A stretch of DNA of 64,000 nt from Crossaster papposus (Eukaryota > Echinodermata > Asteroidea > Velatida > Solasteridae). The stretch covers positions 1,302,001 to 1,366,000 of the forward strand of contig JBAIAA010000020.1 of the NCBI GenBank assembly GCA_037893245.1, given 5' to 3'. Numbering within the stretch: the first letter of the stretch is position 1; every line of letters starts with the position of its first letter. The notes beneath the pieces are model-generated. The model was not told the DNA's origin. It ran no database searches and saw only the letters and a program-made list of their open reading frames with translations. Both the position numbers and the translations under genes were made by a program. Below, in pieces: positions 1 through 64,000 of this stretch.

Positions 1-628
1 TTCAGCGTTATTAAAGCGTATATTTCGCCATATTAAAGTTTTAAATTTCAGTTACCCTTTAAGTATTTTGCTTATGGTATATTGCAGTTCTGCGACAACA
101 GATTTGTTAAAGAACAAACTGACAATTTTGCTTGACATAATGGCTGTTTTGCATTTAGCTTCGAATGGGAACAAACTGCAACAATAGTGCTTGATATAAT
201 GGCTGTTTCGCGTTTAGCTTTGAACGGGAACAAACTGCAACAATATTGCTTTGATTGCTGTCCCGAGCTTTCAGCTCAGAGAAGTTGTCACATCGCGGTT
301 GTATCATGCGGGGAAAAATGGAAAATAGCATAATTATCAAACTAAAGAGTATTCATATTATAATACTGATGAACCGCTGATTTTAGGCTAACCATTTGTT
401 AGATTTTAAAAATCAGATTTAATTAATAATGGCCTTTTCCCCACAGCCATCTGATCCACCCACTTTACTAGTCAAATATTTAGAACTCTCAATACTGTGT
501 ATGAGAGTCCCTAAATGTAAGCAGGGGTGTGAGTGGCCACATGCAAAAAAAAACCTGAAAACGGCCAGCAAAAAGCTGACATTTAATCAGTTCCCATACT
601 TTAGTACAGAGCAGGTGTACCAAAAAGC
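1..628. other. Non-coding DNA left of the first transposon
   Basis: I see no gene. Positions 111-250 hold about 2.4 copies of a 58-bp direct repeat (each unit begins GAACAAACTG and contains ATAATGGCTGTTT). The rest is AT-rich single-copy sequence. Confidence 0.6.
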
Positions 629-632
629 TTAA

Positions 633-1739
633 AGGAAACATGTAGTCTAACATCTTCATTACGCATTTTTTGTTTTAAATCAATAGATTTATGTGTATCA
701 AATGTGAATAAAAAGCAAAACTGGTTCTAGTGTACGTTTAGTGTGGTAATTTGCCGTCCAGAAATTGACCCCCCCCCCCTTTTTAAATTTCGCGGCCACT
801 CAAAATAAGTGACGTAAATCGAGTCAGGCCCGGACAAATTATCGATAGTCGGTACGCGACGTCTAGGTACGAGACGGGTTCGCGTGGCCACGTACGCACA
901 CATTGTTGTGTGTACGAGAGTGAACGAATCCCGTACGCCTTGTGCACACGTACGTACATGTACATGTAAACGCGATCACCCACACGCACGCTGTCCAAAG
1001 CAAAGGATACCGTACAAAGTACATGTACATGTACAGTAATCGGCGCGGACTAAACATGGACGATCGTGAAAGTTCTTCGTCGGTTTTTAGTGAATCTGAC
1101 GAAAACAGTACAGATTCGTCCGATTGGAATATCGTTAGGACAGCATCTGACTTCAGCATGTTTTTTAAGGGCATGCCAAAGTTGCTGTACAGACCAGTGT
1201 CGAAGCACGACCGCTCAAAATGGTCGCTGCAGATCGGGCCGAAAAATCACTAGGCCCGGCGGGACCACTTCGCTCTGGTAAGCTTTACTTTGGCTGTCCA
1301 AATCCTCCGATATTTAGGATCAGCCGGAAACAAATGAAGGCTTACTCTATCCTTGGTAGTTTTGCTACACCCAGCAGCTACACATCTAGTCGGCATGACT
1401 GAAAACAGTTGTATTTTTACCCTAATTTAGAATAAAAAACCGGCATGGTAAACTCGTAGACAAAGACTTGTTGCATGCAATGCGCGCATAATGCAAGCCA
1501 GGCCCGGGTAGCGCACCCCCGCAGCGAGGCAATTCTCTGCCTCGATTGTTGTCATACCCCACGCGAAGTTTTATGTTAATGAGGCTTCCCTTTGAGGGGC
1601 GGAGTGGTATGACTAAACATTTTCAAAAATTATTTTCTCCCATTTATCACAGAAAATAAACACAACCTCACACATAATGTTGTTGTCAATATGATACTTT
1701 ATTGATTTAAGCAAAAAAACACCTTATTACATGTTTCCT
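633..1739. mobile_element. Kolobok-like DNA transposon, copy 1 (non-autonomous)
   Basis: The element starts AGGAAACATG and ends CATGTTTCCT, so the ends are short inverted repeats, and it is flanked by TTAA on both sides (629-632 and 1740-1743). TTAA target duplication together with a THAP domain is the signature of the Kolobok superfamily. The inside carries a dead THAP exon on the minus strand and no recognisable DDE transposase, so it is a non-autonomous derivative of 1,107 bp. A second copy of about 996 bp lies at 12882-22718, split by a retrotransposon; it shares the C-tract near 770-780, the GACGTCTAGGTACRAGACGG segment and the THAP relic. The superfamily call is inference from target site and domain; the ends and duplication are seen directly. 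Confidence 0.75.
1126..1396 (-). pseudogene. THAP zinc-finger domain relic, copy 1
   Basis: Reading the minus strand from an ATG at 1396 gives a THAP domain, the C2CH zinc-coordinating DNA-binding module of P-element and Kolobok transposases. The first zinc cysteines are in TRCVAAGCSK, a conserved tryptophan follows in YRRIWTAKV, the second pair is ICSDHF, and the end matches the conserved AVPTIF-type tail (here SDAVLTIF). Two adjacent stop codons, TAG (1250-1252) and TGA (1247-1249), cut the frame inside the domain after AKWSRR. The same two stops occur in the copy near 13.4 kb. The reading frame stays aligned across the stops, so this is nonsense decay, not a frameshift. In a live element this domain would bind the transposon ends in the nucleus; here it cannot be made intact. 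Confidence 0.75.
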
Positions 1740-1743
1740 TTAA

Positions 1744-2708
1744 ATTTAGGGTAAAAATCTGCTAAAAAGCTGAATTCTCACACTCCTGTGTAAGATTCTG
1801 AAAACATACAACACAAGAAAATACTAACCGACACATCAAACACCCTGTCCAATACAACTTTAGAACGAATCAGTCAACTGTGTACAAAAACAGTCTGCCA
1901 TATAGTCTGCCATTAGACTACTGAAGAGATTTCCAAACAGCATGTTATCACTTTAAAAAATAGAAATTGCATACCATTTGATACATTTGCTCCTTGGCCA
2001 ATTATGAAGAATAACAAATGTTGGAACAAAAGTTCCCTTATATCTCGGGCACGCTTTGGTGCCAGTGTTCTGCCTGCTATGCTGTCTCCCTGAACTTTGT
2101 ATTCCTCCTCTGGCACCAATGCACATGCTTCAACTGAAGTTTCAACCCCTAAATATAGAAAGAAAAACAATCTCGTAAGAATAAAATAAATTAAGACCTG
2201 ATGTTTCGAAAGCATAGTTTCAGAACAGGGCCCAATATCTTGGCTCTGCTTACCGTTAGCAAAAAATCCCTGCTTACTATAACAAAAAATTCGGTGCTTA
2301 CGGTAAACGTATTTCACGCGTTAGCGAGGAATTTCGGTCTCTGAGCATGCGAACACCCCGTAACTAAGGATTCTGTGCTTACAGGGTTAGCGCAAAACTT
2401 TTCTGCTAGCGCGGTTAGCGAAAAATTGAGACCGTAAGCGCGAAATTCTGTGGTTAGCAGAGCCAAGAAATTTGGCCCTGGTTTAAACATGTGCAATTTT
2501 CACAACATAATATCAATTTTGAAGGGTGAAATGTGTTAGCTTTGGTTAATAATACCAATTTCCTCATAAAAGTGAACAATATTTTGGGGGTGAAAAACAT
2601 TTATGGTCAACCCATTACATGTGTAACTGTAACAGTGCGTGTTTAAAAAGTAATCATCACTGAGGTCAACAATTAAAAAATAAACTTTTCTTCATCAGAT
2701 TGATTCAA
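1744..2708. other. Non-coding DNA
   Basis: No gene seen. Positions about 2300-2490 contain several degenerate copies of a GGTTAGCGAAAA-like word in both orientations. Short open frames here show no domain or codon bias. Confidence 0.5.
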
Positions 2709-2715
2709 ACTTGAA

Positions 2716-4174
2716 TAGGCAGGATCACGGCAGCAGTCGTTGGTGGCGCGCTCGTGGAGCCTCTTTTGAACGCAGAAGTTGTGGCCGAAAATCAGGACCG
2801 TAAACACCCGTCCGACTTTTACCACGTGCGGGCAATCTTAATTTGAAGCACCGACTTCAACGATAAAATACTGACTTTTAGAGATAACATATGTAATTTT
2901 TAATGCAAGAGAACGAAACAATATACCCTTGTTAGTAATAAAAACATCTTTTTTTATTTAATATTACTAGCGGTAAGCTTTGAGAACTTGCGGCAAATGT
3001 GGTTTAATATGTGCACGAAGAAAGACAAATATCACACCCCCTTCTTAATATCTTAGACTCGACCATCTCTCACTCCTCCACCAACCAATCAGTTGGCAAA
3101 GAATTTATAAATCTAAATTATTCAAAAGCAATCAAAAGAGGGCGCTACAGTATGTGCCTCGCCTCGTGGGTGCGATGTGCATCATGAATGAATTGTTATC
3201 AACCAATAAAAAGTGTCTATGCAGTCGATACCTTAATTCGCAATAAAGGTGGGCGTGGTTACTAGATGATTGGCACGCACATTTTGCACAAGGCAGCAAC
3301 TACGAATGTAGTGAGAATTTACCTAAACATTCAATGCTGAACCCGGTATACGGTTGATCGTTGCCAAATTCTCCCCACAAGTTGGGCTTACATGTCTGTC
3401 TCCGAATCGTTTTTTGGAACAAGTTGCAAAATGAACTCAGAAACGTGTTCAACTTTTGATAATTCACAGCGCAAAATCTTGCCCTAACGTCACAAAATTC
3501 GCATTCGGTATGAACCGACCTCAGAAACATTGTAAAATATATGCCCCGTAGGCCTCCCCCATAATTGATCTATAGAAAGTTATGTGGTCGGCGCCCGGCA
3601 CATCGAAATGGTTTGGAATTTCGTCGAAGGAATTCCTGTATAGTGTTTTTTCTTCACATTTTTGGTTGTGCAAGTTCATTTGGCAAGAATTATGCGTGAT
3701 GATATGGTATTCGAATCCCCAAACCAATTCTTGTTCTTGATTACAAATTTGTGTTTCTTCAAAATTCTTTCTCTGGTTACGACCGCCAAAACTGCTACCT
3801 CCATGTTCCCAACTGGTAAATCTACCGCCTTTTCATACAATCAGACACCGCGCGCGCCTAGCAAGCAATATTATTCAACATAAACGTCACGGTTGGACGA
3901 TACCATCAAATCACGCAACAGGGGTGGAGATGCAGCGCCACGTACCGAATCGGATCACGTGACTCCCGATTGTCGCGTGTATAGGTCACAACTTTTGTGC
4001 TTATTTCGGACCTCAAAACGGCCCAAAACACGATCACTAAATAATTCATAACTTATCTTCTTAATACCTTATTGAGGTCATTGGCCTCTCAATTTGTTCC
4101 TTGTTCCGAACTCTTTCAAATAATGTAACATTTGAAAGAATTGCAATAACGTAAATTGTCCATGATCCTGCCTA
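2716..4174. mobile_element. 1.46-kb TIR DNA transposon, non-autonomous
   Basis: The left end reads TAGGCAGGATCACGG and the right end is its inverted partner CCATGATCCTGCCTA (14 of 15 bases). Both sides are flanked by the direct repeat ACTTGAA (2709-2715 and 4175-4181), which I take as the target-site duplication. No reading frame inside resembles a transposase. A 7-bp duplication does not fit one superfamily cleanly; an eroded 8-bp hAT site is possible. Confidence 0.65.
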
Positions 4175-4520
4175 ACTTGAAACAGACCGCAGAACATGGA
4201 CAAGTGTCCGCTGTAATCTTATACAGTGAGATATATATTCTCATAAGGCCATTTAAAATTTATTTTTAGGTTTTTATCACTCAACATTGAGGGGTCGACG
4301 TCAGGCATATGGATCATTAATTCCAAACCATAGCTTGACAACCTTCAACCCACAAGTAATCTGTGCACGTAATCTGTGTGATTACAAAAGGTATGATGTA
4401 GAGTTCAACCAACAACACAGCAATTAATTGGCCTACCCTTGCCAGCTATAGATGTCAAACTTTAAACTCTACGAGCACTGTACAACATGCGCTTAGCTCA
4501 ATTCACAGTTCACGCACGAC

Positions 4521-4569
4521 ATGTTATGTATGTACATGTCATGTATGTATGTATGTACATGTATGTATG
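4521..4569. repeat. ATGT/ACATGT microsatellite
   Basis: Imperfect run of ATGT and ACATGT units. The same self-complementary word recurs near 955-970, 1021-1034, 5340-5375 and 5928-5941. Confidence 0.8.
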
Positions 4570-5944
4570 GAGCCTAGAGCGTTGTCGTATCAATACCACA
4601 TCGACCCATCATGGTTCCCGACTATACGATGACGCATTGCATTAATAGCATAATAAATTCGCGCGATGTGGTTTGTTAACGACAGTAAATCTATTTAGCC
4701 GTACAACTGTTGTAGGGTCGCACCATTAATCTCCATAAAAAAAAAGATCAACGGGTGGCACAGACTCTGTTCGTATTCATTGTCAGATGATTGAATGGCT
4801 GTTTGCTGTCATTAATGTCGCACAAATTGTTATGATAATTATGGCCATTTTACAAACCCTAACTTAGGCTCTGTCTTTATCACCATTACCAAACTGAATG
4901 AACAAATCTAAAACGAAGATGAAGCGGGGGTTCAGAAAACGGCCTGTGGGAGACGTCATCATTTAGTCGGGAGCCACATCACAGCTAGTCTAGCCCTAGA
5001 CCCTTGTGTTATTTCGGCGCCCACCACCACGCGCGCAGATTCGTTAACGCTGACTCTTTTTCAAATCCCGGCTTCGTGTGCGTTCTGGTCTCACGCATGC
5101 GTAGTTTACAAAATACGGCTGGATCCATGTTCGCACTGGAGCCGACGTTTGACAAACGTACATGATTTTGGATTCCCCTAAGGGTCTAGCACTAGTTGGC
5201 TAGCAATTGTTAACTTTAACCTTAGTTTTCGACGATTCTCCCTCGCTTTTCCGAGGGATCCAATCAGCGACCGAGTTTGAGCCTCATCATGAATTATTCA
5301 TTATACACAAATACAGGATATGACTGGGTGTGTGTACACAGTGTACATGTAATGTACATGTACATGTACAGTGTATGTGATGGCGACTGTATGCACATAT
5401 AGTATGCATTGCGCGAAATATGCAGACTAAGGCCGCATCCGAATCTTTTGTCTGTGGCTATTGTCTAGGTGTTCGCCCATTACAAATACACGTGAGCAGG
5501 CTGACAATAGACGTAGCCGTAGCTCTGGAAGCCCGTTTCGGACACGGCCTTAATAGCATTGTGTGGCCGATCTTCCGGGGCAGTGCTACTAGTGCAAGCT
5601 AGCTGCAGCCGCCAACCGGCGCGGCCTGGACGCATTGTACCCGTACCGATCTTGTCGAGTCCCGCTGCAGCATCTCGTTAGTAATGTGGTGCCGCGGAGA
5701 ACGGAAGGTTTTTTTTTTTATTCCAGTGTATCGAACCATAGAGAAAGGAACAGATCGAAGTCGAACGTACGTCATTTTGGCTACGTTTCCCTGAAATCAA
5801 AGGAAACATTATCATTCGTTTCGTGGTTTCACTCATCACAAATTTAAACACCAAAGACAAATACCTCTGCACCCGCAGTCACAAATAAACGCCGGGGCAG
5901 CCATGATTTGCTGTGTCGATGTACAATGTACATGTACATGTGTT

Positions 5945-6078
5945 CACAGGTCAATCGCGGCGAGTCTGGACATGTGTACACAGGTCAATCGCGGCGAGTC
6001 TGGACATGTGTACACAGGTCAATCGCGGCGAGTCTGGACATGTGTACACAGGTCAATCGCGGCGAGTCTGGACATGTT
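5945..6078. repeat. 34-bp tandem repeat, four copies
   Basis: The unit begins ACAGGTCAATCGCGG; copies of CAGGTCAATC start at 5947, 5981, 6015 and 6049, exactly 34 bp apart and nearly identical. Because 34 is not a multiple of three, the three plus-strand frames spell the same repeated peptide in turn, so the open frames here are not evidence of a gene. Confidence 0.9.
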
Positions 6079-8000
6079 TTGCGCGACACAATAACTCTCA
6101 GGTCTGCACGTATTTGCTTAACCGTCCATCATTATCACGTGATATGAATACTGCATATATTACAATAGTCTGACCACGCCCACGATGTGCCAACTTGTCC
6201 AAGACCTTCGACAGGGTCCAATTCACGGGTGGGGGTTCGTCGTGAAATAGCGCCCTCTATAACATCGGTGGTTTGTGTCAGTGATCGCGAAATAAACAAC
6301 ACGAAGGTCTTGGAACCAAGACTACATCACAGCAAGCTTGACACGACAACACAAGCGCACTATGGCCAAGGCATGCATAACACAATACAGTAGCTATCGT
6401 GCAGAACGTTCGCGTGCAAATTTGGTGGATTTAGTGAGAAACTTGTCTGGAAAATACCTTTTTGGGGAGAGAAAACAAAATTATAAATTGGGGCGCAGTG
6501 TTCTCCAAGTGTACATGTATAATAAACCATGGCGGCCCGCCATGCTATATTTTTGAGATTGGTTATCTCGCCATGCTTTAAAAATCGCCGCCATGCTAAA
6601 AAAATACACCCAATCTGGCAGCCAAGTATTAACCAAAGCCATCACAAATGCAGCTAAACTCATGATGTCAAAGAAATACTGCACCTTGGACATTTACGCA
6701 TTCCTGGTTCATGGGACCGATCTTGTTTAAATGGACGTGAAGGACGCACTAGGTTAGTCAATACCGTTTCACATGTGCATGTTGGCAGTCTTAATTGGTT
6801 CCAAGACCTTCGCATGAATCAATTTTAACAACAGAGGGCGTCACTATATCCTTGGTTTGACTTCCACTACAGTCGTCAGCCGCGCCGATGAATTCAAGAA
6901 CGAAAAGCGTCTCCTCTGTCGGGTTCACCATGGAGGTAGGAAACTACCTCCATGGGTTAACATTGTAATGTCTTCCAGCAATCATGAGCAAGTTTGATTA
7001 AGCGACTATATATAGTTTATTATAGTCGACTGCAGTTCCTCGAACGACGGATAATTTCCGTTGTTTCGATGAGCTAGCTCCAGTCGCTGATTCTGTTCTC
7101 CTGTGACTGGCTCTTGTAAGTCGAATGGTGAAACTCCCCGATTGTGCCCCATCGCTGCAAGTTATTTTGTCCCACGAGCAAACTTTGTTGTTCATTTGAC
7201 CTTGTGCGAACAAAATTGATCGGCAGACATGATTTGTGCGCTGAAAATACGGCTTTTCACCTTACTATATAGTGTCCAATATAAGCCTGAAATCGCGTCT
7301 AAGCGCATCTAGATTGAAATTTTTTGGGGGGAAGGCCACCCGGACCAAGTGCCTGCAGCACGTGACTCTCGCGCCATGCTTTCATTTTTTTTTTTTTTAG
7401 AACATTGGGGCGGGAGTAGAAATAGACGGGCCGTGATGAAAACCTAAAAATCAATTTGAAATGGCCTAATCAAATAATGCCAGAGAATACAGGCAGAGCC
7501 CCCATTGTGTTGTAGTGTCACTTTACATGATTGGTTAAGACGCGAGCTGTTTGGGGTGTTGGCCGATAGGAAATGCACAGAACATTCATAGCTGAAAATT
7601 AAAGGACCCTTTCACAAATTTCAAAGGAGACTAACGAACAATGGTGGGGGAATATGTATGTCTAGAACTTAGTGGACGCAGCTGATAATCCCTCAGCTGT
7701 AGGCATTAATGGAGACAATGGAAGTAGGGTTTTGAATAGGCCTAATCACTGAAGCGTGCATGATGCCATGATATCAAGTCAATGCGGCATGGCATGACAA
7801 CGTTAGTGTGTATACATGTCCACCACAACATGTGTCACTGTCATTAACGTAAGCCGTGTATACACCTCAACTGCAACAATCAAGCAAACTTCCATAGCGT
7901 GTATACGTCCTCCACTGAATAAAACCGCCATGCCTGACGGGTTAACGCGACATCCGTGGATAGTACACAATTTTGTATGGGATGCTCATGACGTGTTTGT

Positions 8001-8063
8001 CCATCATCCGTTTTGAATTCCGCAAAAAATTTGTGTGTACGTCATCTGACGCGAACTGGTTAG
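8001..8063. mobile_element. Fragment of the TTAA MITE family
   Basis: The segment CATCCGTTTTGAATTCCG through GCGAACTGGTTA matches the right part of the MITEs at 25810-26013 and 40174-40370. The left part is absent. Confidence 0.6.
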
Positions 8064-8968
8064 AAGGTTCGTGGGCGTGCTCCCTGAAAATTTTTGATAA
8101 TCTACAATGATTCGGCCTGGATTATACGGTAATTTGAGAATAAATTGTGGAACTCTGAGTCAATTTGGGGTAGTATCAAAACTTTAGTCCACGATGCAAG
8201 TCATGCAACCCGCCCCGCGCCCACCCTTCTCCTATATCCTCCACTGACGTGCCGGACATCACTCGATGCTTTGTTCAAAACCGCGAAATCTAGACCTATT
8301 GTGTATAGGGCCTAGCCGCATTTCAGTCCCTTTTCAGGGGGTTTCGAGGGTTAAATATACATTCAATCAAGTACGACATTGACTTTGATCCTCTTCTCCT
8401 TCTCCTTTTCCTTTTTTTTTTTTTCTCTCTCTATTTTTGTTTTTTTGGGGGGGGTTTTCCCAATAGGCCTTACTCTATAATAATTAAAGTAATGAAATAA
8501 AGTTAATTACAAATTAATACCAGTCTGCTCTGATGAATGATTACAAATTTGCGATTAATGCCCCGCTAATGTTTTAAGCCACATTAAATAAAAATGAAAG
8601 TGAGGCTTGGAACGGATAAATAGTCTGCCACCATCCAATTCAACGGTGATTTGGTTGCAACGACTATGTCGCACTGCATGTCACACACGTGCGCGTGTGT
8701 AAATGAACCAAATAATACGTGGTATGTTGCACGATTTTTGAAATTATTAGCGCCATGTCGCAGTCGCACGACTTTGTCGCGTAAATGTAAACACGGTCAT
8801 TGATTTGGGCGTGTATATTAATACGGGCGACATTATTGCTCAACAAAATCGCCTATGTGTTCAGGGAGCACGATCAAAAATGGCTCCACCGTGAATATGG
8901 TCTATTATTTCATATTGTAAACAACTTTGACTTTGTTAAAAAAACAAATGTTCAAAGAATGAATACTA

Positions 8969-9711
8969 GAGCCCCTTTCACACTGGACGATTTCCCGAGG
9001 AATTTTGATCGGTCTGTTCACACTGCCAAAGAAATCCCCGGGAAACTGCTTCTCCCCGGGAAATATTTACCCCTGCTTGTGAGTAGGGTTAAAGGAGAAA
9101 TCCCTGGGGTTTAACGTTTTTCCCGGGGAATAGCAACTACTGTGAACGTCGCAGGGTTTGAACTTACCCCACCTGTTTGCGTCCACGGGTAATCTCGAAA
9201 GGTCACAAGGTCACAAATAATTCGCGCGGTGACTTAGTATTGTAATGCAGTACCTTTCAAACTTTTTGTAAATATATTTACAGTTAAGTACAAAAGACAA
9301 ATAATAAAATTATACAAATAATTTAATTTTAAGGAATATGAGCAAAATGAATGGTTTTAATATTTAATACAAGAAGTGTCGTGAACAAGACTGTGTTTAG
9401 CTTCCTTCTCGTGTACGTGTATTTATAATGTCCCGTGTGGTTAGGTACCAGTCTTCTATTTTCTTATCCGCATGATGCGTGGCGCAGCGGTTATCGTCGA
9501 CCCATGCCACGCGCCCTCAGTTTAAACATTTCCCGGGGTTTGAAGGCCAGTGTGAAACGACCGTGCATATTCCCGGGAAATAGTGTCCCCGGAAGTTACC
9601 AAATGGGTCCAGTGTGAACTGTTGCCGAGGTGTTGGTGGGGTAAAAAATCCTCGGGAATTTTCTGGGGATTTATTTCCCGGGGATTGGCTCTGCAGTGTG
9701 AAAAAGGCTTT
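8969..9711. mobile_element. TIR element with 'CCCTTTCACACTG' ends
   Basis: The left end GAGCCCCTTTCACACTGG and the right end CAGTGTGAAAAAGGCTT are inverted repeats. The interior repeats CCCGGGGAA-type words in both orientations and codes for nothing recognisable. No clear target duplication was found. It looks like a MITE of about 740 bp. Confidence 0.6.
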
Positions 9712-12294
9712 ACACTTGTAGCTCACAACCCACACACGAGCAGCAATTCCTTGAAAGGATTTTAGAGTCCTTTCTTGAGCAAGGTTTTGATCATCTGATT
9801 AAAAAAGTAGAAGCTTTTTTTAAAATATGTAAAGACAGCAGCACTATTTAGTATTTGGGTCATTCATAAATAAGGAGCCAATGTTAAAATTCTAATATCT
9901 ATACTTTCATATGGAATTTGCTATTTAATTTTGATCACCGTGTTCAAATCTGTGTATTTATTTTGTTGCCACCATTAATCTGTACTGAATAAAACCTACA
10001 ATGAATCTTCCATGGCATCGTATTTTTAAAATTGTATGAAAAATGAGCAAAAAATGCCAATTTTTAGGCAAACATTTGCAACATTGGAAAATAGTGTTAC
10101 ATGTACATTATGAGACATTGTCCTCCTTTGTAATGGTTAACTTGGTTAATTTGTAACTTAAATGATTTATAACACACCAATGCTCAATATTAGACTGGTT
10201 CCCAATCCTTCCCGTTATCTTTTGGCTTAAAAAATGGGTTAATAATTTGTTTTGGCGTGTACGTGCCGCAGTGGCTACTCACGCTTACTTTGTGTAAGTT
10301 AACAAATTATGATGAAGGGAGTGGAAACTAGTCTATGGTTGACTACGATGTGCTAAACTGGTTCCCACTGCACGCTATGAAAACAAAATACAATGCATCA
10401 TACCAGTCTGCACACACGAACGCACGCATCCAGATTAGCGTTAACTCGTTCAGCATGCTTACAATCAGCTGTGGTATTTTTTTGTTAGATTTGTTTGGGG
10501 CCACACGCTTGTATTGTAGATTCGGATATTGTGTGGACAAAATTGTTATTTTTAGGTTTTAAAATTTGTCGAGATCTGGGTGGATGACAATAGTTATTAT
10601 AAGTAAATAAAACTTACAGAAATTGGGTTTCTGCCCCAAAGTCTATTACTAATCTACCAGTATATTCCCATACCAGTTGAGTAATTTTCGAAAAATTAAG
10701 GTCAAATCCATTTTGGCCAAAATGTTGCTTTTATTGACCTTGAGAAATGGTTTTCAAACTTCAGATAAAGCCAAAAGAGTGTTCTGTGATCCATTGGGTC
10801 AAAGTTTCTAAACCATTTTACACAAGTTCTCTTCTTAAACTCGGTGGAAGTCTTTTGTATTAAATAATACTTTATCAGAATGTCTGCTTGATTCAGGTGG
10901 TTCTGGCTGAAATTTTTTTTTTTTGCGTGGTTATATAGACCACACAAAATAAAGTTCTGCTTCCGGTTACCCGACCGATCCTAATTTAAGGCTGCGACCC
11001 TAAAAATGTTATCAGCAAGTAGAAAAAGAATATTACCCAAAAAAATATTTACAAAATGCTTTTCAACTACCTACTTACATTTGCTATTTTCTGAGAAGAA
11101 ACCTCTGTTATTTTTACAAGTTCCCTTCGCGATGACAACGCGGTGCACGATTCCCTATCAGTATCACGGTGATGAAAACACGTGCATAATGCTCAATGCA
11201 GCAATGCTGTACTGGTTCCCCCCGCACCGCCCACTAAAAGTGCCAAAGAAGGCAGGATGGAGTCTATGCATACACGGCCGACCAACATCAACTGGAGTTC
11301 AGGGTCGATCTGACAGTGTAAAAATGGCAATGGATGGAAAAAGAGGATTTTTGCAAGTTAATTCACAGAACTTGATTCTCTTGTCTGTGTAATGTATTTT
11401 CCGTGTTCATGAATTTATTTCGAGGTTGTACGTGAAGTGATAGCCCAGCGTGTTTTGCCCGACATTTCCTACCGCAACACAAGGTGCGTCGCCCGCCATA
11501 CACAGTGCATCACGCACGCTTACCACCGCACCACAAAGTCGTGCCCAGGCGTTGTGCATAGCACTGTTCATGACCTAAACTTTCCATTCTTTTAAAGAAT
11601 TATTGACCGTAAATATTAGGGCATAGATACATGTAACAGGCGTTAGTAAAAAGTGACATCGGCAATTTTGATGTGGTATATTAAAAATTAGAAGAGCACA
11701 ATTGTGGAAACCAATTTCTAGAACGAAAACCAGACACAGCGTCTGTGAAAAATAAGACAATTTTCCCAGGCCAGATAAAAAATTTTGGGGAGTTTGGTTG
11801 GGTCTGGTTTATGTCGGTTTGGCCAAGTCAACCCAACTTGATGAACAAATACATGACTTGGAAGTTCATTTACATTAGATATTATACAAAACTAACAGTA
11901 AATGAATAATGCTTCTACAACTACAAGTACCTGTGTTAGTGATGACATGTGTAGTGAAACAGTCAAAGGTTTTCACGTATAGGTTCTCGGTTGCTTCTGC
12001 CAGCTGTTTCACTTTTTCCTACATGTATAAATAAATATGAGTGCAATATGGACCTACTGTCTTAATATTATCAAACTTGTTACTGTATTTATTTTAAAAG
12101 TCTGCCCTCATTTGTTTTGGAATTCATTTTTAAAGAGGCTTTATCCAAAGATCTATAAATGAAACAGAACAAAACTTGAAATTTAAATGAATTATTTCAA
12201 AGTGATCGCTATATTTCGAGCATTGCCAACTGTTAGAAACTGTACTTTGGTACATGTACATGTATTTAGGAGTTATCCCTGGCTTACACCATTG
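9712..12294. other. Non-coding DNA
   Basis: No gene or defined element recognised. AT-rich sequence with scattered short open frames that show no domain or codon bias. Confidence 0.5.
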
Positions 12295-12300
12295 CATTAG

Positions 12301-12877
12301 GGTCATTCCACGTCATTCCGCACACTTTTTTGCTTGACCCCCTCCGATTTTGATGAAATTTGGTGTGTGGCTAGGTACTCATGAGAAACTCCGATACGCA
12401 AAATATTAGCGAAATTCGGTCATTTGTGTAGGAACTGGAGCAGTTTGAAGTTTTAGGGGGTTTTGCGACCAGAACCCACCAATCTACCTAAAAATGGCCA
12501 AATACCCCTACAGAATGGTTCGATCTCAGCAAGTGAGGTGTCGTTAGAAAGAGCACACAATTTTCTATCCACCAATATGTCACTTGACATTATTTTATGT
12601 GTTGACCCAAATCTGGGTCATTTAAGGTGACCTTGACCTTTGACCTTTGACCTCGATTATCTCAAAAGTATATGCTTTTGATGAACTTTTTGTATTCGTG
12701 AGATAGTTAACTGTACATGGCGCACACGAAAAATCAGCTTGGGCAATTACCAACTTCAGGAGAAACATGACTTTAACGACCAACAAATGTGTAATATCAC
12801 TCCTATGAATGCGGATACAGTCACAATTATCAACTATTATGCATGTACATGTATCTCGATCTCGGAATTTTCATTGC
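12301..12877 (+). repeat. Left arm of foldback element
   Basis: Aligns in inverted orientation with 22811-23385 over its whole length with scattered substitutions and small indels. Contains the word GACCTTTGACC twice. Confidence 0.8.
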
Positions 12878-13363
12878 TTAAAGGAAACATGCAGCCTAAC
12901 ATTTTCATTACGCATTTTTTGTTTTAAATTCATAGATTTATGTGTATTAAATGTGAATAAAAAGCAAAACTGGTTTTAGTGTACGTTTAGTGTGGTAATT
13001 TGCCGTCCAAAAATTGCCCCCCCCCCCCCTCCCTTTAAATTTCGCGGCCACTTAAAATGAGTGACGTAAACCGAGGCAGGACTCGGACAAATTCTCGATA
13101 GTCGGTACGCGACGTCTAGGTACAAGACGGGTTCGCGTGGCCACGTACGCACATTGTTGTGTGTTGATGCACCCACAGTGTACGAATCGCGTACGCTTTG
13201 TGCACGGTAATCGAATTTCACATGGACGATCGTGAAAGTTCTTCCTCGGTTTTTGGTGAATCCGACGAAAACAGTACTGATTCGTCCGATTCGAATAACA
13301 GTATTTCTTATTCCGACATGGACTCGATCGAGGATAAAGATGGGGTCCCTCTAGGCGCTCTAG

Positions 13364-13557
13364 GTCGAAGCACGACCGCTCAAAATGTTCGCTGCAGAGG
13401 GCCGAAAATCACTATGCCCGCCTGGACCACTTCGCTCTGGTAAGCTTTACTTTGGCTGTCCAAATCCTCCGATATTTAGGATCAACCGGAAACAAATGAA
13501 GGCTTACTCCATCCTTAGTAGTTTTGCTACACCTAGCAGCTACACAACTAGTCGGCA
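13364..13557 (-). pseudogene. THAP zinc-finger domain relic, copy 2
   Basis: The minus strand spells TSCVAARCSK, YRRIWTAKV and KLTRAKWSRRA, the same THAP domain as in copy 1. The adjacent stops TAG (13412-13414) and TGA (13409-13411) are at the same codons as in copy 1. The start ATG is changed and the second zinc pair is altered (the aspartate before the histidine is glutamate). A conserved acidic, serine-rich frame begins with ATG at 13221 on the plus strand in both copies; I treat it as the antisense shadow but cannot exclude it. Confidence 0.7.
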
Positions 13558-13696
13558 ATGACCGAACACTGTTTTTACCCCGATTCAGAATGAAAAACCA
13601 TGTAAGGACGGACACTTGTTGCAATGCGCGCAGTCAGTCAACGACAGGCCGGGTAGCAGCGCTGCGAGTCTCTGCCTCTATTTTCGTCATACCCCT

Positions 13697-13827
13697 TGTA
13701 ATGTTCTGGACAACTAAATGAACGAACATGCGTGACAGTACTTGCCAGTATCATGAGTGCTTTATTATAAGCTATGCAGTACGCATGCTCAACCTCTGCT
13801 CATTAACATATGTATGAATACATTACA
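13697..13827 (-). repeat. 3' LTR of the Mag-like element
   Basis: 131 bp, TGTAATG...CATTACA. In the element's orientation it holds an AATAAA polyadenylation signal (within ATAATAAAGC). Confidence 0.9.
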
Positions 13828-13842
13828 CTGCTCTCCCCTTTT
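13828..13842 (-). other. Polypurine tract of the Mag-like element
   Basis: The minus strand reads AAAAGGGGAGAGCAG directly before the 3' LTR, the usual place for plus-strand priming. Confidence 0.75.
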
Positions 13843-14088
13843 AAGTATTTAACCCAATGATTTAGTTGCATATTAGATTTAGTGTACTTGAATAAAACAA
13901 ATATTAAGTATCCAGTAGATAAACATACTCTTGTGTGGCATAACATGTGGCAGAATGAAATAGTAAATGATCAATCAAACTTTTTGGATTTTGCTATAAT
14001 CCACACTCCTTATTTACCTTGATGACGATTTGTGAAATAAAACTGTTTCTTTTGAAAATGTTCAAACTGGCTTTTTGTTTTGTTTTAA

Positions 14089-15742
14089 CTACAAGTCTAA
14101 CTTAACTGGTGGTTTTCGGATCCTCTCTGATCTTCTGATCATAACCGGTTTAGATGCCAACTCCACTGAAGGTTTGTTTAACTCTGTTTTAGTACCCTCA
14201 CTTAGACTAGAGTCTGCTTCTTTATCTGTACTAACTGAATGTTGTGATTCAACCACTGTGGTCGTTTCCAACTCACTTTCACCCAAAAACTCAGGAGATA
14301 GATATTCCTGTTCAGGCTTCGGTTTATCTTTGGCTCGAATCATCTGGTCAACATGCACACTTCTGATTTTGTCTCCTAGTTTAACTAAGTATCTTTTAGT
14401 TCCACACACTTCAACTATTTTCCCAACATCCCATTTGTTTTGACTAGACTTGTTGGGAGGACTGAGAACACGAACTTGCTCATCTGGTTCGAAACTCCTC
14501 TCTTTTTTATTGGTGTCAAATTGTCGCTTTTGACGTAACTGTTGTTTTTCAACCTTTGATGCCAAATTGGGTTGAACCAGACTCAGTCGTGTTCTGAGCC
14601 TTCTCTTCGTTAACAACTCTGCAGGTGTGTAACCAGTTGTTGTGTGTGGTGTAGTCCTATATTTCAGCAAGAAACTAGCCAAACGATGTTTCATGCTGAG
14701 CTTTGAACTACCCTGCAAAACCTGTTTCTTAAGGGCTTCTTTGACAATTCTAACTGATCTTTCAGCGGCTCCATTTGAGGCTGGATGGTACGGTGGAACA
14801 AGCGTGTGTTTTACGCCGTTCAGGTTCATGAACTCTTTAAACAATTCTGAACGAAACTGAGGCCCATTATCAGAAACAAGTTCTTCAGGTAAACCATGGC
14901 ATGCAAATATTGATCTTAACTCATCTACAGTACGCTCAGTAGTAGTACTTGACCCCATGTACTTGACCTCAATCCATTTGGAATGACTATCTATCAGTAC
15001 TAGAAAGTGATCATTACCCTTTTCACAAAAATCTACATGAACTCTCTGAAAGGGTCTGCTTGGCCATGACCAGGGTTGCAGAGGTGGTTTATTTCGGCAA
15101 TTTTGGCATACGCTACATTTGCTTACCAGTGATTCAATTTCACTGTCAATACCAGGCCAGTACACAAAACTTCTAGCGATTGACTTCATACTCACTATGC
15201 CTGGATGTTCGGCATGAAGTTCAGACATAATTTTGTTTCGCAATGACTCAGGTATTACCACTCTATAACCCCACTTAATGCATCCCTGCTCACATGACAG
15301 CTCATGGCGTCTATTATGGAAAGGCTTAAACTCTGTGCTCAATCCACTATCTACTTCAGTCCAACCGTTCAATGTTTGTTCATAGACGATCTTGAGAACA
15401 CTGTCCTTCTGTGTTTCTGTTGCAATCTCTGCTGCAGTTACAGGAAAGTCTTCATCTACAACCTTCAAAGTGTAGATTGAGTTCTCACTTCCCACATCCG
15501 AGTTCTCGTATGGCAATCGAGACAACGCATCTGCTACTGCGTTGCACTTGGAGCTTCGATACTCAACTTTATAGTCATACATGGACAACAGAATTGCCCA
15601 TCGTTGCATTCTCGATGCAGCCGTGGTAGGTATTGCTGACTTGGGACCAAGTATTGTTAGTAGTGGCTTATGATCAGTCACAAGCGTGAATGGTCTTCCC
15701 AAAAGGAATTGATGGAACTTCTTGACTCCAAAGATGATGCCG
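14089..15742 (-). pseudogene. RNase H C-terminal part and integrase (Mag-like)
   Basis: An uninterrupted frame of more than 537 codons after the frameshift. It opens with the RNase H end (TLVTDHKPLLTIL, catalytic D in VTDHK, then VADALSRLP). Integrase follows: HHCC zinc domain (the pair in LHAEHPG, with CSVCQNC), the first catalytic aspartate in VHVDFCEK, the second in SDNGPQFRS, and glutamate in ASNGAAERSVRIVKE, about 35 residues after the second. A GPY/F-like C-terminal domain (VRVLSPPNKSSQNKWDVG) and a basic tail (RRSERIRKPP) end it. The integrase by itself has no visible lesion, in contrast to RT upstream. No chromodomain is present. Confidence 0.9.
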
Positions 15743-15752
15743 AGTGCAGTGC

Positions 15753-16484
15753 TTCCTTTTCTATCTGTGCATAATTGCGTTCACTCGATGATAGCGTGCG
15801 AGATGCGAAAGCAATAGGCTTTTCCTGTCCGTCATCCATGACGTGGCAGATCACTGCACATACACCATAGCTTGAAGCATCACAAGCAAGTTTCAATTCG
15901 CGTGTCGTGTCATAGTGAACAAGGAGTTTATCACTTGTCAAGTTTTTCTTGCAGGTTTCATATGCACGTTGTTGTTCCTTCCCCCACATCCAAGTCTGGT
16001 CTTTTTGTAGCAAGATATGAAGTGGCTGTAGCACAGTTGCAAGATCTGGAAGGAATCGTGCGTAGAACTGCACCATTCCAAGAAATGATCTTAGCTCCGA
16101 CACGTTTTTAGGCTCTGGAGCATTCACGACGGCCTCAATTTTTGCCTTGACGGGGCGAAGTCCATTGGCGTCTACTCTGAGTCCAAGGTATACCACTTCA
16201 GACTGCGCAAATGCACACTTACTTTGTCGCAGTTTGACATTGTGACTCTCGAGTCGTGCGAAAACCTGTCCGAGGATTTCCAGGTGTTCCTTCATGCCTA
16301 CCGTGGATATGAGTAGGTCATCCTGGTTGCACACAATATGCGGTATGCCTTGCAACATTTTATCCATGACCGACTGGAAGATCTTCGGGGAAGACTTCAC
16401 ACCATAGGGCAACTTTGTATATGAATATAAGCCCTTATGTGTGTTGATTGTCAAGTAAGGTTGACTTTCCTTGTCAACATTGAG
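15753..16484 (-). pseudogene. RT palm and RNase H N-terminal part (Mag-like)
   Basis: Continues in the same frame after the nonsense codon. LPYGVKSSPKIFQ and the catalytic box are visible, but the box reads CNQDDLL: the usual tyrosine of YxDD is asparagine (codon at 16326-16328). Both aspartates remain. RT thumb (LGMVQFYARFLPDL) and the start of RNase H (LKLACDASSYGVCAVI, catalytic D) follow, then EKEAL with the catalytic glutamate. The frame is lost at 15743-15752, where AGTGC is present twice in tandem; this 5-bp duplication shifts the frame by two. The segment is therefore inactive as it stands. Confidence 0.85.
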
Positions 16485-17618
16485 TTAGGCATATGCGTGT
16501 GACAAATCCAATTTTGTGAAGACTCTTGATCCGCTAAGTTCTGCGTACAGATCCTGCGAGGTTGGCAATGGGTATTGTTCATCGTCAACCGCTTGATTGA
16601 TAGTGACCTTGTAGTCACCACAGAGTCTAACAGTTTTGTCAGCCTTGGGCACAACTACTACTGGTGTTGCCCAATCGCTCTGTGTTGTCTTCACTAGCAC
16701 CCCATTTTTCTCCAACTTCTCCAGTTCTTCCTCTACTTGTTGCTTTAGTGCGTATGGTACAGGTCTCGGTCTACAGTACACTGGTTTTACTTCCTGTCTT
16801 AGTCGAATGTGTGCAGTGTATCCTGTGATGCCTGTGTAACTGCCGGCAAACATATCTGCATATCTATCTAGCAGATTGTTGAGGCATGATTCTGATGAAT
16901 CAACACTGAAAATGTTTTTCCAGTCCAGCTTTAGTTTACACAGCCAATCCTTACCAAGGAGAGTTGGTTTGTTGCGATAGCAAGCTACGATGATGGGCAG
17001 TGTTAAAGACTGGCCCTTGTATTGAACTTTACAGTCCATTTGTCCACATGTCTCCAAAACTTCACCCGAGTAGGTTTTAAGCTGCACCTTACTCGCAGAC
17101 AATGGTATCTGTCCAAACTTGGTTTCATACATGTCTTTGCTCATGACGGAACAGTCTGCTGCAGTGTCGATGCGCATCTCAAGTGACTGACCGTTAACCA
17201 GTAGTTGGGTTTTAAAGTCCTTGCCTTGGCTAGTTGTAGGTTTGTCAACGTTGGTTGCATAAATGGTGTACAAGCCAAGTTCATCTCCATCTGGGTCCAC
17301 CTCCAAGTTGTGAACTCCTTTCTGTTGGAATTGACGCTTGTTTCCCACAGGTTGTCTATTCCCTACTTTAGATTTAGCCCGACATGCGGATGCGATGTGA
17401 CCTTTCTTTTGACAGTTATAGCACTTTGCTGTTTTGAACGAACACGAGTTTGATGAGTGACTACCGTTGCAGCGATAACAACTGGCTGAACTAGTCTCCC
17501 CACTTGGCTTTGGTTTCTGTTTAGTGCTTTTTGTTCTGGTGACAGGCCCTGCTTTGTGACTATGAACAGCTGCAACAGTTTGTGGTGGACGAAACTCACG
17601 AGCATTCTTTGATGCCAT
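16485..17618 (-). pseudogene. Gag-Pol: nucleocapsid, protease and N-terminal RT (Mag-like)
   Basis: A 377-codon frame. Residues about 44-80 hold two zinc knuckles (CYRCNGSHSSNSC, a variant lacking the usual histidine spacing, and CYNCQKKGHIASAC, canonical CCHC). Residues about 150-160 hold the aspartic protease site in the form DTAAD in MRIDTAADCSVMSK, where most gypsy elements have DTGA or DSGA. From about residue 290 the RT fingers begin (WATPVVVVPK, then VRLCGDYK), reaching the first catalytic aspartate in FTKLDLSHAY. The frame ends at an in-frame TAA at 16485-16487 just after LSHAYA; the next segment continues in the same frame, so this is a nonsense mutation within RT. Confidence 0.85.
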
Positions 17619-17675
17619 CTCGATCCATTGTAGTAGCTACCTTACATGCTCTCTCAAATGTGAGATCTGTAGTAT

Positions 17676-17963
17676 TGTAACGAAGATTTCTCTGGGGTCG
17701 ACTACACACACAAGAAGGACTCCTGACGCAAGTATTCCTCTATTTCCGGTGATTCTCTGCCGTTTATTGTCATCTCTTGCCAACCAAACATGGACTTCAG
17801 GCTCACACAATCACGCGGTACCAGAACTGGTCAGAACCAGTTCCGCCGTTGCGCAATCCGAAGGCGGGTCGCCGGGGCGCACCAGCAGGAGCCACCTGGA
17901 GCGATCCCACCACCGTGGGACCGCTCCAGCGCCCTCTACCGCCCAACCGGCACGGGCGTTACA
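17676..17963 (-). repeat. 3' LTR of the pol-less element
   Basis: 288 bp, TGTAACG...CGTTACA. Followed at 17964-17975 by the polypurine tract (minus strand GTGGGGGGCTG). Confidence 0.95.
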
Positions 17964-17975
17964 CAGCCCCCCACG
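17964..17975 (-). other. Polypurine tract of the pol-less element
   Basis: The minus strand reads GTGGGGGGCTG immediately before the 3' LTR. Confidence 0.6.
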
Positions 17976-18131
17976 AAGACCTTGTTTGCCCCCAAACAAG
18001 ACTATGGGCTGCTGCTGCCGCCCCCCGGCCAACCGCCCCGGAAAGCGCACGACGCCAACATTTTTACAACAAAAAGAAAACAACTTTAAGGTTACAAAAA
18101 AAAAAAAAAAACACTGGTTAAAAGTTCTCAT

Positions 18132-20588
18132 CTAGGAGGTAGGAGGTGGCTGGCGCTGGACTTCTGTCTCTGTCCAAACGCATCCAGGTCCCGTCCGGTA
18201 GCTCCACCCGACACCCGGCCGGCAAGACTCAGGGCTGCCCACGCCATTGAAGCTCCGTCTGCGTCCCTCCTTCCGCCCGAGCTGGCGGGGAGGGTCTGGC
18301 GGTGCTGCTTCCTTCTGGGTGGCGAGAGCGGTGTCCGTGTCCACGTTGTCCTGACCAACGGCCCGGGGGCGTCGAGATAGCCTCTCCTGGTCCTGGCTTG
18401 GCTGGCTGGCCGACTCGTCCTGTTCTGTGCGAGGAGGCCGGGAGGGCCGCTCCGAGTGGAGGTGGTTCCCCGGCTCCCCCGCTGGAACTGGGCCCCGTCG
18501 TCTCTTGACCGGGGGCGGTGACGCGGGACTGGCAGCGGCTGGGTGATCCCGCCTGTCGTGGGAAAGGTCGGGGCTCTCCTGTCGGGAGAGGCGAGGCGGA
18601 GAAGGTCCTTGGCCGGCGGGATTGATGAGCTCTATCTCGTCGTCGCTGGGATGAATCTCTAGCCCCAGCCCCACCTGGCAGTACCGATGGTGACGTCCCC
18701 GGATGTCGTCTCGGTAGAACCGCAGTCCGCAGCCCAGTTCGCACGCGTACGGGCGCTCCGCGTGGAGCTTCTCGCACGCGGTGCGGATGTGCCTGCGGCG
18801 GTTGCTGCTGCGGGTGAAAGCCTTCCCACAGTGGGGGCACATCACGGGAGCCCTCCTGCGGGGGGAAGGAAGTTTGGTTAACGCAAGACAATATCGGCTA
18901 GGCCGGACTACCTTCCGGCCGGCGCAAGTATACCTCCCGGCGTCTGGTTCCGTCGGTGGAGAAGGTGGCCGATCGCACCCCGCCTCGTGCTCGCCTAGCC
19001 CCGGACCCGGTTTTGCACCCGTCTCAACCTGCCCTTCAGGGGCGGCATCCGCCTTCGCAATTGGTGGCGACGCCTCCGCCTCCGTCAATGCCGGTGGTAG
19101 TTCCTCCTCGTCCGTCTGGTCACCCATGTCCCCTTGCGGGGCTGGCCTGGCTTGACCCGTCGGTCCGGGAACAGGCGGTCTCAGCACTCCTTCGGCCCCA
19201 GGCTGGGGCGGCGGGGGGCTGGCTCTTCCCCTCCGGCGGGGGCAGTCTCTCCTGAAGTGGCCAAACTCGTGGCACCTGTAGCACTCCACCTGAGCCGGCG
19301 CGTTAGGTTTGTACTCCACCTGGGGAACCGACTCAGGCTCTGCAGCAGAAACTGGAGGAAGCTTCCCTACCGACATCACGTCTCTGGCCCCGGCCTTCCT
19401 TTTCCGGCTATACTCCTGCGACTTCATGAACGCCTCCATCTCGGTTGCGAGCGTGATGGCTTCGGTCAGGGTTGCCGCCTTCCGGGAGAACAGGTGACGC
19501 TGCAGCTGTTCCTCCCCCAAGGCCTTTCGGAACGCCTCCACGCCCAAGTCCTCCCGGGCCTGCGCAGGTAGTCTTGGGTAGCTTTTCAGCACCAGCCGCC
19601 GAATAGAATGTCCCAGGCTGCTGAGCGACTCGTCGCGGCCCCTCGTCCGCATGGACAGCTGGGCCCGATGTAATGGGACCTGTGCCGTCACGCCGAACCG
19701 GTGCTCCATGTTCTCCAAGATGAAGGAGTATTCCCCCCGTGCCTCTGGCGCCATATCTGCCAGTGCTTCCAGAGCTATGCTCTTCAGGTGAGCCGCCAGA
19801 TACATCGCCTTCTCGGACTCACTCCAATGGTTGACCGCCGCGACGCTCTCAAAATGGATCAAGTAGTCCGACCAAGACGAGACCCCATCAAACCTATCCG
19901 GGAGCATCAACGGTCTCCGGCCACCCGTCCACATTGGTTCCGGTCCTGTGTGGAGCAGTGTTGGCGGCTCCGCTCCATTGACTTGTGTGCGGAGCAGCGT
20001 TGACGGCTCCGCTCCATTGGCTTGTGCACGGAGCAGCTCCGCTCCATTGACTTGTGTGCGGAGCAGCGTTGACGGCTCCGCTCCATTGGATTGTGTGCGG
20101 AGCAGCTCCGCTCCATTGACTCCCATGCGGAGCAGTGCCGATTGCTCCGCTCCATTGGCTTGTGCGCGGAGCAGCTCCGCTCCATTGACTCCCATGCGGA
20201 GCAGTGCCGATTGCTCCGCTCCATTGGCTTGTGCGCGGAGCAGCTCTGCTCCATTGACTCCCATGCGGAGCAGTGCTGACGGCTCCGCTCCATTGGTTTG
20301 TGTGCGGAGCAGCTCCGCTCCATTGACTCCCATGCGGAGCAGTGCCGATTGCTCCGCTCCATTGGTTTGCGTGCGGAGCAGTTCTGCCCCATTGACTCCC
20401 ATGCGGAGCAGTGCCGATTGCTCCGCTCCATTGGTTTGTGCGCGGAGCAGCTCTGCTCCATTGACTCCCACGAGGAGCAGTTCTGATGGCCCCGCCCCAT
20501 TACCTTGTGTGCGGAGTAGCCTCGTCCCGTTGCTCCCCGTGAAAAGCAACTCCAGCGGTTCTGCTCCATTTCCCCTGGTGAGGAGCAA
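18132..20588 (-). CDS. Gag with tandem N-terminal repeats, CCHC knuckle and paired zinc fingers
   Basis: An 818-codon frame. Residues about 1-215 are tandem 23-residue repeats (unit around GVNGAELLRTQTNGAEQSALL) encoded by 69-bp repeats. Residues about 225-400 are a gypsy-type capsid (LPDRFDGVSSWSDYLIHF, RKALGEEQLQRHLFSRKAAT). A CCHC knuckle, CYRCHEFGHFRRDC, lies near residue 437. An acidic, proline-rich linker leads to a C-x2-C-x12-H-x4-C finger (CPHCGKAF...HIRTAC) near residue 582 and a second one (CELGC...HHRYC) ending near 632; the tail is low complexity. A consensus 3' splice site, CCTTCCCCCCGCAG/G, falls just before the fingers (exon would start at 18855), so the finger part may instead be made from a spliced RNA. 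The start is uncertain because the repeats are open in several frames. Role: particle formation and perhaps nucleic-acid binding or targeting by the fingers (inference). Confidence 0.75.
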   Translation of the reverse strand: MLLTRGNGAEPLELLFTGSNGTRLLRTQGNGAGPSELLLVGVNGAELLRAQTNGAEQSALLRMGVNGAELLRTQTNGAEQSALLRMGVNGAELLRTQTNGAEPSALLRMGVNGAELLRAQANGAEQSALLRMGVNGAELLRAQANGAEQSALLRMGVNGAELLRTQSNGAEPSTLLRTQVNGAELLRAQANGAEPSTLLRTQVNGAEPPTLLHTGPEPMWTGGRRPLMLPDRFDGVSSWSDYLIHFESVAAVNHWSESEKAMYLAAHLKSIALEALADMAPEARGEYSFILENMEHRFGVTAQVPLHRAQLSMRTRGRDESLSSLGHSIRRLVLKSYPRLPAQAREDLGVEAFRKALGEEQLQRHLFSRKAATLTEAITLATEMEAFMKSQEYSRKRKAGARDVMSVGKLPPVSAAEPESVPQVEYKPNAPAQVECYRCHEFGHFRRDCPRRRGRASPPPPQPGAEGVLRPPVPGPTGQARPAPQGDMGDQTDEEELPPALTEAEASPPIAKADAAPEGQVETGAKPGPGLGEHEAGCDRPPSPPTEPDAGRYTCAGRKVVRPSRYCLALTKLPSPRRRAPVMCPHCGKAFTRSSNRRRHIRTACEKLHAERPYACELGCGLRFYRDDIRGRHHRYCQVGLGLEIHPSDDEIELINPAGQGPSPPRLSRQESPDLSHDRRDHPAAASPASPPPVKRRRGPVPAGEPGNHLHSERPSRPPRTEQDESASQPSQDQERLSRRPRAVGQDNVDTDTALATQKEAAPPDPPRQLGRKEGRRRSFNGVGSPESCRPGVGWSYRTGPGCVWTETEVQRQPPPTS
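18855..18872 (-). promoter_or_regulatory. Candidate 3' splice site before the zinc fingers
   Basis: Minus strand CTTCCTTCCCCCCGCAG followed by GAGGGC: long pyrimidine run and CAG/G. It is positioned 20 or so bases before the first finger, like the acceptor at 61661 in the other zinc-finger gypsy element. Confidence 0.5.
19960..20560 (-). repeat. 69-bp tandem repeats inside gag
   Basis: About eight or nine 69-bp units; each contains GCTCCGCTCCATTG (plus strand) twice in diverged form, so there is a shorter half-unit. The length is a multiple of three and no stop occurs in several frames of either strand, which creates long false open frames on both strands. Confidence 0.85.
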
Positions 20589-21300
20589 CCTCGACGGCTC
20601 CGCTCCCCTGCCTGGTGTGCGCAGTAACTCTGCTCCGTTGGCTCGCTGGGAAAAACCCTGTCCCGTCTCCCTGTGTTGTCCATTGCCCTCTGAGAGGGCG
20701 CTGTTCTGGTGACCTGCCTCCAGACAACTCCTTGTCCCCGCCGCCGTCTACAGCACGGGCCGGGCCCCCCCCCGGACCCGAAATCATTTGCATAGAACGA
20801 CTGGGGAATATCCCGGTGAGGCCCCAACTCCGCTGCATCGACGGGCGCAGCTCGGCATCGTTCCGCGTGGAACAACACGTCTGCCGCGCCGCCGCTTACA
20901 GCACGGGCCGGGTCCCCCCCGGGCTCGGTAGCGGCCCCAGACAATTTATGGGGAAGGGCGCCCTCACCCTGAATCGGAGTGGACGCCCCGTCGCCCCCTA
21001 ACCATTGGGACATGTTCTTAAATTCCCCGTTATCAGTCCCCGAATCCTCCCCCAGAAAACACCCTGACTCCCAGGAAACCATAGCCTCCCCCCCCAGAGC
21101 TCTCTGGTATATCCTTGAAAAAGGCCTCTAACTCCTCTGGCGTAATGCACGGAGTGCCTGAAAGCTTCCTGGACTGGTCCCCGTTCCCTGGGCCCATGCC
21201 CTGGCCTGCCCTCTCGCCGTGGGGCGAGTTGGCTGCCGTGCTATCGTGGTTTTCCGAAAACATGAACACTTCACCTGGTCTTTTCCCGTCCTTCCGTATG
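20589..21300 (-). pseudogene. Leader and N-terminal Gag region, frame broken
   Basis: Downstream of the primer site a short frame (from an ATG near 21261) contains ITPEELEAFFKDIPE, which looks like a Gag N-terminus, and closes by 21033 after a G-run. A different frame then stays open to the long ORF. So the Gag start is probably near 21261 and at least one frame change separates it from the 818-codon frame; the G-run around 21088-21100 is a likely site for it, or for a sequencing error. Confidence 0.5.
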
Positions 21301-21316
21301 CCGACCGCTGCCACCA
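21299..21316 (-). other. Primer binding site, tRNA-Leu-like
   Basis: The minus strand starts TGGTGGCAGCGGT one base after the LTR, matching the 3' end of metazoan tRNA-Leu(AAG) for the first 13 bases, then diverging at three of the next five. Confidence 0.65.
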
Positions 21317-21317
21317 A

Positions 21318-21605
21318 TGTAACGAAGATTTCTCTGGGGTCGACTACACACACAAGAAGGACTCCTGACGCAAGTATTCCTCTATTTCCGGTGATTCTCT
21401 GCCGTTTATTGTCATCTCTTGCCAACCAAACATGGACTTCAGGCTCACACAATCACGCGGTACCAGAACTGGTCAGAACCAGTTCCGCCGTTGCGCAATC
21501 CGAAGGCGGGTCGCCGGGGCGCACCAGCAGGAGCCACCTGGAGCGATCCCACCACCGTGGGACCGCTCCAGCGCCCTCTACCGCCCAACCGGCACGGGCG
21601 TTACA
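21318..21605 (-). repeat. 5' LTR of the pol-less element
   Basis: 288 bp; I found no difference from 17676-17963 by eye. Confidence 0.95.
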
Positions 21606-21609
21606 GTAT

Positions 21610-22105
21610 TCAAGAGTTTTGATTGAATTCGCTCATCCACTAACCCACAAACAAATCTGTCTCGTAAAGCTCGATCAAGAAAAGTCCCAAAGTTACAGTG
21701 CAACGTTAAGTTTTTCAATGCAAGAATGTACTCACTGACTTTCTCATTCTGTTTTTGGTTTCTGGTGCCGAATTTGTAGCTTTCAGCTATTTCCAGAGGT
21801 GTTGGATTGAAATGGTCTTCCAACTTTTTCAAAATGTCATTAAAGGGCACATCCTTTGCTTTCTTAGGGGCGAGAAGATTTACAAGTGTGCCGTACACTT
21901 CTGGACCGACCTCCGTGAGCAGAATCGCTTTCATGCGTTCTCGAACGGCTTCATTTGCGGCAATCACTACCTCTCCTTCACCGCTGGTCTCCGTTATGTT
22001 GTTAGCCATGAAGAACATGTCAGCTCTATCCATGTAAGAGCTAAACGGCTCCTTTGATTTGTCATAAGTGCCAAGCTTTCCAATGTAGCCCGTGGACGCC
22101 GCCAT
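21610..22105 (-). pseudogene. Gag, N-terminal part (Mag-like element), interrupted
   Basis: The frame opens MAASTGYIGKLGTYDKSKEP and reads as a retrotransposon capsid: EPFSSYMDRADMFF near residue 20, then LEDHFNPTPLEIAESYKF and VSEYILALKNLTLHCNF, a typical gypsy Gag helix-rich core, until residue about 166 where the nested LTR element begins. After its GTAT target duplication the Gag frame resumes at 17671 and runs on for about 20 codons before a frame change near 17615-17625 leads into the nucleocapsid ORF. In an intact element this protein forms the particle that packages the RNA. The retained start and the exact resumption after the insert make the assignment firm. Confidence 0.8.
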
Positions 22106-22380
22106 TTTGTCCCGGTGCTTGCGTGACCTTTGACTCGTGCACTACACGATTATCATAAAAGTTCTCCAGCCGTCGTCGTGTTCATAACAACGGTGCGTAC
22201 GCGCTGGTCGTCACTGCGTTCCATGTACACATGTGCTAAACTTTCGTCGGTGAGCTGAATAAGTACGCTCAATAAAACTCTCACAATGTATGTTTTGGTG
22301 TAACAACTCCACCTAAAACTTAGCTGTACGAAGTCTATAATTGCTAACGGTGATCTCGACAAGAACAAATACAGTCTGAG

Positions 22381-22398
22381 ATCCCATCCTCGTCGCCA
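22381..22398 (-). other. Primer binding site, tRNA-Ser(GCT)
   Basis: The minus strand reads TGGCGACGAGGATGGGAT, which is complementary over 18 bases to the 3' end (with CCA) of metazoan tRNA-Ser(GCT) as I recall it. It lies three bases from the LTR. Confidence 0.8.
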
Positions 22399-22401
22399 AT
22401 T

Positions 22402-22532
22402 TGTAATGTTCTGGACAACTAAATGAACAAACATGCGTGACAGTACTTGCCAGTATCATGAGTGCTTTATTATAAGCTATGCAGTACGCATGCTCAACCT
22501 CTGCTCATTAACATATGTATGAATACATTACA
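22402..22532 (-). repeat. 5' LTR of the Mag-like element
   Basis: 131 bp, one visible difference from the other LTR. Followed in the minus direction by the primer site after a 3-base gap. Confidence 0.9.
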
Positions 22533-22810
22533 CCCCTCGCGAGGTTTTATGTTAATGAGGCTTCCCTTTAAGGGGGGGGGGCATGGGTTTGACCATAATT
22601 TTCAACAATTATATTCCTCCATTTATCACAGAAAATAAACACAACCACACCCATAATGTTGTTGTCAACATTATACTTCATTGATTTAAGCAACAACAAA
22701 TCTTATTACATGTTTCCTTCAACCGCCGTGGCTACTGTAAGCCGAGTTACTATAAGATTCTGAATAGTGTCTTTTTACGCCATAAGGGAGTCTACCTACT
22801 TCAGAAGCAG

Positions 22811-23385
22811 GCTTTGAAAATACCAAGATCGAATTCAAAAATACATGCATAATAGTTGATAATTGTTACTGTATTCGCATTCATAGGAGTGATATTACAC
22901 ATTTGTTGGTAGTTAAAGTAATTTTTCTCCTGAAGTTGGTAATTGCCCAAGCTGATTTTTTGTGTGCGCCATGTACAGTTAACTATCTCACGACTACAAA
23001 ACGTTCATCAAAACCAGAGCATACACTTTTGAGATAATCAAGGTCAAAGGTCAATGTCACCTTAAATGACCCAGATTTGGGTCAACACATAAATGAAGGT
23101 CAAGTGACATATTGATGGATAGAGAATTTTATGCTCTTTCTAATGATACCTCACTTGTTGAGATCGAATCATTTTGTAGGGGTATTTAGCCATTTTTAGG
23201 TAGATTGGTGGGTTCTGGCCGCAAAACCCCCTAAAACTTCAAACTGCTCCAGTTCCTACACAAATGACCGAATTTCGCTAATATTTTGCGTATCAGAGTT
23301 TCTAATGAGTACCTAGCCACACACCAAATTTCATCAAAATCGGAGGGGGTCGAGCAAAAAGTGTGCGGAATGACGTAGAATGACC
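22811..23385 (-). repeat. Right arm of foldback element
   Basis: Inverted copy of 12301-12877. The arm ends GAATGACC followed by the target duplication CATTAG. Confidence 0.8.
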
Positions 23386-23391
23386 CATTAG

Positions 23392-23967
23392 CCAAGAATA
23401 AACTAATTCGGTATCTCAAAGTGTCAAGGTGAAAGATTATTCGAGATAAAGTGCTGATGTCATGTCAGCACTTTTATGTTACGCGAATGATATTACGCAA
23501 ATGCGCATTCTGATTTTAATTCACAAGTGGGCGTCGTGCGACCACCTGGCGTATTTATACGCGCAAAATCCCTCAACAAAATAACGGCACAATTAAAAAA
23601 AAAAACTGTCTTGTCTATGTGCATCGTCAGCTAGAACAATTGAACAATTAAAAACCCTGCCCTTCTATCGATGACATAACTTCAGTTTTTAATGTTGCAA
23701 TCTAGTTTGACAAGTCGAAAGTGGATTTTGCTCTCTTATAAGAGCGGGGCCCGTACACAATCGCCACACAATGGACATTTACAAAACTTTTATCCTTGCT
23801 TCAGACCCAATAGAAGTATACCAAGCATTGCCATTGTGTGACAACATTTGGAGTCTCTACAGCAAAACATTGACCATCATTGAAGTCCGTTTAGTCAGAG
23901 GATAAAAATCATGATTGTAAAGCCTGAAGTTGAAGCTCAAGAACGAATCAAAGATTTTGTAAATTAC
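23392..23967. other. Non-coding DNA downstream of the last visible host exon
   Basis: No gene recognised; includes an A-run near 23597. If the host gene continues, its next exon lies outside the parts I can recognise. Confidence 0.5.
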
Positions 23968-24101
23968 CTTCTGGGCAGACGGAACACTCTGCAGCGCCCT
24001 CATAGTCCACATAGGTGCTCTGTTGAGGGCAGTGTTTGCCCTCGGGGCAAATCACCTGGGTGCGTGTGCTGGACCCAGCAAGGTCACAGGGTCACAGGGA
24101 C
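23968..24101 (-). pseudogene. Host cysteine-repeat gene, exon with an 8-bp duplication
   Basis: The acceptor is GTGACAG/GTCCC and the donor CCAGAAG/GTAATT. The minus strand spells CPEGKHCPQQSTYVDYEG and ends in CSVCPEG, the CPxGxxC cysteine repeat of the GCC2/GCC3 (ephrin-receptor-like) type also seen in the exons upstream. The acceptor phase (1) matches the donor of the exon at 25427-25642. The frame is broken near the start by a tandem 8-bp duplication, GGTCACAG twice at 24082-24097 (plus strand); with a single copy the reading frame would agree with both splice phases. Either the allele is damaged, the gene is a pseudogene, or the duplication is an assembly error. Confidence 0.65.
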
Positions 24102-24189
24102 CTGTCACCTGCGTATTGGCTGCAAAGGGGGTAGAAATATTGATTTGTTAATTATTTTCACAATCACAACATTTAACCATTTATTTCTG

Positions 24190-24330
24190 AATTTAAAACT
24201 GTTGACGGATAAACACATTAGGAGCAAGGCCGGAATTATTTGTCGGCGACTAGCTCACAGCGAGCGAGGCCACAAATATAAAGGTGTGCTACCCACAGGT
24301 GCCGGCCTAAACCTGTCGCAGATCGAGGTT
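24190..24330. mobile_element. Degenerate fragment of the TTAA MITE family
   Basis: Contains GGATAAACACATTAGGAGCAAGGCCGGAA-like and GATCGAGGTTCGTAAACAATAATC-like words that match the interior of the MITE at 42144-42386. Ends are eroded. Confidence 0.4.
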
Positions 24331-24808
24331 CGTAAACAATAATCTTGCACCTGGGGATGGTCAATGTCAAAATTATCCTGCCGCAAACTGTTTAATATTT
24401 AAGTAATATGCACATCTGGGTAAATATCTAAATATCTTTGTTTTAATCAGTCCCATTAATAATTGTTTGAATTGTCAGGAATGGGTGGATTTGGGGGGCT
24501 GTATTTTATAGTAAATATTATTTAACTGACCTAGTTTTACAATAATGGATGCCAACAAAAAAAGCAAGAAAATTTGCCTTCGTTTTTAACCAGCGTCTTT
24601 TTAAACAGAAATAAAAAAAGGTTATATTTTGTTCTGGTATGTTTTGTATCCAGTACTGGTTCTGATTTACATGGAATGACTGCATATGTTAGACCATTTC
24701 TTAAACTCCCCATTCGATATAGACAAAGTACAGCCGCATTTTGATTGAAAATAATGCCTGGTCATATCAAAGCCATTTTGTTTGTGTACACTTTTTCACA
24801 GCGCATGT

Positions 24809-25034
24809 GAACGAGTTTGAACGAGTTTGAACGAGTTTGAACGAGTTTGAACGAGTTTGAACGAGTTTGAACGAGTTTGAACGAGTTTGAACGAGTTTGA
24901 ACGAGTTTGAACGAGTTTGAACGAGTTTGAACGAGTTTGAACGAGTTTGAACGAGTTTGAACGAGTTTGAACGAGTTTGAACGAGTTTGAACGAGTTTGA
25001 ACGAGTTTGACCGAGTTTGAACGAGTTTGACCGA
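24809..25034. repeat. 10-bp minisatellite (ACGAGTTTGA), about 22 copies
   Basis: Near-perfect head-to-tail ACGAGTTTGA units; only the last few carry CCGAGTTTGA. It lies in an intron of the host gene. Confidence 0.95.
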
Positions 25035-25059
25035 GGTTATGGCGGACTACGACTGTAGC

Positions 25060-25295
25060 AACTGTTTTAACATCACCAAGCTGACGCGCGGGATTATTTT
25101 TAACGAAACTCGATCCGAGGCAGGTTCAGGCCGATAGCACCGGGAAGCACACCCACGCATTTCCGGCCTTGCTCGCTGCTGACAGGCATTTCTGGCCTTG
25201 CTCTTGGCGTTTATGCGTCATCCGTTTCAAATCTGGGAAAAACTTTGCGTTTAAATACGGCACGAACTGGTTGAAGTCACTTGACCAAAAGTTGT
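25060..25295. mobile_element. TTAA MITE family copy, left end damaged
   Basis: Aligns with the MITE at 25810-26013 (shared AACGAAACTCGATCCGAGGC and GTTTATGCGTCATCCGTTT) and ends GCACGAACTGGTTGA, a decayed TIR. Confidence 0.6.
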
Positions 25296-25426
25296 AATCT
25301 ATTTGGTCAAAGCGTTCTGTTCGATTGACAGGCCGGATCGGTCCACCTGGAATCTGCTCAAATACCGGGTCCCGATGCACAGCTCTACAACGATCTTTTT
25401 TGGAGGGAGGGGAAGGGGAGGTTTAC

Positions 25427-25642
25427 CAGTTCCTTCACAGTAGAACCAAGGTGTGCAATCCGGGCATTCCGAAGCAACGGCCAGACCAGTGACGTTAGAG
25501 AATGTTCCACTTGGACACGGGTCGGGGTTAAACGTGGTCCCCTGGCAGAAGTACCCCTCAGGACAAATGGACTGGTCCGGGCGGGTCGAGGACTCGTTGC
25601 AGTAGAAGCGAGGCAAGCAGGGCCCGCTGACGTCAGTTTGTG
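25427..25642 (-). CDS. Host cysteine-repeat gene, exon
   Basis: The acceptor (TTTTTTTGCAATGCAG/CA) and donor (GGAACTG/GTAAAC) bound a 216-bp exon, phase 1 in and phase 1 out. It encodes CLPRFYCNESSTRPDQSICP, then EGYFCQGTTFNPDPCPSGTF and CTPWFYCEGTG: alternating YC, CP and GTF motifs of extracellular GCC2/GCC3-type repeats with an N-glycosylation site (NES). These repeats are normally found in secreted or membrane proteins. The incoming phase does not match the donor of the exon at 40620-41153, so an exon was lost or lies between them, where the virus-like block is now. Confidence 0.75.
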
Positions 25643-25809
25643 CTGCATTGCAAAAAAAGATAACGCAGAGAAGAAAAAAATGGTATGAGTACTCCAATTC
25701 AACAAAATCTAAAGAACAAGCATTTGTTTGATTTGGTTGTAAAGATTAAAGATAAAAATACAACAAACATCAAAACACAGAACTACCAAATTATTATGAA
25801 ATACCTTAG

Positions 25810-26013
25810 TTAACCAGTTCGCGCCGGGATTATTTTAACATCACCGAGCCGAGGGGCATGAGTATTTTTAACGAAACTCGATCCGAGGCAGGTTCAGGCC
25901 GGGAAGCACACCCATACATTTCCGGCCTTTCTCGTGGCGTGTTTATGCGTCATCCGTTTTGAATCTGGGGAAAACTTGGCGTTTATATTCGTCATCCGGC
26001 GCGAACTGGTTAA
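25810..26013. mobile_element. TTAA MITE, complete copy
   Basis: TTAA-CCAGTTCGCGCCGG at the left and CCGGCGCGAACTGG-TTAA at the right; TIRs of about 14 bp with TTAA on both sides, as in piggyBac-type elements. About 200 bp, no coding capacity. It lies about 240 bp outside the left edge of the virus-like block. Confidence 0.8.
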
Positions 26014-26245
26014 TGTCTCAAGCACATGGTGTGGTCATTTAAACAAAAAGTGTATTGTTTTTGTATCAATTTCCGACGATGGTCGGCTGACTATCATTGG
26101 AAGAAAAAAAAGTGACTTTTTAGCCGCTATTCTGGTTTCCTTACCTGACAAATTGTGACTCAAATGTTAGAGTATTGTTTTCTCGGAAGTAGTATGGAAA
26201 TGGCCGCTTCTAGACCAGCCCAATTTTGTTCAATCGTCACCCCAC

Positions 26246-26275
26246 AAAAAAAAAAAAGACAGTTTGTCTTTTTTT
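26246..26275 (-). terminator. Hairpin behind the 208-residue membrane ORF
   Basis: A-run, AAAGACAGTTTGTCTTT, T-run: a 7-bp stem with A/T flanks about 90 bp past the stop of the minus-strand gene at 26364. Similar in form to the hairpin at 33481-33532. A role in RNA 3'-end formation is inference. Confidence 0.45.
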
Positions 26276-26363
26276 AAACTTTGATCTCATATCAACGCAA
26301 TTTAAAACGAGTCTAAAGGTGGCGCCGACGCGTAAGGAGGAGGTCGATCAAAATAATTTGTAT

Positions 26364-26990
26364 TTATCGCGAAGCTGTAAGTTTTTCGATAAGACCTTTT
26401 TTTTCTTTAGACACCAACTCTTCCACGCGTCTTTTTATCTCGGATTCCATACCGCTCGAATCCTTTTTTTCCGACAGCTTGCTGCCGGACCTGATAGCCT
26501 CTTTCATATCGTTAAATTGCCTCAATTCCTTTAATATCAAAGCGTACTCTTCGTGGGATATATCGCCGTCTGTAATAGCTTGAGAAATAAGATCTCTTAC
26601 GCTGTTGAGTTTAGCCTCGGCCAAGACTCTAATCTCGTCGTGTTTTTTAACTTTACGTCTAAATCGTTTGCTAAAATATTTTAATACGAACGCGGCACAA
26701 CCAAAACTCAAGGCTACTCCCTCTAACGCAAAACCAACGGGTGACTTGATGGCACCGCTTATAGCCGTGATTCCCAAACCCCCACAAATCACACCACCCA
26801 TCTCGGCTAGCGTTTCCGTAGTAGACAATGTCGTAATGAACTTGCCATATTTTTTACACAACGCGCTTCGCTGTTCTCGTTGCGTCAATATATCTTTTTG
26901 AACTTTTTTGATCTTTTGCAATCGAAACACCCTCGTACTATCATCATCTTCGATGGTACTTTTTAGATCGGGGTAAATACTAGTCGTCAT
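26364..26990 (-). CDS. Virus-like membrane protein, 208 residues, unknown function
   Basis: An intact frame. Residues 1-50 are charged (SIYPDLKSTIEDDDSTRVF, then RLQKIKKVQKDI). Residues about 65-105 are hydrophobic and glycine-rich (GGVICGGLGITAISGAI and GFALEGVALSFGCAAFVL), enough for one or two membrane passes. The C-terminal half is a charged helix with KKHDEIRVLAEAKLNSVRDL and a DGDISHEEYALILKEL segment that resembles an EF-hand-like or simple helical pair. I recognise the family as an associate of Polinton-type PolB genes, without a known role; a virion membrane or internal protein is a guess. It is one of the few uninterrupted genes in the block. The start is supported by the upstream AACTAAAA (minus strand TTTTAGTT) motif and AAAATG. 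Confidence 0.6.
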   Translation of the reverse strand: MTTSIYPDLKSTIEDDDSTRVFRLQKIKKVQKDILTQREQRSALCKKYGKFITTLSTTETLAEMGGVICGGLGITAISGAIKSPVGFALEGVALSFGCAAFVLKYFSKRFRRKVKKHDEIRVLAEAKLNSVRDLISQAITDGDISHEEYALILKELRQFNDMKEAIRSGSKLSEKKDSSGMESEIKRRVEELVSKEKKGLIEKLTASR

Positions 26991-27011
26991 TTTATTAAGA
27001 CAAAACTAAAA
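26988..27011 (-). promoter_or_regulatory. TTTTAGTT...AAAATG start motif
   Basis: The minus strand reads TTTTAGTT, a short AT-rich spacer, then TAAAATG at the start codon of the 208-residue gene. The same arrangement precedes three other genes in the block. Confidence 0.45.
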
Positions 27012-27034
27012 TATTTCTACTTTTAAAAGAGTAA

Positions 27035-27704
27035 CTAAAATATTTCTACGTTAAAAATTATCTCTTTATCTCTATTATTGATTATCTGGCCAAGACCGTT
27101 TTTCAACGAAAACGTGAGGCTTTTTATTTTGCCAGCTACCAACTCTTTCGAACACTTGTTATACATGTAGTTGATATAAATTGGATCTTGAGGATTGTTT
27201 GAACGAGCAGCATCACAGTGTACGGGTATACTCTCCAACAGGTTAGTTTGTAAAAAGACCGCGCTGTAAAGATTTAGGCTAAATTTTTCATAATAATTAC
27301 TACCACCATTGAGCCAACCCCTGGGTAAACCTAAAAGTTTAGATAGATTACTCGATAGTTTTATTTTTTTGGTCGGGAATGGATATATAAAACAGTTCAT
27401 CGGATAAGGACTCTATAGATATATCGTGAAAATCTTTTATACGATATTCAAAAGAATGAAGATTCCACCTATCCGGAGGAATATCAATTTTTTCACGATC
27501 GGCAATTTGAAGAGGCGTCAGATCATCGATATCACCCGTAAAACTCTCCCAAATTATCGACGCTTTTTTTTCGAGGTTATAAAAACCTAAGTCTAACACA
27601 AAGTTGTTTAACTTCATGCGACGGTCACCCCCGACGTTATCCATAGGTCGCGATAGTTCAAAGGTCTTCTCGTTATCTGTCATGACGAACGTATGAGACT
27701 GCAT
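27035..27704 (-). pseudogene. Virus-like ORF of about 220 codons, frameshifted
   Basis: Two overlapping minus-strand frames make one gene. The first (from 27704) starts MQSHTFVMTDNEKTFELSRP and runs to about 27375; the second continues with LSSNLSKLLGLPRGWLNGGS and ends at 27035. The change of frame falls in the run AGTTTTATTTTTTTGG near 27357-27371, a homopolymer site. The C-terminal part contains SNNPQDPIYINYMYNK and a beta-rich-looking end (IKSLTFSLKNGLGQ, EIIFNVEIF). Beta-strand content and small size would suit a virion or fibre-like structural protein, but I do not recognise the family and give no function. A truncated tandem paralog lies directly upstream (27745-27950). Confidence 0.5.
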
Positions 27705-27723
27705 TTTACAAAAGTAACTAAAA
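27702..27723 (-). promoter_or_regulatory. TTTTAGTT...AAAATG start motif
   Basis: The minus strand reads TTTTAGTT-ACTTTTGT-AAAATG at the start codon of the 27704 gene. Confidence 0.45.
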
Positions 27724-27744
27724 TATTTGTACGTTTAAAATTAT

Positions 27745-27950
27745 ATCTTTACCTCTATTATCGATTATCTCACCAAGACTGTTTTTTTAAGAAAACGTGA
27801 GGCTGTTTATTTTATCGGCTACTAACTCTTTCGAAGAATTGTCGTATTTGACGTAAATAGGATCTTGGGGATTGTTTGAACGAGCTGCATCGCCCGATAA
27901 AGGTATATTCTCCAAAAGATTGGTTCGTTTTCCATTAACAAAATTTGAAT
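27745..27950 (-). pseudogene. Truncated tandem paralog of the 27035-27704 ORF
   Basis: The minus strand spells SNNPQDPIYVKY, SKELVADKINSLTFS and upstream NLLENIPLSGDAAR, close to the C-terminal half of the neighbouring gene. The N-terminal half is missing; the copy stops at 27957 where a 140-bp palindrome begins. Spacing to the next gene and the AACTAAAATATTT word after its end are the same as behind the neighbour, which supports a tandem duplication. Confidence 0.6.
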
Positions 27951-27957
27951 GCGTAGA

Positions 27958-28097
27958 CAATGGCTTTTCGAGCGACCACAACGACTGTTTTGTGGTGCAA
28001 GAGTGCAGGCCTGCATCGCTGCACTGTACAGTGCAGCGATGCAGGCCGGAATTCCTGCACCACAAAACAGTTGCTGTAGTCGCTCGAAAAGCCATTG
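27958..28097. repeat. 140-bp near-perfect palindrome
   Basis: Arms of about 70 bp meet without a spacer: the left begins CAATGGCTTTTCGAGCGAC, the right ends GTCGCTCGAAAAGCCATTG, and the centre is GCACTGTACAGTGC. About eight mismatches. No target duplication seen. It may be a hairpin MITE; it marks the break in the viral paralog. Confidence 0.8.
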
Positions 28098-28899
28098 TTG
28101 CGTCCCCCGTCTTCGCATAGTGTGCTCTTTATGTGAGTCGGGTGCCGTCTGGACGTCCATAGAGTTTATACATGAGAAATTTTCCTGAATCATTTGAAAA
28201 CAGTGTTTTGAAAAGCTGGTCGAAATTGCTCGGATTTTCAACCCCAAATAATTGTGAGTACCATGGAAGCCCTAACAGTTCTTCTTTAACATGTATAGAA
28301 GCCAGTATGCGCTTTCCAAGATATTTTGTCAAGTATTTGGCATGTTTTGGGCAACTTTTGTGTTCCCAATTCATTTTTGTATTGGCAATATGCTAATAAA
28401 CTGTTGGGGCGTTAGAACGACAGACAAAATCCAAAATTAAAAAAGGAGTGAAAACGCCCCAATTATTGGGTCTACATGTGACCCTGCTATGAGATGCACG
28501 AATAAGCCACTTTGTAATACATGTGTAATAAATGGACAACTGGGGGCATATAAAAAAAGCAAGAATGTTGGATTAATAGTGAAAATATACATGGACATGT
28601 TGTGGCATCTAACGTTTGTTGAGAATAAATAAAAATGCCAAAGTATGATCTGTCTCTTGTATACTCTTTATTTCACACGTCAAAATGGGAAACTTGTTGA
28701 GTTGAAACTGCAAAGCGAATGTCATGCAATAGAAAGAATATTCCTATGGGGTGAAGAATAAAATATTTTCCATTTCCAACAGTTTGTTCACCTCATAGTA
28801 ATATTTATTATATTGCACTCCACATAAAACAAACTTAAAACTAGAAATGTGTTTGTGGACAAACACAGAGCTGTTTCGCATACTGTCCAAAATGACTTT
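28098..28899. other. Unassigned DNA inserted within the viral block
   Basis: No viral gene is recognisable. A minus-strand open frame at 28129-28374 (81 codons, containing HAKYLTKYLGKRILASIHVK) has no domain that I recognise. The stretch is flanked by the palindrome and the degenerate tandem array. Confidence 0.4.
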
Positions 28900-29646
28900 T
28901 AATATTTGGGTGGTGGTCTAAGTGTGTGCCAAGTCTAAAGTCGATCGAATTTAGTGCCAAAGATATATTGGTTGAAAAAAACGTGTACAAATCCTATGGG
29001 GAAAATTAAACCTTTAATGTGACGTCACATGACATCCGATGATATCATCACAATGTCATCTTAATTTTCGTTTATAACACATCCTGGAATACTTGTATAC
29101 CAAGTTTGACCCTAATTGGACTTGTACTTCCAGAGATAGAGGGTCTTAAAAACTACACCTTTAATGTGACGTCACATGACCCACGATGATGTCATCATGA
29201 CGTCACCCTGATGTTCGTCTATAACACATCCTGGAATACTTGCATACCAAGTTTGACCCCAATCGGGCCTGTACTTCCAGAGATAGAGAGGCCTCAAAAC
29301 TGCACCTTTAATGTGACGTCACATGACCCACGATAACGTCATCATGACGATGTTTCCCTTGGCCCTCCTGGGGATGGTGGTCGAGGTGTGTGCCAAGTCT
29401 CAAGTCGATCAAATTTACGAAAGTGTCAAAATCAATAGTCTGAAGAAAAACGTGTACAAACCTTATGGGAAAAAATTTGAACCTTTAACGTCACGTCAGG
29501 TGACCTTGAAAGACGCAATCGTGCCGAATTTCTTTCAGGGACATCTGGGAGTGGGGTTCTAAGTGTATACCAAGTTTCAAGTCGGTCGGATTCACCAAAA
29601 TGTCAAAGTCAATAGTCTGAAGAAAAACGTGTACAAAACCTATGGG
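28900..29646. repeat. Degenerate tandem array of about 150-175 bp units
   Basis: The words GTGCCAAGTCTMAAGTCGAT or TACCAAGTTTGACCC recur at about 28928, 29099, 29243, 29391 and 29567, and TTTAATGTGACGTCACATGAC at about 29011, 29161 and 29306. Units contain the palindrome TGACGTCA. Open frames through it are chance. Confidence 0.65.
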
Positions 29647-30341
29647 GAAAATATTTTAGTAATTTGGTTTGCATATTATTAAAGCATATATCGTTGAGCA
29701 TTATTTGTGAAAATAGGGAAGATATTACATTAATATTTTTGGAGATATTCCTATTTTTAGCGAGTATGTGTAAAAATGGCTTTTCCACGGGAGCTGTCAA
29801 TGCATCAACATGTTTGAATATGATATGACACAATAATGTAATGACGCGATAGTCCTTTGACAAATGTTTTTGCGAGAGCTTCTTTTATTTACACTAAAAT
29901 GGATAAATAATACTTTTTAATAGATAGATGAATTTATTCATGATTTCAATCTCACAAACATTTTTCTTACTTGGTTAGACTGCCAAAGAATTTGCGCAGG
30001 AACAGACTAACTTATGCAATGACGATATTATGTGCACAAAATCATGACAATTGTCTATTGATGTTCCAGATACATGAAATTATATCATTTGTCAAACTAA
30101 CTGAAATGAACAAAACCAGAAGCCATTGACAGCTCCCGTGGAAAAGCCATTTTTACACATACTCGCTATAAATAGGAATATCTCCAAAAATATTAATGTA
30201 ATATCTTCCCTATTTTCACCAATAATGCTCCAAACGATATATGCTTTAATAATATGCAAACAAAATTACAAAAATATTTTATCATCTAGGAGAAAATGGC
30301 CTCCAAAAGTGGGTATAGTTTTTTTTGGACCACCCTGTACT
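29647..30341. mobile_element. MITE with long TIRs, left end truncated
   Basis: 29647-29815 and 30122-30287 are inverted copies (shared GCATATTATTAAAGC, GGAGATATTCCTATTTT and GGGAGCTGTCAATG). The right end continues to TTTTTTTTGGACCACCCTGTA (end at 30341), the reverse of a TACAGGGTGGTCC terminus; the matching left terminus is absent. It ends exactly where recognisable ATPase coding begins. Confidence 0.65.
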
Positions 30342-30852
30342 TGGTGATCATATGTCCGACTCTGTCAAACAACAAAACGTACCACGAGAGGCCTTGGTTT
30401 TTTAACGACACCTATGTTTACGCGTGCGACCTCGACGCCAAAAATATGAACATGAACGAAGCCATAGACCTTTATCGAACGAAATTTAAAAATTTGCACA
30501 CTTTGTTTTTAATCGACGACTGCAGCGCTTATCAAGCGATGAAATCGGCCAAAAGGGCCACAAGGGAGGATGCTGCATGTTATCTAAATTAGCCTTTAGC
30601 GGTAGACACGATAACCACAGCTGTTGGTTATTGACTCAAAAATATAACAGCGTTTTAAAAGATTATCGCGAACAGACTCAATGGGTCGCTATTTTTTATT
30701 GCAAAGACAAAAAAAGTTTTGATAATTGCCTCGACGAAAATGATGTGGTGCCGGATAATAAAAGGCAAGACATAAAACAATATCTCAAAGACACTCCCTA
30801 TAGTAAATTGATTTTATATACGAATCCTCAAACTAAATGGAATTTGTTGTAA
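30342..30852 (+). pseudogene. FtsK/HerA-type packaging ATPase, C-terminal part
   Basis: In the first frame VIICPTLSNNKTYHERPW and LFLIDDCSAYQAMK are visible; the hydrophobic run followed by two aspartates is the Walker B motif. A frame change at 30577-30592 leads to LAFSGRHDNHSCWLLTQKYN, with the conserved glutamine at the end of the strand after Walker B, then LKDYREQTQWVAIF. This is the A32-like genome-packaging ATPase found in Polintons and related viruses, which would move DNA into the particle. The N-terminal half with the Walker A (P-loop) motif is missing: the frame joins MITE sequence at 30341. The gene ends at 30850-30852. It cannot be functional as seen. Confidence 0.75.
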
Positions 30853-31070
30853 CCTAGTTGTGATTTGTTGAGGTTTTGTTAGATAGCTAGTTGTAATTTG
30901 TTGAACAGCTAGTTGAGATTTGCTGTATAGCTAGTTGTAAAGTACTTGCATAGCTAGTTGTAATTTGTTGGACAGCTAGTTGTAATTTGTTGAACAGCTA
31001 GTTTTAATTTGTTGGGTAGCTTGTTGTAAGTTGTTAAACAGCTAGTTGTGATTTGTTGCAGTTAGTTTAT
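30853..31070. repeat. Degenerate 22-bp tandem repeat, about nine copies
   Basis: Units of ACAGCTAGTTGTAATTTGTTG with variants fill the gap between the ATPase stop and the next viral gene. Confidence 0.8.
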
Positions 31071-31115
31071 CTCGCGTTTATTTAAATGTTATTTTTGCTG
31101 ATCGATCTTATAAAA

Positions 31116-31661
31116 ATGGAGCCTTTAAAAACTTTAGACAACGATCCGCAAACGGAAAAACATAAAAATAGACTGTTGGGTGTAGTATCAGCCGGTGATT
31201 CTAAAAAGTATTTGGGTAAAGAATTTAGCCAAGGAGATGTAGAAAACCTAGACGCGAACAAACAAGAAAAAATGTACAACCATTACGAGGCAAGGTTGGG
31301 TAAAGAAAATATTACTAGTTTGGGTAACTGCGTGCTAGGGATTTACTCGAGAGTTTTAGGCGCGAGTCTACCTATGATCAAACCCATGGGTGTCAGTCTA
31401 CGAGTAGACTCGGAAGACGCGCTCACCAAAGATCTAGAGGAAGATCCCGTTATATCTAGCTCGATAGCTAGTTTACTTTGCGAAGTTTATTACAACTACG
31501 GAATGTTGTTGTCGCCGTTAGTAGGTTTATTGATAACGTCTAAACATTTAGTTATCAACGAAAAGAATTCTCTTGACAATATAATAAAAGATGAGTCAAC
31601 AAGAGAGCCCAAGTTCGTCGATGTTAAAGAAGACTCCAAAGGTACAGACGGTGACGACTAA
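31116..31661 (+). CDS. Virus-like membrane protein, about 181 residues, unknown function
   Basis: An intact frame from the ATG in ATAAAAATGG at 31116 (an earlier in-frame ATG at 31086 would add ten residues; I prefer 31116 because of the AAAAATG context seen at other starts). It contains LLGVVSAGDSKKYLGKEFSQ near the N-terminus, an ENLDANKQEKMYNHYEARLG helix, then SLGNCVLGIYSRVLGASLPM, and a hydrophobic segment YYNYGMLLSPLVGLLITSKH near residue 145. The tail is acidic. I know the family as a companion of Polinton-type PolB and ATPase genes in invertebrate genomes; it has no function known to me. The 3' end overlaps the start of the next gene by 71 bp, a compact viral arrangement. Confidence 0.6.
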   Translation: MEPLKTLDNDPQTEKHKNRLLGVVSAGDSKKYLGKEFSQGDVENLDANKQEKMYNHYEARLGKENITSLGNCVLGIYSRVLGASLPMIKPMGVSLRVDSEDALTKDLEEDPVISSSIASLLCEVYYNYGMLLSPLVGLLITSKHLVINEKNSLDNIIKDESTREPKFVDVKEDSKGTDGDD

Positions 31662-31821
31662 AACAAAAAATCCAGGTAGAGTAAAACAAGGCAAGGCATT
31701 AGCGGAACACAACAAAAAGAGAAAAGAACAAATTGCCAAGATGCAAAATATAGACGTGAAGAGTACTCTTTCTTATTCGTACGCAACAATTGGGTCAATA
31801 ACGGGTTGGCGCTTGTTTTAG
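31591..31821 (+). CDS. Small basic virus-like protein, C-terminus probably frameshifted
   Basis: 76 codons from ATG 31591, overlapping the previous gene in another frame. The N-terminal half is strongly basic (KKTPKVQTVTTKTKNPGRVK then QGKALAEHNKKRKEQIAKMQ). The end reads LSYSYATIGSITGWRLF and stops, while an adjacent frame stays hydrophobic (NNGLALVLGGLYI), so a small indel near 31790 probably removed a C-terminal membrane segment. A basic protein with a membrane anchor could tie DNA to a membrane or shell, but this is a guess; I do not know the function of the family. DNA from 31822 to 32003 has no clear gene and includes A-rich runs. Confidence 0.5.
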   Translation: MSQQESPSSSMLKKTPKVQTVTTKTKNPGRVKQGKALAEHNKKRKEQIAKMQNIDVKSTLSYSYATIGSITGWRLF

Positions 31822-32003
31822 GAGGACTCTATATATGAAGCCAAAGAGTCTCACCACCAAAACCACAACCACTAGCACAGCCTCCCCGAAAGAGCCCAAG
31901 GGGGACTCCGTCCCAAATCCCTTCTTCTCCGCCCCAACCATCTTCAGATTTTGTAGAAATGGAATAAAAAAAATTAAAAAAAAAAAAATTGTGGCAATTA
32001 TAA

Positions 32004-32237
32004 TTGGATACTAATAGCATCGCCAACAATCTCTATCACGCCGCCGTGATCTCTATGTTAAGCGTGGGATTTACCATGTTTAGTAAAAAACTGTTGAAGA
32101 TCAAACCGGCCGATCTCGACAAGTTGAGCGTAGAAGATGTAGCTAAACTAACGGCTGCGATAAGCGCATCGATGTACGTAAAAACATGGCTGGTCAATCA
32201 AAATATACTCCCACCAAATATATTAAACTCGACATAA
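32004..32237 (+). CDS. Small virus-like membrane protein, 77 residues, start codon TTG
   Basis: The frame begins at TTG (32004) where the alignment with related proteins that I know would start, DTNSIANNLYHAAVISMLSV, so an ATG has probably mutated by one base. Residues about 8-30 form one membrane segment (AAVISMLSVGFTMF). A second helix follows (LTAAISASMYVKTWLVN) and the end is QNILPPNILNST. The family accompanies PolB and ATPase genes of Polinton-like elements; its role is unknown to me. It lies 22 bp upstream of the next gene on the same strand. Confidence 0.55.
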   Translation: MDTNSIANNLYHAAVISMLSVGFTMFSKKLLKIKPADLDKLSVEDVAKLTAAISASMYVKTWLVNQNILPPNILNST

Positions 32238-32240
32238 AAC

Positions 32241-32262
32241 TTTAGTTCGTTATAATAAAATG
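32241..32262 (+). promoter_or_regulatory. TTTAGTT...AAAATG start motif
   Basis: TTTAGTT-CGTTATAAT-AAAATG at the start codon of the 32260 gene; the plus-strand equivalent of the motif at 26988 and 27702. Confidence 0.45.
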
Positions 32263-33477
32263 GCCGAAGGTGGAGATTTTGAACCGGTAGACGAATTTAC
32301 CCCGGCATAAGACAACGATCTAGACTGGGACAATAACGATTACTCCATCGACAACGAAACGGCGTTAGATCCAGCCTATGCTCAAGCTCGTGATGGTGTT
32401 TTAGAACAAGGGAGACGTTTTATTGATAATCAAAGAGTCGAAAGTTTCTACGAACGTCAAGGACAAAGACAATATGATATAATTTTGCAATGGGAAAGAT
32501 TCGTAGTAAAAGATAACACGTTATATTTTAAAACCGATGACGAAGAAGTAAGATTATCGCAAAAAAACAAACCAGATACATTTTTAGCATTAAGTTCTAT
32601 CGAAAAAAATGCTAGGGACGGTATAGATTTTATTAGAAACCAATTAGGTTTTAAAGATTATAAACGAAACCCACTTAGTATAGAACAACAACAACAATTA
32701 CAACAGATTGAACCGGAGTCTATCCCGATGCAAGATCTTCCGAAAATGGCCCTTGATTTAAGCGAAATTCTCGAAACTTTAGACCAAGAACAAGAACAGG
32801 AAACCAGTTTTATACTAATCGCGGGTTTAGACAGAACTCTTCAAACGATGAGAGGCAACTTATAACTAAATTTAGCGCGTCTCAGAATACTCGATGATGA
32901 GATAGCCCAGACCGAAGGAGCATTAGCCGAATCAGTGAGCGACGGTTCCACGGCAGAAATGAAAGAAAAATTAGAAGACTTAAAAATCGAAAGATCGGCT
33001 AGATTAGAAGCCGACGAAAAAAACCTCAGAAGTCAGATAAACAGAATCAAAGAAACGATTACGAGGATTTTAGATAGCGACACGACCTTGAGAGAAAAAA
33101 TTAGAACGTTGTTTAGAGAACAAGGCGTGACCATCGCGAGCATTTTGTCGGCGTTTGGTTCGGCTATCGGTTTGATAGTAAAGAGCGTTTTGTCTGTCAG
33201 TGCGTCCGCGCCAACGCCCGCGCCTACTCCGATACCACCATCTAACGCGAATAACGTAAAAGAATGGATACAGTCGCAACTAAAACACTTTTCAAACGCG
33301 CTCGCTAAACTCGGCTCAAAATTACTCGACGCCTTGCCCGTAATTTTAGGCGGTATAGCGAGTTGGATATTTAACGTATTGAGTAAAACCGTCGGATGGT
33401 TGGGCGAACACGTGTGGGCCTTTATAGTGGGAGTCGGAACTTTAATTTTTGTTTATTTACAAAAGCGCCTCGGTTAA
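32260..33477 (+). pseudogene. Virus-like protein of 405 codons with coiled coil and membrane anchors; two nonsense codons
   Basis: One frame runs from ATG 32260 to the stop at 33475-33477, broken only by TAA at 32308-32310 and TAA at 32863-32865. Residues about 1-60 are acidic. Residues 60-200 hold the most distinctive part (RFIDNQRVESFYERQGQRQY, then EDIRLS-like charged strands). Residues about 200-290 form a coiled coil (EMKEKLEDLKIERSARLEAD, LREKIRTLFREQGVTIASIL). Two hydrophobic segments follow (SAFGSAIGLIVKSVLSVSA and ALPVILGGIASWIFN) with a Pro-rich linker (PTPAPTPIPP), and a last one ends the protein (AFIVGVGTLIFVYL). I know the C-terminal half as a recurrent Polinton-neighbour family. 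Helix-hairpin-membrane architecture would suit a membrane-active virion protein; that is inference only. Confidence 0.6.
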
Positions 33478-33480
33478 AAG

Positions 33481-33532
33481 TAAAAAAAAAAAGGCTTCTA
33501 ACAAAATATTTTGTTAGAAGGCTTTTTTTTTT
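33481..33532. terminator. Bidirectional hairpin between convergent viral genes
   Basis: A-run, GGCTTCTAACAAAAT, ATTTTGTTAGAAGGC, T-run: a 15-bp stem with one mismatch and no loop bases beyond the centre. It begins 4 bp after the stop of the plus-strand gene (33477) and overlaps the end of the minus-strand gene (33531), so it can serve as an RNA hairpin for both transcripts. Function is inference. Confidence 0.65.
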
Positions 33533-34982
33533 ACCGCGCAGACTCGTACATCAGGTATCCTATACCCGCTATGGCTAAAGTACCGACAATCAGCAAAGTT
33601 TTTTCATACTCGTGAGGATCTCTAGTTAAAACTTTTTCTTCGGGAAAAGAAGGCTCGACCGTGGGCGTTGGTGGTGTTACCAGAGCCGGGCTTTTGGGCG
33701 TTGGCGCTGGTGGGTCAACGATCGCGGACGTTGGCGTTAGTGGTGGTGGGTCAACGACCGAGGACGTTGGCGTTGGTGGTGGTGGTGGTGTTGTTGGGTC
33801 ACCCGCGGGCGTTGGCGTTGGTGGTATTTTTGAGTTTATCTTCGAGTTTAATCCCAACGGTAAGTTAGCGGTCGCAATCTGTATATTGTTGTTATATCCT
33901 TTGTGGGTTCCGACCCTCAATTGCATGTTCGAAGGCACGAGATATAATCCTTTAGCCAGCACAAAGTTTAACGAACTCCTGGCGTATTGCAGCGAATCTT
34001 GAAATTGGGTTATAGATTCTTCCAGATCGGCTGGAGACGATATCAAGTCTTAGACGATATTAACAAACTGGGCTTGGGCGTCGAGCCCCATGCCCGGAGT
34101 CAAAATACTAGTTTTTGTTTGCGCCCGAGCCCCCAGCAGAGCGTAAACATACGCCCTGACAGATTCGTTTATTTGTTGTATCCCTACGTCGGTAAAGTGA
34201 GACTCTGCGGGTATCCATTTTTGCCACCCGAGCGTCAATACCGCTCTACTTTGCGATATATAACTTATTATATAAGTACTGTAATAACCAGATCCTTTAG
34301 GAGGATCTTCGTTGCCAAACCCCATTAGACATCCCCCCGCGTATTTACCGTAACTAATATCCAAGGGTGCGGTATCGTAATCCCCCATAGGGTGACCCCA
34401 AGCATAAGCCTGACCCAATCCGCCGGAATAATGATCGACCGTCTGTATCCAAGACAAGTTGTGATCTACGCCGTAAAATCTGCAAGTGTCTATATAACCT
34501 TTACGATCTATATTGTTGTTATAAGGGTCATATATGTCGTTGCCCGGTATGGGACATTGCATAAACTCTAATATTTTTCTAACCGTAAAATAAACATGAA
34601 ATCTATATATGGCCCTCGTGAGACGATCCGTCGAATAAAGTAGATCTATCCCTATGCCGCAACCGGCGGTACTGCACCACATTGCAAAATTGAATTGATT
34701 TTGATAAAACACCAACGGAACAGATTTCCATCTGTTTATTAGCTCATCCGTTGTAACGGGGGGTAACCTATAATGGGTGAATATATCCGCAAAAATAACC
34801 ATAAAAGAACCGCGGTCGACCGCGTTCACTACAATCTCTAGACTCTTGAAATCTAATTCCAGCCTGTTAGCTTGTTCTTGTGCTTGTTCTTGTGATTGTT
34901 CTTTCATTCTCGATATATTTTTATCTTGTTCGATCAGTCTCAATATATTTTCTACGACCGTTTTGTTTATGGCGTTAATCAT
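33531..34982 (-). pseudogene. Large virus-like ORF, 484 codons, one nonsense codon; candidate virion protein
   Basis: A single frame from ATG 34982 to 33531, broken only by TAA at 34050-34052; the reading frame is the same before and after. Residues 1-45 are a charged, glutamine-rich helix (MKEQSQEQAQEQANRLELDF). The central part contains LPPVTTDELINRWKSVPLVF, YQNQFNFAMWCSTAGCGIGI and IYRFHVYFTVRKILEFM. After the nonsense codon come YARSSLNFVLAKGLYLVPSN and VGTHKGYNNNIQIATANLPL, then a proline/threonine stalk of about 75 residues and a C-terminal membrane segment (TLLIVGTLAIAGIGYLMY). This is the longest non-polymerase ORF and belongs to a family that I have seen next to Polinton-type PolB genes. 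Globular head, stalk and anchor suggest a surface protein of the particle, but the fold is unknown to me and no capsid motif is visible. Confidence 0.6.
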
Positions 34983-35092
34983 TTTTAGTTGTCTTTATTA
35001 TAAAAGACTTTAATTAAAATGTCTTTATGTGTATTAGAAAATATGTCTCATTATTTTTTAGATTTAGGAATCCACTTAGAAAAATTTATAAG

Positions 35093-35190
35093 CTAGGTAT
35101 CTCGCAACAAACTCGAGTTCTTGTTCTATTTGGTTATCGCTGGTGGTGTAAAAGTCTGAGAGTTGGGGTTTATGCTGTAAGTTAACGATG
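35093..35190 (-). pseudogene. Possible inverted remnant of the neighbouring viral gene's C-terminus
   Basis: The minus strand spells PQLSDFYTTSDNQIEQELEF then VARYLAYKFF and stops. The layout (P-x-LSDF/LADL, spacer, hydrophobic end in YKF) is like the C-terminus of the plus-strand gene at 35227-35629 (EPTLADLIKRP...FLVYKFV). It may be a diverged inverted duplicate. The intervening 34990-35226 holds no other gene. Confidence 0.35.
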
Positions 35191-35226
35191 AAATCTAAGT
35201 GTATTTTTTTTTTCTACTTTTAAAAT

Positions 35227-35629
35227 ATGGCTAGCATCGCTATGATGGTCGGAGGCGCTATAGTTAACGCTTTAGCTTTCACGGGATCAAACTTTTATTT
35301 TTTAGCGTTAAACAAGACGGAGAGCGCAAGAGACACGACTTAGCTTTAGAAAAACTGACGACGGCGAAAAACAATTGGGAAAAATCTCAGACAAAGCATC
35401 TCGATAGGTTAAACGATCGACTCAAAAAACAAGCGAAGGCTCAAAAGACTTTTAAAAGTATAGACGAGGCTCTCAGAGAATACAACTCGGTTACTCACGA
35501 AGATCTACGAGTACCAATCTACCAGCAGCACGAGCCCACTCTCGCCGATTTGATCAAAAGACCGGCGAGTTGGCGTTTGTTTTGGGAGGAACGTCGTTGG
35601 TAGGTTTTTTAGTTTATAAGTTTGTATAA
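35227..35629 (+). pseudogene. Virus-like membrane/coiled-coil protein, two frameshifts
   Basis: ATG at 35227 opens MASIAMMVGGAIVNALAFTG, a hydrophobic N-terminal segment, and the frame closes at a TAG near 35341. A neighbouring frame takes over with ERKRHDLALEKLTTAKNNWE and a charged helix to about 35560 (SIDEALREYNSVTHEDLRVP). A second change near 35565-35570 leads to GELAFVLGGTSLVGFLVYKF and a TAA at 35627-35629. So the gene had an N-terminal membrane segment, a long basic helix and a C-terminal membrane segment, about 133 residues. I recognise the family as one of the most constant neighbours of Polinton-like PolB in invertebrates; function unknown to me. Confidence 0.6.
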
Positions 35630-35651
35630 GTTGTTTAGTTTTTATAAGTTG

Positions 35652-35668
35652 TTTAGTTAAATACAATG
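35652..35668 (+). promoter_or_regulatory. TTTAGTT...AATG start motif
   Basis: TTTAGTT-AAATAC-AATG at the start codon of the integrase gene, with another GTTTAGTT about 18 bp further upstream. Confidence 0.4.
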
Positions 35669-36378
35669 GAAACAAAGTTTAAAAAAGTGTATTATAGCCC
35701 CGTCGGTTATTGGTGAGGGCGCGGTTGTAAAATTAGCTAAAAAAACGGGCGCGTCCAAAGAAGAAACCAGAAACTGGTTAAAAAAAAAGTGTTGTGGCAA
35801 ATTTATTTACCGCCTCCAACGTTTATTCCTCGTCCTACGAGTTTGAACAAGTCCATGGGTATTCCCAACAAAATGCATCGGATAGACTTGTTATTTTTAC
35901 CCTTCAATAAAGTCGGTAAAAAAGAATATAAGTACGCGATGAGTACGCCAAAGAAACCCTTAATCCGACGGAGAGATCGCGATTCTGGGTTAAAAGATTA
36001 CCCGACGTAATTAAGGCGTTAAACGACGAAACCACCAGATCGATAACGACGGAAGACTACGAGCCACTCACTTCCAGGCGGGCGATGCAAGAAACGCAAG
36101 TTCGTCAAATCAGTTCTTCCGCGGATGAGGTAGAAAAAGAGTTGATAAAAAAGGGCGATCTTTTTAGATATCTTTACGCGCCCAGTGAGTTAAAGGGAGT
36201 AGAGCGCAGGCGAGCGACCGACCCTATCTGGAGTCTCGAGGTTTTTGATTTAGATCGCGCGATCAAAGACCCCAACCAACCCACTCTTTACTATCTCAAA
36301 AAAGGTCCCAATCGAAGTTTCGTTAGTCAAGAGCTTCAAGTCGTTCCACCGGACACCGAGTTACCTCCATGTTTATAG
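35666..36378 (+). pseudogene. Polinton-type integrase (rve), catalytic core deleted
   Basis: The frame opens at ATG 35666 with VYYSPVGYW and meets TGA at once; the next segments (KLAKKTGASKEETRNWLK, then LWQIYLPPPTFIPRPTSL) lie in different frames, with a change in the A-run near 35779-35787. IDLLFLPFNK holds the first catalytic aspartate and YKYA follows near 35935. Directly after this the sequence jumps to the C-terminal domain (FWVKRLPDVIKALND, GDLFRYLYAPSELKG, RRRATDPIWSLEVFD, PTLYYLKKGPNRSFV). The stretch that should hold the second aspartate and the glutamate, roughly 120-150 residues in the family, is missing. The enzyme would insert element DNA into the host genome; this copy cannot. 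The 3' end overlaps the end of the polymerase gene on the other strand. Confidence 0.75.
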
Positions 36379-39300
36379 TGAACATACGCTAGAGTAGACG
36401 TTCCATCCTGTAGTATATATAGCTTTGTGTCCAGAGGACTCAACGACAGTTTGTTTTGAGTTATGGTGTGTAACGCGTGATTTTTAGATCTGATGTACGT
36501 CATCTTATCGCTTTGAGAATCTTTTTTTTTAGACAGTCGAGATAACGCTCGTGACTAAATTATTTGTCGGTGACTGCTTTGGTTACTCCCTTGGCTTTTT
36601 TAAGCTCAAAGCCGTCCGTCATTAAAATTGAGTACATCTTTGGCCTTAAGCAAACGCATTGGCTGACTGGTTTTCCCACCAAATTTGTCTTTAAATTTAC
36701 CTATTACCTTTTTGTTGACGCGGTCGTACAAAGGGTGATCGGTGGGATAGTTTGACAAGTCGTACGAGTCGGAGTCTTTTTTTTATATCTTCGTAAACGT
36801 CGTCCGTCTCAACGCTCAAGAGTAGACTGTCTGTGTCGGTAAACCCTATTCGGTCTCCATAGGTTTCTTTGAGGCGGTTGTAATAAAAGTCGTACATGAG
36901 AGTTTTTGAGAGGTCTAAAATACTCACCCCCGCATAAATAGGTTTGTTTAATAACGTCTTGGTCTTGTACATTTCGATAAACGCTAGATTGCAATCGGTA
37001 AAAATCGTCGTATGTTTATAGCTCGGTTTACGCGACAACGCTTGATATTTAGAAACTTGGTCGCTTCTAAGTAAAAACGCCTCTGTTCTATTTCCCCCTT
37101 TTTCCATCGTCTTTCCAAAAACGCTGTTGTTCATGAGCTTAAAAAAGTCCTTTTCAAAGTCAGACGTTGCGTGAGTTCCGAGTTGGGTGTTTTTGTCGAT
37201 GTAAGATTTCATCCAAGGCGCTTGCTTAAATTGTAATACGCCAACAACCCCAGTTGAAACTCGGACAACCACTCTTTGGGTACTTTGATATTTCCGGGGG
37301 CCAGCAGATAATCATTGTGCCAATCGTGCAAAGCGTTGGGATAATCCAAGTCTACCTCTAAGAGACACCCTACGTCGGCCGTTTCTGAGATTGACATAAT
37401 GCGTTCCGTCGTGAAGTCTTTGGGTTTTGCCGATTTAAGATCGGCGTAAGGTAAATATTGACTCATGGCCCAACCATACAAATTGATGGCGTCGAGATAC
37501 ATGATGTAAGTCGATGGTTTGTCTGGATCGTAGTCGGAAAGATATTTATTGCTTGCTTTATAGTGCCTAGCACCCACGCTTGATAGTCCTCTTTTTGCTT
37601 TTTCCAAAAACAAGTGTTTGTCCACATCGGTCAACAACTCGAGCTCGACGTCCGAGTGTTTTAACAATGCGTCCCACGACAACCCAGGAGAGGTGTAATA
37701 GTTAGCGGGGTCTAACTTGTAGTTCTTTTTACACACTTTTCAAAAAATTTCAAACACACCTGCCAAAAGTAACGCGTCGGTGGAGACGTACAAGTTGTGA
37801 TATTCACCCAAGTTTTTGACGTTAAATTCGACCCACACTTGTTGAGCCCTAGAATAATCGTCTTGCGAGATATTCGAGTCTTTGAGGCTGCTGCAAAACT
37901 CGTCGATGGTAGGTCGATCTCTTCAAACTTATCGAACGAATCCATATACTCATACGGGTAAATACCTTTTTGTAAGAGCAGGTCGACATTTTGGTCTTTA
38001 TAGCGTTCTTTGAGTAGAGTAAACGCCTCTTTTGGACACGCGTTGACTAGTTTATCCAACGACGTCGACATAAGTTTATCCAACGACGTCGACATAAATT
38101 TAAACGAGTCTATAAATCTCATATTACCGATCGAAAACAAAATGTATTTTTCCGAGTTGCTGGGAATAAAATCGATATTTTCTTTAGTCTCGTACAAACC
38201 TTGCATGATTAAATGAGCGTCGTAATTTTGTAAATTGTGAAAGATGACGGGTATCTGAGTTTTATCCGATACCACCTGCAGTTTTTGATTGCAATAAGCG
38301 TGCGCGGCTCCCCTGTATCTACCCGTGATGTGACAGTGATCTCTCACCTTTCTAAATTTGTTGATACGCTTTTTACACTCGATACACTTTGACTCTTTAA
38401 ATCCCTTTTTGTTTACGTAACAACATTCTTTCTTTTCTTCGTTAGTCTTCGGTTCTTTCGGAAGCGGGCACTGACAGTTTGAGGATTAATTAGGATATAT
38501 TGACTTTTCGCAAATCCAACACGTACTCGTGTTTTGGTGATCGATGTTGTCTCGCGATGTAAAGTCTATGAGCTTGGGGTTTTTAAAAACTTGATTAAAC
38601 TCGTATCTTAAACGCAACGTCGAGTCTATGAATTTAGTCATGGCGTCTTTTCCTCTATAGGTCTCTTGAAATTCAAGTTTACTGTCGTACCTTAAAGCAA
38701 TCAACGAATAACCGCAAGATTTGTGAACTTGAGTCTCCTGCGTGTTTGCCTCTTGAGGCTTTAATTTTTTTAATATTGATTCAAAGTCGGCATAAATGAC
38801 AAAAGGCGCGTCTTGCGTAAACTTTTGATTTTTAAATTTTAATATCGGAGGGTCATCGTTAAAACCTTTTGGAAAGACGACCTTAGATGGTGGCATATCT
38901 ATTCCCTCGCAATCTTGTGTATGCCTGTCCAACTTGTCTCATGAGTTGTAGTGCGCCAAACATCTAAAACAGATGTATGTTTTATGCTTGTGTCTCGTTT
39001 GGTTCAAAAATATTCTAGATATATGTTTTATCCAACAATAGTGATTCGTGTCGTCCGGGGTCGTTGGCGTTTTTAGATAAATATAACAGTCGTACTTTAG
39101 CCTCTTCGTATTGAACACATTTATACTCAGATTGTTTTGTCTCTCTATCTTTTCTATTTGATTGATTGGAGTAGGAAAGTCTACGTCTTTAAAATTTAAT
39201 CCATCGTTTTTATCGTAAACTGACGGCCTGTCTTCGTGGATTTTAAAATCGGGTTTGTCTTTTACTCGTTGTTTTATTTCGTCGGTATACTTGCCGAGAG

Positions 39301-39846
39301 CGGCTCTCAAACACCACCGTAAACATTCGTTGTGTTTGTTTCTGACGTTAATAAAAGCTTTTGTTTACTAAAAAAGTCGGTAATTTTATATAAGAACTGC
39401 CGCTCATAGGTCTATAGCGGTCGATGTTGATATAAAACGCGAGTATCCTAACGAGTTTCCAACCCGATCCTTGACTGGTATTTTTTGCGTGTAGTTCTTT
39501 TATTTTAAAGATTTGATCTTTGACATTTTCTTTTATCTGACTCTCGTTAACTAGCTTTTTACTAAAAAAGGTAAAAGCGCTGGTTTTTACTAAGCCGTCT
39601 TGATTTTCTTTATCGTATTCCGCTTTAAATCCTAACTGAACTTTTATGGCCGATAGATTTCTCAGCTCTGACACAACAATTTTGTCAATCTGCCGCACGT
39701 GCGTATTAAAGAATTGCTCTACGTCGTCGGCTTTAACTCCAAGTTTCTATAACTGTTACTAAAAGCTCTATGTACTTGAAAATCTGCCTCTTTAAAGATA
39801 TCGGGGTTTTTATACGATTTAATCGCTAAAATTAAATCCTTTCGTA
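36336..39846 (-). pseudogene. Protein-primed family B DNA polymerase (Polinton type), many frameshifts
   Basis: Successive minus-strand frames: 39698-39348, 39310-38939, 38932-38486, 38347-37712, 37736-37209, 37272-36697 and a last part to a stop at 36336-36338. Exonuclease motif I is FVIYADFESILKKL, motif II is VIFHNLQNYDAHLIMQ. MRDHCHITGRYRGAAHAYCN precedes it, with zinc-ribbon-like cysteine pairs around 38340-38520. Polymerase motif A is YLDAINLYGWAMSQYL, motif B is FKLMNNSVFGKTMEKG and motif C is GFTDTDSLLLS, all with their catalytic residues. A recent-looking 24-bp duplication is visible at 38052-38096 (ACGACGTCGACATAA repeated). Upstream coding continues to about 39846 without a clear start. 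The enzyme would copy the element genome using a terminal protein as primer. Six or more frame changes and stops make this copy dead. Confidence 0.85.
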
Positions 39847-39929
39847 AAAATCAACCTCGTTTACCAGTTGACATAAATTGTAGCTCTTGGTCATCTATTA
39901 TTTGTTTGAGCTCATCCAGTTTCTTGCGT

Positions 39930-40112
39930 GTGCTCTTAGGCAAGGCACTTTGCCACTCATTATTTCTCCCCTTCCAGGAGTAAATGGGTACCTGTGAGGG
40001 CAGATATAGTGATTGCTGCTTTGGGCCAAAATGGCAGCATGGAGCTTTATACTTACCTGGGAGCTGAGATGGTATTTGGAATGTTTCATGGGCCCAATTA
40101 GCTTTGAGCACC
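39930..40112 (+). mobile_element. SINE-like fragment at the right edge of the viral block
   Basis: GGCAAGGCACTTTGCCACTC and GGAGTAAATGGGTACC match, in the opposite orientation, the body of the tRNA-derived SINE at 40371-40528. It abuts the last recognisable viral sequence. Confidence 0.5.
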
Positions 40113-40173
40113 TGTCTGATGCTTAATAAATATGTACTTTGTTTGTTTGTGTATAATACAGACTGTCGAAAAG

Positions 40174-40370
40174 TTAACCAGTTCGCGCAGGATTATTCTG
40201 ACGTTGACAGGACCCGGCATATGGGTGAAACCCTGATATTTCCAGCCTCGCTCACTGCGATCTGGTCGCTGACAGATATTTACAGCCTTCCTTGTGTTGC
40301 GTTTATCCGTGAATCGTTTTGAATTCCGGAAAAACTGTACGTATATACACCTCATTCGACGTGAACTGGT
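40174..40370. mobile_element. TTAA MITE family copy
   Basis: TTAACCAGTTCGCGC at the left and GACGTGAACTGGT at the right; the right TTAA is replaced by SINE sequence. Interior matches the other copies. Confidence 0.7.
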
Positions 40371-40528
40371 ACCCATTTACTCTTGGGTGGAGAGAAGCAA
40401 TGAGTGACAAGGTGCCTTGTACAAGGGCACACACACCGTAGTCCTAGGCTGGACTCGAACCTACAACCTGCAGCTTTACCTACAGACTGCAATTTCAATG
40501 CTCCAGACAACTAGACCACAGCACTCCA
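40371..40528 (-). mobile_element. tRNA-derived SINE
   Basis: On the minus strand a GTGGTCTAGTTGTCTGG A-box-like segment is followed about 50 bases later by GGTTCGAGTCC, a canonical pol III B box, then a body of about 80 bp ending AGTAAATGGGTACC. A diverged relative lies near 42395-42490. Confidence 0.6.
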
Positions 40529-40619
40529 CTGATTGTGACTTGACATGAGACCATGAGTTCCGAGTTGACTTTGCAACGAATTTGATGAATGCTCAAAGAG
40601 TTTGCATGTTTAACCCCAC

Positions 40620-41153
40620 CTGGTTGTCAGGTTGTTGAATGTTCCGTACGGGCAGGCAAACTCCTCTGCGTACGTTGTCCCATTCAGGCAGTAATACCCA
40701 CTTGGGCAGACGTAGGATCGGTACCACACCACGGGCCCGACGGTGGCATTACAGTAATGCCCAGCAGGGCAGGTCTTGCAGTCCCACTGTCCCACTGTGT
40801 CCTGGTAGGTGCCGGATGGGCAGGGCTCCGGATTGCCATATCCCTCTCCACAGAAGTGACCCTGGGGGCAGGTGTGGTCGGCTGGGGTGGCCGTAATCTG
40901 ACCAACAGGGCAGTAGTAGCCCCTCTGGCAGAAACACGTAGAGGTGGGAAGACCCTCACGATGGCAGTACATCCCCTTGGTGCAGATCTGGCAGCTGGTG
41001 TTAGCGCTTTGCTCGGTGGCGTCGAGGTAGTAGCTAATCGGGCAAGGGGCGGGCTCCCAGGAACACACAGGGCAGTAGTGGCCCCGGGGGCAGACGTTGC
41101 CCGTCATGTTGTCGGTGGGGTTGCTGACAGATGCCTCCAAGGTGCAGTAAAAA
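40620..41153 (-). CDS. Host cysteine-repeat gene, long exon
   Basis: A 534-bp exon with acceptor TTAATTTAG/T (pyrimidine-poor) and donor ACAACCAG/GTGGGG. It encodes FYCTLEASVSNPTDNMTG, CPRGHYCPVCSWEPAPCP, CQICTKGMYCHREGLPTS, CPQGHFCGEGYGNPEPCP, CKTCPAGHYCNATVGPVV and CPSGYYCLNGTTYAEEFACP: six or seven CPxGxYC modules with several N-glycosylation sites. The whole exon is open and codon use is GC-rich, unlike the AT-rich viral block next to it. The phases at both ends (2 in, 2 out) do not match the neighbouring recognised exons (1 out at 42519, 1 in at 25642), so further exons are missing or unrecognised on both sides. Confidence 0.85.
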
Positions 41154-41649
41154 CTAAATTAAGATTAATACAGAAAACAAGTGATCCTCGGACCGTGAGT
41201 GCTGTGAGTGTCACCTGTTGCAATGATGACCTCCAATTATCCCACAACGGTCACTGCATCCAAATGTTATCAAAAGTCATGAAAGCATGTAGAAGTTATA
41301 CATTTGATTCAGAGACATAACCGGAAACTTTAACATACATACAAACAATGACCTCTAATGACCTATAATGACCCCTACATGGCCTTTGACCCCAGAAACT
41401 CATACATGTACATACGGTCATGGTATACGGATGTACAGACATACAGAATTTAGGACTGGTTAAGTGTCCCTAAAACTTTGTTTATGTGACCCAAAAAGAG
41501 AAAATTATCTTAAAAATAACACTATCTGATGAAAGTAAGGAAAAGTATGTGTAGAATGGTTTCTTGCTCCCTGTGCTATCGATTCTGATGGAGGCGAGAA
41601 CCAGTCAACCTTCTGATAACCTAATTATTGTGAATCCAAAACGAATTAA
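41154..41649. other. Intronic DNA, nothing recognised
   Basis: Intron of the host gene. Contains short ACATAC/CATACA words near 41320-41440; no element or gene seen. Confidence 0.5.
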
Positions 41650-41955
41650 CAGGTGCGGATACAGGGGAGGGGTCCTGGGGACCGCACCCCCACATTTTTT
41701 GACTTGATTTTTTTTTTTTTTTGTTTTTTTTTTTTTTAATGTATTTTCATATCAGAGCAAAATAGCAGCGTTATCTTTTCTGTAAAAGATTCCCAATAGA
41801 TCAAAATGATCAAAATATATAAGAAAAATAGGCTCATAATGTCCAGGAATGCACCTCAGAGCTTCTACTGTAAAAACAATTTTTTGGGAGAGACCCCTAC
41901 ACCCCCCGTCCATGGCTAGGACCCCCACATTCCTAAAATCCTGCATCCGCCCCTG
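41650..41955. mobile_element. Short TIR element (hAT-MITE-like)
   Basis: The left end CAGGTGCGGATACAGG and right end CCTGCATCCGCCCCTG are inverted repeats. The interior holds two long T-runs (41706-41739) and no coding sequence. The flanks share ATTAA but not a full 8-bp duplication. Confidence 0.5.
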
Positions 41956-42143
41956 ATTAAACATTTTGCAAATTACTTGTCCTACAACTAAACATGGGTT
42001 CATTTTTTTGTTCGTCTCTTTCGAAAGTAAATAACTTTTGTAGAGTAACCAAAATAACAACTTCACAAAAAAAAAAAAAAAGCCCCTCCAAAAACCTACC
42101 AAAAAGGAATGCAATTGTGTATATTCATTTTTTATTATTCTCT

Positions 42144-42386
42144 TTAACCAGTTCACGCCGGATGACGTATATAAACGCAAAAAATTTCCCCAAATTCAAA
42201 ACTGATGACGCATAAACACGCTAAGTTCAAGTTCGGAAATGTATGTCAGCAGCAAGCAAGGCCGGAAATGCGTGGGTGTGCTTCCCGGCACTATCAGCCT
42301 GAACCCGCTTCGGATCGAGTTTCGTTAAAAATAATCCCACCCGTGGGCTCGGCGATGTTAAAATAATCCCAGCGCGAACTGGTTAA
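42144..42386. mobile_element. TTAA MITE, complete copy
   Basis: TTAA-CCAGTTCACGCCGG ... AGCGCGAACTGG-TTAA, 243 bp, in the opposite orientation relative to 25810-26013. Terminal repeats and TTAA duplication are intact. Confidence 0.8.
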
Positions 42387-42518
42387 ATACTCATATCAGG
42401 AGAAGAAGTTCCAAGCCCAGGCTGGGCTCTAATCCACAACTTGAAAAATTACAGCAAATCATGAATTCAATGTTACAGACCATGGCACTTTTACAAACAT
42501 AAATGTTTTTCCACTTAC

Positions 42519-42697
42519 CCTGTGAGCATTCAAGGTGAGGCACGGCCAGCCCCGCCCTCTCACAGTAGTACCCGGGATCGCAGGGGATGGGCTTTTCAAT
42601 ACCCCCTGGGCAGTACTCTCCTGGGGCGCACCGACCTCCGATGGACAGGTCTGTTGGGGTGGGGCTGGAAGCGCCTTGGATGCAATACCAACAATCG
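42519..42697 (-). CDS. Host cysteine-repeat gene, exon
   Basis: A 179-bp exon with a textbook acceptor (TTTTCTCACAG/C) and donor (CACAGG/GTAAGT). It encodes DCWYCIQGASSPTPTDLS, CAPGEYCPGGIEKPIPCD and PGYYCERAGLAV, further cysteine modules. The incoming phase (2) fits the donor at 54139 exactly: the split codon becomes serine. This shows that 42804-54099 was inserted into the intron between these two exons. The outgoing phase is 1. Confidence 0.85.
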
Positions 42698-42803
42698 CTG
42701 TGAGAAAAGGAGGGAATTATTATTACATCTCATGGATATTTATGGGCCAAGTCAATTAGTAGGCTCTGAGCATAATGTCTGTAACAATGAAATTGCCAAC
42801 ATG

Positions 42804-44255
42804 TGTAACCCCGACCCAAAACAGGTCTTGGGTTATGGTATTATTTAATATTTTCTATTTTGTATGACTATGTTTCCCATTTGTAAGATTCCCTTCTTAC
42901 TCAACTTTGTTGGTTCTTTATCTTCTTTTTTTCTTACTGGTGAGTTTATTCCAGTAGACCCTTGATCTCTGCCTACCCTTTGTAGGGATAGTCTTTGATT
43001 GTTTATCTTTTATCTTTCCTGGAAGTTCAGAGGATGTTCTTTGTGTCCTCTGTCTTTTATTGGTGGCTGGTACACCAGTGTGTACACACACAATAAACTT
43101 CCATAAGTTAAGCATGATGTGGGGACTCTTAATCCCTGCTTGTTTATTACATCTTGCAGGAGCTGTTAAAACAACAAGCTTCTGTTGATTTCAGATCTCC
43201 CTGGTTACTAAGTGGCCAATCAGTATAGAGTCATGTGTGACAATTTGAAGTTTGACCAATGAGAGCCTGGGTTGATATGTGGTCAGGGCATGCTTTGGGT
43301 GCCAGCTTGCCCCAAATTTTAGCAAGACTTGGCATAACCGACTCTGCCATCGTGCTGACTGCATGTCTGCCATTTTCATCTGCTGTTTTGAGCAAATTGT
43401 TGTTTTCGATTGGAGGACCCTGATCCCAAGTTTCCTCCTGTTTGCACGAATGTTTGGCTCTCTGTTTTAGGCGAGTTTGATTTACTATTTATATTGTGTT
43501 TAGATTATTATATGTTTGCTCAGATTTTGTCATTGATTTTGCATTTTTTATATTAACTTTAGGTAAAGTGTTTTAGCAAGATAAGTTTGTAGTAAGTTGG
43601 ATTTGCGCCTTTTCTTTACTCTTGCATGAAGCACATGCAAATGGTTTAGAGTCAAACCAAGAATAAGTAATGCTCCAGATTTTATTCAGCATTGTATAGA
43701 ATTTGTGTTTTATGAAGTCGGGGTGATCAACTGACTATGGTCCCAAATTCTGGGATGATTGAATATTTTTATTGAATTTCTATTCCGCAGTTATGATTAA
43801 CTTGTTCAAGTGTTTGGCGGACATTTTCTTGTGGTTTTGATTAACCCAAGCTCAAAGACACAAACTGTTGTCTTGTGTTAGAGTTTTAGGCTGTATGCGA
43901 AAAGATGCATATTCTGTATTTATTTATTTGTAGATTCCGGTTTTTAGTGCCGTTCGTATATTATTCTGTTATGGATCGAAACTTAGAGATACAAATTGTT
44001 CTCTCATGATCAAGTTTGGAACTTGCTATTCCTGCATTTGAACAGTTCGATTAAGATTTGGAGTTTTCTATTTTTGATTTGTGTCTCACGTATGAGACTG
44101 AGAAATGTACCTGAGATTATTTTCTTCTTAAAATAAAACATTTTCTTTGTGTATGCAAATCCTGAATTGTGTGAAGTCAAGAGTTTTTACCAAAAGGGAG
44201 TTAAATTAATATAAATTTGGTTCCTGTTATTTTGGAATGTGAACCACGGGTTACA
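42804..44255 (+). repeat. 5' LTR (1,452 bp)
   Basis: TGTAACC...GGTTACA. Relative to the 3' LTR it lacks about 190 bp near 43522 and about 855 bp near 44105. Short open frames within both LTRs are duplicated with them and show no domain. Confidence 0.9.
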
Positions 44256-44257
44256 TT

Positions 44258-44274
44258 TGGGGGCTTGTCCGGGA
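44258..44274 (+). other. Primer binding site, tRNA-Pro-like
   Basis: TGGGGGCTTGTCCGGGA two bases after the LTR; one mismatch to the complement of the tRNA-Pro 3' end used by many retroviruses. Confidence 0.75.
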
Positions 44275-44621
44275 ACCGTTTTAATTTGTTTGACTTGACT
44301 TCGAATATAAAGGATTTGTGTGCACCTTGATCTTGTTTGGTTTTGGATTGAGAATACCTATTGTTTTCTATTGTTCAGTGATTGATGCTAATAGTCTCTT
44401 TCAGATATATATTATTTACTTTGCGATTTGCTGTTGTTTTGATTGATTTGTTGACCAGTGTTTTCCTCAAAGGTACATGTACATTATTTATCCTGCAAAT
44501 TATTTTTTGATACTTGCCAAGAGAGCCAACATTTGTGCAATTCCTTTTTTTTGTGGCCATTTTCCCCGTTCCGTGCATTTTTTCGGTTGTTGCTTAATTG
44601 CTCAAACTTCACTTGTCACAA

Positions 44622-46124
44622 ATGGCGGACACAGCACTTCGACAGAATGGTCTGGATTGGTGTAAGAAGGACGATCTCAGGCCAAGTCACTCTTTTTTGT
44701 TGACTTTTCAATTGTCTAGTCCATTGGCGGAGACAGATATTCTAGCCTGTTCTTTGCATAATATGTTTCCTTCACTAGAGGGCCTTTCTAAGAAAGAGGA
44801 TGCAGACAACAACTCCGCTATTTTTCTTTGTGATTTTTCTGTGCCTATCTTTTCTCTTAGGCTAGGGACTGAGATTCGTTTAAATTGTCATGCGTCATTG
44901 ACGCTTTGTCAAGTCATTCGGCTGGACAATTCTCCATCAAAGAACCAGCAAGTCACTATTAGTAACCTGCGGAAGAGTGGTGTTCTAAATGCATGGCATT
45001 TGGGAGAGAGGACCTCTACGTCTGATTTCCCTTCTACTTCTGAATCTAGCCCTTCTTCTCAACAAACCCCACCCTCTGACTTTTCCAAATCATTTGCTCA
45101 CTGCACCTTGGCGGCAAATTATCGTAAGCTTAGATGCCTTTCGGGTTCTACTTCTCCCCCGAAAGATGAAGACGACTATGTAGCCTGGATCGACCACATC
45201 GAAGGTCAGATGGATAAGTGGCAGGACTTGGATGACGCAGAGAAGAGAAAGCGTATCCGTGAGGCTCTGCGGCCACCTGCCCTCAACATCATCAACGATC
45301 TTCGACGTGACGATCCAACTGCCACTTCTCTAGACTACCTTAAGGCTTTAGACATCGCTTTTGGTGACACGGAGACGGACGACGAGTTGTTCGTGAAATT
45401 TCATGGTTTGGCCCAGGCTGCTGGTGAGTCTCCTAAGTTTTTGACTAGGCTTCAAAATGTATTGAGGCGGGCTCTGAGAAGGAGTGTGGTCCCTCATTCC
45501 CAGGCTGACAAAATGCGCCTCAGCCAGTTTATCCGTGGTATCTTGTACGACGAGATGATACTGGTAAACCTGCAACTGAGAGACAAGATGAGTCAGCCAC
45601 CGTCTTTCCTAGCCCTGCTGTCCATGGTCAGAAAGCAAGAAGATGAGGCCAGACTGAAGCTGCAGAGTCGTGGTTGTCCCACCCTCGGGGCACAACAAGC
45701 TTGACATCTTCAGCACGCTGCTCACCCTCCGACTCACCACTCTAACTTTGCCCATCCTCAGGCACCATATTCTCTCTCTTCACACTATCCTCATCCTGCC
45801 AGTCCTCAGGCACAGTTTCTCCATCAGAATGCCACTCCAGCTACTCCTCAGAGCATTTCACAGCACACGCAGGCCTGCAACACTCCTCGAGATCAGGCTC
45901 AGTGGAGACAACCTCGTCAGAACCTTGACCGAGGCAATGAGAGGGGCACTTTGGTAGATTTTTGTTTTTCGTGTGGTCAGGAGGGACACATCCGCCGGAG
46001 ATGCATGAACCCTGCCAACGCTGAGGTGGTCAATCGAAAGTTGATCCACTTCATCCTTGGAGGACCATCGGGAAACGGGCTCGGACGTCTGCAGGAGGGG
46101 AACCAGATGTCCGAACGCCGGTAA
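44622..46124 (+). pseudogene. PNMA-like Gag with CCHC knuckle, one nonsense codon
   Basis: The frame from MADTALRQNGLDWCKKDD (44622) to TAA at 46122-46124 is interrupted only by TGA at 45702-45704. Residues 1-150 are variable and serine/proline-rich at the end. Residues about 190-355 form a capsid of the PNMA/Ty3 type: YVAWIDHIEGQMDKWQDLDD, EALRPPALNIINDL, KFHGLAQAAGESPKFLTRLQ and LSQFIRGILYDEMILVNLQL. After a glutamine/histidine/proline-rich stretch comes the zinc knuckle CFSCGQEGHIRRRC near 45963-46004. PNMA genes of vertebrates were domesticated from elements with this kind of Gag (known); this is a transposon copy, not a domesticated gene, as it sits between LTRs. Confidence 0.85.
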
Positions 46125-46129
46125 GCCCC

Positions 46130-47295
46130 AAGATTAAATATGAGGCAGGAACGGATGTTCCTCAGGGATTGGTCGATGATACAGTCACACCACGGTGTTG
46201 GGTTGATGGACTCGACACCCACTGCCTACTGGACAGTGGCTCTCAAGTCACTCTGATATCTAAAGGTTTCTTTGACCGTCTCAATCGTCAGTTGCACCCC
46301 CTTAACGATCTTGTTTTGTTCCATGGAGGTGATGGGAAGATGCCATACTTGGGTTGGACTTATGTGTCTATGGGGTTTGACGACTCCTTCAGTGGGACCA
46401 GTAGTCAATTCGAAACTTTTGCTTTGGTCGTCCCAAATGGACGAAACTCCAGTGTCCAACCAATTATAGTTGGGACAAATTCAGGTTTTTTCCGCAGCTG
46501 TTTTGAGTCATGTAAGCAGCAGGCAGGTCATCGGGTTGTACAGAGTCTGAATATCAGTGCCGCATGCCGAAAGATCTATAAGGACATCGCCGATGAGAAC
46601 AAGATTCCTGGTGATGCTAGGCTTGGAACAGTCAGGACTCGTTCAAAACGTGTTCTTACCTTTCAGCCTGGCGAGCAGAAATCTGTCAGTGGGTCTTGGC
46701 GAAATATCCTGCACAAACCAGTGACTGTGCTGGTTGAAGCTCAGGAAAGGCGTAGACTGCCGACAGGGTTGGAAGTGACACCTCTTGTCACTGAACTCCC
46801 TGGGAATTCGACAAGCACTGTCAATGTAATAGTTGTCAACCGTACCAGTCAGAAGATAACAGTCCCAGGAAATTGTCCTTTGGCAGACGTTTTTATCCCT
46901 GAATGGTGTCATGAAGCTCCGAGTGTGGGAGAACCTACGAAAGCTTCAAGCGCCAAGGCTACTACAAGCAACAATGTCCACTCAAATTCCTCTGATAATG
47001 ATTTTGACAACCTTCCTTTTGTCTGGGGTTCGATCTCCCCTGAAAGGAAGAAACAAATTCTTGACAAGATGAGGTTAAGATCTCAGGTTTTCTCTAGACA
47101 CGACTGGGATGTAGGACAAACGACACAAGCCGAGCACCAGATCAACCTTGAAGATGGCTCTCCATTTAGGGAAAGATCGCGAAGAATAGCTCCAGCTGAT
47201 CTCAAAGACTTGAGGCTACACTTGCAACAGCTGTTAGACAACGACATCATCAGAGAGTCACGCAGCCCATATGCTTCACCGATTGTGCTTGTTCG
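46130..47295 (+). pseudogene. Protease and N-terminal RT of the PNMA-type gypsy element
   Basis: The frame differs from gag. Aspartic protease: CLLDSGSQVTLISKGFFD with the DSG catalytic triad near residue 22, then VQPIIVGTNSGFF. A 200-residue linker follows (PVTVLVEAQERRRLPTGLEV). The RT fingers begin at HLQQLLDNDIIRESRSPYAS and PIVLV, then the sequence breaks at 47295 where an unrelated 498-bp segment is inserted. The next RT residues occur only at 47993. Confidence 0.85.
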
Positions 47296-47793
47296 TGTAA
47301 CGTTACTCTGTAGCGGGCCAAGCAGAATGAGGCGTGGGGTCATAAATAACCAAAGAAAATGACGGCAGACAAGGCAGACTTCGGGGGCGCCTCCCAGATT
47401 TAGTTTTAATACACAAACAAATCGAATTAATATTTACAAAAGTAAGGAGCACATTAATACAAGTAGGTGGATTATACAATTAAAGTAACACTTACAAACT
47501 ATAAGACCGGTGCAGGCACGAGGCTGGAGGAAAACACACAACAGAAAATACCCAAACGCAAAAGTGGCTACAAAAATAACGGAATGACCCACGCCCCAAT
47601 TGCGCGAACCAGTCTTATAGTCTGCAAAGTGCACTCGACCAAATGGAATCCAAATAACTAATAAATGTAAAGCTGCATTACAAGTGGCAAACATATGTAA
47701 GAATGAAAGGAATTTAAGGAACGAATAAAAAGTGAATGAAATGGTGGAGTGTAAAGCATGTAGCGCAGGTGGTGAACATACGTATTTGTTACA
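47296..47793. mobile_element. LTR-like insert (candidate solo LTR) within RT
   Basis: Starts TGTAACGTTACTC and ends GTATTTGTTACA, 498 bp, non-coding. The ends have LTR form (TG...CA with TGTAAC/GTTACA), but there is no target duplication: RT coding lies on the left and displaced gag on the right. Confidence 0.5.
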
Positions 47794-47992
47794 GACGGAC
47801 GACGAGTTGCTTGTGAAATTTCATGGTTTGGCCCAGGCTGCTGGTGAGTCTCCTTCTAAGTTTTTGACTAGGCTTCAAAATGTATTGAGGCGGGCTCTGA
47901 GAAGGGGTGTGGTCCCTCATTCCCAGGCTGACAAAATGCGCCTCAGCCAGTTTATCCGTGGTATCTTGTACGACGAGATGATACTGGTAAAC
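47794..47992 (+). repeat. Displaced duplicate of a gag segment
   Basis: Matches 45373-45567 of the element's own gag almost base for base (GACGGACGACGAGTTG ... GATGATACTGGTAAAC), with CCTTCT where the gag copy lacks three bases. It joins RT at GGTAAAC, a shared word, which suggests template switching. Confidence 0.85.
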
Positions 47993-50900
47993 GGTAGCTT
48001 GCGGATGTGTATTGACTATCGTACACTGAATGCACGCTGATCAGTACGCAGTCCCACTTATACAAGAGGCGATTGATTGTCTGAACGGCAGCTGTTGGTT
48101 TTCGGTGATCGATTTGAAATCTGGGTTTTATCAGATACCTATGCGTCAAGAAGACAAGGAGAAAACGGCATTCATCTGTCCTTTGGGTTTCTATCAGTTT
48201 GAACGAATGCCTCAAGGTGTCAAAGGTGCTCTTGCAACTTTCCAAAGGTTAATGGAGACCTGCATGTCTGGAATCAACATGACTGAGGTGTTGGTATACA
48301 TGGATGATCTCATCATCTTTGGTCGATCCTTAGGCCAGATGGAAGAGAGACTAATGAAGGTTCTTGATCGTCTTGCCGATTTTGGACTGAAAGTGTCTCC
48401 AGAAAAGTGTCAACTCTGTTGTATGTCAGTCAAGTATCTCGGGCATGTAGTCTCAGAAAAAGGGGTACAAACTGATCCAGAGAAAATGTCTGCTCTGGAG
48501 ACATGGCCTCGACCTCTGAATGTCAAGCAAGTTCGATCGTTCCTTGGTTTTGCAGGCTATTATCGTCGTTTCATTGAGAACTACTCCAAAATAGCCCGTC
48601 CTCTGAATGACCTCACTGTTGGATGTGTTTACCCTAAAAAGCGGGGCCGTCCAGCACCGAAAGCGTCATCTGATCCCCATGCTCGTAAGGCCGGCGACCC
48701 ACTTGGTGAACTATGGACGACAGAGTGTGAAAAAGCGTTTCTCACTTTGAAGGATCGCCTTGTTTCTGCTCCTGTACTTGCATTTGCAGATCTGTCCAAG
48801 CCCTTTGTGTTACACATTGATGCGAGTCGTGATGGTTTGGGTGGAGTTCTGTATCAAGATCATGATGGAAAGCTTCGTCCTGTCGCATACGGTAGTCGTG
48901 GTTTGTCACATACTGAGAAAAACTACCCTGCCCATAAGCTGGAATATCTGGCATTGAAATGGGCCGTCACTGATAAATTCCGTGATTACTTGTACATGGC
49001 CAAAGGAACCAAAGTGATGACTGACAATAACCCGCTCACTTATGTTCTTTCCTCGGCCAAACTGGATGCCACTGGGCATCGATGGCTGGCCGCATTGTCA
49101 AACTTTGACTTTTCAATCCACTACAAGCCAGGGCGGACAAACACTGATGCAGATGCTTTGTCACGTAGACCCCACTCACCTGAGCTTGATCAGCAGTTCG
49201 AGGAGGAACAGCGAGACAAAATAGAGAAACTTGAAGGTCGACTTAAGGGCACTGGTGAGATACAGGATGTCATCTGTCCTAAAGAAGTTGTGGGCGCTCT
49301 GTATTTCCAGTGTGGTGCCAAGGTATCTGCACGTGAATACGACAGACAGACAGATTCAGTCACATCTTGTACAAATGACAGTGTTCCACTGATCCATTCC
49401 TTGTCTGTAGGTGCAAATGCCGTCCCTGACTGTTATGCATCAGTTTCCGAGATGAGCAAGTTGGATTGGGGAGAAATCCAACTAGAGGACCCGATTATCA
49501 AGCAAGCCACAACCTTTGTGAAATTGGGTAGGAAACCAGACTCGCAAGCAGACCTGCCAGGTGAAGTGAAGCTGATCCTTAGGGAGTTTGACAAACTTTC
49601 CCTTTCCAATGGGATTTTGTACAGATCTGTTACAAACTCATTGGGTAACAAATGCTTTCAACTTGTCCTTCCTTCCCAATTTTGCATCCAAGCGATACGA
49701 GGACTGCACAACGAGTTAGGACATCTCGGTGTCGAGCGCACACTAGCACTCGCACGAGACCGATTCTACTGGCCTCGAATGGCTGCAGAGATTGACAACT
49801 GGGTCAAACACTGTACTCGATGTGTTGCCAGAAAGACACCTCAGAAACCTGCTGCACCACTGGTAAACATTAAGACTAATGGTTCTTTGGAACTGGTCTG
49901 CATGGATTTCTTATCCTTGGAGGCAGACCGTAGCAACAAAAAGTCTATCCCGGTAGTGACTGATCATTTCACTCGTTATGCTTAGGCTTTCCCTACTAAA
50001 GACCAAACTGCTCGCACTGTGGCTAAGGTCTTATGGGAGAATTTCTTTGTTCACTATGGGTTGCCCCAGCGTTTTCACTCCGACCAGGGGCGTGACTTTG
50101 AGAGCAAGGTTGTGAAAGAGTTAACACTCCTGCTAGGCATCAAGAAGTCACGAACTACGCCCTACCATCCCCAAGGTGACCCCCAACCAGAGCGATTCAA
50201 TCGCACTTTGTTAAATATGCTAGGTACCTTGAAAGACGAGAAGAAAGCCCATTGGATCAAGTATGTCAGTGCATTAGTTCATGCATACAATTGCACTTAG
50301 CATGACAGCACCGGTTTCTCGCCCTATTTTCTCATGTTTGGCAGAGAGGCAAGACTCCCCATCGACTTGAGGTATGGGATAAGTGCAGATGATTTCACAA
50401 CTGCAGACCACGCACAATATGTCAAAGGGCTGAGAGAGCAGCTTCTGCGCGCCTATCAGCTTGCAACCAACAATTCAGCTAAATCAGGTGAAAGTAACAA
50501 AGTTTGACATGACCGACGTGTCAGAGGACACGAGCTTCGGTCTGGCGATCGAGTGTTGATCAGAAACCTTGGCTTGCAAGGAAAACACAAGATAGCTGAT
50601 CAATGGGACCCTACAATTCTTTTGGTCACGGAACGCATCAGCCCAGATATGCCAGTGTACCGTGTCAAGCCAGAGACAGGAGAAGGGCGTGTCCGAACAC
50701 TGCATAGGAACATTTTGTTGCCTATCGACTACCGTACTTCAATGATGAGGAGTCTCAGCATCGTGTCACCAGGCCCAATCGTCCCGTCACGAGAGCAGCG
50801 GCTAAGATCAGCCCTCCCCGAGATCAGTCTGACTCTGAAAGTCAACCATCCAGTGATGATGAGGTTGTTGTGGTTTTCCCTAAGAAATTACTCAACCCCC

Positions 50901-51480
50901 CACTTAATATGGAGGCACCTGAGTTTGTTCCTCGGCAACAACAATACTGATCTGTCGGTAGATACCTGTCAAGTACAGGAACACATTTCACTCACGAAAC
51001 AACCTTCGCATTCTCACCACGAAGAAGTATGTGATGATAATGAGAACTCTTTTCCTGAACAATCTCCATCTCCTTCTGAAAAGACACCCAGTGTCTCAGA
51101 GAATTTGTTCACAGAGCAACCTCCACTTTCCCGTGAGCACACCAGTGATGATGCTGACCCATCCAACGTTTCTGTGGTACCCCTTGTGCCATTAGATTTT
51201 TCTTCTCCTGACAGAGGTCAGGGACACTTTATGGTGGCCAGTCCTTCACCAGCACCCGTATTGTCTCCATTAGTTTCTCAGAATGAAGGAGACGATAAGA
51301 AGGAGGAGACCAGTGAAGATGTTTTCTGCATCACTGCAAAGGAGCAATCTCCTCAATGCAACGTTAGTGATGAGGTACATCATGTTACTACTGGGGGCTC
51401 CTAAGTAACTAGCGACTCCCCAACCGAAGAGTTCTTGCAAGAAATGTCTGACCCCGAGTCAAACTTTGTCAGGCGCTGAA
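47993..51480 (+). pseudogene. RT, RNase H and integrase of the PNMA-type gypsy element
   Basis: RT resumes with LRMCIDYRTLNA, a one-base frame change near 48028, then VIDLKSGFYQIPM and the intact catalytic box VLVYMDDLIIFGR. RNase H has its aspartates and glutamate (LHIDASRDGLGG, HKLEYLALKW, MTDNNPL). Integrase has an HHCC domain (HNELGHLGVERT, CTRCVARK), first D in CMDFLSLE, second in HSDQGRDFES and the E in QPERFNRTLL. In-frame stops at 49983-49985 (TAG), 50298-50300 (TAG) and 50504-50506 (TGA) interrupt integrase, and a frame change near 50735 disrupts the C-terminal tail. The integrase core residues are all still present. No env-like ORF follows. Confidence 0.9.
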
Positions 51481-51591
51481 GTTTGAAGAGAAGGGGAAAC
51501 CTGTGTTTAGCCGGCAATCCCGATCATCTAGGATGTTTGCCGAGTTAAAGAAGAAGGTTTTCGGTCCTTAGAAATGTATATATGTGTATAG

Positions 51592-51602
51592 TAAGGGGAG
51601 GA
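51592..51602 (+). other. Polypurine tract of the PNMA-type gypsy element
   Basis: TAAGGGGAGGA directly before the 3' LTR. Confidence 0.75.
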
Positions 51603-54099
51603 TGTAACCCCGACCCAAAACAGGTCTTGGGTTATTGTATTATTTAATATTTTCTATTTTGTATGACTATGTTTCCCATTTGTAAGATTCCCTTCTTACT
51701 CAACTTTGTTGGTTCTTTATCTTCTTTTTTTCTTACTGGTGAGTTTATTCCAGTAGACCCTTGATCTCTGCCTACCCTTTGTAGGGATAGTCTTTGATCT
51801 TTTATCTTTTATCTTTCCTGGAAGTTCAGAGGATGTTTTTTGTGTCCTCTGCCTTTTATTGGTGGCTGGTACACCAGTGTGTACACACACAATAAACTTC
51901 CATAAGTTAAGCATGATGTGGGGACTCTTAATCCCTGCTTGTTTATTACATCTTGCAGGAGCTGTTAAAACAACAAGGTTCTGTTGATTTCAGATCTCCC
52001 TGGTTACTAAGTGGCCAATCAGTATAGAGTCATGTGTGACAATTTGAAGTTTGACCAATGAGAGCCTGGGTTGATCATGTGGTCAGGGCATGCTTTGGGT
52101 GCCAGCTTGCCCCAAATTTTAGCAAGACTTGGCATAACCGACTCTGCCATCGTGCTGACTGCATGTCTGCTATTTTCATCTGCTGTTTTGAGCAAATTGT
52201 TGTTTTCGATTGGAGGACCCTGATCCCAAGTTTCCTCCTGTTTGCACGAATGTTTGGCTCTCTGTTTTAGGCGAGTTTGATTTACTATTTATATTGTGTT
52301 TAGATTATTATATGTTTGCTCAGATTTTTAGTCATTGACATTTCACTGTGTTCATCCTGACTTTTCGTAAATTATGAAGAGAATTTTCTGAGTTGTATTT
52401 CTATTAAGTCTGGACTTCAGGAATTTGAGAGAGTCCAGACATATTGGTGAAGTAAAAGACTTTGGCGATTAATTATATTGTCAAGTTTGATAATGTGCTG
52501 AGAGATCCAAAAAGGATACTCTCATGATTTTGCATTTTTTATATTAACTTTAGGTAAAGTGTTTTAGCAAGATAAGTTTGTAGTAAGTTAGATTTGCGCC
52601 TTTTCTTTACTCTTGCATGAAGCACATGCAAATGGTTTAGAGTCAAACCAAGAATAAGTAATGCTCCAGATTTTATTTAGCATTGTATAGACTTTTGGTG
52701 TTTTATGAAGTCGGGGTGATCAACTGACTATGGTCCCAAATTCTGGGATGATTGAATATTTTTATTGAATTTCTATTCCGCAGTTATGATTAACTTGTTC
52801 AAGTGTTTGGCGGACATTTTCTTGTGGTTTTGATTAACCCAAGCTCAAAGACACAAACTGTTGTCTTGTGTTAGAGTTTTAGGCTGTATGCGAAAAGATG
52901 CATATTCTGTATTTATTTATTTGTAGATTCCGGTTTTTAGTGCCGTTCGTATATTATTCTGTTATGGATCGAAACTTAGAGATACAAATTGTTCTCTCAT
53001 GATCAAGTTTGGAACTTGCTATTCCTGCATTTGAACAGTTCGATTAAGATTTGGAGTTTTCTATTTTTGATTTGTGTCTCACGTATGAGACTGAGAAATG
53101 TAGTCCTTTTTATCAAGTTTAGTTTTAAAGTCGTTCCAATTAAGGAAATACCTTTGAGTATTTCTGAGAAGTACTAGACAACAAATTGATTTCTTTTATA
53201 TTTTTTCTATGATAAAGAAGTTCATGCAATACATGTCAATATCGTGTACATGTAGGTTGCTGTTGTTAAATTTTAAAAAAGCCTTCCACATGATGGATAG
53301 TTATAAAGTGTGTTAAATTTGCATGTAGAAAAGTCAGCCATTTTGACCTGACTCTGTAGTAATTAGATGGATTTAGTAATGTGGCATAGACCCCTATGCA
53401 ACTCTCTGTTTTGGACTAAAACGACTGGACCGTGCCATTTGAAGGGTAACTTAGACCGGACCGTCTGCGTGTTCCCGACCTGCCCTCCAGGCATCCCATT
53501 CTGTGCTCCAGCACGTCCAGTACGCCAAGCCTACTGCTATCCTCGACGCCCAACGACAAGACGTTCGAGCGATCCAGGCACAAGAACAATCCAGCATCGC
53601 CCTAGACATAGCCACTTCATCTCTTTGTCTTGTTCAAGACCCCGCAAGTATCTTACTTTGGTTTTACATGTACATGTAGCAACAAATGACGAGAGTTGTC
53701 ATTTCTACTTCTATCTTCGATTGAACTCTTCTTCAAGTGCTCTACTTCATCATCTCGTTCTACATATCCTTCAACTCCTTCTACCCCATGACTCCGATCT
53801 ACCGAGAATGGACGAATCGCGAGCGTTAACTGTCTTTTAGGTTTTGGCGCCCTTTTTATTCTGAGCTCAAATTTTGTATTTAAAATCATACAGGATCCTG
53901 TGTTTTGTGTAAAATATCTTAACCCATTGCATTTTTCATTTGTATTGCTATTACCTGAGATTATTTTCTTCTTGAAATAAAACATTTTCTTTGTGTATGC
54001 AAATCCCGAATTGTGTGAAGTCAAGAGTTTTTACCAAAAGGGAGTTAAATTAATATAAATTTGGTTCCTGTTATTTTGGAATGTGAACCACGGGTTACA
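51603..54099 (+). repeat. 3' LTR (2,497 bp)
   Basis: Near-identical to the 5' LTR where they align, but with two extra segments: about 190 bp (52329-52525) and about 855 bp (53102-53955). The extra parts have no own terminal repeats, so deletion in the 5' LTR is as likely as insertion here. Confidence 0.9.
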
Positions 54100-54138
54100 C
54101 ATGTATCAACCTTTATATTTAAGAATCTGCAGGACTAC

Positions 54139-54355
54139 CTGCAGTTGGACGTAGGCGCGTCGTTGCCAGTGCCCATGCAGTAGGATCCAGCTGTGCACAC
54201 CACGCAGGCCACGTCGTCAATCTGCTGGGGTAGGGCGTTGAAAGTCCCCGCTGGGCAAAGGAACTCGTTGGACCTTGTGGTGCTGTTGGGACAGTAGTGG
54301 CCCGTCGGGCAGACGTTATCGACGAAGTCGGTGGAGTTGGCCAGGCAGAAGAAGC
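54139..54355 (-). CDS. Host cysteine-repeat gene, exon
   Basis: A 217-bp exon with acceptor TTTTTGGCCCCAG/G (phase 1) and donor AACTGCAG/GTAGTC (phase 2). It encodes FFCLANSTDFVDNVCPTGHY, CPNSTTRSNEFLCPAGTF, CVVCTAGSYCMGTGND and ends TSNC: two to three GCC2/GCC3-type modules with N-glycosylation sites. Both phases agree with the neighbouring exons at 54936-55219 and 42519-42697, so these three exons form one consistent reading frame. Confidence 0.85.
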
Positions 54356-54439
54356 CTGGGGCCAAAAAGAAAAACAAATTGGAATAAGAGAAACTTTTGT
54401 TTATTGACTGACTAAAAAACTGACTAAAGTAGGTTCATT

Positions 54440-54549
54440 CAATCGCAAGTGAATCGCAAGTGAATCGCAAGTGAATCGCAAGTGAATCGCAAGTGAATCG
54501 CAAGTGAATCGCAAGTGAATCGCAAGTGAATCGCAAGTGAATCGCAAGT
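54440..54549. repeat. 11-bp minisatellite (AATCGCAAGTG), ten copies
   Basis: Perfect head-to-tail AATCGCAAGTG units within the host intron, 24 bp from a second 11-bp array. Confidence 0.95.
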
Positions 54550-54572
54550 CTAGGTTGATTTTAGAAGCTTGT

Positions 54573-54850
54573 AATGGACCGGGGATGGACCGGGGATGGA
54601 CCGGGGATGGACCGGGGATGGACCGGGGATGGACCGGGGATGGACCGGGGATGGACCGGGGATGGACCGGGGATGGACCGGGGATGGACCGGGGATGGAC
54701 CGGGGATGGACCGGGGATGGACCGGGGATGGACCGGGGATGGACCGGGGATGGACCGGGGATGGACCGGGGATGGACCGGGGATGGACCGGGGATGGACC
54801 GGGGATGGACCGGGGATGGACCGGGGATGGACCGGGGATGGACCGGGGAT
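54573..54850. repeat. 11-bp minisatellite (ATGGACCGGGG), about 25 copies
   Basis: Essentially perfect array. All six frames are open because 11 is not a multiple of three and the unit lacks stops; the resulting repeated peptides are artefacts. Confidence 0.95.
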
Positions 54851-54935
54851 GTTGTATATTACTTTTAACCAAACCTTGCGAGCTTTAATAGCAGTTTTTA
54901 AATGAAAGGGTAACCAAAACTACATTCCTGCTTAC

Positions 54936-55219
54936 CTTCAGGGCACACTTTACAACTCCCATGTCCCTCCTGGTCCTGGTACTCCCCAGCCTCGCAGCCA
55001 ATCGGCAGCACTGTTTCCAGGGCACACCCCGCCGACCCCAGTGTGACCCCCGAGGATCGGGCAAGTGGCCGGGTAGGTCTTGTTCTTTGAGGGGTTGTTG
55101 GGGTTGGCTCGGTCCACACTGGAGTCGCACCAGTAGCCCTCATCGCAGAGGAGGCTGTAGGACGTGGCCGCGTTGTTGGGGCAGTAGTAGCCGCCGGGGT
55201 AGTCTGTGCACTGCTGGAC
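54936..55219 (-). pseudogene. Host cysteine-repeat gene, most upstream exon seen, internal frame change
   Basis: Acceptor CTAAACAG/G and donor CCTGAAG/GTAAGC (phase 1, matching the next exon). The first part spells VQQCTDYPGGYYCPNNAATS and LLCDEGYWCDSSVDRANPNN; the end, in another frame, spells ETVLPIGCEAGEYQDQEGHG and CKVCPEG. The frames change in the G-rich stretch 55020-55055, so the exon carries an indel or a sequencing error there. If the indel is real, the gene is a pseudogene. No start codon or signal peptide exon was recognised upstream. Confidence 0.65.
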
Positions 55220-57120
55220 CTGTTTAGTCACGAGCAATATTGCAGGCATGAGAATGGGTTGTGTTAGAAAAAACTGAAAAATAGCGATTCACTATTAATG
55301 ACCCAATCAAGCTGTAGGCTTGGCCTGAGCCGAAGGCGAGGCATGCCGGGGGTTTCAGGGGGCCGGCGCCCCCTTTAGAAAATTTTGACAATTTAGGTAC
55401 TGAAAAGTAGCATTTTCAAGCAATTTTCAATGTAATTTTTTGATCTGAATGTCCATAGGCCCTATTAAACAGCAGAAATAAACACAATTGACACTTGAGA
55501 ATCTAAATGTATCACTCTATAATAACAAGTTACCAATTGATACAAATTTTAAGTTCTTGAGTTATTTCTTGAGAAGATTTTGAGAATTTTGAGATGTGGA
55601 TTTCCATTTTAAACAATAATAGTCCGTGGGCCAGAGGGGGCTACCGTGCACCCCCCCTATGATCCTACTTCTTGGGTGTCATCTTGTTCATTGGGATCCA
55701 TAATATCAGAAAAAAAGATGTTCCCAAGAAAAAAACTCATTTGGACACTGTTTATTTGCTCCTTATTTGAAGATATGTAAACATTTCAGTTTTTCGTGTT
55801 TTGAACACTTTCTTAGGGTTCGTGAATTATGTGCTTACATTTTACTCTGTTTCTCAGCAGATATAACTCTAATCTCCACCAAATTAATACACAATCTTCA
55901 TAAATCATACAACAATGGGTAGACAAAATTATTTTAATATGTTTTATTGTCTTCTATTATTAATGACGTCATAAATTTGCATATAATTAAATATGCAAAT
56001 TTTCATCTCAAAATCTGTCAAAATCACCTGGAAGTTGTATTTTGTCTGCTATAATCATGAAATAAGTTTGCTAACCCCCTAATTTCCTGTAAAATTATTC
56101 ATTGATATGTTATCTGATGTTTCCTGCAAAAAAATAGTATCAGTCAACTCGTAATTAACCCCCTCCCCCGCATTACGGTTACTACATTCTGTATATTTAA
56201 TGCACATTCAATCAAAGTTCCTGTTTATAAGAACAAAAGCTCGACAAGCAGTATTTTAATGACTGTTAGGGCTAGCCTGTTAACATCAAATTAAATCAAA
56301 TCAAATTCCAGTTCTCCTGAGAATACACATAACATATGCACACTATTTGAAATGCAATGTACTTTCTTTTCCCTTTATGATATCATGAAGGGAAGTACTC
56401 TGTACATCTTTGTTATTGTGAAGTAAAATGATATCTAAAATGACGGTGATCTTCTTTCACTGTCCGTAGGATGATTTCTATCCCTATTATGTTTATAAAT
56501 TCAATACAGTATATTACCGCATACAATATGGTTTTTTGATAGTTATAAACATGTATCAGTCTGAAAGGGGGGCTCAGACCAAGCCAACTTATTCAACTGT
56601 TGGTCATTAATCGCATTATATGCTATAACACAGGGTTGATGATTATACAAACGAATGAACGAACGCATACGGGGTGCAGTTTCATGAATTTCAACTGACA
56701 TGACACACTGAGCAAAACCAATCAGTGAATGAATCTGATTATAATCATGGTATATAACAAAGACTGATATTTAAATGTTTAACAACACCTTAAATGCACT
56801 ACGTTTCTATATTTCTATTCATACTTTTTCAGAAACACAGGTACATTTTTTCACTAGCACAAAATATTATGTAACTGCAACAGTGACAGAATGTTTTCCT
56901 CAAGTCCTTCATCCAAGGATAAACACATAAATGGCTTATCAAACTCAAATTTAAGGATGACATAATGAGTATTGTTGAAACTTTGCATTCTTTGAAAATA
57001 CATTTTAACGATGTGACCACTTTGGTGTCGACAATCTTTCTAGTTAATCTTATGCAGTTATCTGTTTATCGTACATAATGTACATTTATTATTTCAAGAC
57101 GGAAGAATCAAGGGAAAGAA
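55220..57120. other. Non-coding DNA upstream of the recognised host exons
   Basis: No exon, domain or complete transposon recognised. AT-rich, with C-runs near 55650 and 56160 and a 5'-GCCGGCGCCCCC-type GC-rich patch near 55340-55375. Confidence 0.5.
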
Positions 57121-57124
57121 AATT

Positions 57125-58150
57125 AGATATCACAAGAAATCATTACTGAAATTCCTTATACAGCATTGAGTGTCCTTCAGTTATAAGTGATGAACCAGAT
57201 TTATATTGCTAATATTTACTTAAAATTTGATGGTTTGTCATTTTCTATGGGGCATGTTATTAACATTAATTATCACAAAAGCAAAACATGTCATACTGTA
57301 CTACTGAAACAAATAATGAAGCCTTTTCAGACTTCATCTTCGCTATCTGCGTCTTGGTCCGAGTCATAGTACTGGACATCATGATCTGAATCGTAGTCGT
57401 CATCACTTGAGTCATCGTCTCCCATACAGTCAAGAACATCTACCAACCTTGGGGGCAGAATGTCTCTCGTTGACCATAGTGGTTCTAATTTGTCTAAATT
57501 CTTTGTCCAACCATGATCATCTGTTGGTGGTGGAACGATGGGTTTAGGCTCATGAGCCCTCTTCCATATCGCCACCTGGTAGTTCACTCTCCTGATGTGT
57601 TGTTGAAGACTGTCCTTGCATGGAGGAAATAAAGACAAGTCTACGTGGACCACAGCCTGAGAAAGCATGTAGTCCAAGGAGTGCTGTGCAATATTCAGGG
57701 GAGGACTGCTTGGCAAAATGAGTGACATCAATGAGCCGCTGCTTGTTTCCTCTCCCTGTGTTGAAGAGTGATGTCTGGAGTGAGATGCGCGTAATGAAGC
57801 AATATGAAAAATATATCGGTGTCTGGGCTTTTGATCTGCACATGATCATAGCCTTGCTCCTTATCGTATTTTAGGTAGTAGAAAACAGCATTACCATCTT
57901 CCACTACCAAGGTCTTGTCAGTGGGTGGAGGTTGCGAGTTCTCTACATCCTTCAGAAGATACAGTGTAGGCCCTTAGCTTTATCTGTCTTAGCAAAGAAG
58001 TTGTCTGATGTTCCAATTGAGTAGGGAACAGGATCAAAGAATATTTCATGATTTCTCGTAGATCAAGTTGTGTGCATTTGAAGAGTCTAAAGATATTCCC
58101 TGGCCCTCAACCGCAGAAGCCCTTGCCGGACACGGCGTGGGTGTGCAGAG
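57125..58150 (-). pseudogene. Left half of an inverted duplication: unrecognised 'KSPDTD' repeat protein
   Basis: The minus strand carries the same gene as 58157-59047 in inverted orientation. Reading from about 58110 it contains QLDLREIMKYS, VVEDGNAVFYYLKYDKEQGY, DHVQIKSPDTDIFFILLHYA, then RLIDVTHFAKQSSPEYCTAL and HAFSGCG. After this about 250 bp present in the other copy are missing, and the frame resumes with VHVDLSLFPPCKDSLQQHIR and ends in an acidic DSDHDVQYYDSDQDADSEDE tail near 57316. Frame changes near 57765 and at the deletion make it inactive. I know similar proteins as a large dispersed family in invertebrate genomes, with a nuclease-like DTD signature, but I cannot name the domain. 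Confidence 0.6.
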
Positions 58151-58156
58151 AAGAGG

Positions 58157-59047
58157 ATGATTACAGGAGGCAAAACCAAAAGACCACCTGACTGGAAGCA
58201 GTTCCTAACGAATGATGAGAATAAGAAACAACTTATTCAAGTTATTCTGGATGTCTGGAGTGAGCATGACATGGCTAATGTGCAGATCAAAAGCCCAGAC
58301 ACCGATATATTTTTCATATTGCTTCATTACGCGCATCTCACTCCAGACATCACATTACTCTTCCACACAGAGAGAGGAAGCAAGCAGCGGCTCATTGATG
58401 TCACTCATTTTGCCAAGCAGTCCTCCCCTGAATATTGCACAGCACTCCTTGGACTACATGCTTTCTCAGGCTGTGACTCCACAAGCGCCTTTAAAGGAAT
58501 TGGCAAAGTCAAGCCTATCAAACTGTTGCAGCAACGCAACAAATTTGTCAAACCTCTTGCAGGACTTGGTGATTCGTGGACTGTACCAGAGGAGTTGATG
58601 TCCAACCTGGAGGAATTTACATGTGCCCTGTATGGGAAACCAAGGTTTACTGATGTAGATGAGGCTAGATTTGCTCTGATGAAGAAAAAGTGTAAAAGTG
58701 ATGGAGAGAAAATCAGCAAGTCGGTCCACGTAGACTTGTCTTTATTTCCTCCATGCAAGGACAGTCTTCAACAACACATCAGGAGAGTGAACTACCAGGT
58801 GGCGATATGGAAGAGGGCTCATGAGCCTAAACCCATCGTTCCACCACCTACAGATGGTCATGGTTGGACAAAGAATTTAGACAAATTAGAACCACTATGG
58901 TCAACGAGAGACATTCTGCCCCCAAGGTTGGTAGATGTTCTTGACTGTATGGGAGACGATGACTCAAGTGATGACGACTACGATTCAGATCATGATGTCC
59001 AGTACTATGACTCGGACAAAGACGCAGATAGCGAAGATGAAGTCTGA
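58157..59047 (+). CDS. Right half of the inverted duplication: 'KSPDTD' repeat protein, 296 codons
   Basis: An open frame from ATG 58157 that contains KRPPDWKQFLTNDENKKQLI, then IKSPDTDIFFILLHYAHLTP, QRLIDVTHFAKQSSPEYCTA, HAFSGCDSTSAFKGIGKVKP, VHVDLSLFPPCKDSLQQHIR and an acidic tail. Relative to the left copy the part between VWSEHDMA and NVQIKSPDTD is shortened, so the frame is internally deleted though open, and the true start of the family lies further upstream in unrecognisable sequence. The aspartates in SPDTD and the GCDSTSAF box could be catalytic (inference). The 3' flank to about 59360 matches the 3' flank of the left copy, except for about 110 bp (near 59182-59290) present only here. 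Confidence 0.55.
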   Translation: MITGGKTKRPPDWKQFLTNDENKKQLIQVILDVWSEHDMANVQIKSPDTDIFFILLHYAHLTPDITLLFHTERGSKQRLIDVTHFAKQSSPEYCTALLGLHAFSGCDSTSAFKGIGKVKPIKLLQQRNKFVKPLAGLGDSWTVPEELMSNLEEFTCALYGKPRFTDVDEARFALMKKKCKSDGEKISKSVHVDLSLFPPCKDSLQQHIRRVNYQVAIWKRAHEPKPIVPPPTDGHGWTKNLDKLEPLWSTRDILPPRLVDVLDCMGDDDSSDDDYDSDHDVQYYDSDKDADSEDEV

Positions 59048-59360
59048 AAAGGCTTCATTATTTGTTTCAGTAGTACAGTATGACATGTTTTGCTTTTGTG
59101 ATAATTAATGTTAATAACATTCCCCATAGAAAATGACAAACCATCAAATTTTAAGTAAATATTAGCAATATAAATCTGGTTCAACACAGAAAGATCACGT
59201 GCTGTTAGTTTTGTCACGTGTAGGTGTTTACTTCCTTACACCTTTACTCCATTCATGTAAACAAGAGTTGATTAAAAATATATATATGTTCTATCACTTA
59301 TAACTGAAGGACACTCAATGCTGTATAAGGAATTTCAGTAATGATTTCTTGTGATATGTG

Positions 59361-59812
59361 GCGAGAATCTCCCGAACCCAATTGCTTACTCGGACCGGAG
59401 ACCAACGAGGCAGTCTCAAGGCTAAGGGATGCAAGTTCGTTTTGGTGGAAATATACCGCCGAAGGAATTGACTGTCCAACTCTGCTCAATAAGTCAAATA
59501 AACACAACGGGATACCTGATTTCGGACCACCACGTCTCAAATATGGTTTATTGATTCCAACAATTGACTTGAAATGATATATAATGCAATGAACTGATTG
59601 AGTCCTAAGGGTTGGAGAATCTTTATTCATTAATTGGACCTGCCGTATGGCTTACTACCCGATGTGCAAGGTTGACTACCTTGCTGTTTGGTTGACTACA
59701 ATGCCTACAATTTATTGCGGTCAATAAGCCTATACTACAAAGGTTATGGGGTAATTCGTTAAGCTACGGACTCTGAACGTGGTTTACTGGCATGAACGTG
59801 GTTTACTGGAAC
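59361..59812. other. DNA between the inverted duplication and the third gypsy element
   Basis: No gene recognised. A 17-bp word containing GAACGTGGTTTACTGG is repeated in tandem at 59776-59809 next to the LTR-like start. Confidence 0.45.
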
Positions 59813-60338
59813 TGTCAGGGTTGCTAGTCAGCCACACAGGGAACGCAACCGTATGTGAATTGGGTCAGCCACGTTTACCGCTATTCACCGTAAAGGTGTA
59901 CACCACGGCAGTAAACACCGACACCAGTCCCAACATTCGGCACGCTCAAACCCGCTTGGCTGATGCCACTCCTAACGCACGGTTTACTTATTCTCCGCTG
60001 CAACGGAGAACGACTCACTACCGGGGCAATTACAGCCAGCTCGCCGGTAACCACCTGGCGATCTATGCTCCCTGGACAACGCTACACACGGCACAAGCCA
60101 CTTCCTAGTAAACCACACACAATTATACAAAGTCCGTGCTTACCTTAAATTACTATCCTTCCGACCAACCTCGCAGAACCAGTCTTCTAGCGAACTTACC
60201 GCTCTCAACTCTCCACTAGAACTGTTCGATAAATATCTCACCGTGTACAGATACCAGCACACAGAACAATGCTGGGCTACGCGCAGCCAATCCAATCTCC
60301 ACACGCAGTCACGTACACTGAAACTCCGCCCCGTGACA
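59813..60338 (-). repeat. Candidate 3' LTR of the zinc-finger gypsy element
   Basis: Plus strand TGTCAGGG ... CCCCGTGACA: termini TGTCA/TGACA are inverted. A purine-rich stretch (minus strand TTAGGGAGATTCCCCCAGTG) follows at about 60343-60364 on the inner side. Placement is a proposal. Confidence 0.45.
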
Positions 60339-60906
60339 TTGCTCACTGGGGGAATCTCCCTAACTTTTGCTAGCCTCCTAACCAGCCTACATTATGTCAC
60401 ACTTTCGCCACAAAGGCCCGAGCAAAGCCTGGAACGTCCTCGTCCAGAAAAGCTTTAACAAAATTCTAAGAAAGGGCGACATGTCCTTTTCCAAGTCTAA
60501 ATTTATACACTAAAAATAAAAACACCTTTAACCTAGTAAAATCCAAAGCAAATGAATCTCTAAAATGTAAACGATGCTCCACAAAGAAATCATGTAAAAG
60601 TAATTAAATACCCTGAATTGCTCTTTATACACAGTATAAAAGTGTACAAAATATACCCTGCTTTACACTGCCAAAGTGCCAAGATTTACTTACCGAGTCT
60701 TACTTTAGTTTTACTAACGTGGACTTACACGTCGTTCTTCGCTTCTTAACAATCATAAAGTGGTCGCTAACAACAACAACAAAACAAGAATAAATATGTA
60801 TAAATATGAAAAACAGTATAAATATGCTAACAAATCACTGGGTAAATCAAGTTAAAACACACAATCATTAAATGATCAGGTTTGGCACCTAAGACACAGT
60901 TCCTGG
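60339..60906 (-). other. 3' untranslated region of the zinc-finger gypsy element
   Basis: Between the stop of the zinc-finger ORF and the proposed LTR. No coding sequence recognised; AT-rich. Confidence 0.4.
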
Positions 60907-61713
60907 TTAGTTGCTTGGGCTTTCCCAGACAGCCTCTACCTTGGCCTGGTAGGTGTTTCTGGTTTCCTCCTGCTTCACCATCTTCCCGTCCACCCAGACC
61001 TCCCGGAAGACATGCTCCTTGATGGTCGCCAGCTTCCTCTTCCGCTGCGGCTTCAGCGGGGGTGGTGTCAACGCCTCCAGTGCTGGCATCGAGGATGACG
61101 ATCCCTCTGGGGATTCAGGTGCAGCTGCCATCCGAAACATGGAGCGGGGCTTTCCAGATCCATAAGGGACCGGAGCCTGCTGGGCTGGTGGTGGGGTCGC
61201 TGCCCTTGGGGACTCTGATCTCACCAGCGGTGAGATTGGGCACGGGGATAGGGACAGGGCGTCAGGGTCGATTTCCCCAGGGTCGACTGCTCCGTCTTCT
61301 TGTACGGGTAGTGTATGTGCAGCTGGGGCTACAGCGGGCTCGGACTTCCGCCATCCGGAGTTGTCTAACGCCCTGGTTTCCATCGCAGGCCTATCCGACC
61401 GCTCCAACTCTGGTCGAATGCTGTCACATTCCTGCTGGAACCCGGAGTGGAAACCGAGGTAGTGACGCCTCAACGTGTCAGGTCGTGTGGCTTTGTACTG
61501 GCACCTCTTGCAGTACAAGTACATCACCGGACCGTGGGACTCATGAATATGTCTCCACAGACCCTGTCGCTGCCAGTACCAGTTTTGGCACATGGTACAC
61601 CTGAATTGTCTGGGCTTCTTCTGGCGCTTCTTAGCTGGGGGCTTCATCATCGGTTTAGGCCTGATGGAAACAAACAAAATTACGTGGTTAGAACTGTTGC
61701 ACATACTGATCAT
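60907..61713 (-). CDS. C2H2 zinc-finger protein encoded as third ORF of a gypsy element
   Basis: 268 codons from ATG 61713, 28 bp after the end of pol. A consensus 3' splice site (TTTGTTTCCATCAG/GCC, exon from 61660) lies 53 bp inside this frame, so the protein is probably made from a spliced RNA and begins with sequence from an upstream exon; MMKPPAKKRQKKPRQ, a basic nuclear-localisation-like stretch, comes first. Two canonical C-x2-C-x12-H-x4-H fingers follow (CTMCQNWYW...HIHESH, CKRCQYKAT...HYLGFH). The rest is a proline/serine linker and a basic, charged C-terminus (LKPQRKRKLATIKEHVFREV, VDGKMVKQEETRNTYQAKVE). The position is that of env in retroviruses, but there is no signal peptide or membrane segment. 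A DNA- or RNA-binding accessory role is inference. Confidence 0.75.
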   Translation of the reverse strand: MISMCNSSNHVILFVSIRPKPMMKPPAKKRQKKPRQFRCTMCQNWYWQRQGLWRHIHESHGPVMYLYCKRCQYKATRPDTLRRHYLGFHSGFQQECDSIRPELERSDRPAMETRALDNSGWRKSEPAVAPAAHTLPVQEDGAVDPGEIDPDALSLSPCPISPLVRSESPRAATPPPAQQAPVPYGSGKPRSMFRMAAAPESPEGSSSSMPALEALTPPPLKPQRKRKLATIKEHVFREVWVDGKMVKQEETRNTYQAKVEAVWESPSN

Positions 61714-61740
61714 AACAGAACTACCTTACAACTAGCTAGT

Positions 61741-64000
61741 TTACTCTACAGTATCTTGGTAACGAAGGGGGACTCGTCTATTACGTATCGGATTGCGCCT
61801 TGGCAGTCCTCCCTCCCCGTTTCCTAAATCTGACTCGGGCTCCATCGCTTGAGCCTCATGTATAATACTCGGCAGTGCCTCCTCTGGGCACGGCCGTTCA
61901 ACCGAAATCTCAACATTCTCTTGCGGCTCACTAACCACTTTTGCTGCAGTTTCTATAACTGCCGGAGCCTCTTCGGTCGGGCTCTGTCCCTTTTTGTACT
62001 CCCAGGGTACAATGGAATCACCCACGTATGGTTTCAGCCGATCGCTGTGTACCACGCGAGGCTTGCTACCTGGCCGCAACTGAATGCGGAATGTCACCTC
62101 TGACAAACGACTGACAATTAGCCATGGCCCCTCCCACCTAAGCACCAACTTGGGGGACACGCCCTTTTTCCTCGCTGGATTGAAGAGCCAAACAAACTGA
62201 CCCTCCTTAAACCCTCTATGAGCCGCCCGGCGGTCATAGTTCCGCTTCTGTCTTTGGGCATTCTTTCCGAGACGCTCTTGAGCCCTCTGGTGAGCAGCCT
62301 GCATATTCTTGCGCAGGTTCTCGGCAAAATCTAGCCCAATGTCACCAACTTCGACTCCTTCACACTCTGTCACCAAATCAATAGGCAAACTCACTTCTCT
62401 GCCTAGCATCATCATATTCGGTGACTCACCCGTAGAATCTTGGGGAGTGCACCGGTATGCGAATGTGGCATACGGGAGGACCTCGTCCCAGTCCCGTTGC
62501 CGTCTCTTTGGATCAATCAACACTGAAACGATGTTCACAAGCGTTTTGTTAAAACGCTCGACTAACCCGTCAGATTTCGGGTTGTAGGCGGTGGTACGGG
62601 TTTTAGTGATGCCTAACAACCGACACACCTCGGCAAAAACCTCAGACTCAAAGTTAGTGCCTTGGTCCGAGTGCAGTTCCTGAGGAACCCCGAACCTGCA
62701 AACAAACTCGTTAACCAACTTAAGGGCTACTGTAGTGGCAGTGGCATCCGGAATCGGATATGCCTCCATCCATTTTGTACAGTAGTCAGCGACTACTAGG
62801 ACCCACCGATTTCCACTTTCGCTCTTGGGGAGTGGCCCGAGCAAATCTATAGCCACCCTTTCCATGGGCACACCAACCCTGTACTGCTGCAAGGGTGCTC
62901 TACCCTTCTTGGCTGGCGACTTCCGCCTAGCACAAAGCTCACATCTACGAATGAAGGATCTGATATCAGCCGCCATACCCGGCCAATAGTACCTTAGCCT
63001 CACCTTGGCTTCAGTCTTCCTGACGCCAAGGTGGCCGCTAAGCTGCCCTCCATGCAACTCTTCCAAAATTTCCCCCCGATGGTCTACGGGCAGCACCAAC
63101 CGCCATCTCACCACCTTCCCCTCATCGGACTCCCATCTCCGATAGAGAAGTTCATTTTTCAGAACCAACTGGTCCCACAAAGACCAGAGTGTCTTACTAG
63201 CTGACTGGGTATGAGACACCTCAAACCAAGCTGGACGGCTCTCACTACTCTCCTTGGTTAGGATGACCCAACCCATAGACTTGTCGGCCAACTGGGCCCT
63301 CCTTAAGTCTTCATTCGACAAAGTCGGCTGAGCCACTATGCCCCTAGCCAAAGATTCATCCGGCTTGGTCTGGCTCCCAGAATCTTCACTGACCTCGGTA
63401 TTCTCAGCAGCAGCCTCACTTAGGCCACACTGCCTACAGGACTGTCGAGACAGCCCGTCAGCATTGCCGTGCTTCTTGCCCGGTCTATGCTGAATCTCAA
63501 CGTCGTACTCAGAAATAATCTGAATCCATCTTGCCACTTGACCTTCGGGGTTCTTGAAGTTGAGCAACCACCGAAGTGCGGCATGGTCTGTCCTCAACGT
63601 AACTTTCCGGCCGTATAAATACTGCCTGAAGTTCTTGAGATACACAACAACTGCCAACAACTCTTGCCGCGTCACGCAATAATTACGTTCAGCCCTGCTA
63701 AGCTTACGGCTAGCGTAAGCCAGAACCCTCTCTTCTCCATCTTGGACTTGGGACAAAACCCCACCTATGCCGTCTCCACTGGCATCTGTGTCCAAGAGAA
63801 AATCACTTTCCGGGATTGGATAGGACAATATCGGGGCAGACAGGAGCTTAGCCTTAAGCTCATCAAATGCCGCCTGGCATGCCTCGCTCCAAACAAACTC
63901 CCTAGCCTTCTCTGTTAGGGCGTAGAGCGGACTCGCAATCTCTGCGAAACCCTTGATATACTTCCTATAATAGGATGCGAGGCCCACAAAACTTCTCACA
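61741..64000 (-). CDS. Pol of the zinc-finger gypsy element: RT thumb, RNase H, integrase (partial at window edge)
   Basis: At least 752 codons without a stop. Starts (at the edge) in the RT connection with FVGLASYYRKYIKGFAEIAS. RNase H: FLLDTDASGDGIGGVL, the E in RQELLAVV and the D in LRTDHAALRWLL; tether GNADGLSR. Integrase: HHCC zinc domain (HGGQLSGHLG, CELCARRK), first D in VAIDLLGPL, second in LHSDQGTNFES, E in SDGLVERFNKTLV, all present. GPY/F-type C-terminal domain: FVWLFNPARKKGVSPKLVLR and WEGPWLIVSRLSEV, then a glutamate-rich tail ending in RRNPIRNRRVPLRYQDTVE. All catalytic residues in view are conserved. Gag, protease and the RT active site lie beyond the window. Confidence 0.9.
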   Translation of the reverse strand, partial: VRSFVGLASYYRKYIKGFAEIASPLYALTEKAREFVWSEACQAAFDELKAKLLSAPILSYPIPESDFLLDTDASGDGIGGVLSQVQDGEERVLAYASRKLSRAERNYCVTRQELLAVVVYLKNFRQYLYGRKVTLRTDHAALRWLLNFKNPEGQVARWIQIISEYDVEIQHRPGKKHGNADGLSRQSCRQCGLSEAAAENTEVSEDSGSQTKPDESLARGIVAQPTLSNEDLRRAQLADKSMGWVILTKESSESRPAWFEVSHTQSASKTLWSLWDQLVLKNELLYRRWESDEGKVVRWRLVLPVDHRGEILEELHGGQLSGHLGVRKTEAKVRLRYYWPGMAADIRSFIRRCELCARRKSPAKKGRAPLQQYRVGVPMERVAIDLLGPLPKSESGNRWVLVVADYCTKWMEAYPIPDATATTVALKLVNEFVCRFGVPQELHSDQGTNFESEVFAEVCRLLGITKTRTTAYNPKSDGLVERFNKTLVNIVSVLIDPKRRQRDWDEVLPYATFAYRCTPQDSTGESPNMMMLGREVSLPIDLVTECEGVEVGDIGLDFAENLRKNMQAAHQRAQERLGKNAQRQKRNYDRRAAHRGFKEGQFVWLFNPARKKGVSPKLVLRWEGPWLIVSRLSEVTFRIQLRPGSKPRVVHSDRLKPYVGDSIVPWEYKKGQSPTEEAPAVIETAAKVVSEPQENVEISVERPCPEEALPSIIHEAQAMEPESDLGNGEGGLPRRNPIRNRRVPLRYQDTVE

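Follow-up and report, generated by a model that had tools for sequence, protein, structure and literature searches.

Results

Remains of a Polinton-type element in a probable host intron

The sequence analysed here is a 64-kb stretch of the Crossaster papposus genome (C20:1302001-1366000, hereafter the window), taken from an assembly of 1841 contigs totalling 1.02 Gb. It contains the broken genes of a dead Polinton-type element, together with readings of a host gene on either side (Table 1). A preliminary description of the window had proposed a decayed Polinton-like element within a host intron, and the first half of this proposal was confirmed by the motifs of a family-B DNA polymerase (PolB), by an A32-like ATPase and by the broken reading frames. 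The element likely occupies a host intron, because Cys-rich readings flank it on the minus strand and the splice signals, judged by eye, are compatible with such an arrangement. The reading upstream of the element carries an Ephrin_rec_like match, and the one at about 25.4-25.6 kb gave no match in a Pfam search. The host-intron placement is thus probable. A search of the window for terminal repeats returned none that were better than those of shuffled sequences.

Table 1. Positions and condition of the element, its genes and the flanking host readings in the window.
Feature	Position	Strand	Condition and remarks
Cys-rich host reading, probably next exon	about 25400..25640	-	read by eye; downstream of element; limits approximate
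Polinton-type element, dead	about 26.3-39.7 kb	both	broken genes on both strands
p208	26364..26990	-	open frame, 208 aa, one membrane-like segment
Penton candidate 1 (about 235 aa in relatives)	27035..27704	-	broken over two frames; holds ORF 27035
Penton candidate 2, remnant of tandem paralogue	27721..27966	-	detected by tblastn with relatives' proteins
Stretch without match to relatives	27967..30337		lies where relatives have rest of penton candidate 2, 422-aa capsid candidate and ATPase start
A32-like packaging ATPase	30338..30846	+	broken over two frames, without start
p221	31098..31658	+	largely open; start shorter than in compared relative
p119	31566..31964	+	broken
p450	32260..33477	+	one gene, internal stops; coiled-coil and membrane-like segments
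p467	33531..34982	-	one gene, internal stop; ORF 33531 is the Pro-rich C-terminal part
rve-type integrase	35227..36375	+	broken; most of catalytic core without match
Family-B DNA polymerase with endonuclease-VII-like domain	36330..39674	-	nearly full length, five frame-shifted segments, stops
Host reading with Ephrin_rec_like match	40610..41158	-	Pfam E=3.4e-6; upstream of element on host strand

The PolB gene that had been recognised from its motifs was borne out, with the motifs on the minus strand at about 36.3-39.7 kb. The window protein matched Endonuclease_7 above the cut-off (E=4.1e-6) and DNA_pol_B_2 below it (E=0.001). In the related copy L035, PolB is an open frame of 1167 aa containing motif patterns that we take to be those of the exonuclease and the polymerase, and DNA_pol_B_2 was matched at that place with E=1.3e-13. 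When the L035 PolB protein was run through hmmscan, only Endonuclease_7 and weak matches were returned.

The A32-like packaging ATPase named in the preliminary description was also verified. The evidence is weak in the window, where the gene corresponds to residues 34-201 of a relative's protein and matches Pox_A32 below the cut-off (E=0.0086), and stronger in relatives, where the same family is matched above it (E=3e-6 and 2.6e-12). The rve integrase described at the same time is present as a broken remnant: its pieces in the window have no Pfam match, and it was identified through a relative, whose integrase matches rve above the cut-off (E=6.6e-10) and whose residues 96-186, the greater part of the core, are unmatched in the window.

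Decay differs from gene to gene (Table 1). The window p208 protein is 83.7-87.0% identical to the proteins of relatives, and p221 is 83% identical to that of a relative over 193 aa. About eight small ORFs, several of them encoding membrane proteins, had been reported from the window. Conserved genes are indeed present, but they are fewer than the ORFs, several of which are pieces of one gene: ORFs 27035 and 27348 represent one gene in two frames, ORFs 32311-32865 and 32866-33477 together form p450, and ORFs 34994-34050 and 34049-33531 form p467, 33531 continuing 34050 in the same frame. By simple hydropathy, only ORFs 26364 and 32866 among those of the window scored as membrane-like, whereas ORF 33531, the C-terminal part of p467, fell below the threshold.

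Related copies in the same genome share a gene order

A search of the same genome for intact copies recovered related copies with long open frames, and these share their gene order. The 314-aa p467 piece of the window had 126 scored matches in the genome, among which 65 showed 64-71% identity; of the 65, 64 belong to open frames of 422-742 aa and 57 show no stop within the match. We compared the left-side stretches of five copies and the right-side stretch of a sixth. In all of them the order is the same, namely p208, two genes of about 235 aa, a gene of 422 aa, the ATPase, p221, p119, p450, p467, the integrase and PolB, so that a complete member has 11 genes. Several relatives are incomplete: both of the approximately 235-aa ORFs are shortened in L029 and one of them in L032, L033 (one of the five left-side stretches) shows no separate ORF of 422 aa, and the integrase of L035 is divided into two ORFs. 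Among twelve stretches from the genome, one belonged to the window's lineage, two had the gene set and nine were without it; these nine may be other element types or may have been wrongly placed.

All four copies whose ends were measured (14,400, 14,455, 14,637 and 13,928 bp) have AGTAGTAGGGA at both ends and are flanked by 5-bp target duplications (TGAGC, GCAAG, CGTCA and CAGAA); at one of the four, the sixth base also agrees. Longer terminal repeats could be aligned only between L029 and L035; the remaining four left ends gave no such alignment.

The broken p467 frame of the window was not unique to it. Of the 126 matches, 17, counting the window, show the same frame at 99-100% protein identity, and the stretch L034 closely duplicates the fossil in the window. 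Since the other 16 copies share the broken frame and the DNA around them is 99.2-99.9% identical to that of the window, the fossil was copied after its breakage.

The window copy lacks the capsid candidate of its relatives

The homology of the relatives' DNA to the window ends at position 27959 and restarts at 30338 in four of the five relatives and at 30592 in the fifth. The unmatched stretch between the two blocks (Table 1) contains repeats and an inverted-repeat insertion. In four of the five left-side stretches of the relatives, the 422-aa gene sits between the penton candidates and the ATPase, and its protein had no match anywhere in the window at E<=0.01. The capsid gene most likely looks absent from the window because the window copy lost it, while related copies keep the candidate. 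The preliminary description had recognised no capsid, penton or protease and had left a choice between gene loss and unrecognised structural proteins; the former is supported by the presence of the 422-aa gene in relatives from the same genome. As to the genes themselves, the window is indeed without a match to the capsid candidate, but two penton candidates can be assigned in it by position.

It is very unlikely that the window's sub-lineage never had the 422-aa gene and that its relatives acquired it. The p467 piece of the window is only 64-71% identical to the 65 long-frame relatives, and none of the sister copies read through this region was less decayed, both of which would suit a separate history. 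However, penton candidate 2 and the start of the ATPase gene, once necessarily part of the window copy, are also cut into by the break, and the 422-aa gene is present in more distant lineages as well. We consider that the window element is probably a dead copy of a Polinton-type endogenous virus lineage, roughly 14.4 kb when complete, from which the capsid gene has been lost at this locus.

The 422-aa protein is the most likely major capsid protein

The 422-aa protein is encoded at no fewer than 99 places in the genome; all 99 that were scored showed 95-100% identity, and 96 were without a stop. Among the nine genes compared between relatives (3-5 copies per gene), the 422-aa gene had the lowest dN/dS (0.08), the values for the other genes being 0.17 for p221, 0.21 for the ATPase, 0.23 for p467, 0.24 for p208, 0.42 for p119, 0.45 and 0.53 for the two penton candidates and 0.70 for p450, the fastest of the nine.

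Homologues of the 422-aa protein, at 45-47% identity and with many of the same neighbours, occur in two further lineages. In all three lineages the sole Pfam match of the protein was PF16903 Capsid_N, with E values of 0.12, 0.0061 and 0.0016 (12.4, 16.6 and 18.5 bits), none of which reaches the 24-bit curated cut-off. When the whole genome was searched in six frames with PF16903, two candidates emerged, and the better one (E=0.51) is located in the third lineage's 422-aa homologue. Chance would hardly account for one of two candidates in a gigabase falling within this gene. Copies from the other lineages did not appear in the six-frame list. The protein had no match in the PDB and no family in PHROGs or NCBIfam, where a single weak match to an enzyme was obtained (NCBIfam, E=0.064), and by crude strand propensities it could not be told apart from a protein with a helical model. 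The 422-aa protein is most likely the major capsid protein of the lineage, with a putative double-jelly-roll fold.

It appears highly improbable that the lineage is a capsid-less transposon that has given up virions, with a 422-aa protein of non-capsid function. Polintons from which capsid, protease and ATPase genes are jointly missing have been reported (PMC4028283), and no protease was recognised among the ORFs scanned in the lineage studied here, but the packaging ATPase has been retained under constraint (dN/dS 0.21) and none of the nine genes is more constrained than the 422-aa gene.

ORFs suspected of encoding shell proteins belong to larger genes

The ORFs at 27035, 32260 and 33531 had previously been singled out as possible unrecognised shell proteins. 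As separate capsid genes, those at 32260 and 33531 were rejected, since they are pieces of the larger conserved proteins p450 and p467. ORF 33531 (172 aa) matches residues 312-471 of the homologue P0004 at 46%, and nine homologues were found for the p467 piece; the C-terminal part of p450 has 69 homologues, among them one from the mollusc Elysia marginata. The alignment and the model of p467 homologues suggest that the C-terminal part of p467 may carry a membrane anchor. Models of the p467 and p450 homologues, of low confidence (mean pLDDT 60 and 61, respectively), are mainly helical and so speak against jelly-roll shells; the suspicion was not supported for these two. The ORF at 27035 did not stand as a gene of its own either, being half of an approximately 235-aa gene, but as half of a penton candidate it may still be structural. 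The two tandem proteins of about 235 aa are penton candidates by their neighbourhood and position; they have no Pfam match in the window lineage and no match in the PDB.

A shell built from unrecognised proteins among these three, with another task for the 422-aa protein, is unlikely. The genes concerned are conserved in relatives and match no known family above the Pfam cut-off, p467 also has a low dN/dS (0.23), and the double-jelly-roll fold of the 422-aa protein is itself putative. By contrast, the low-confidence helical models of the p450 and p467 homologues, the rapid evolution of p450 (dN/dS 0.70) and the suitability of the approximately 235-aa genes for a vertex protein all argue against such a shell, and the 422-aa gene is both the most constrained and the one with Capsid_N matches. 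The 422-aa protein is accordingly preferred here as the capsid candidate.

Discussion

Polintons are described as elements of 15-20 kb that encode PolB, an integrase, an ATPase, a protease and jelly-roll capsid proteins (PMC4028283), and intact vertebrate Mavericks as having 6-bp duplications, with AGT as the most frequent end motif (PMC8097293). The lineage studied here shares with Polintons/Mavericks the PolB, rve integrase and packaging ATPase genes, a capsid candidate, inverted terminal ends starting with AGT and target duplications. It differs from Polintons in its length of 13.9-14.6 kb as against 15-20 kb (PMC4028283), and from intact vertebrate Mavericks in having a target duplication of 5 bp instead of 6 bp (PMC8097293); two tandem penton candidates, five further conserved genes and the lack of a recognised protease also set it apart from Polintons. 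A protease is reported in 74% of Polintons (PMC4028283), and among the relatives' ORFs scanned no adenain-like protease was detected (no Peptidase_C5 match at E<=1). In the preliminary description, relatives with a standard capsid, penton and protease would have marked an ordinary Polinton; the capsid candidate and the penton candidates are present in the relatives, which nevertheless go only part of the way, since no protease was recognised among their scanned ORFs. Because of the 5-bp duplications and the unrecognised protease, and even though the core is shared, we file the lineage as a Polinton-like variant and not as a plain member.

With adintoviruses and meldviruses the lineage shares the animal-associated set of PolB and rve integrase. 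Duplicate pentons are described in some of these viruses (PMC11071296), comparable to the two tandem penton candidates found here. Adintoviruses, compared here by their description only, have as defining features an OTU-like domain in PolB and a BLAST-recognisable Hexon (PMC11071296). A similar resolution of an apparent capsid absence is provided by the Maverick-Polintons of Trichomonas vaginalis, which were thought to be without a capsid gene until structure prediction found one (PMC10120064); these are protist elements and are likewise compared by description only. The capsid genes of Cnidaria do not group with the main Maverick-Polinton cluster (PMC10120064), so that divergent lineages in animals come as no surprise. 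None of the titles and opening lines of abstracts surveyed describes the present gene set.

Beyond the enzyme families, we infer the roles of the proteins, and also the double-jelly-roll fold. By analogy with Polintons, PolB would copy the linear genome from its ends, and the ATPase would package it into a shell made of the 422-aa protein, the vertices of which would be occupied by the approximately 235-aa proteins. The p450, p467 and p208 proteins may act at a membrane, and the integrase would insert new copies, leaving 5-bp duplications. The window copy probably lost the region of the capsid candidate together with the larger part of the integrase core, gained frameshifts and stops, and was then copied onward with its broken frames. 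More tentatively, the lineage could represent a distinct family of animal Polinton-type viruses that has no recognisable maturation protease, carries two vertex proteins in tandem, leaves 5-bp duplications and forms virions that either contain a membrane bearing p450, p467 and p208 or bud through one.

These results illustrate how one decayed copy may give a misleading picture of the gene set. They supply five conserved genes for Polinton-type elements, p208, p221, p119, p450 and p467, and they make an apparently capsid-less element testable, in that one gene family could decide whether an abundant lineage makes virions.

Sequences within and around the decayed element

In the part of the decayed Polinton-type element that has no match to its less decayed relatives in the Crossaster papposus genome, and that stands where these carry a 422-aa capsid candidate, we found an inverted-repeat insertion and a short open reading frame. 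The 81-aa product of the latter was matched neither by the relatives' proteins used for comparison nor by a Pfam profile. The repeated sequence that flanks the element on both sides probably belongs to a host mobile repeat family.

Features of the window within and outside the element
Feature	Position	Strand	Remarks
Inverted-repeat insertion	29648-30280		Arms 96-98% complementary; within the stretch replacing the capsid-candidate region
81-aa ORF	28129-28374	-	Inside the replaced stretch
Tandem array, 10-base unit	24748-25087		Near the element's left side
Repeated sequence	25807-26013, 40174-40354, 42180-42389		Ends TTAACCAGTTCGCG
Long open frame(s)	14089-17636	-	Ty3/Gypsy-type Gag-Pol-like, by eye
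Long open frame(s)	44598-51404	+	Ty3/Gypsy-type Gag-Pol-like, by eye

Multiplication in the genome

Sixteen polymerase-profile matches in the assembly, including C1667:39679-40995, had the profile span 12-407 and a 1248-aa polymerase frame in common, and their scores were equal or nearly equal. They represent a recently multiplied sister lineage, of which one copy (L042) was read.

Copies of the fossil itself were 99-100% identical to the window's piece of p467, a conserved element gene, on contigs C186, C812, C879 and C1188, and 93-94% identical on C156 and C641. Spacings between copies on the same contig, determined by hand, were ~225-273 kb on C186, C812, C879, C1188 and C156, and 157-170 kb on C641. 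With assembly artefacts as the alternative, the arrangement looks as if very large host segments containing the fossil had been amplified in tandem after its decay.
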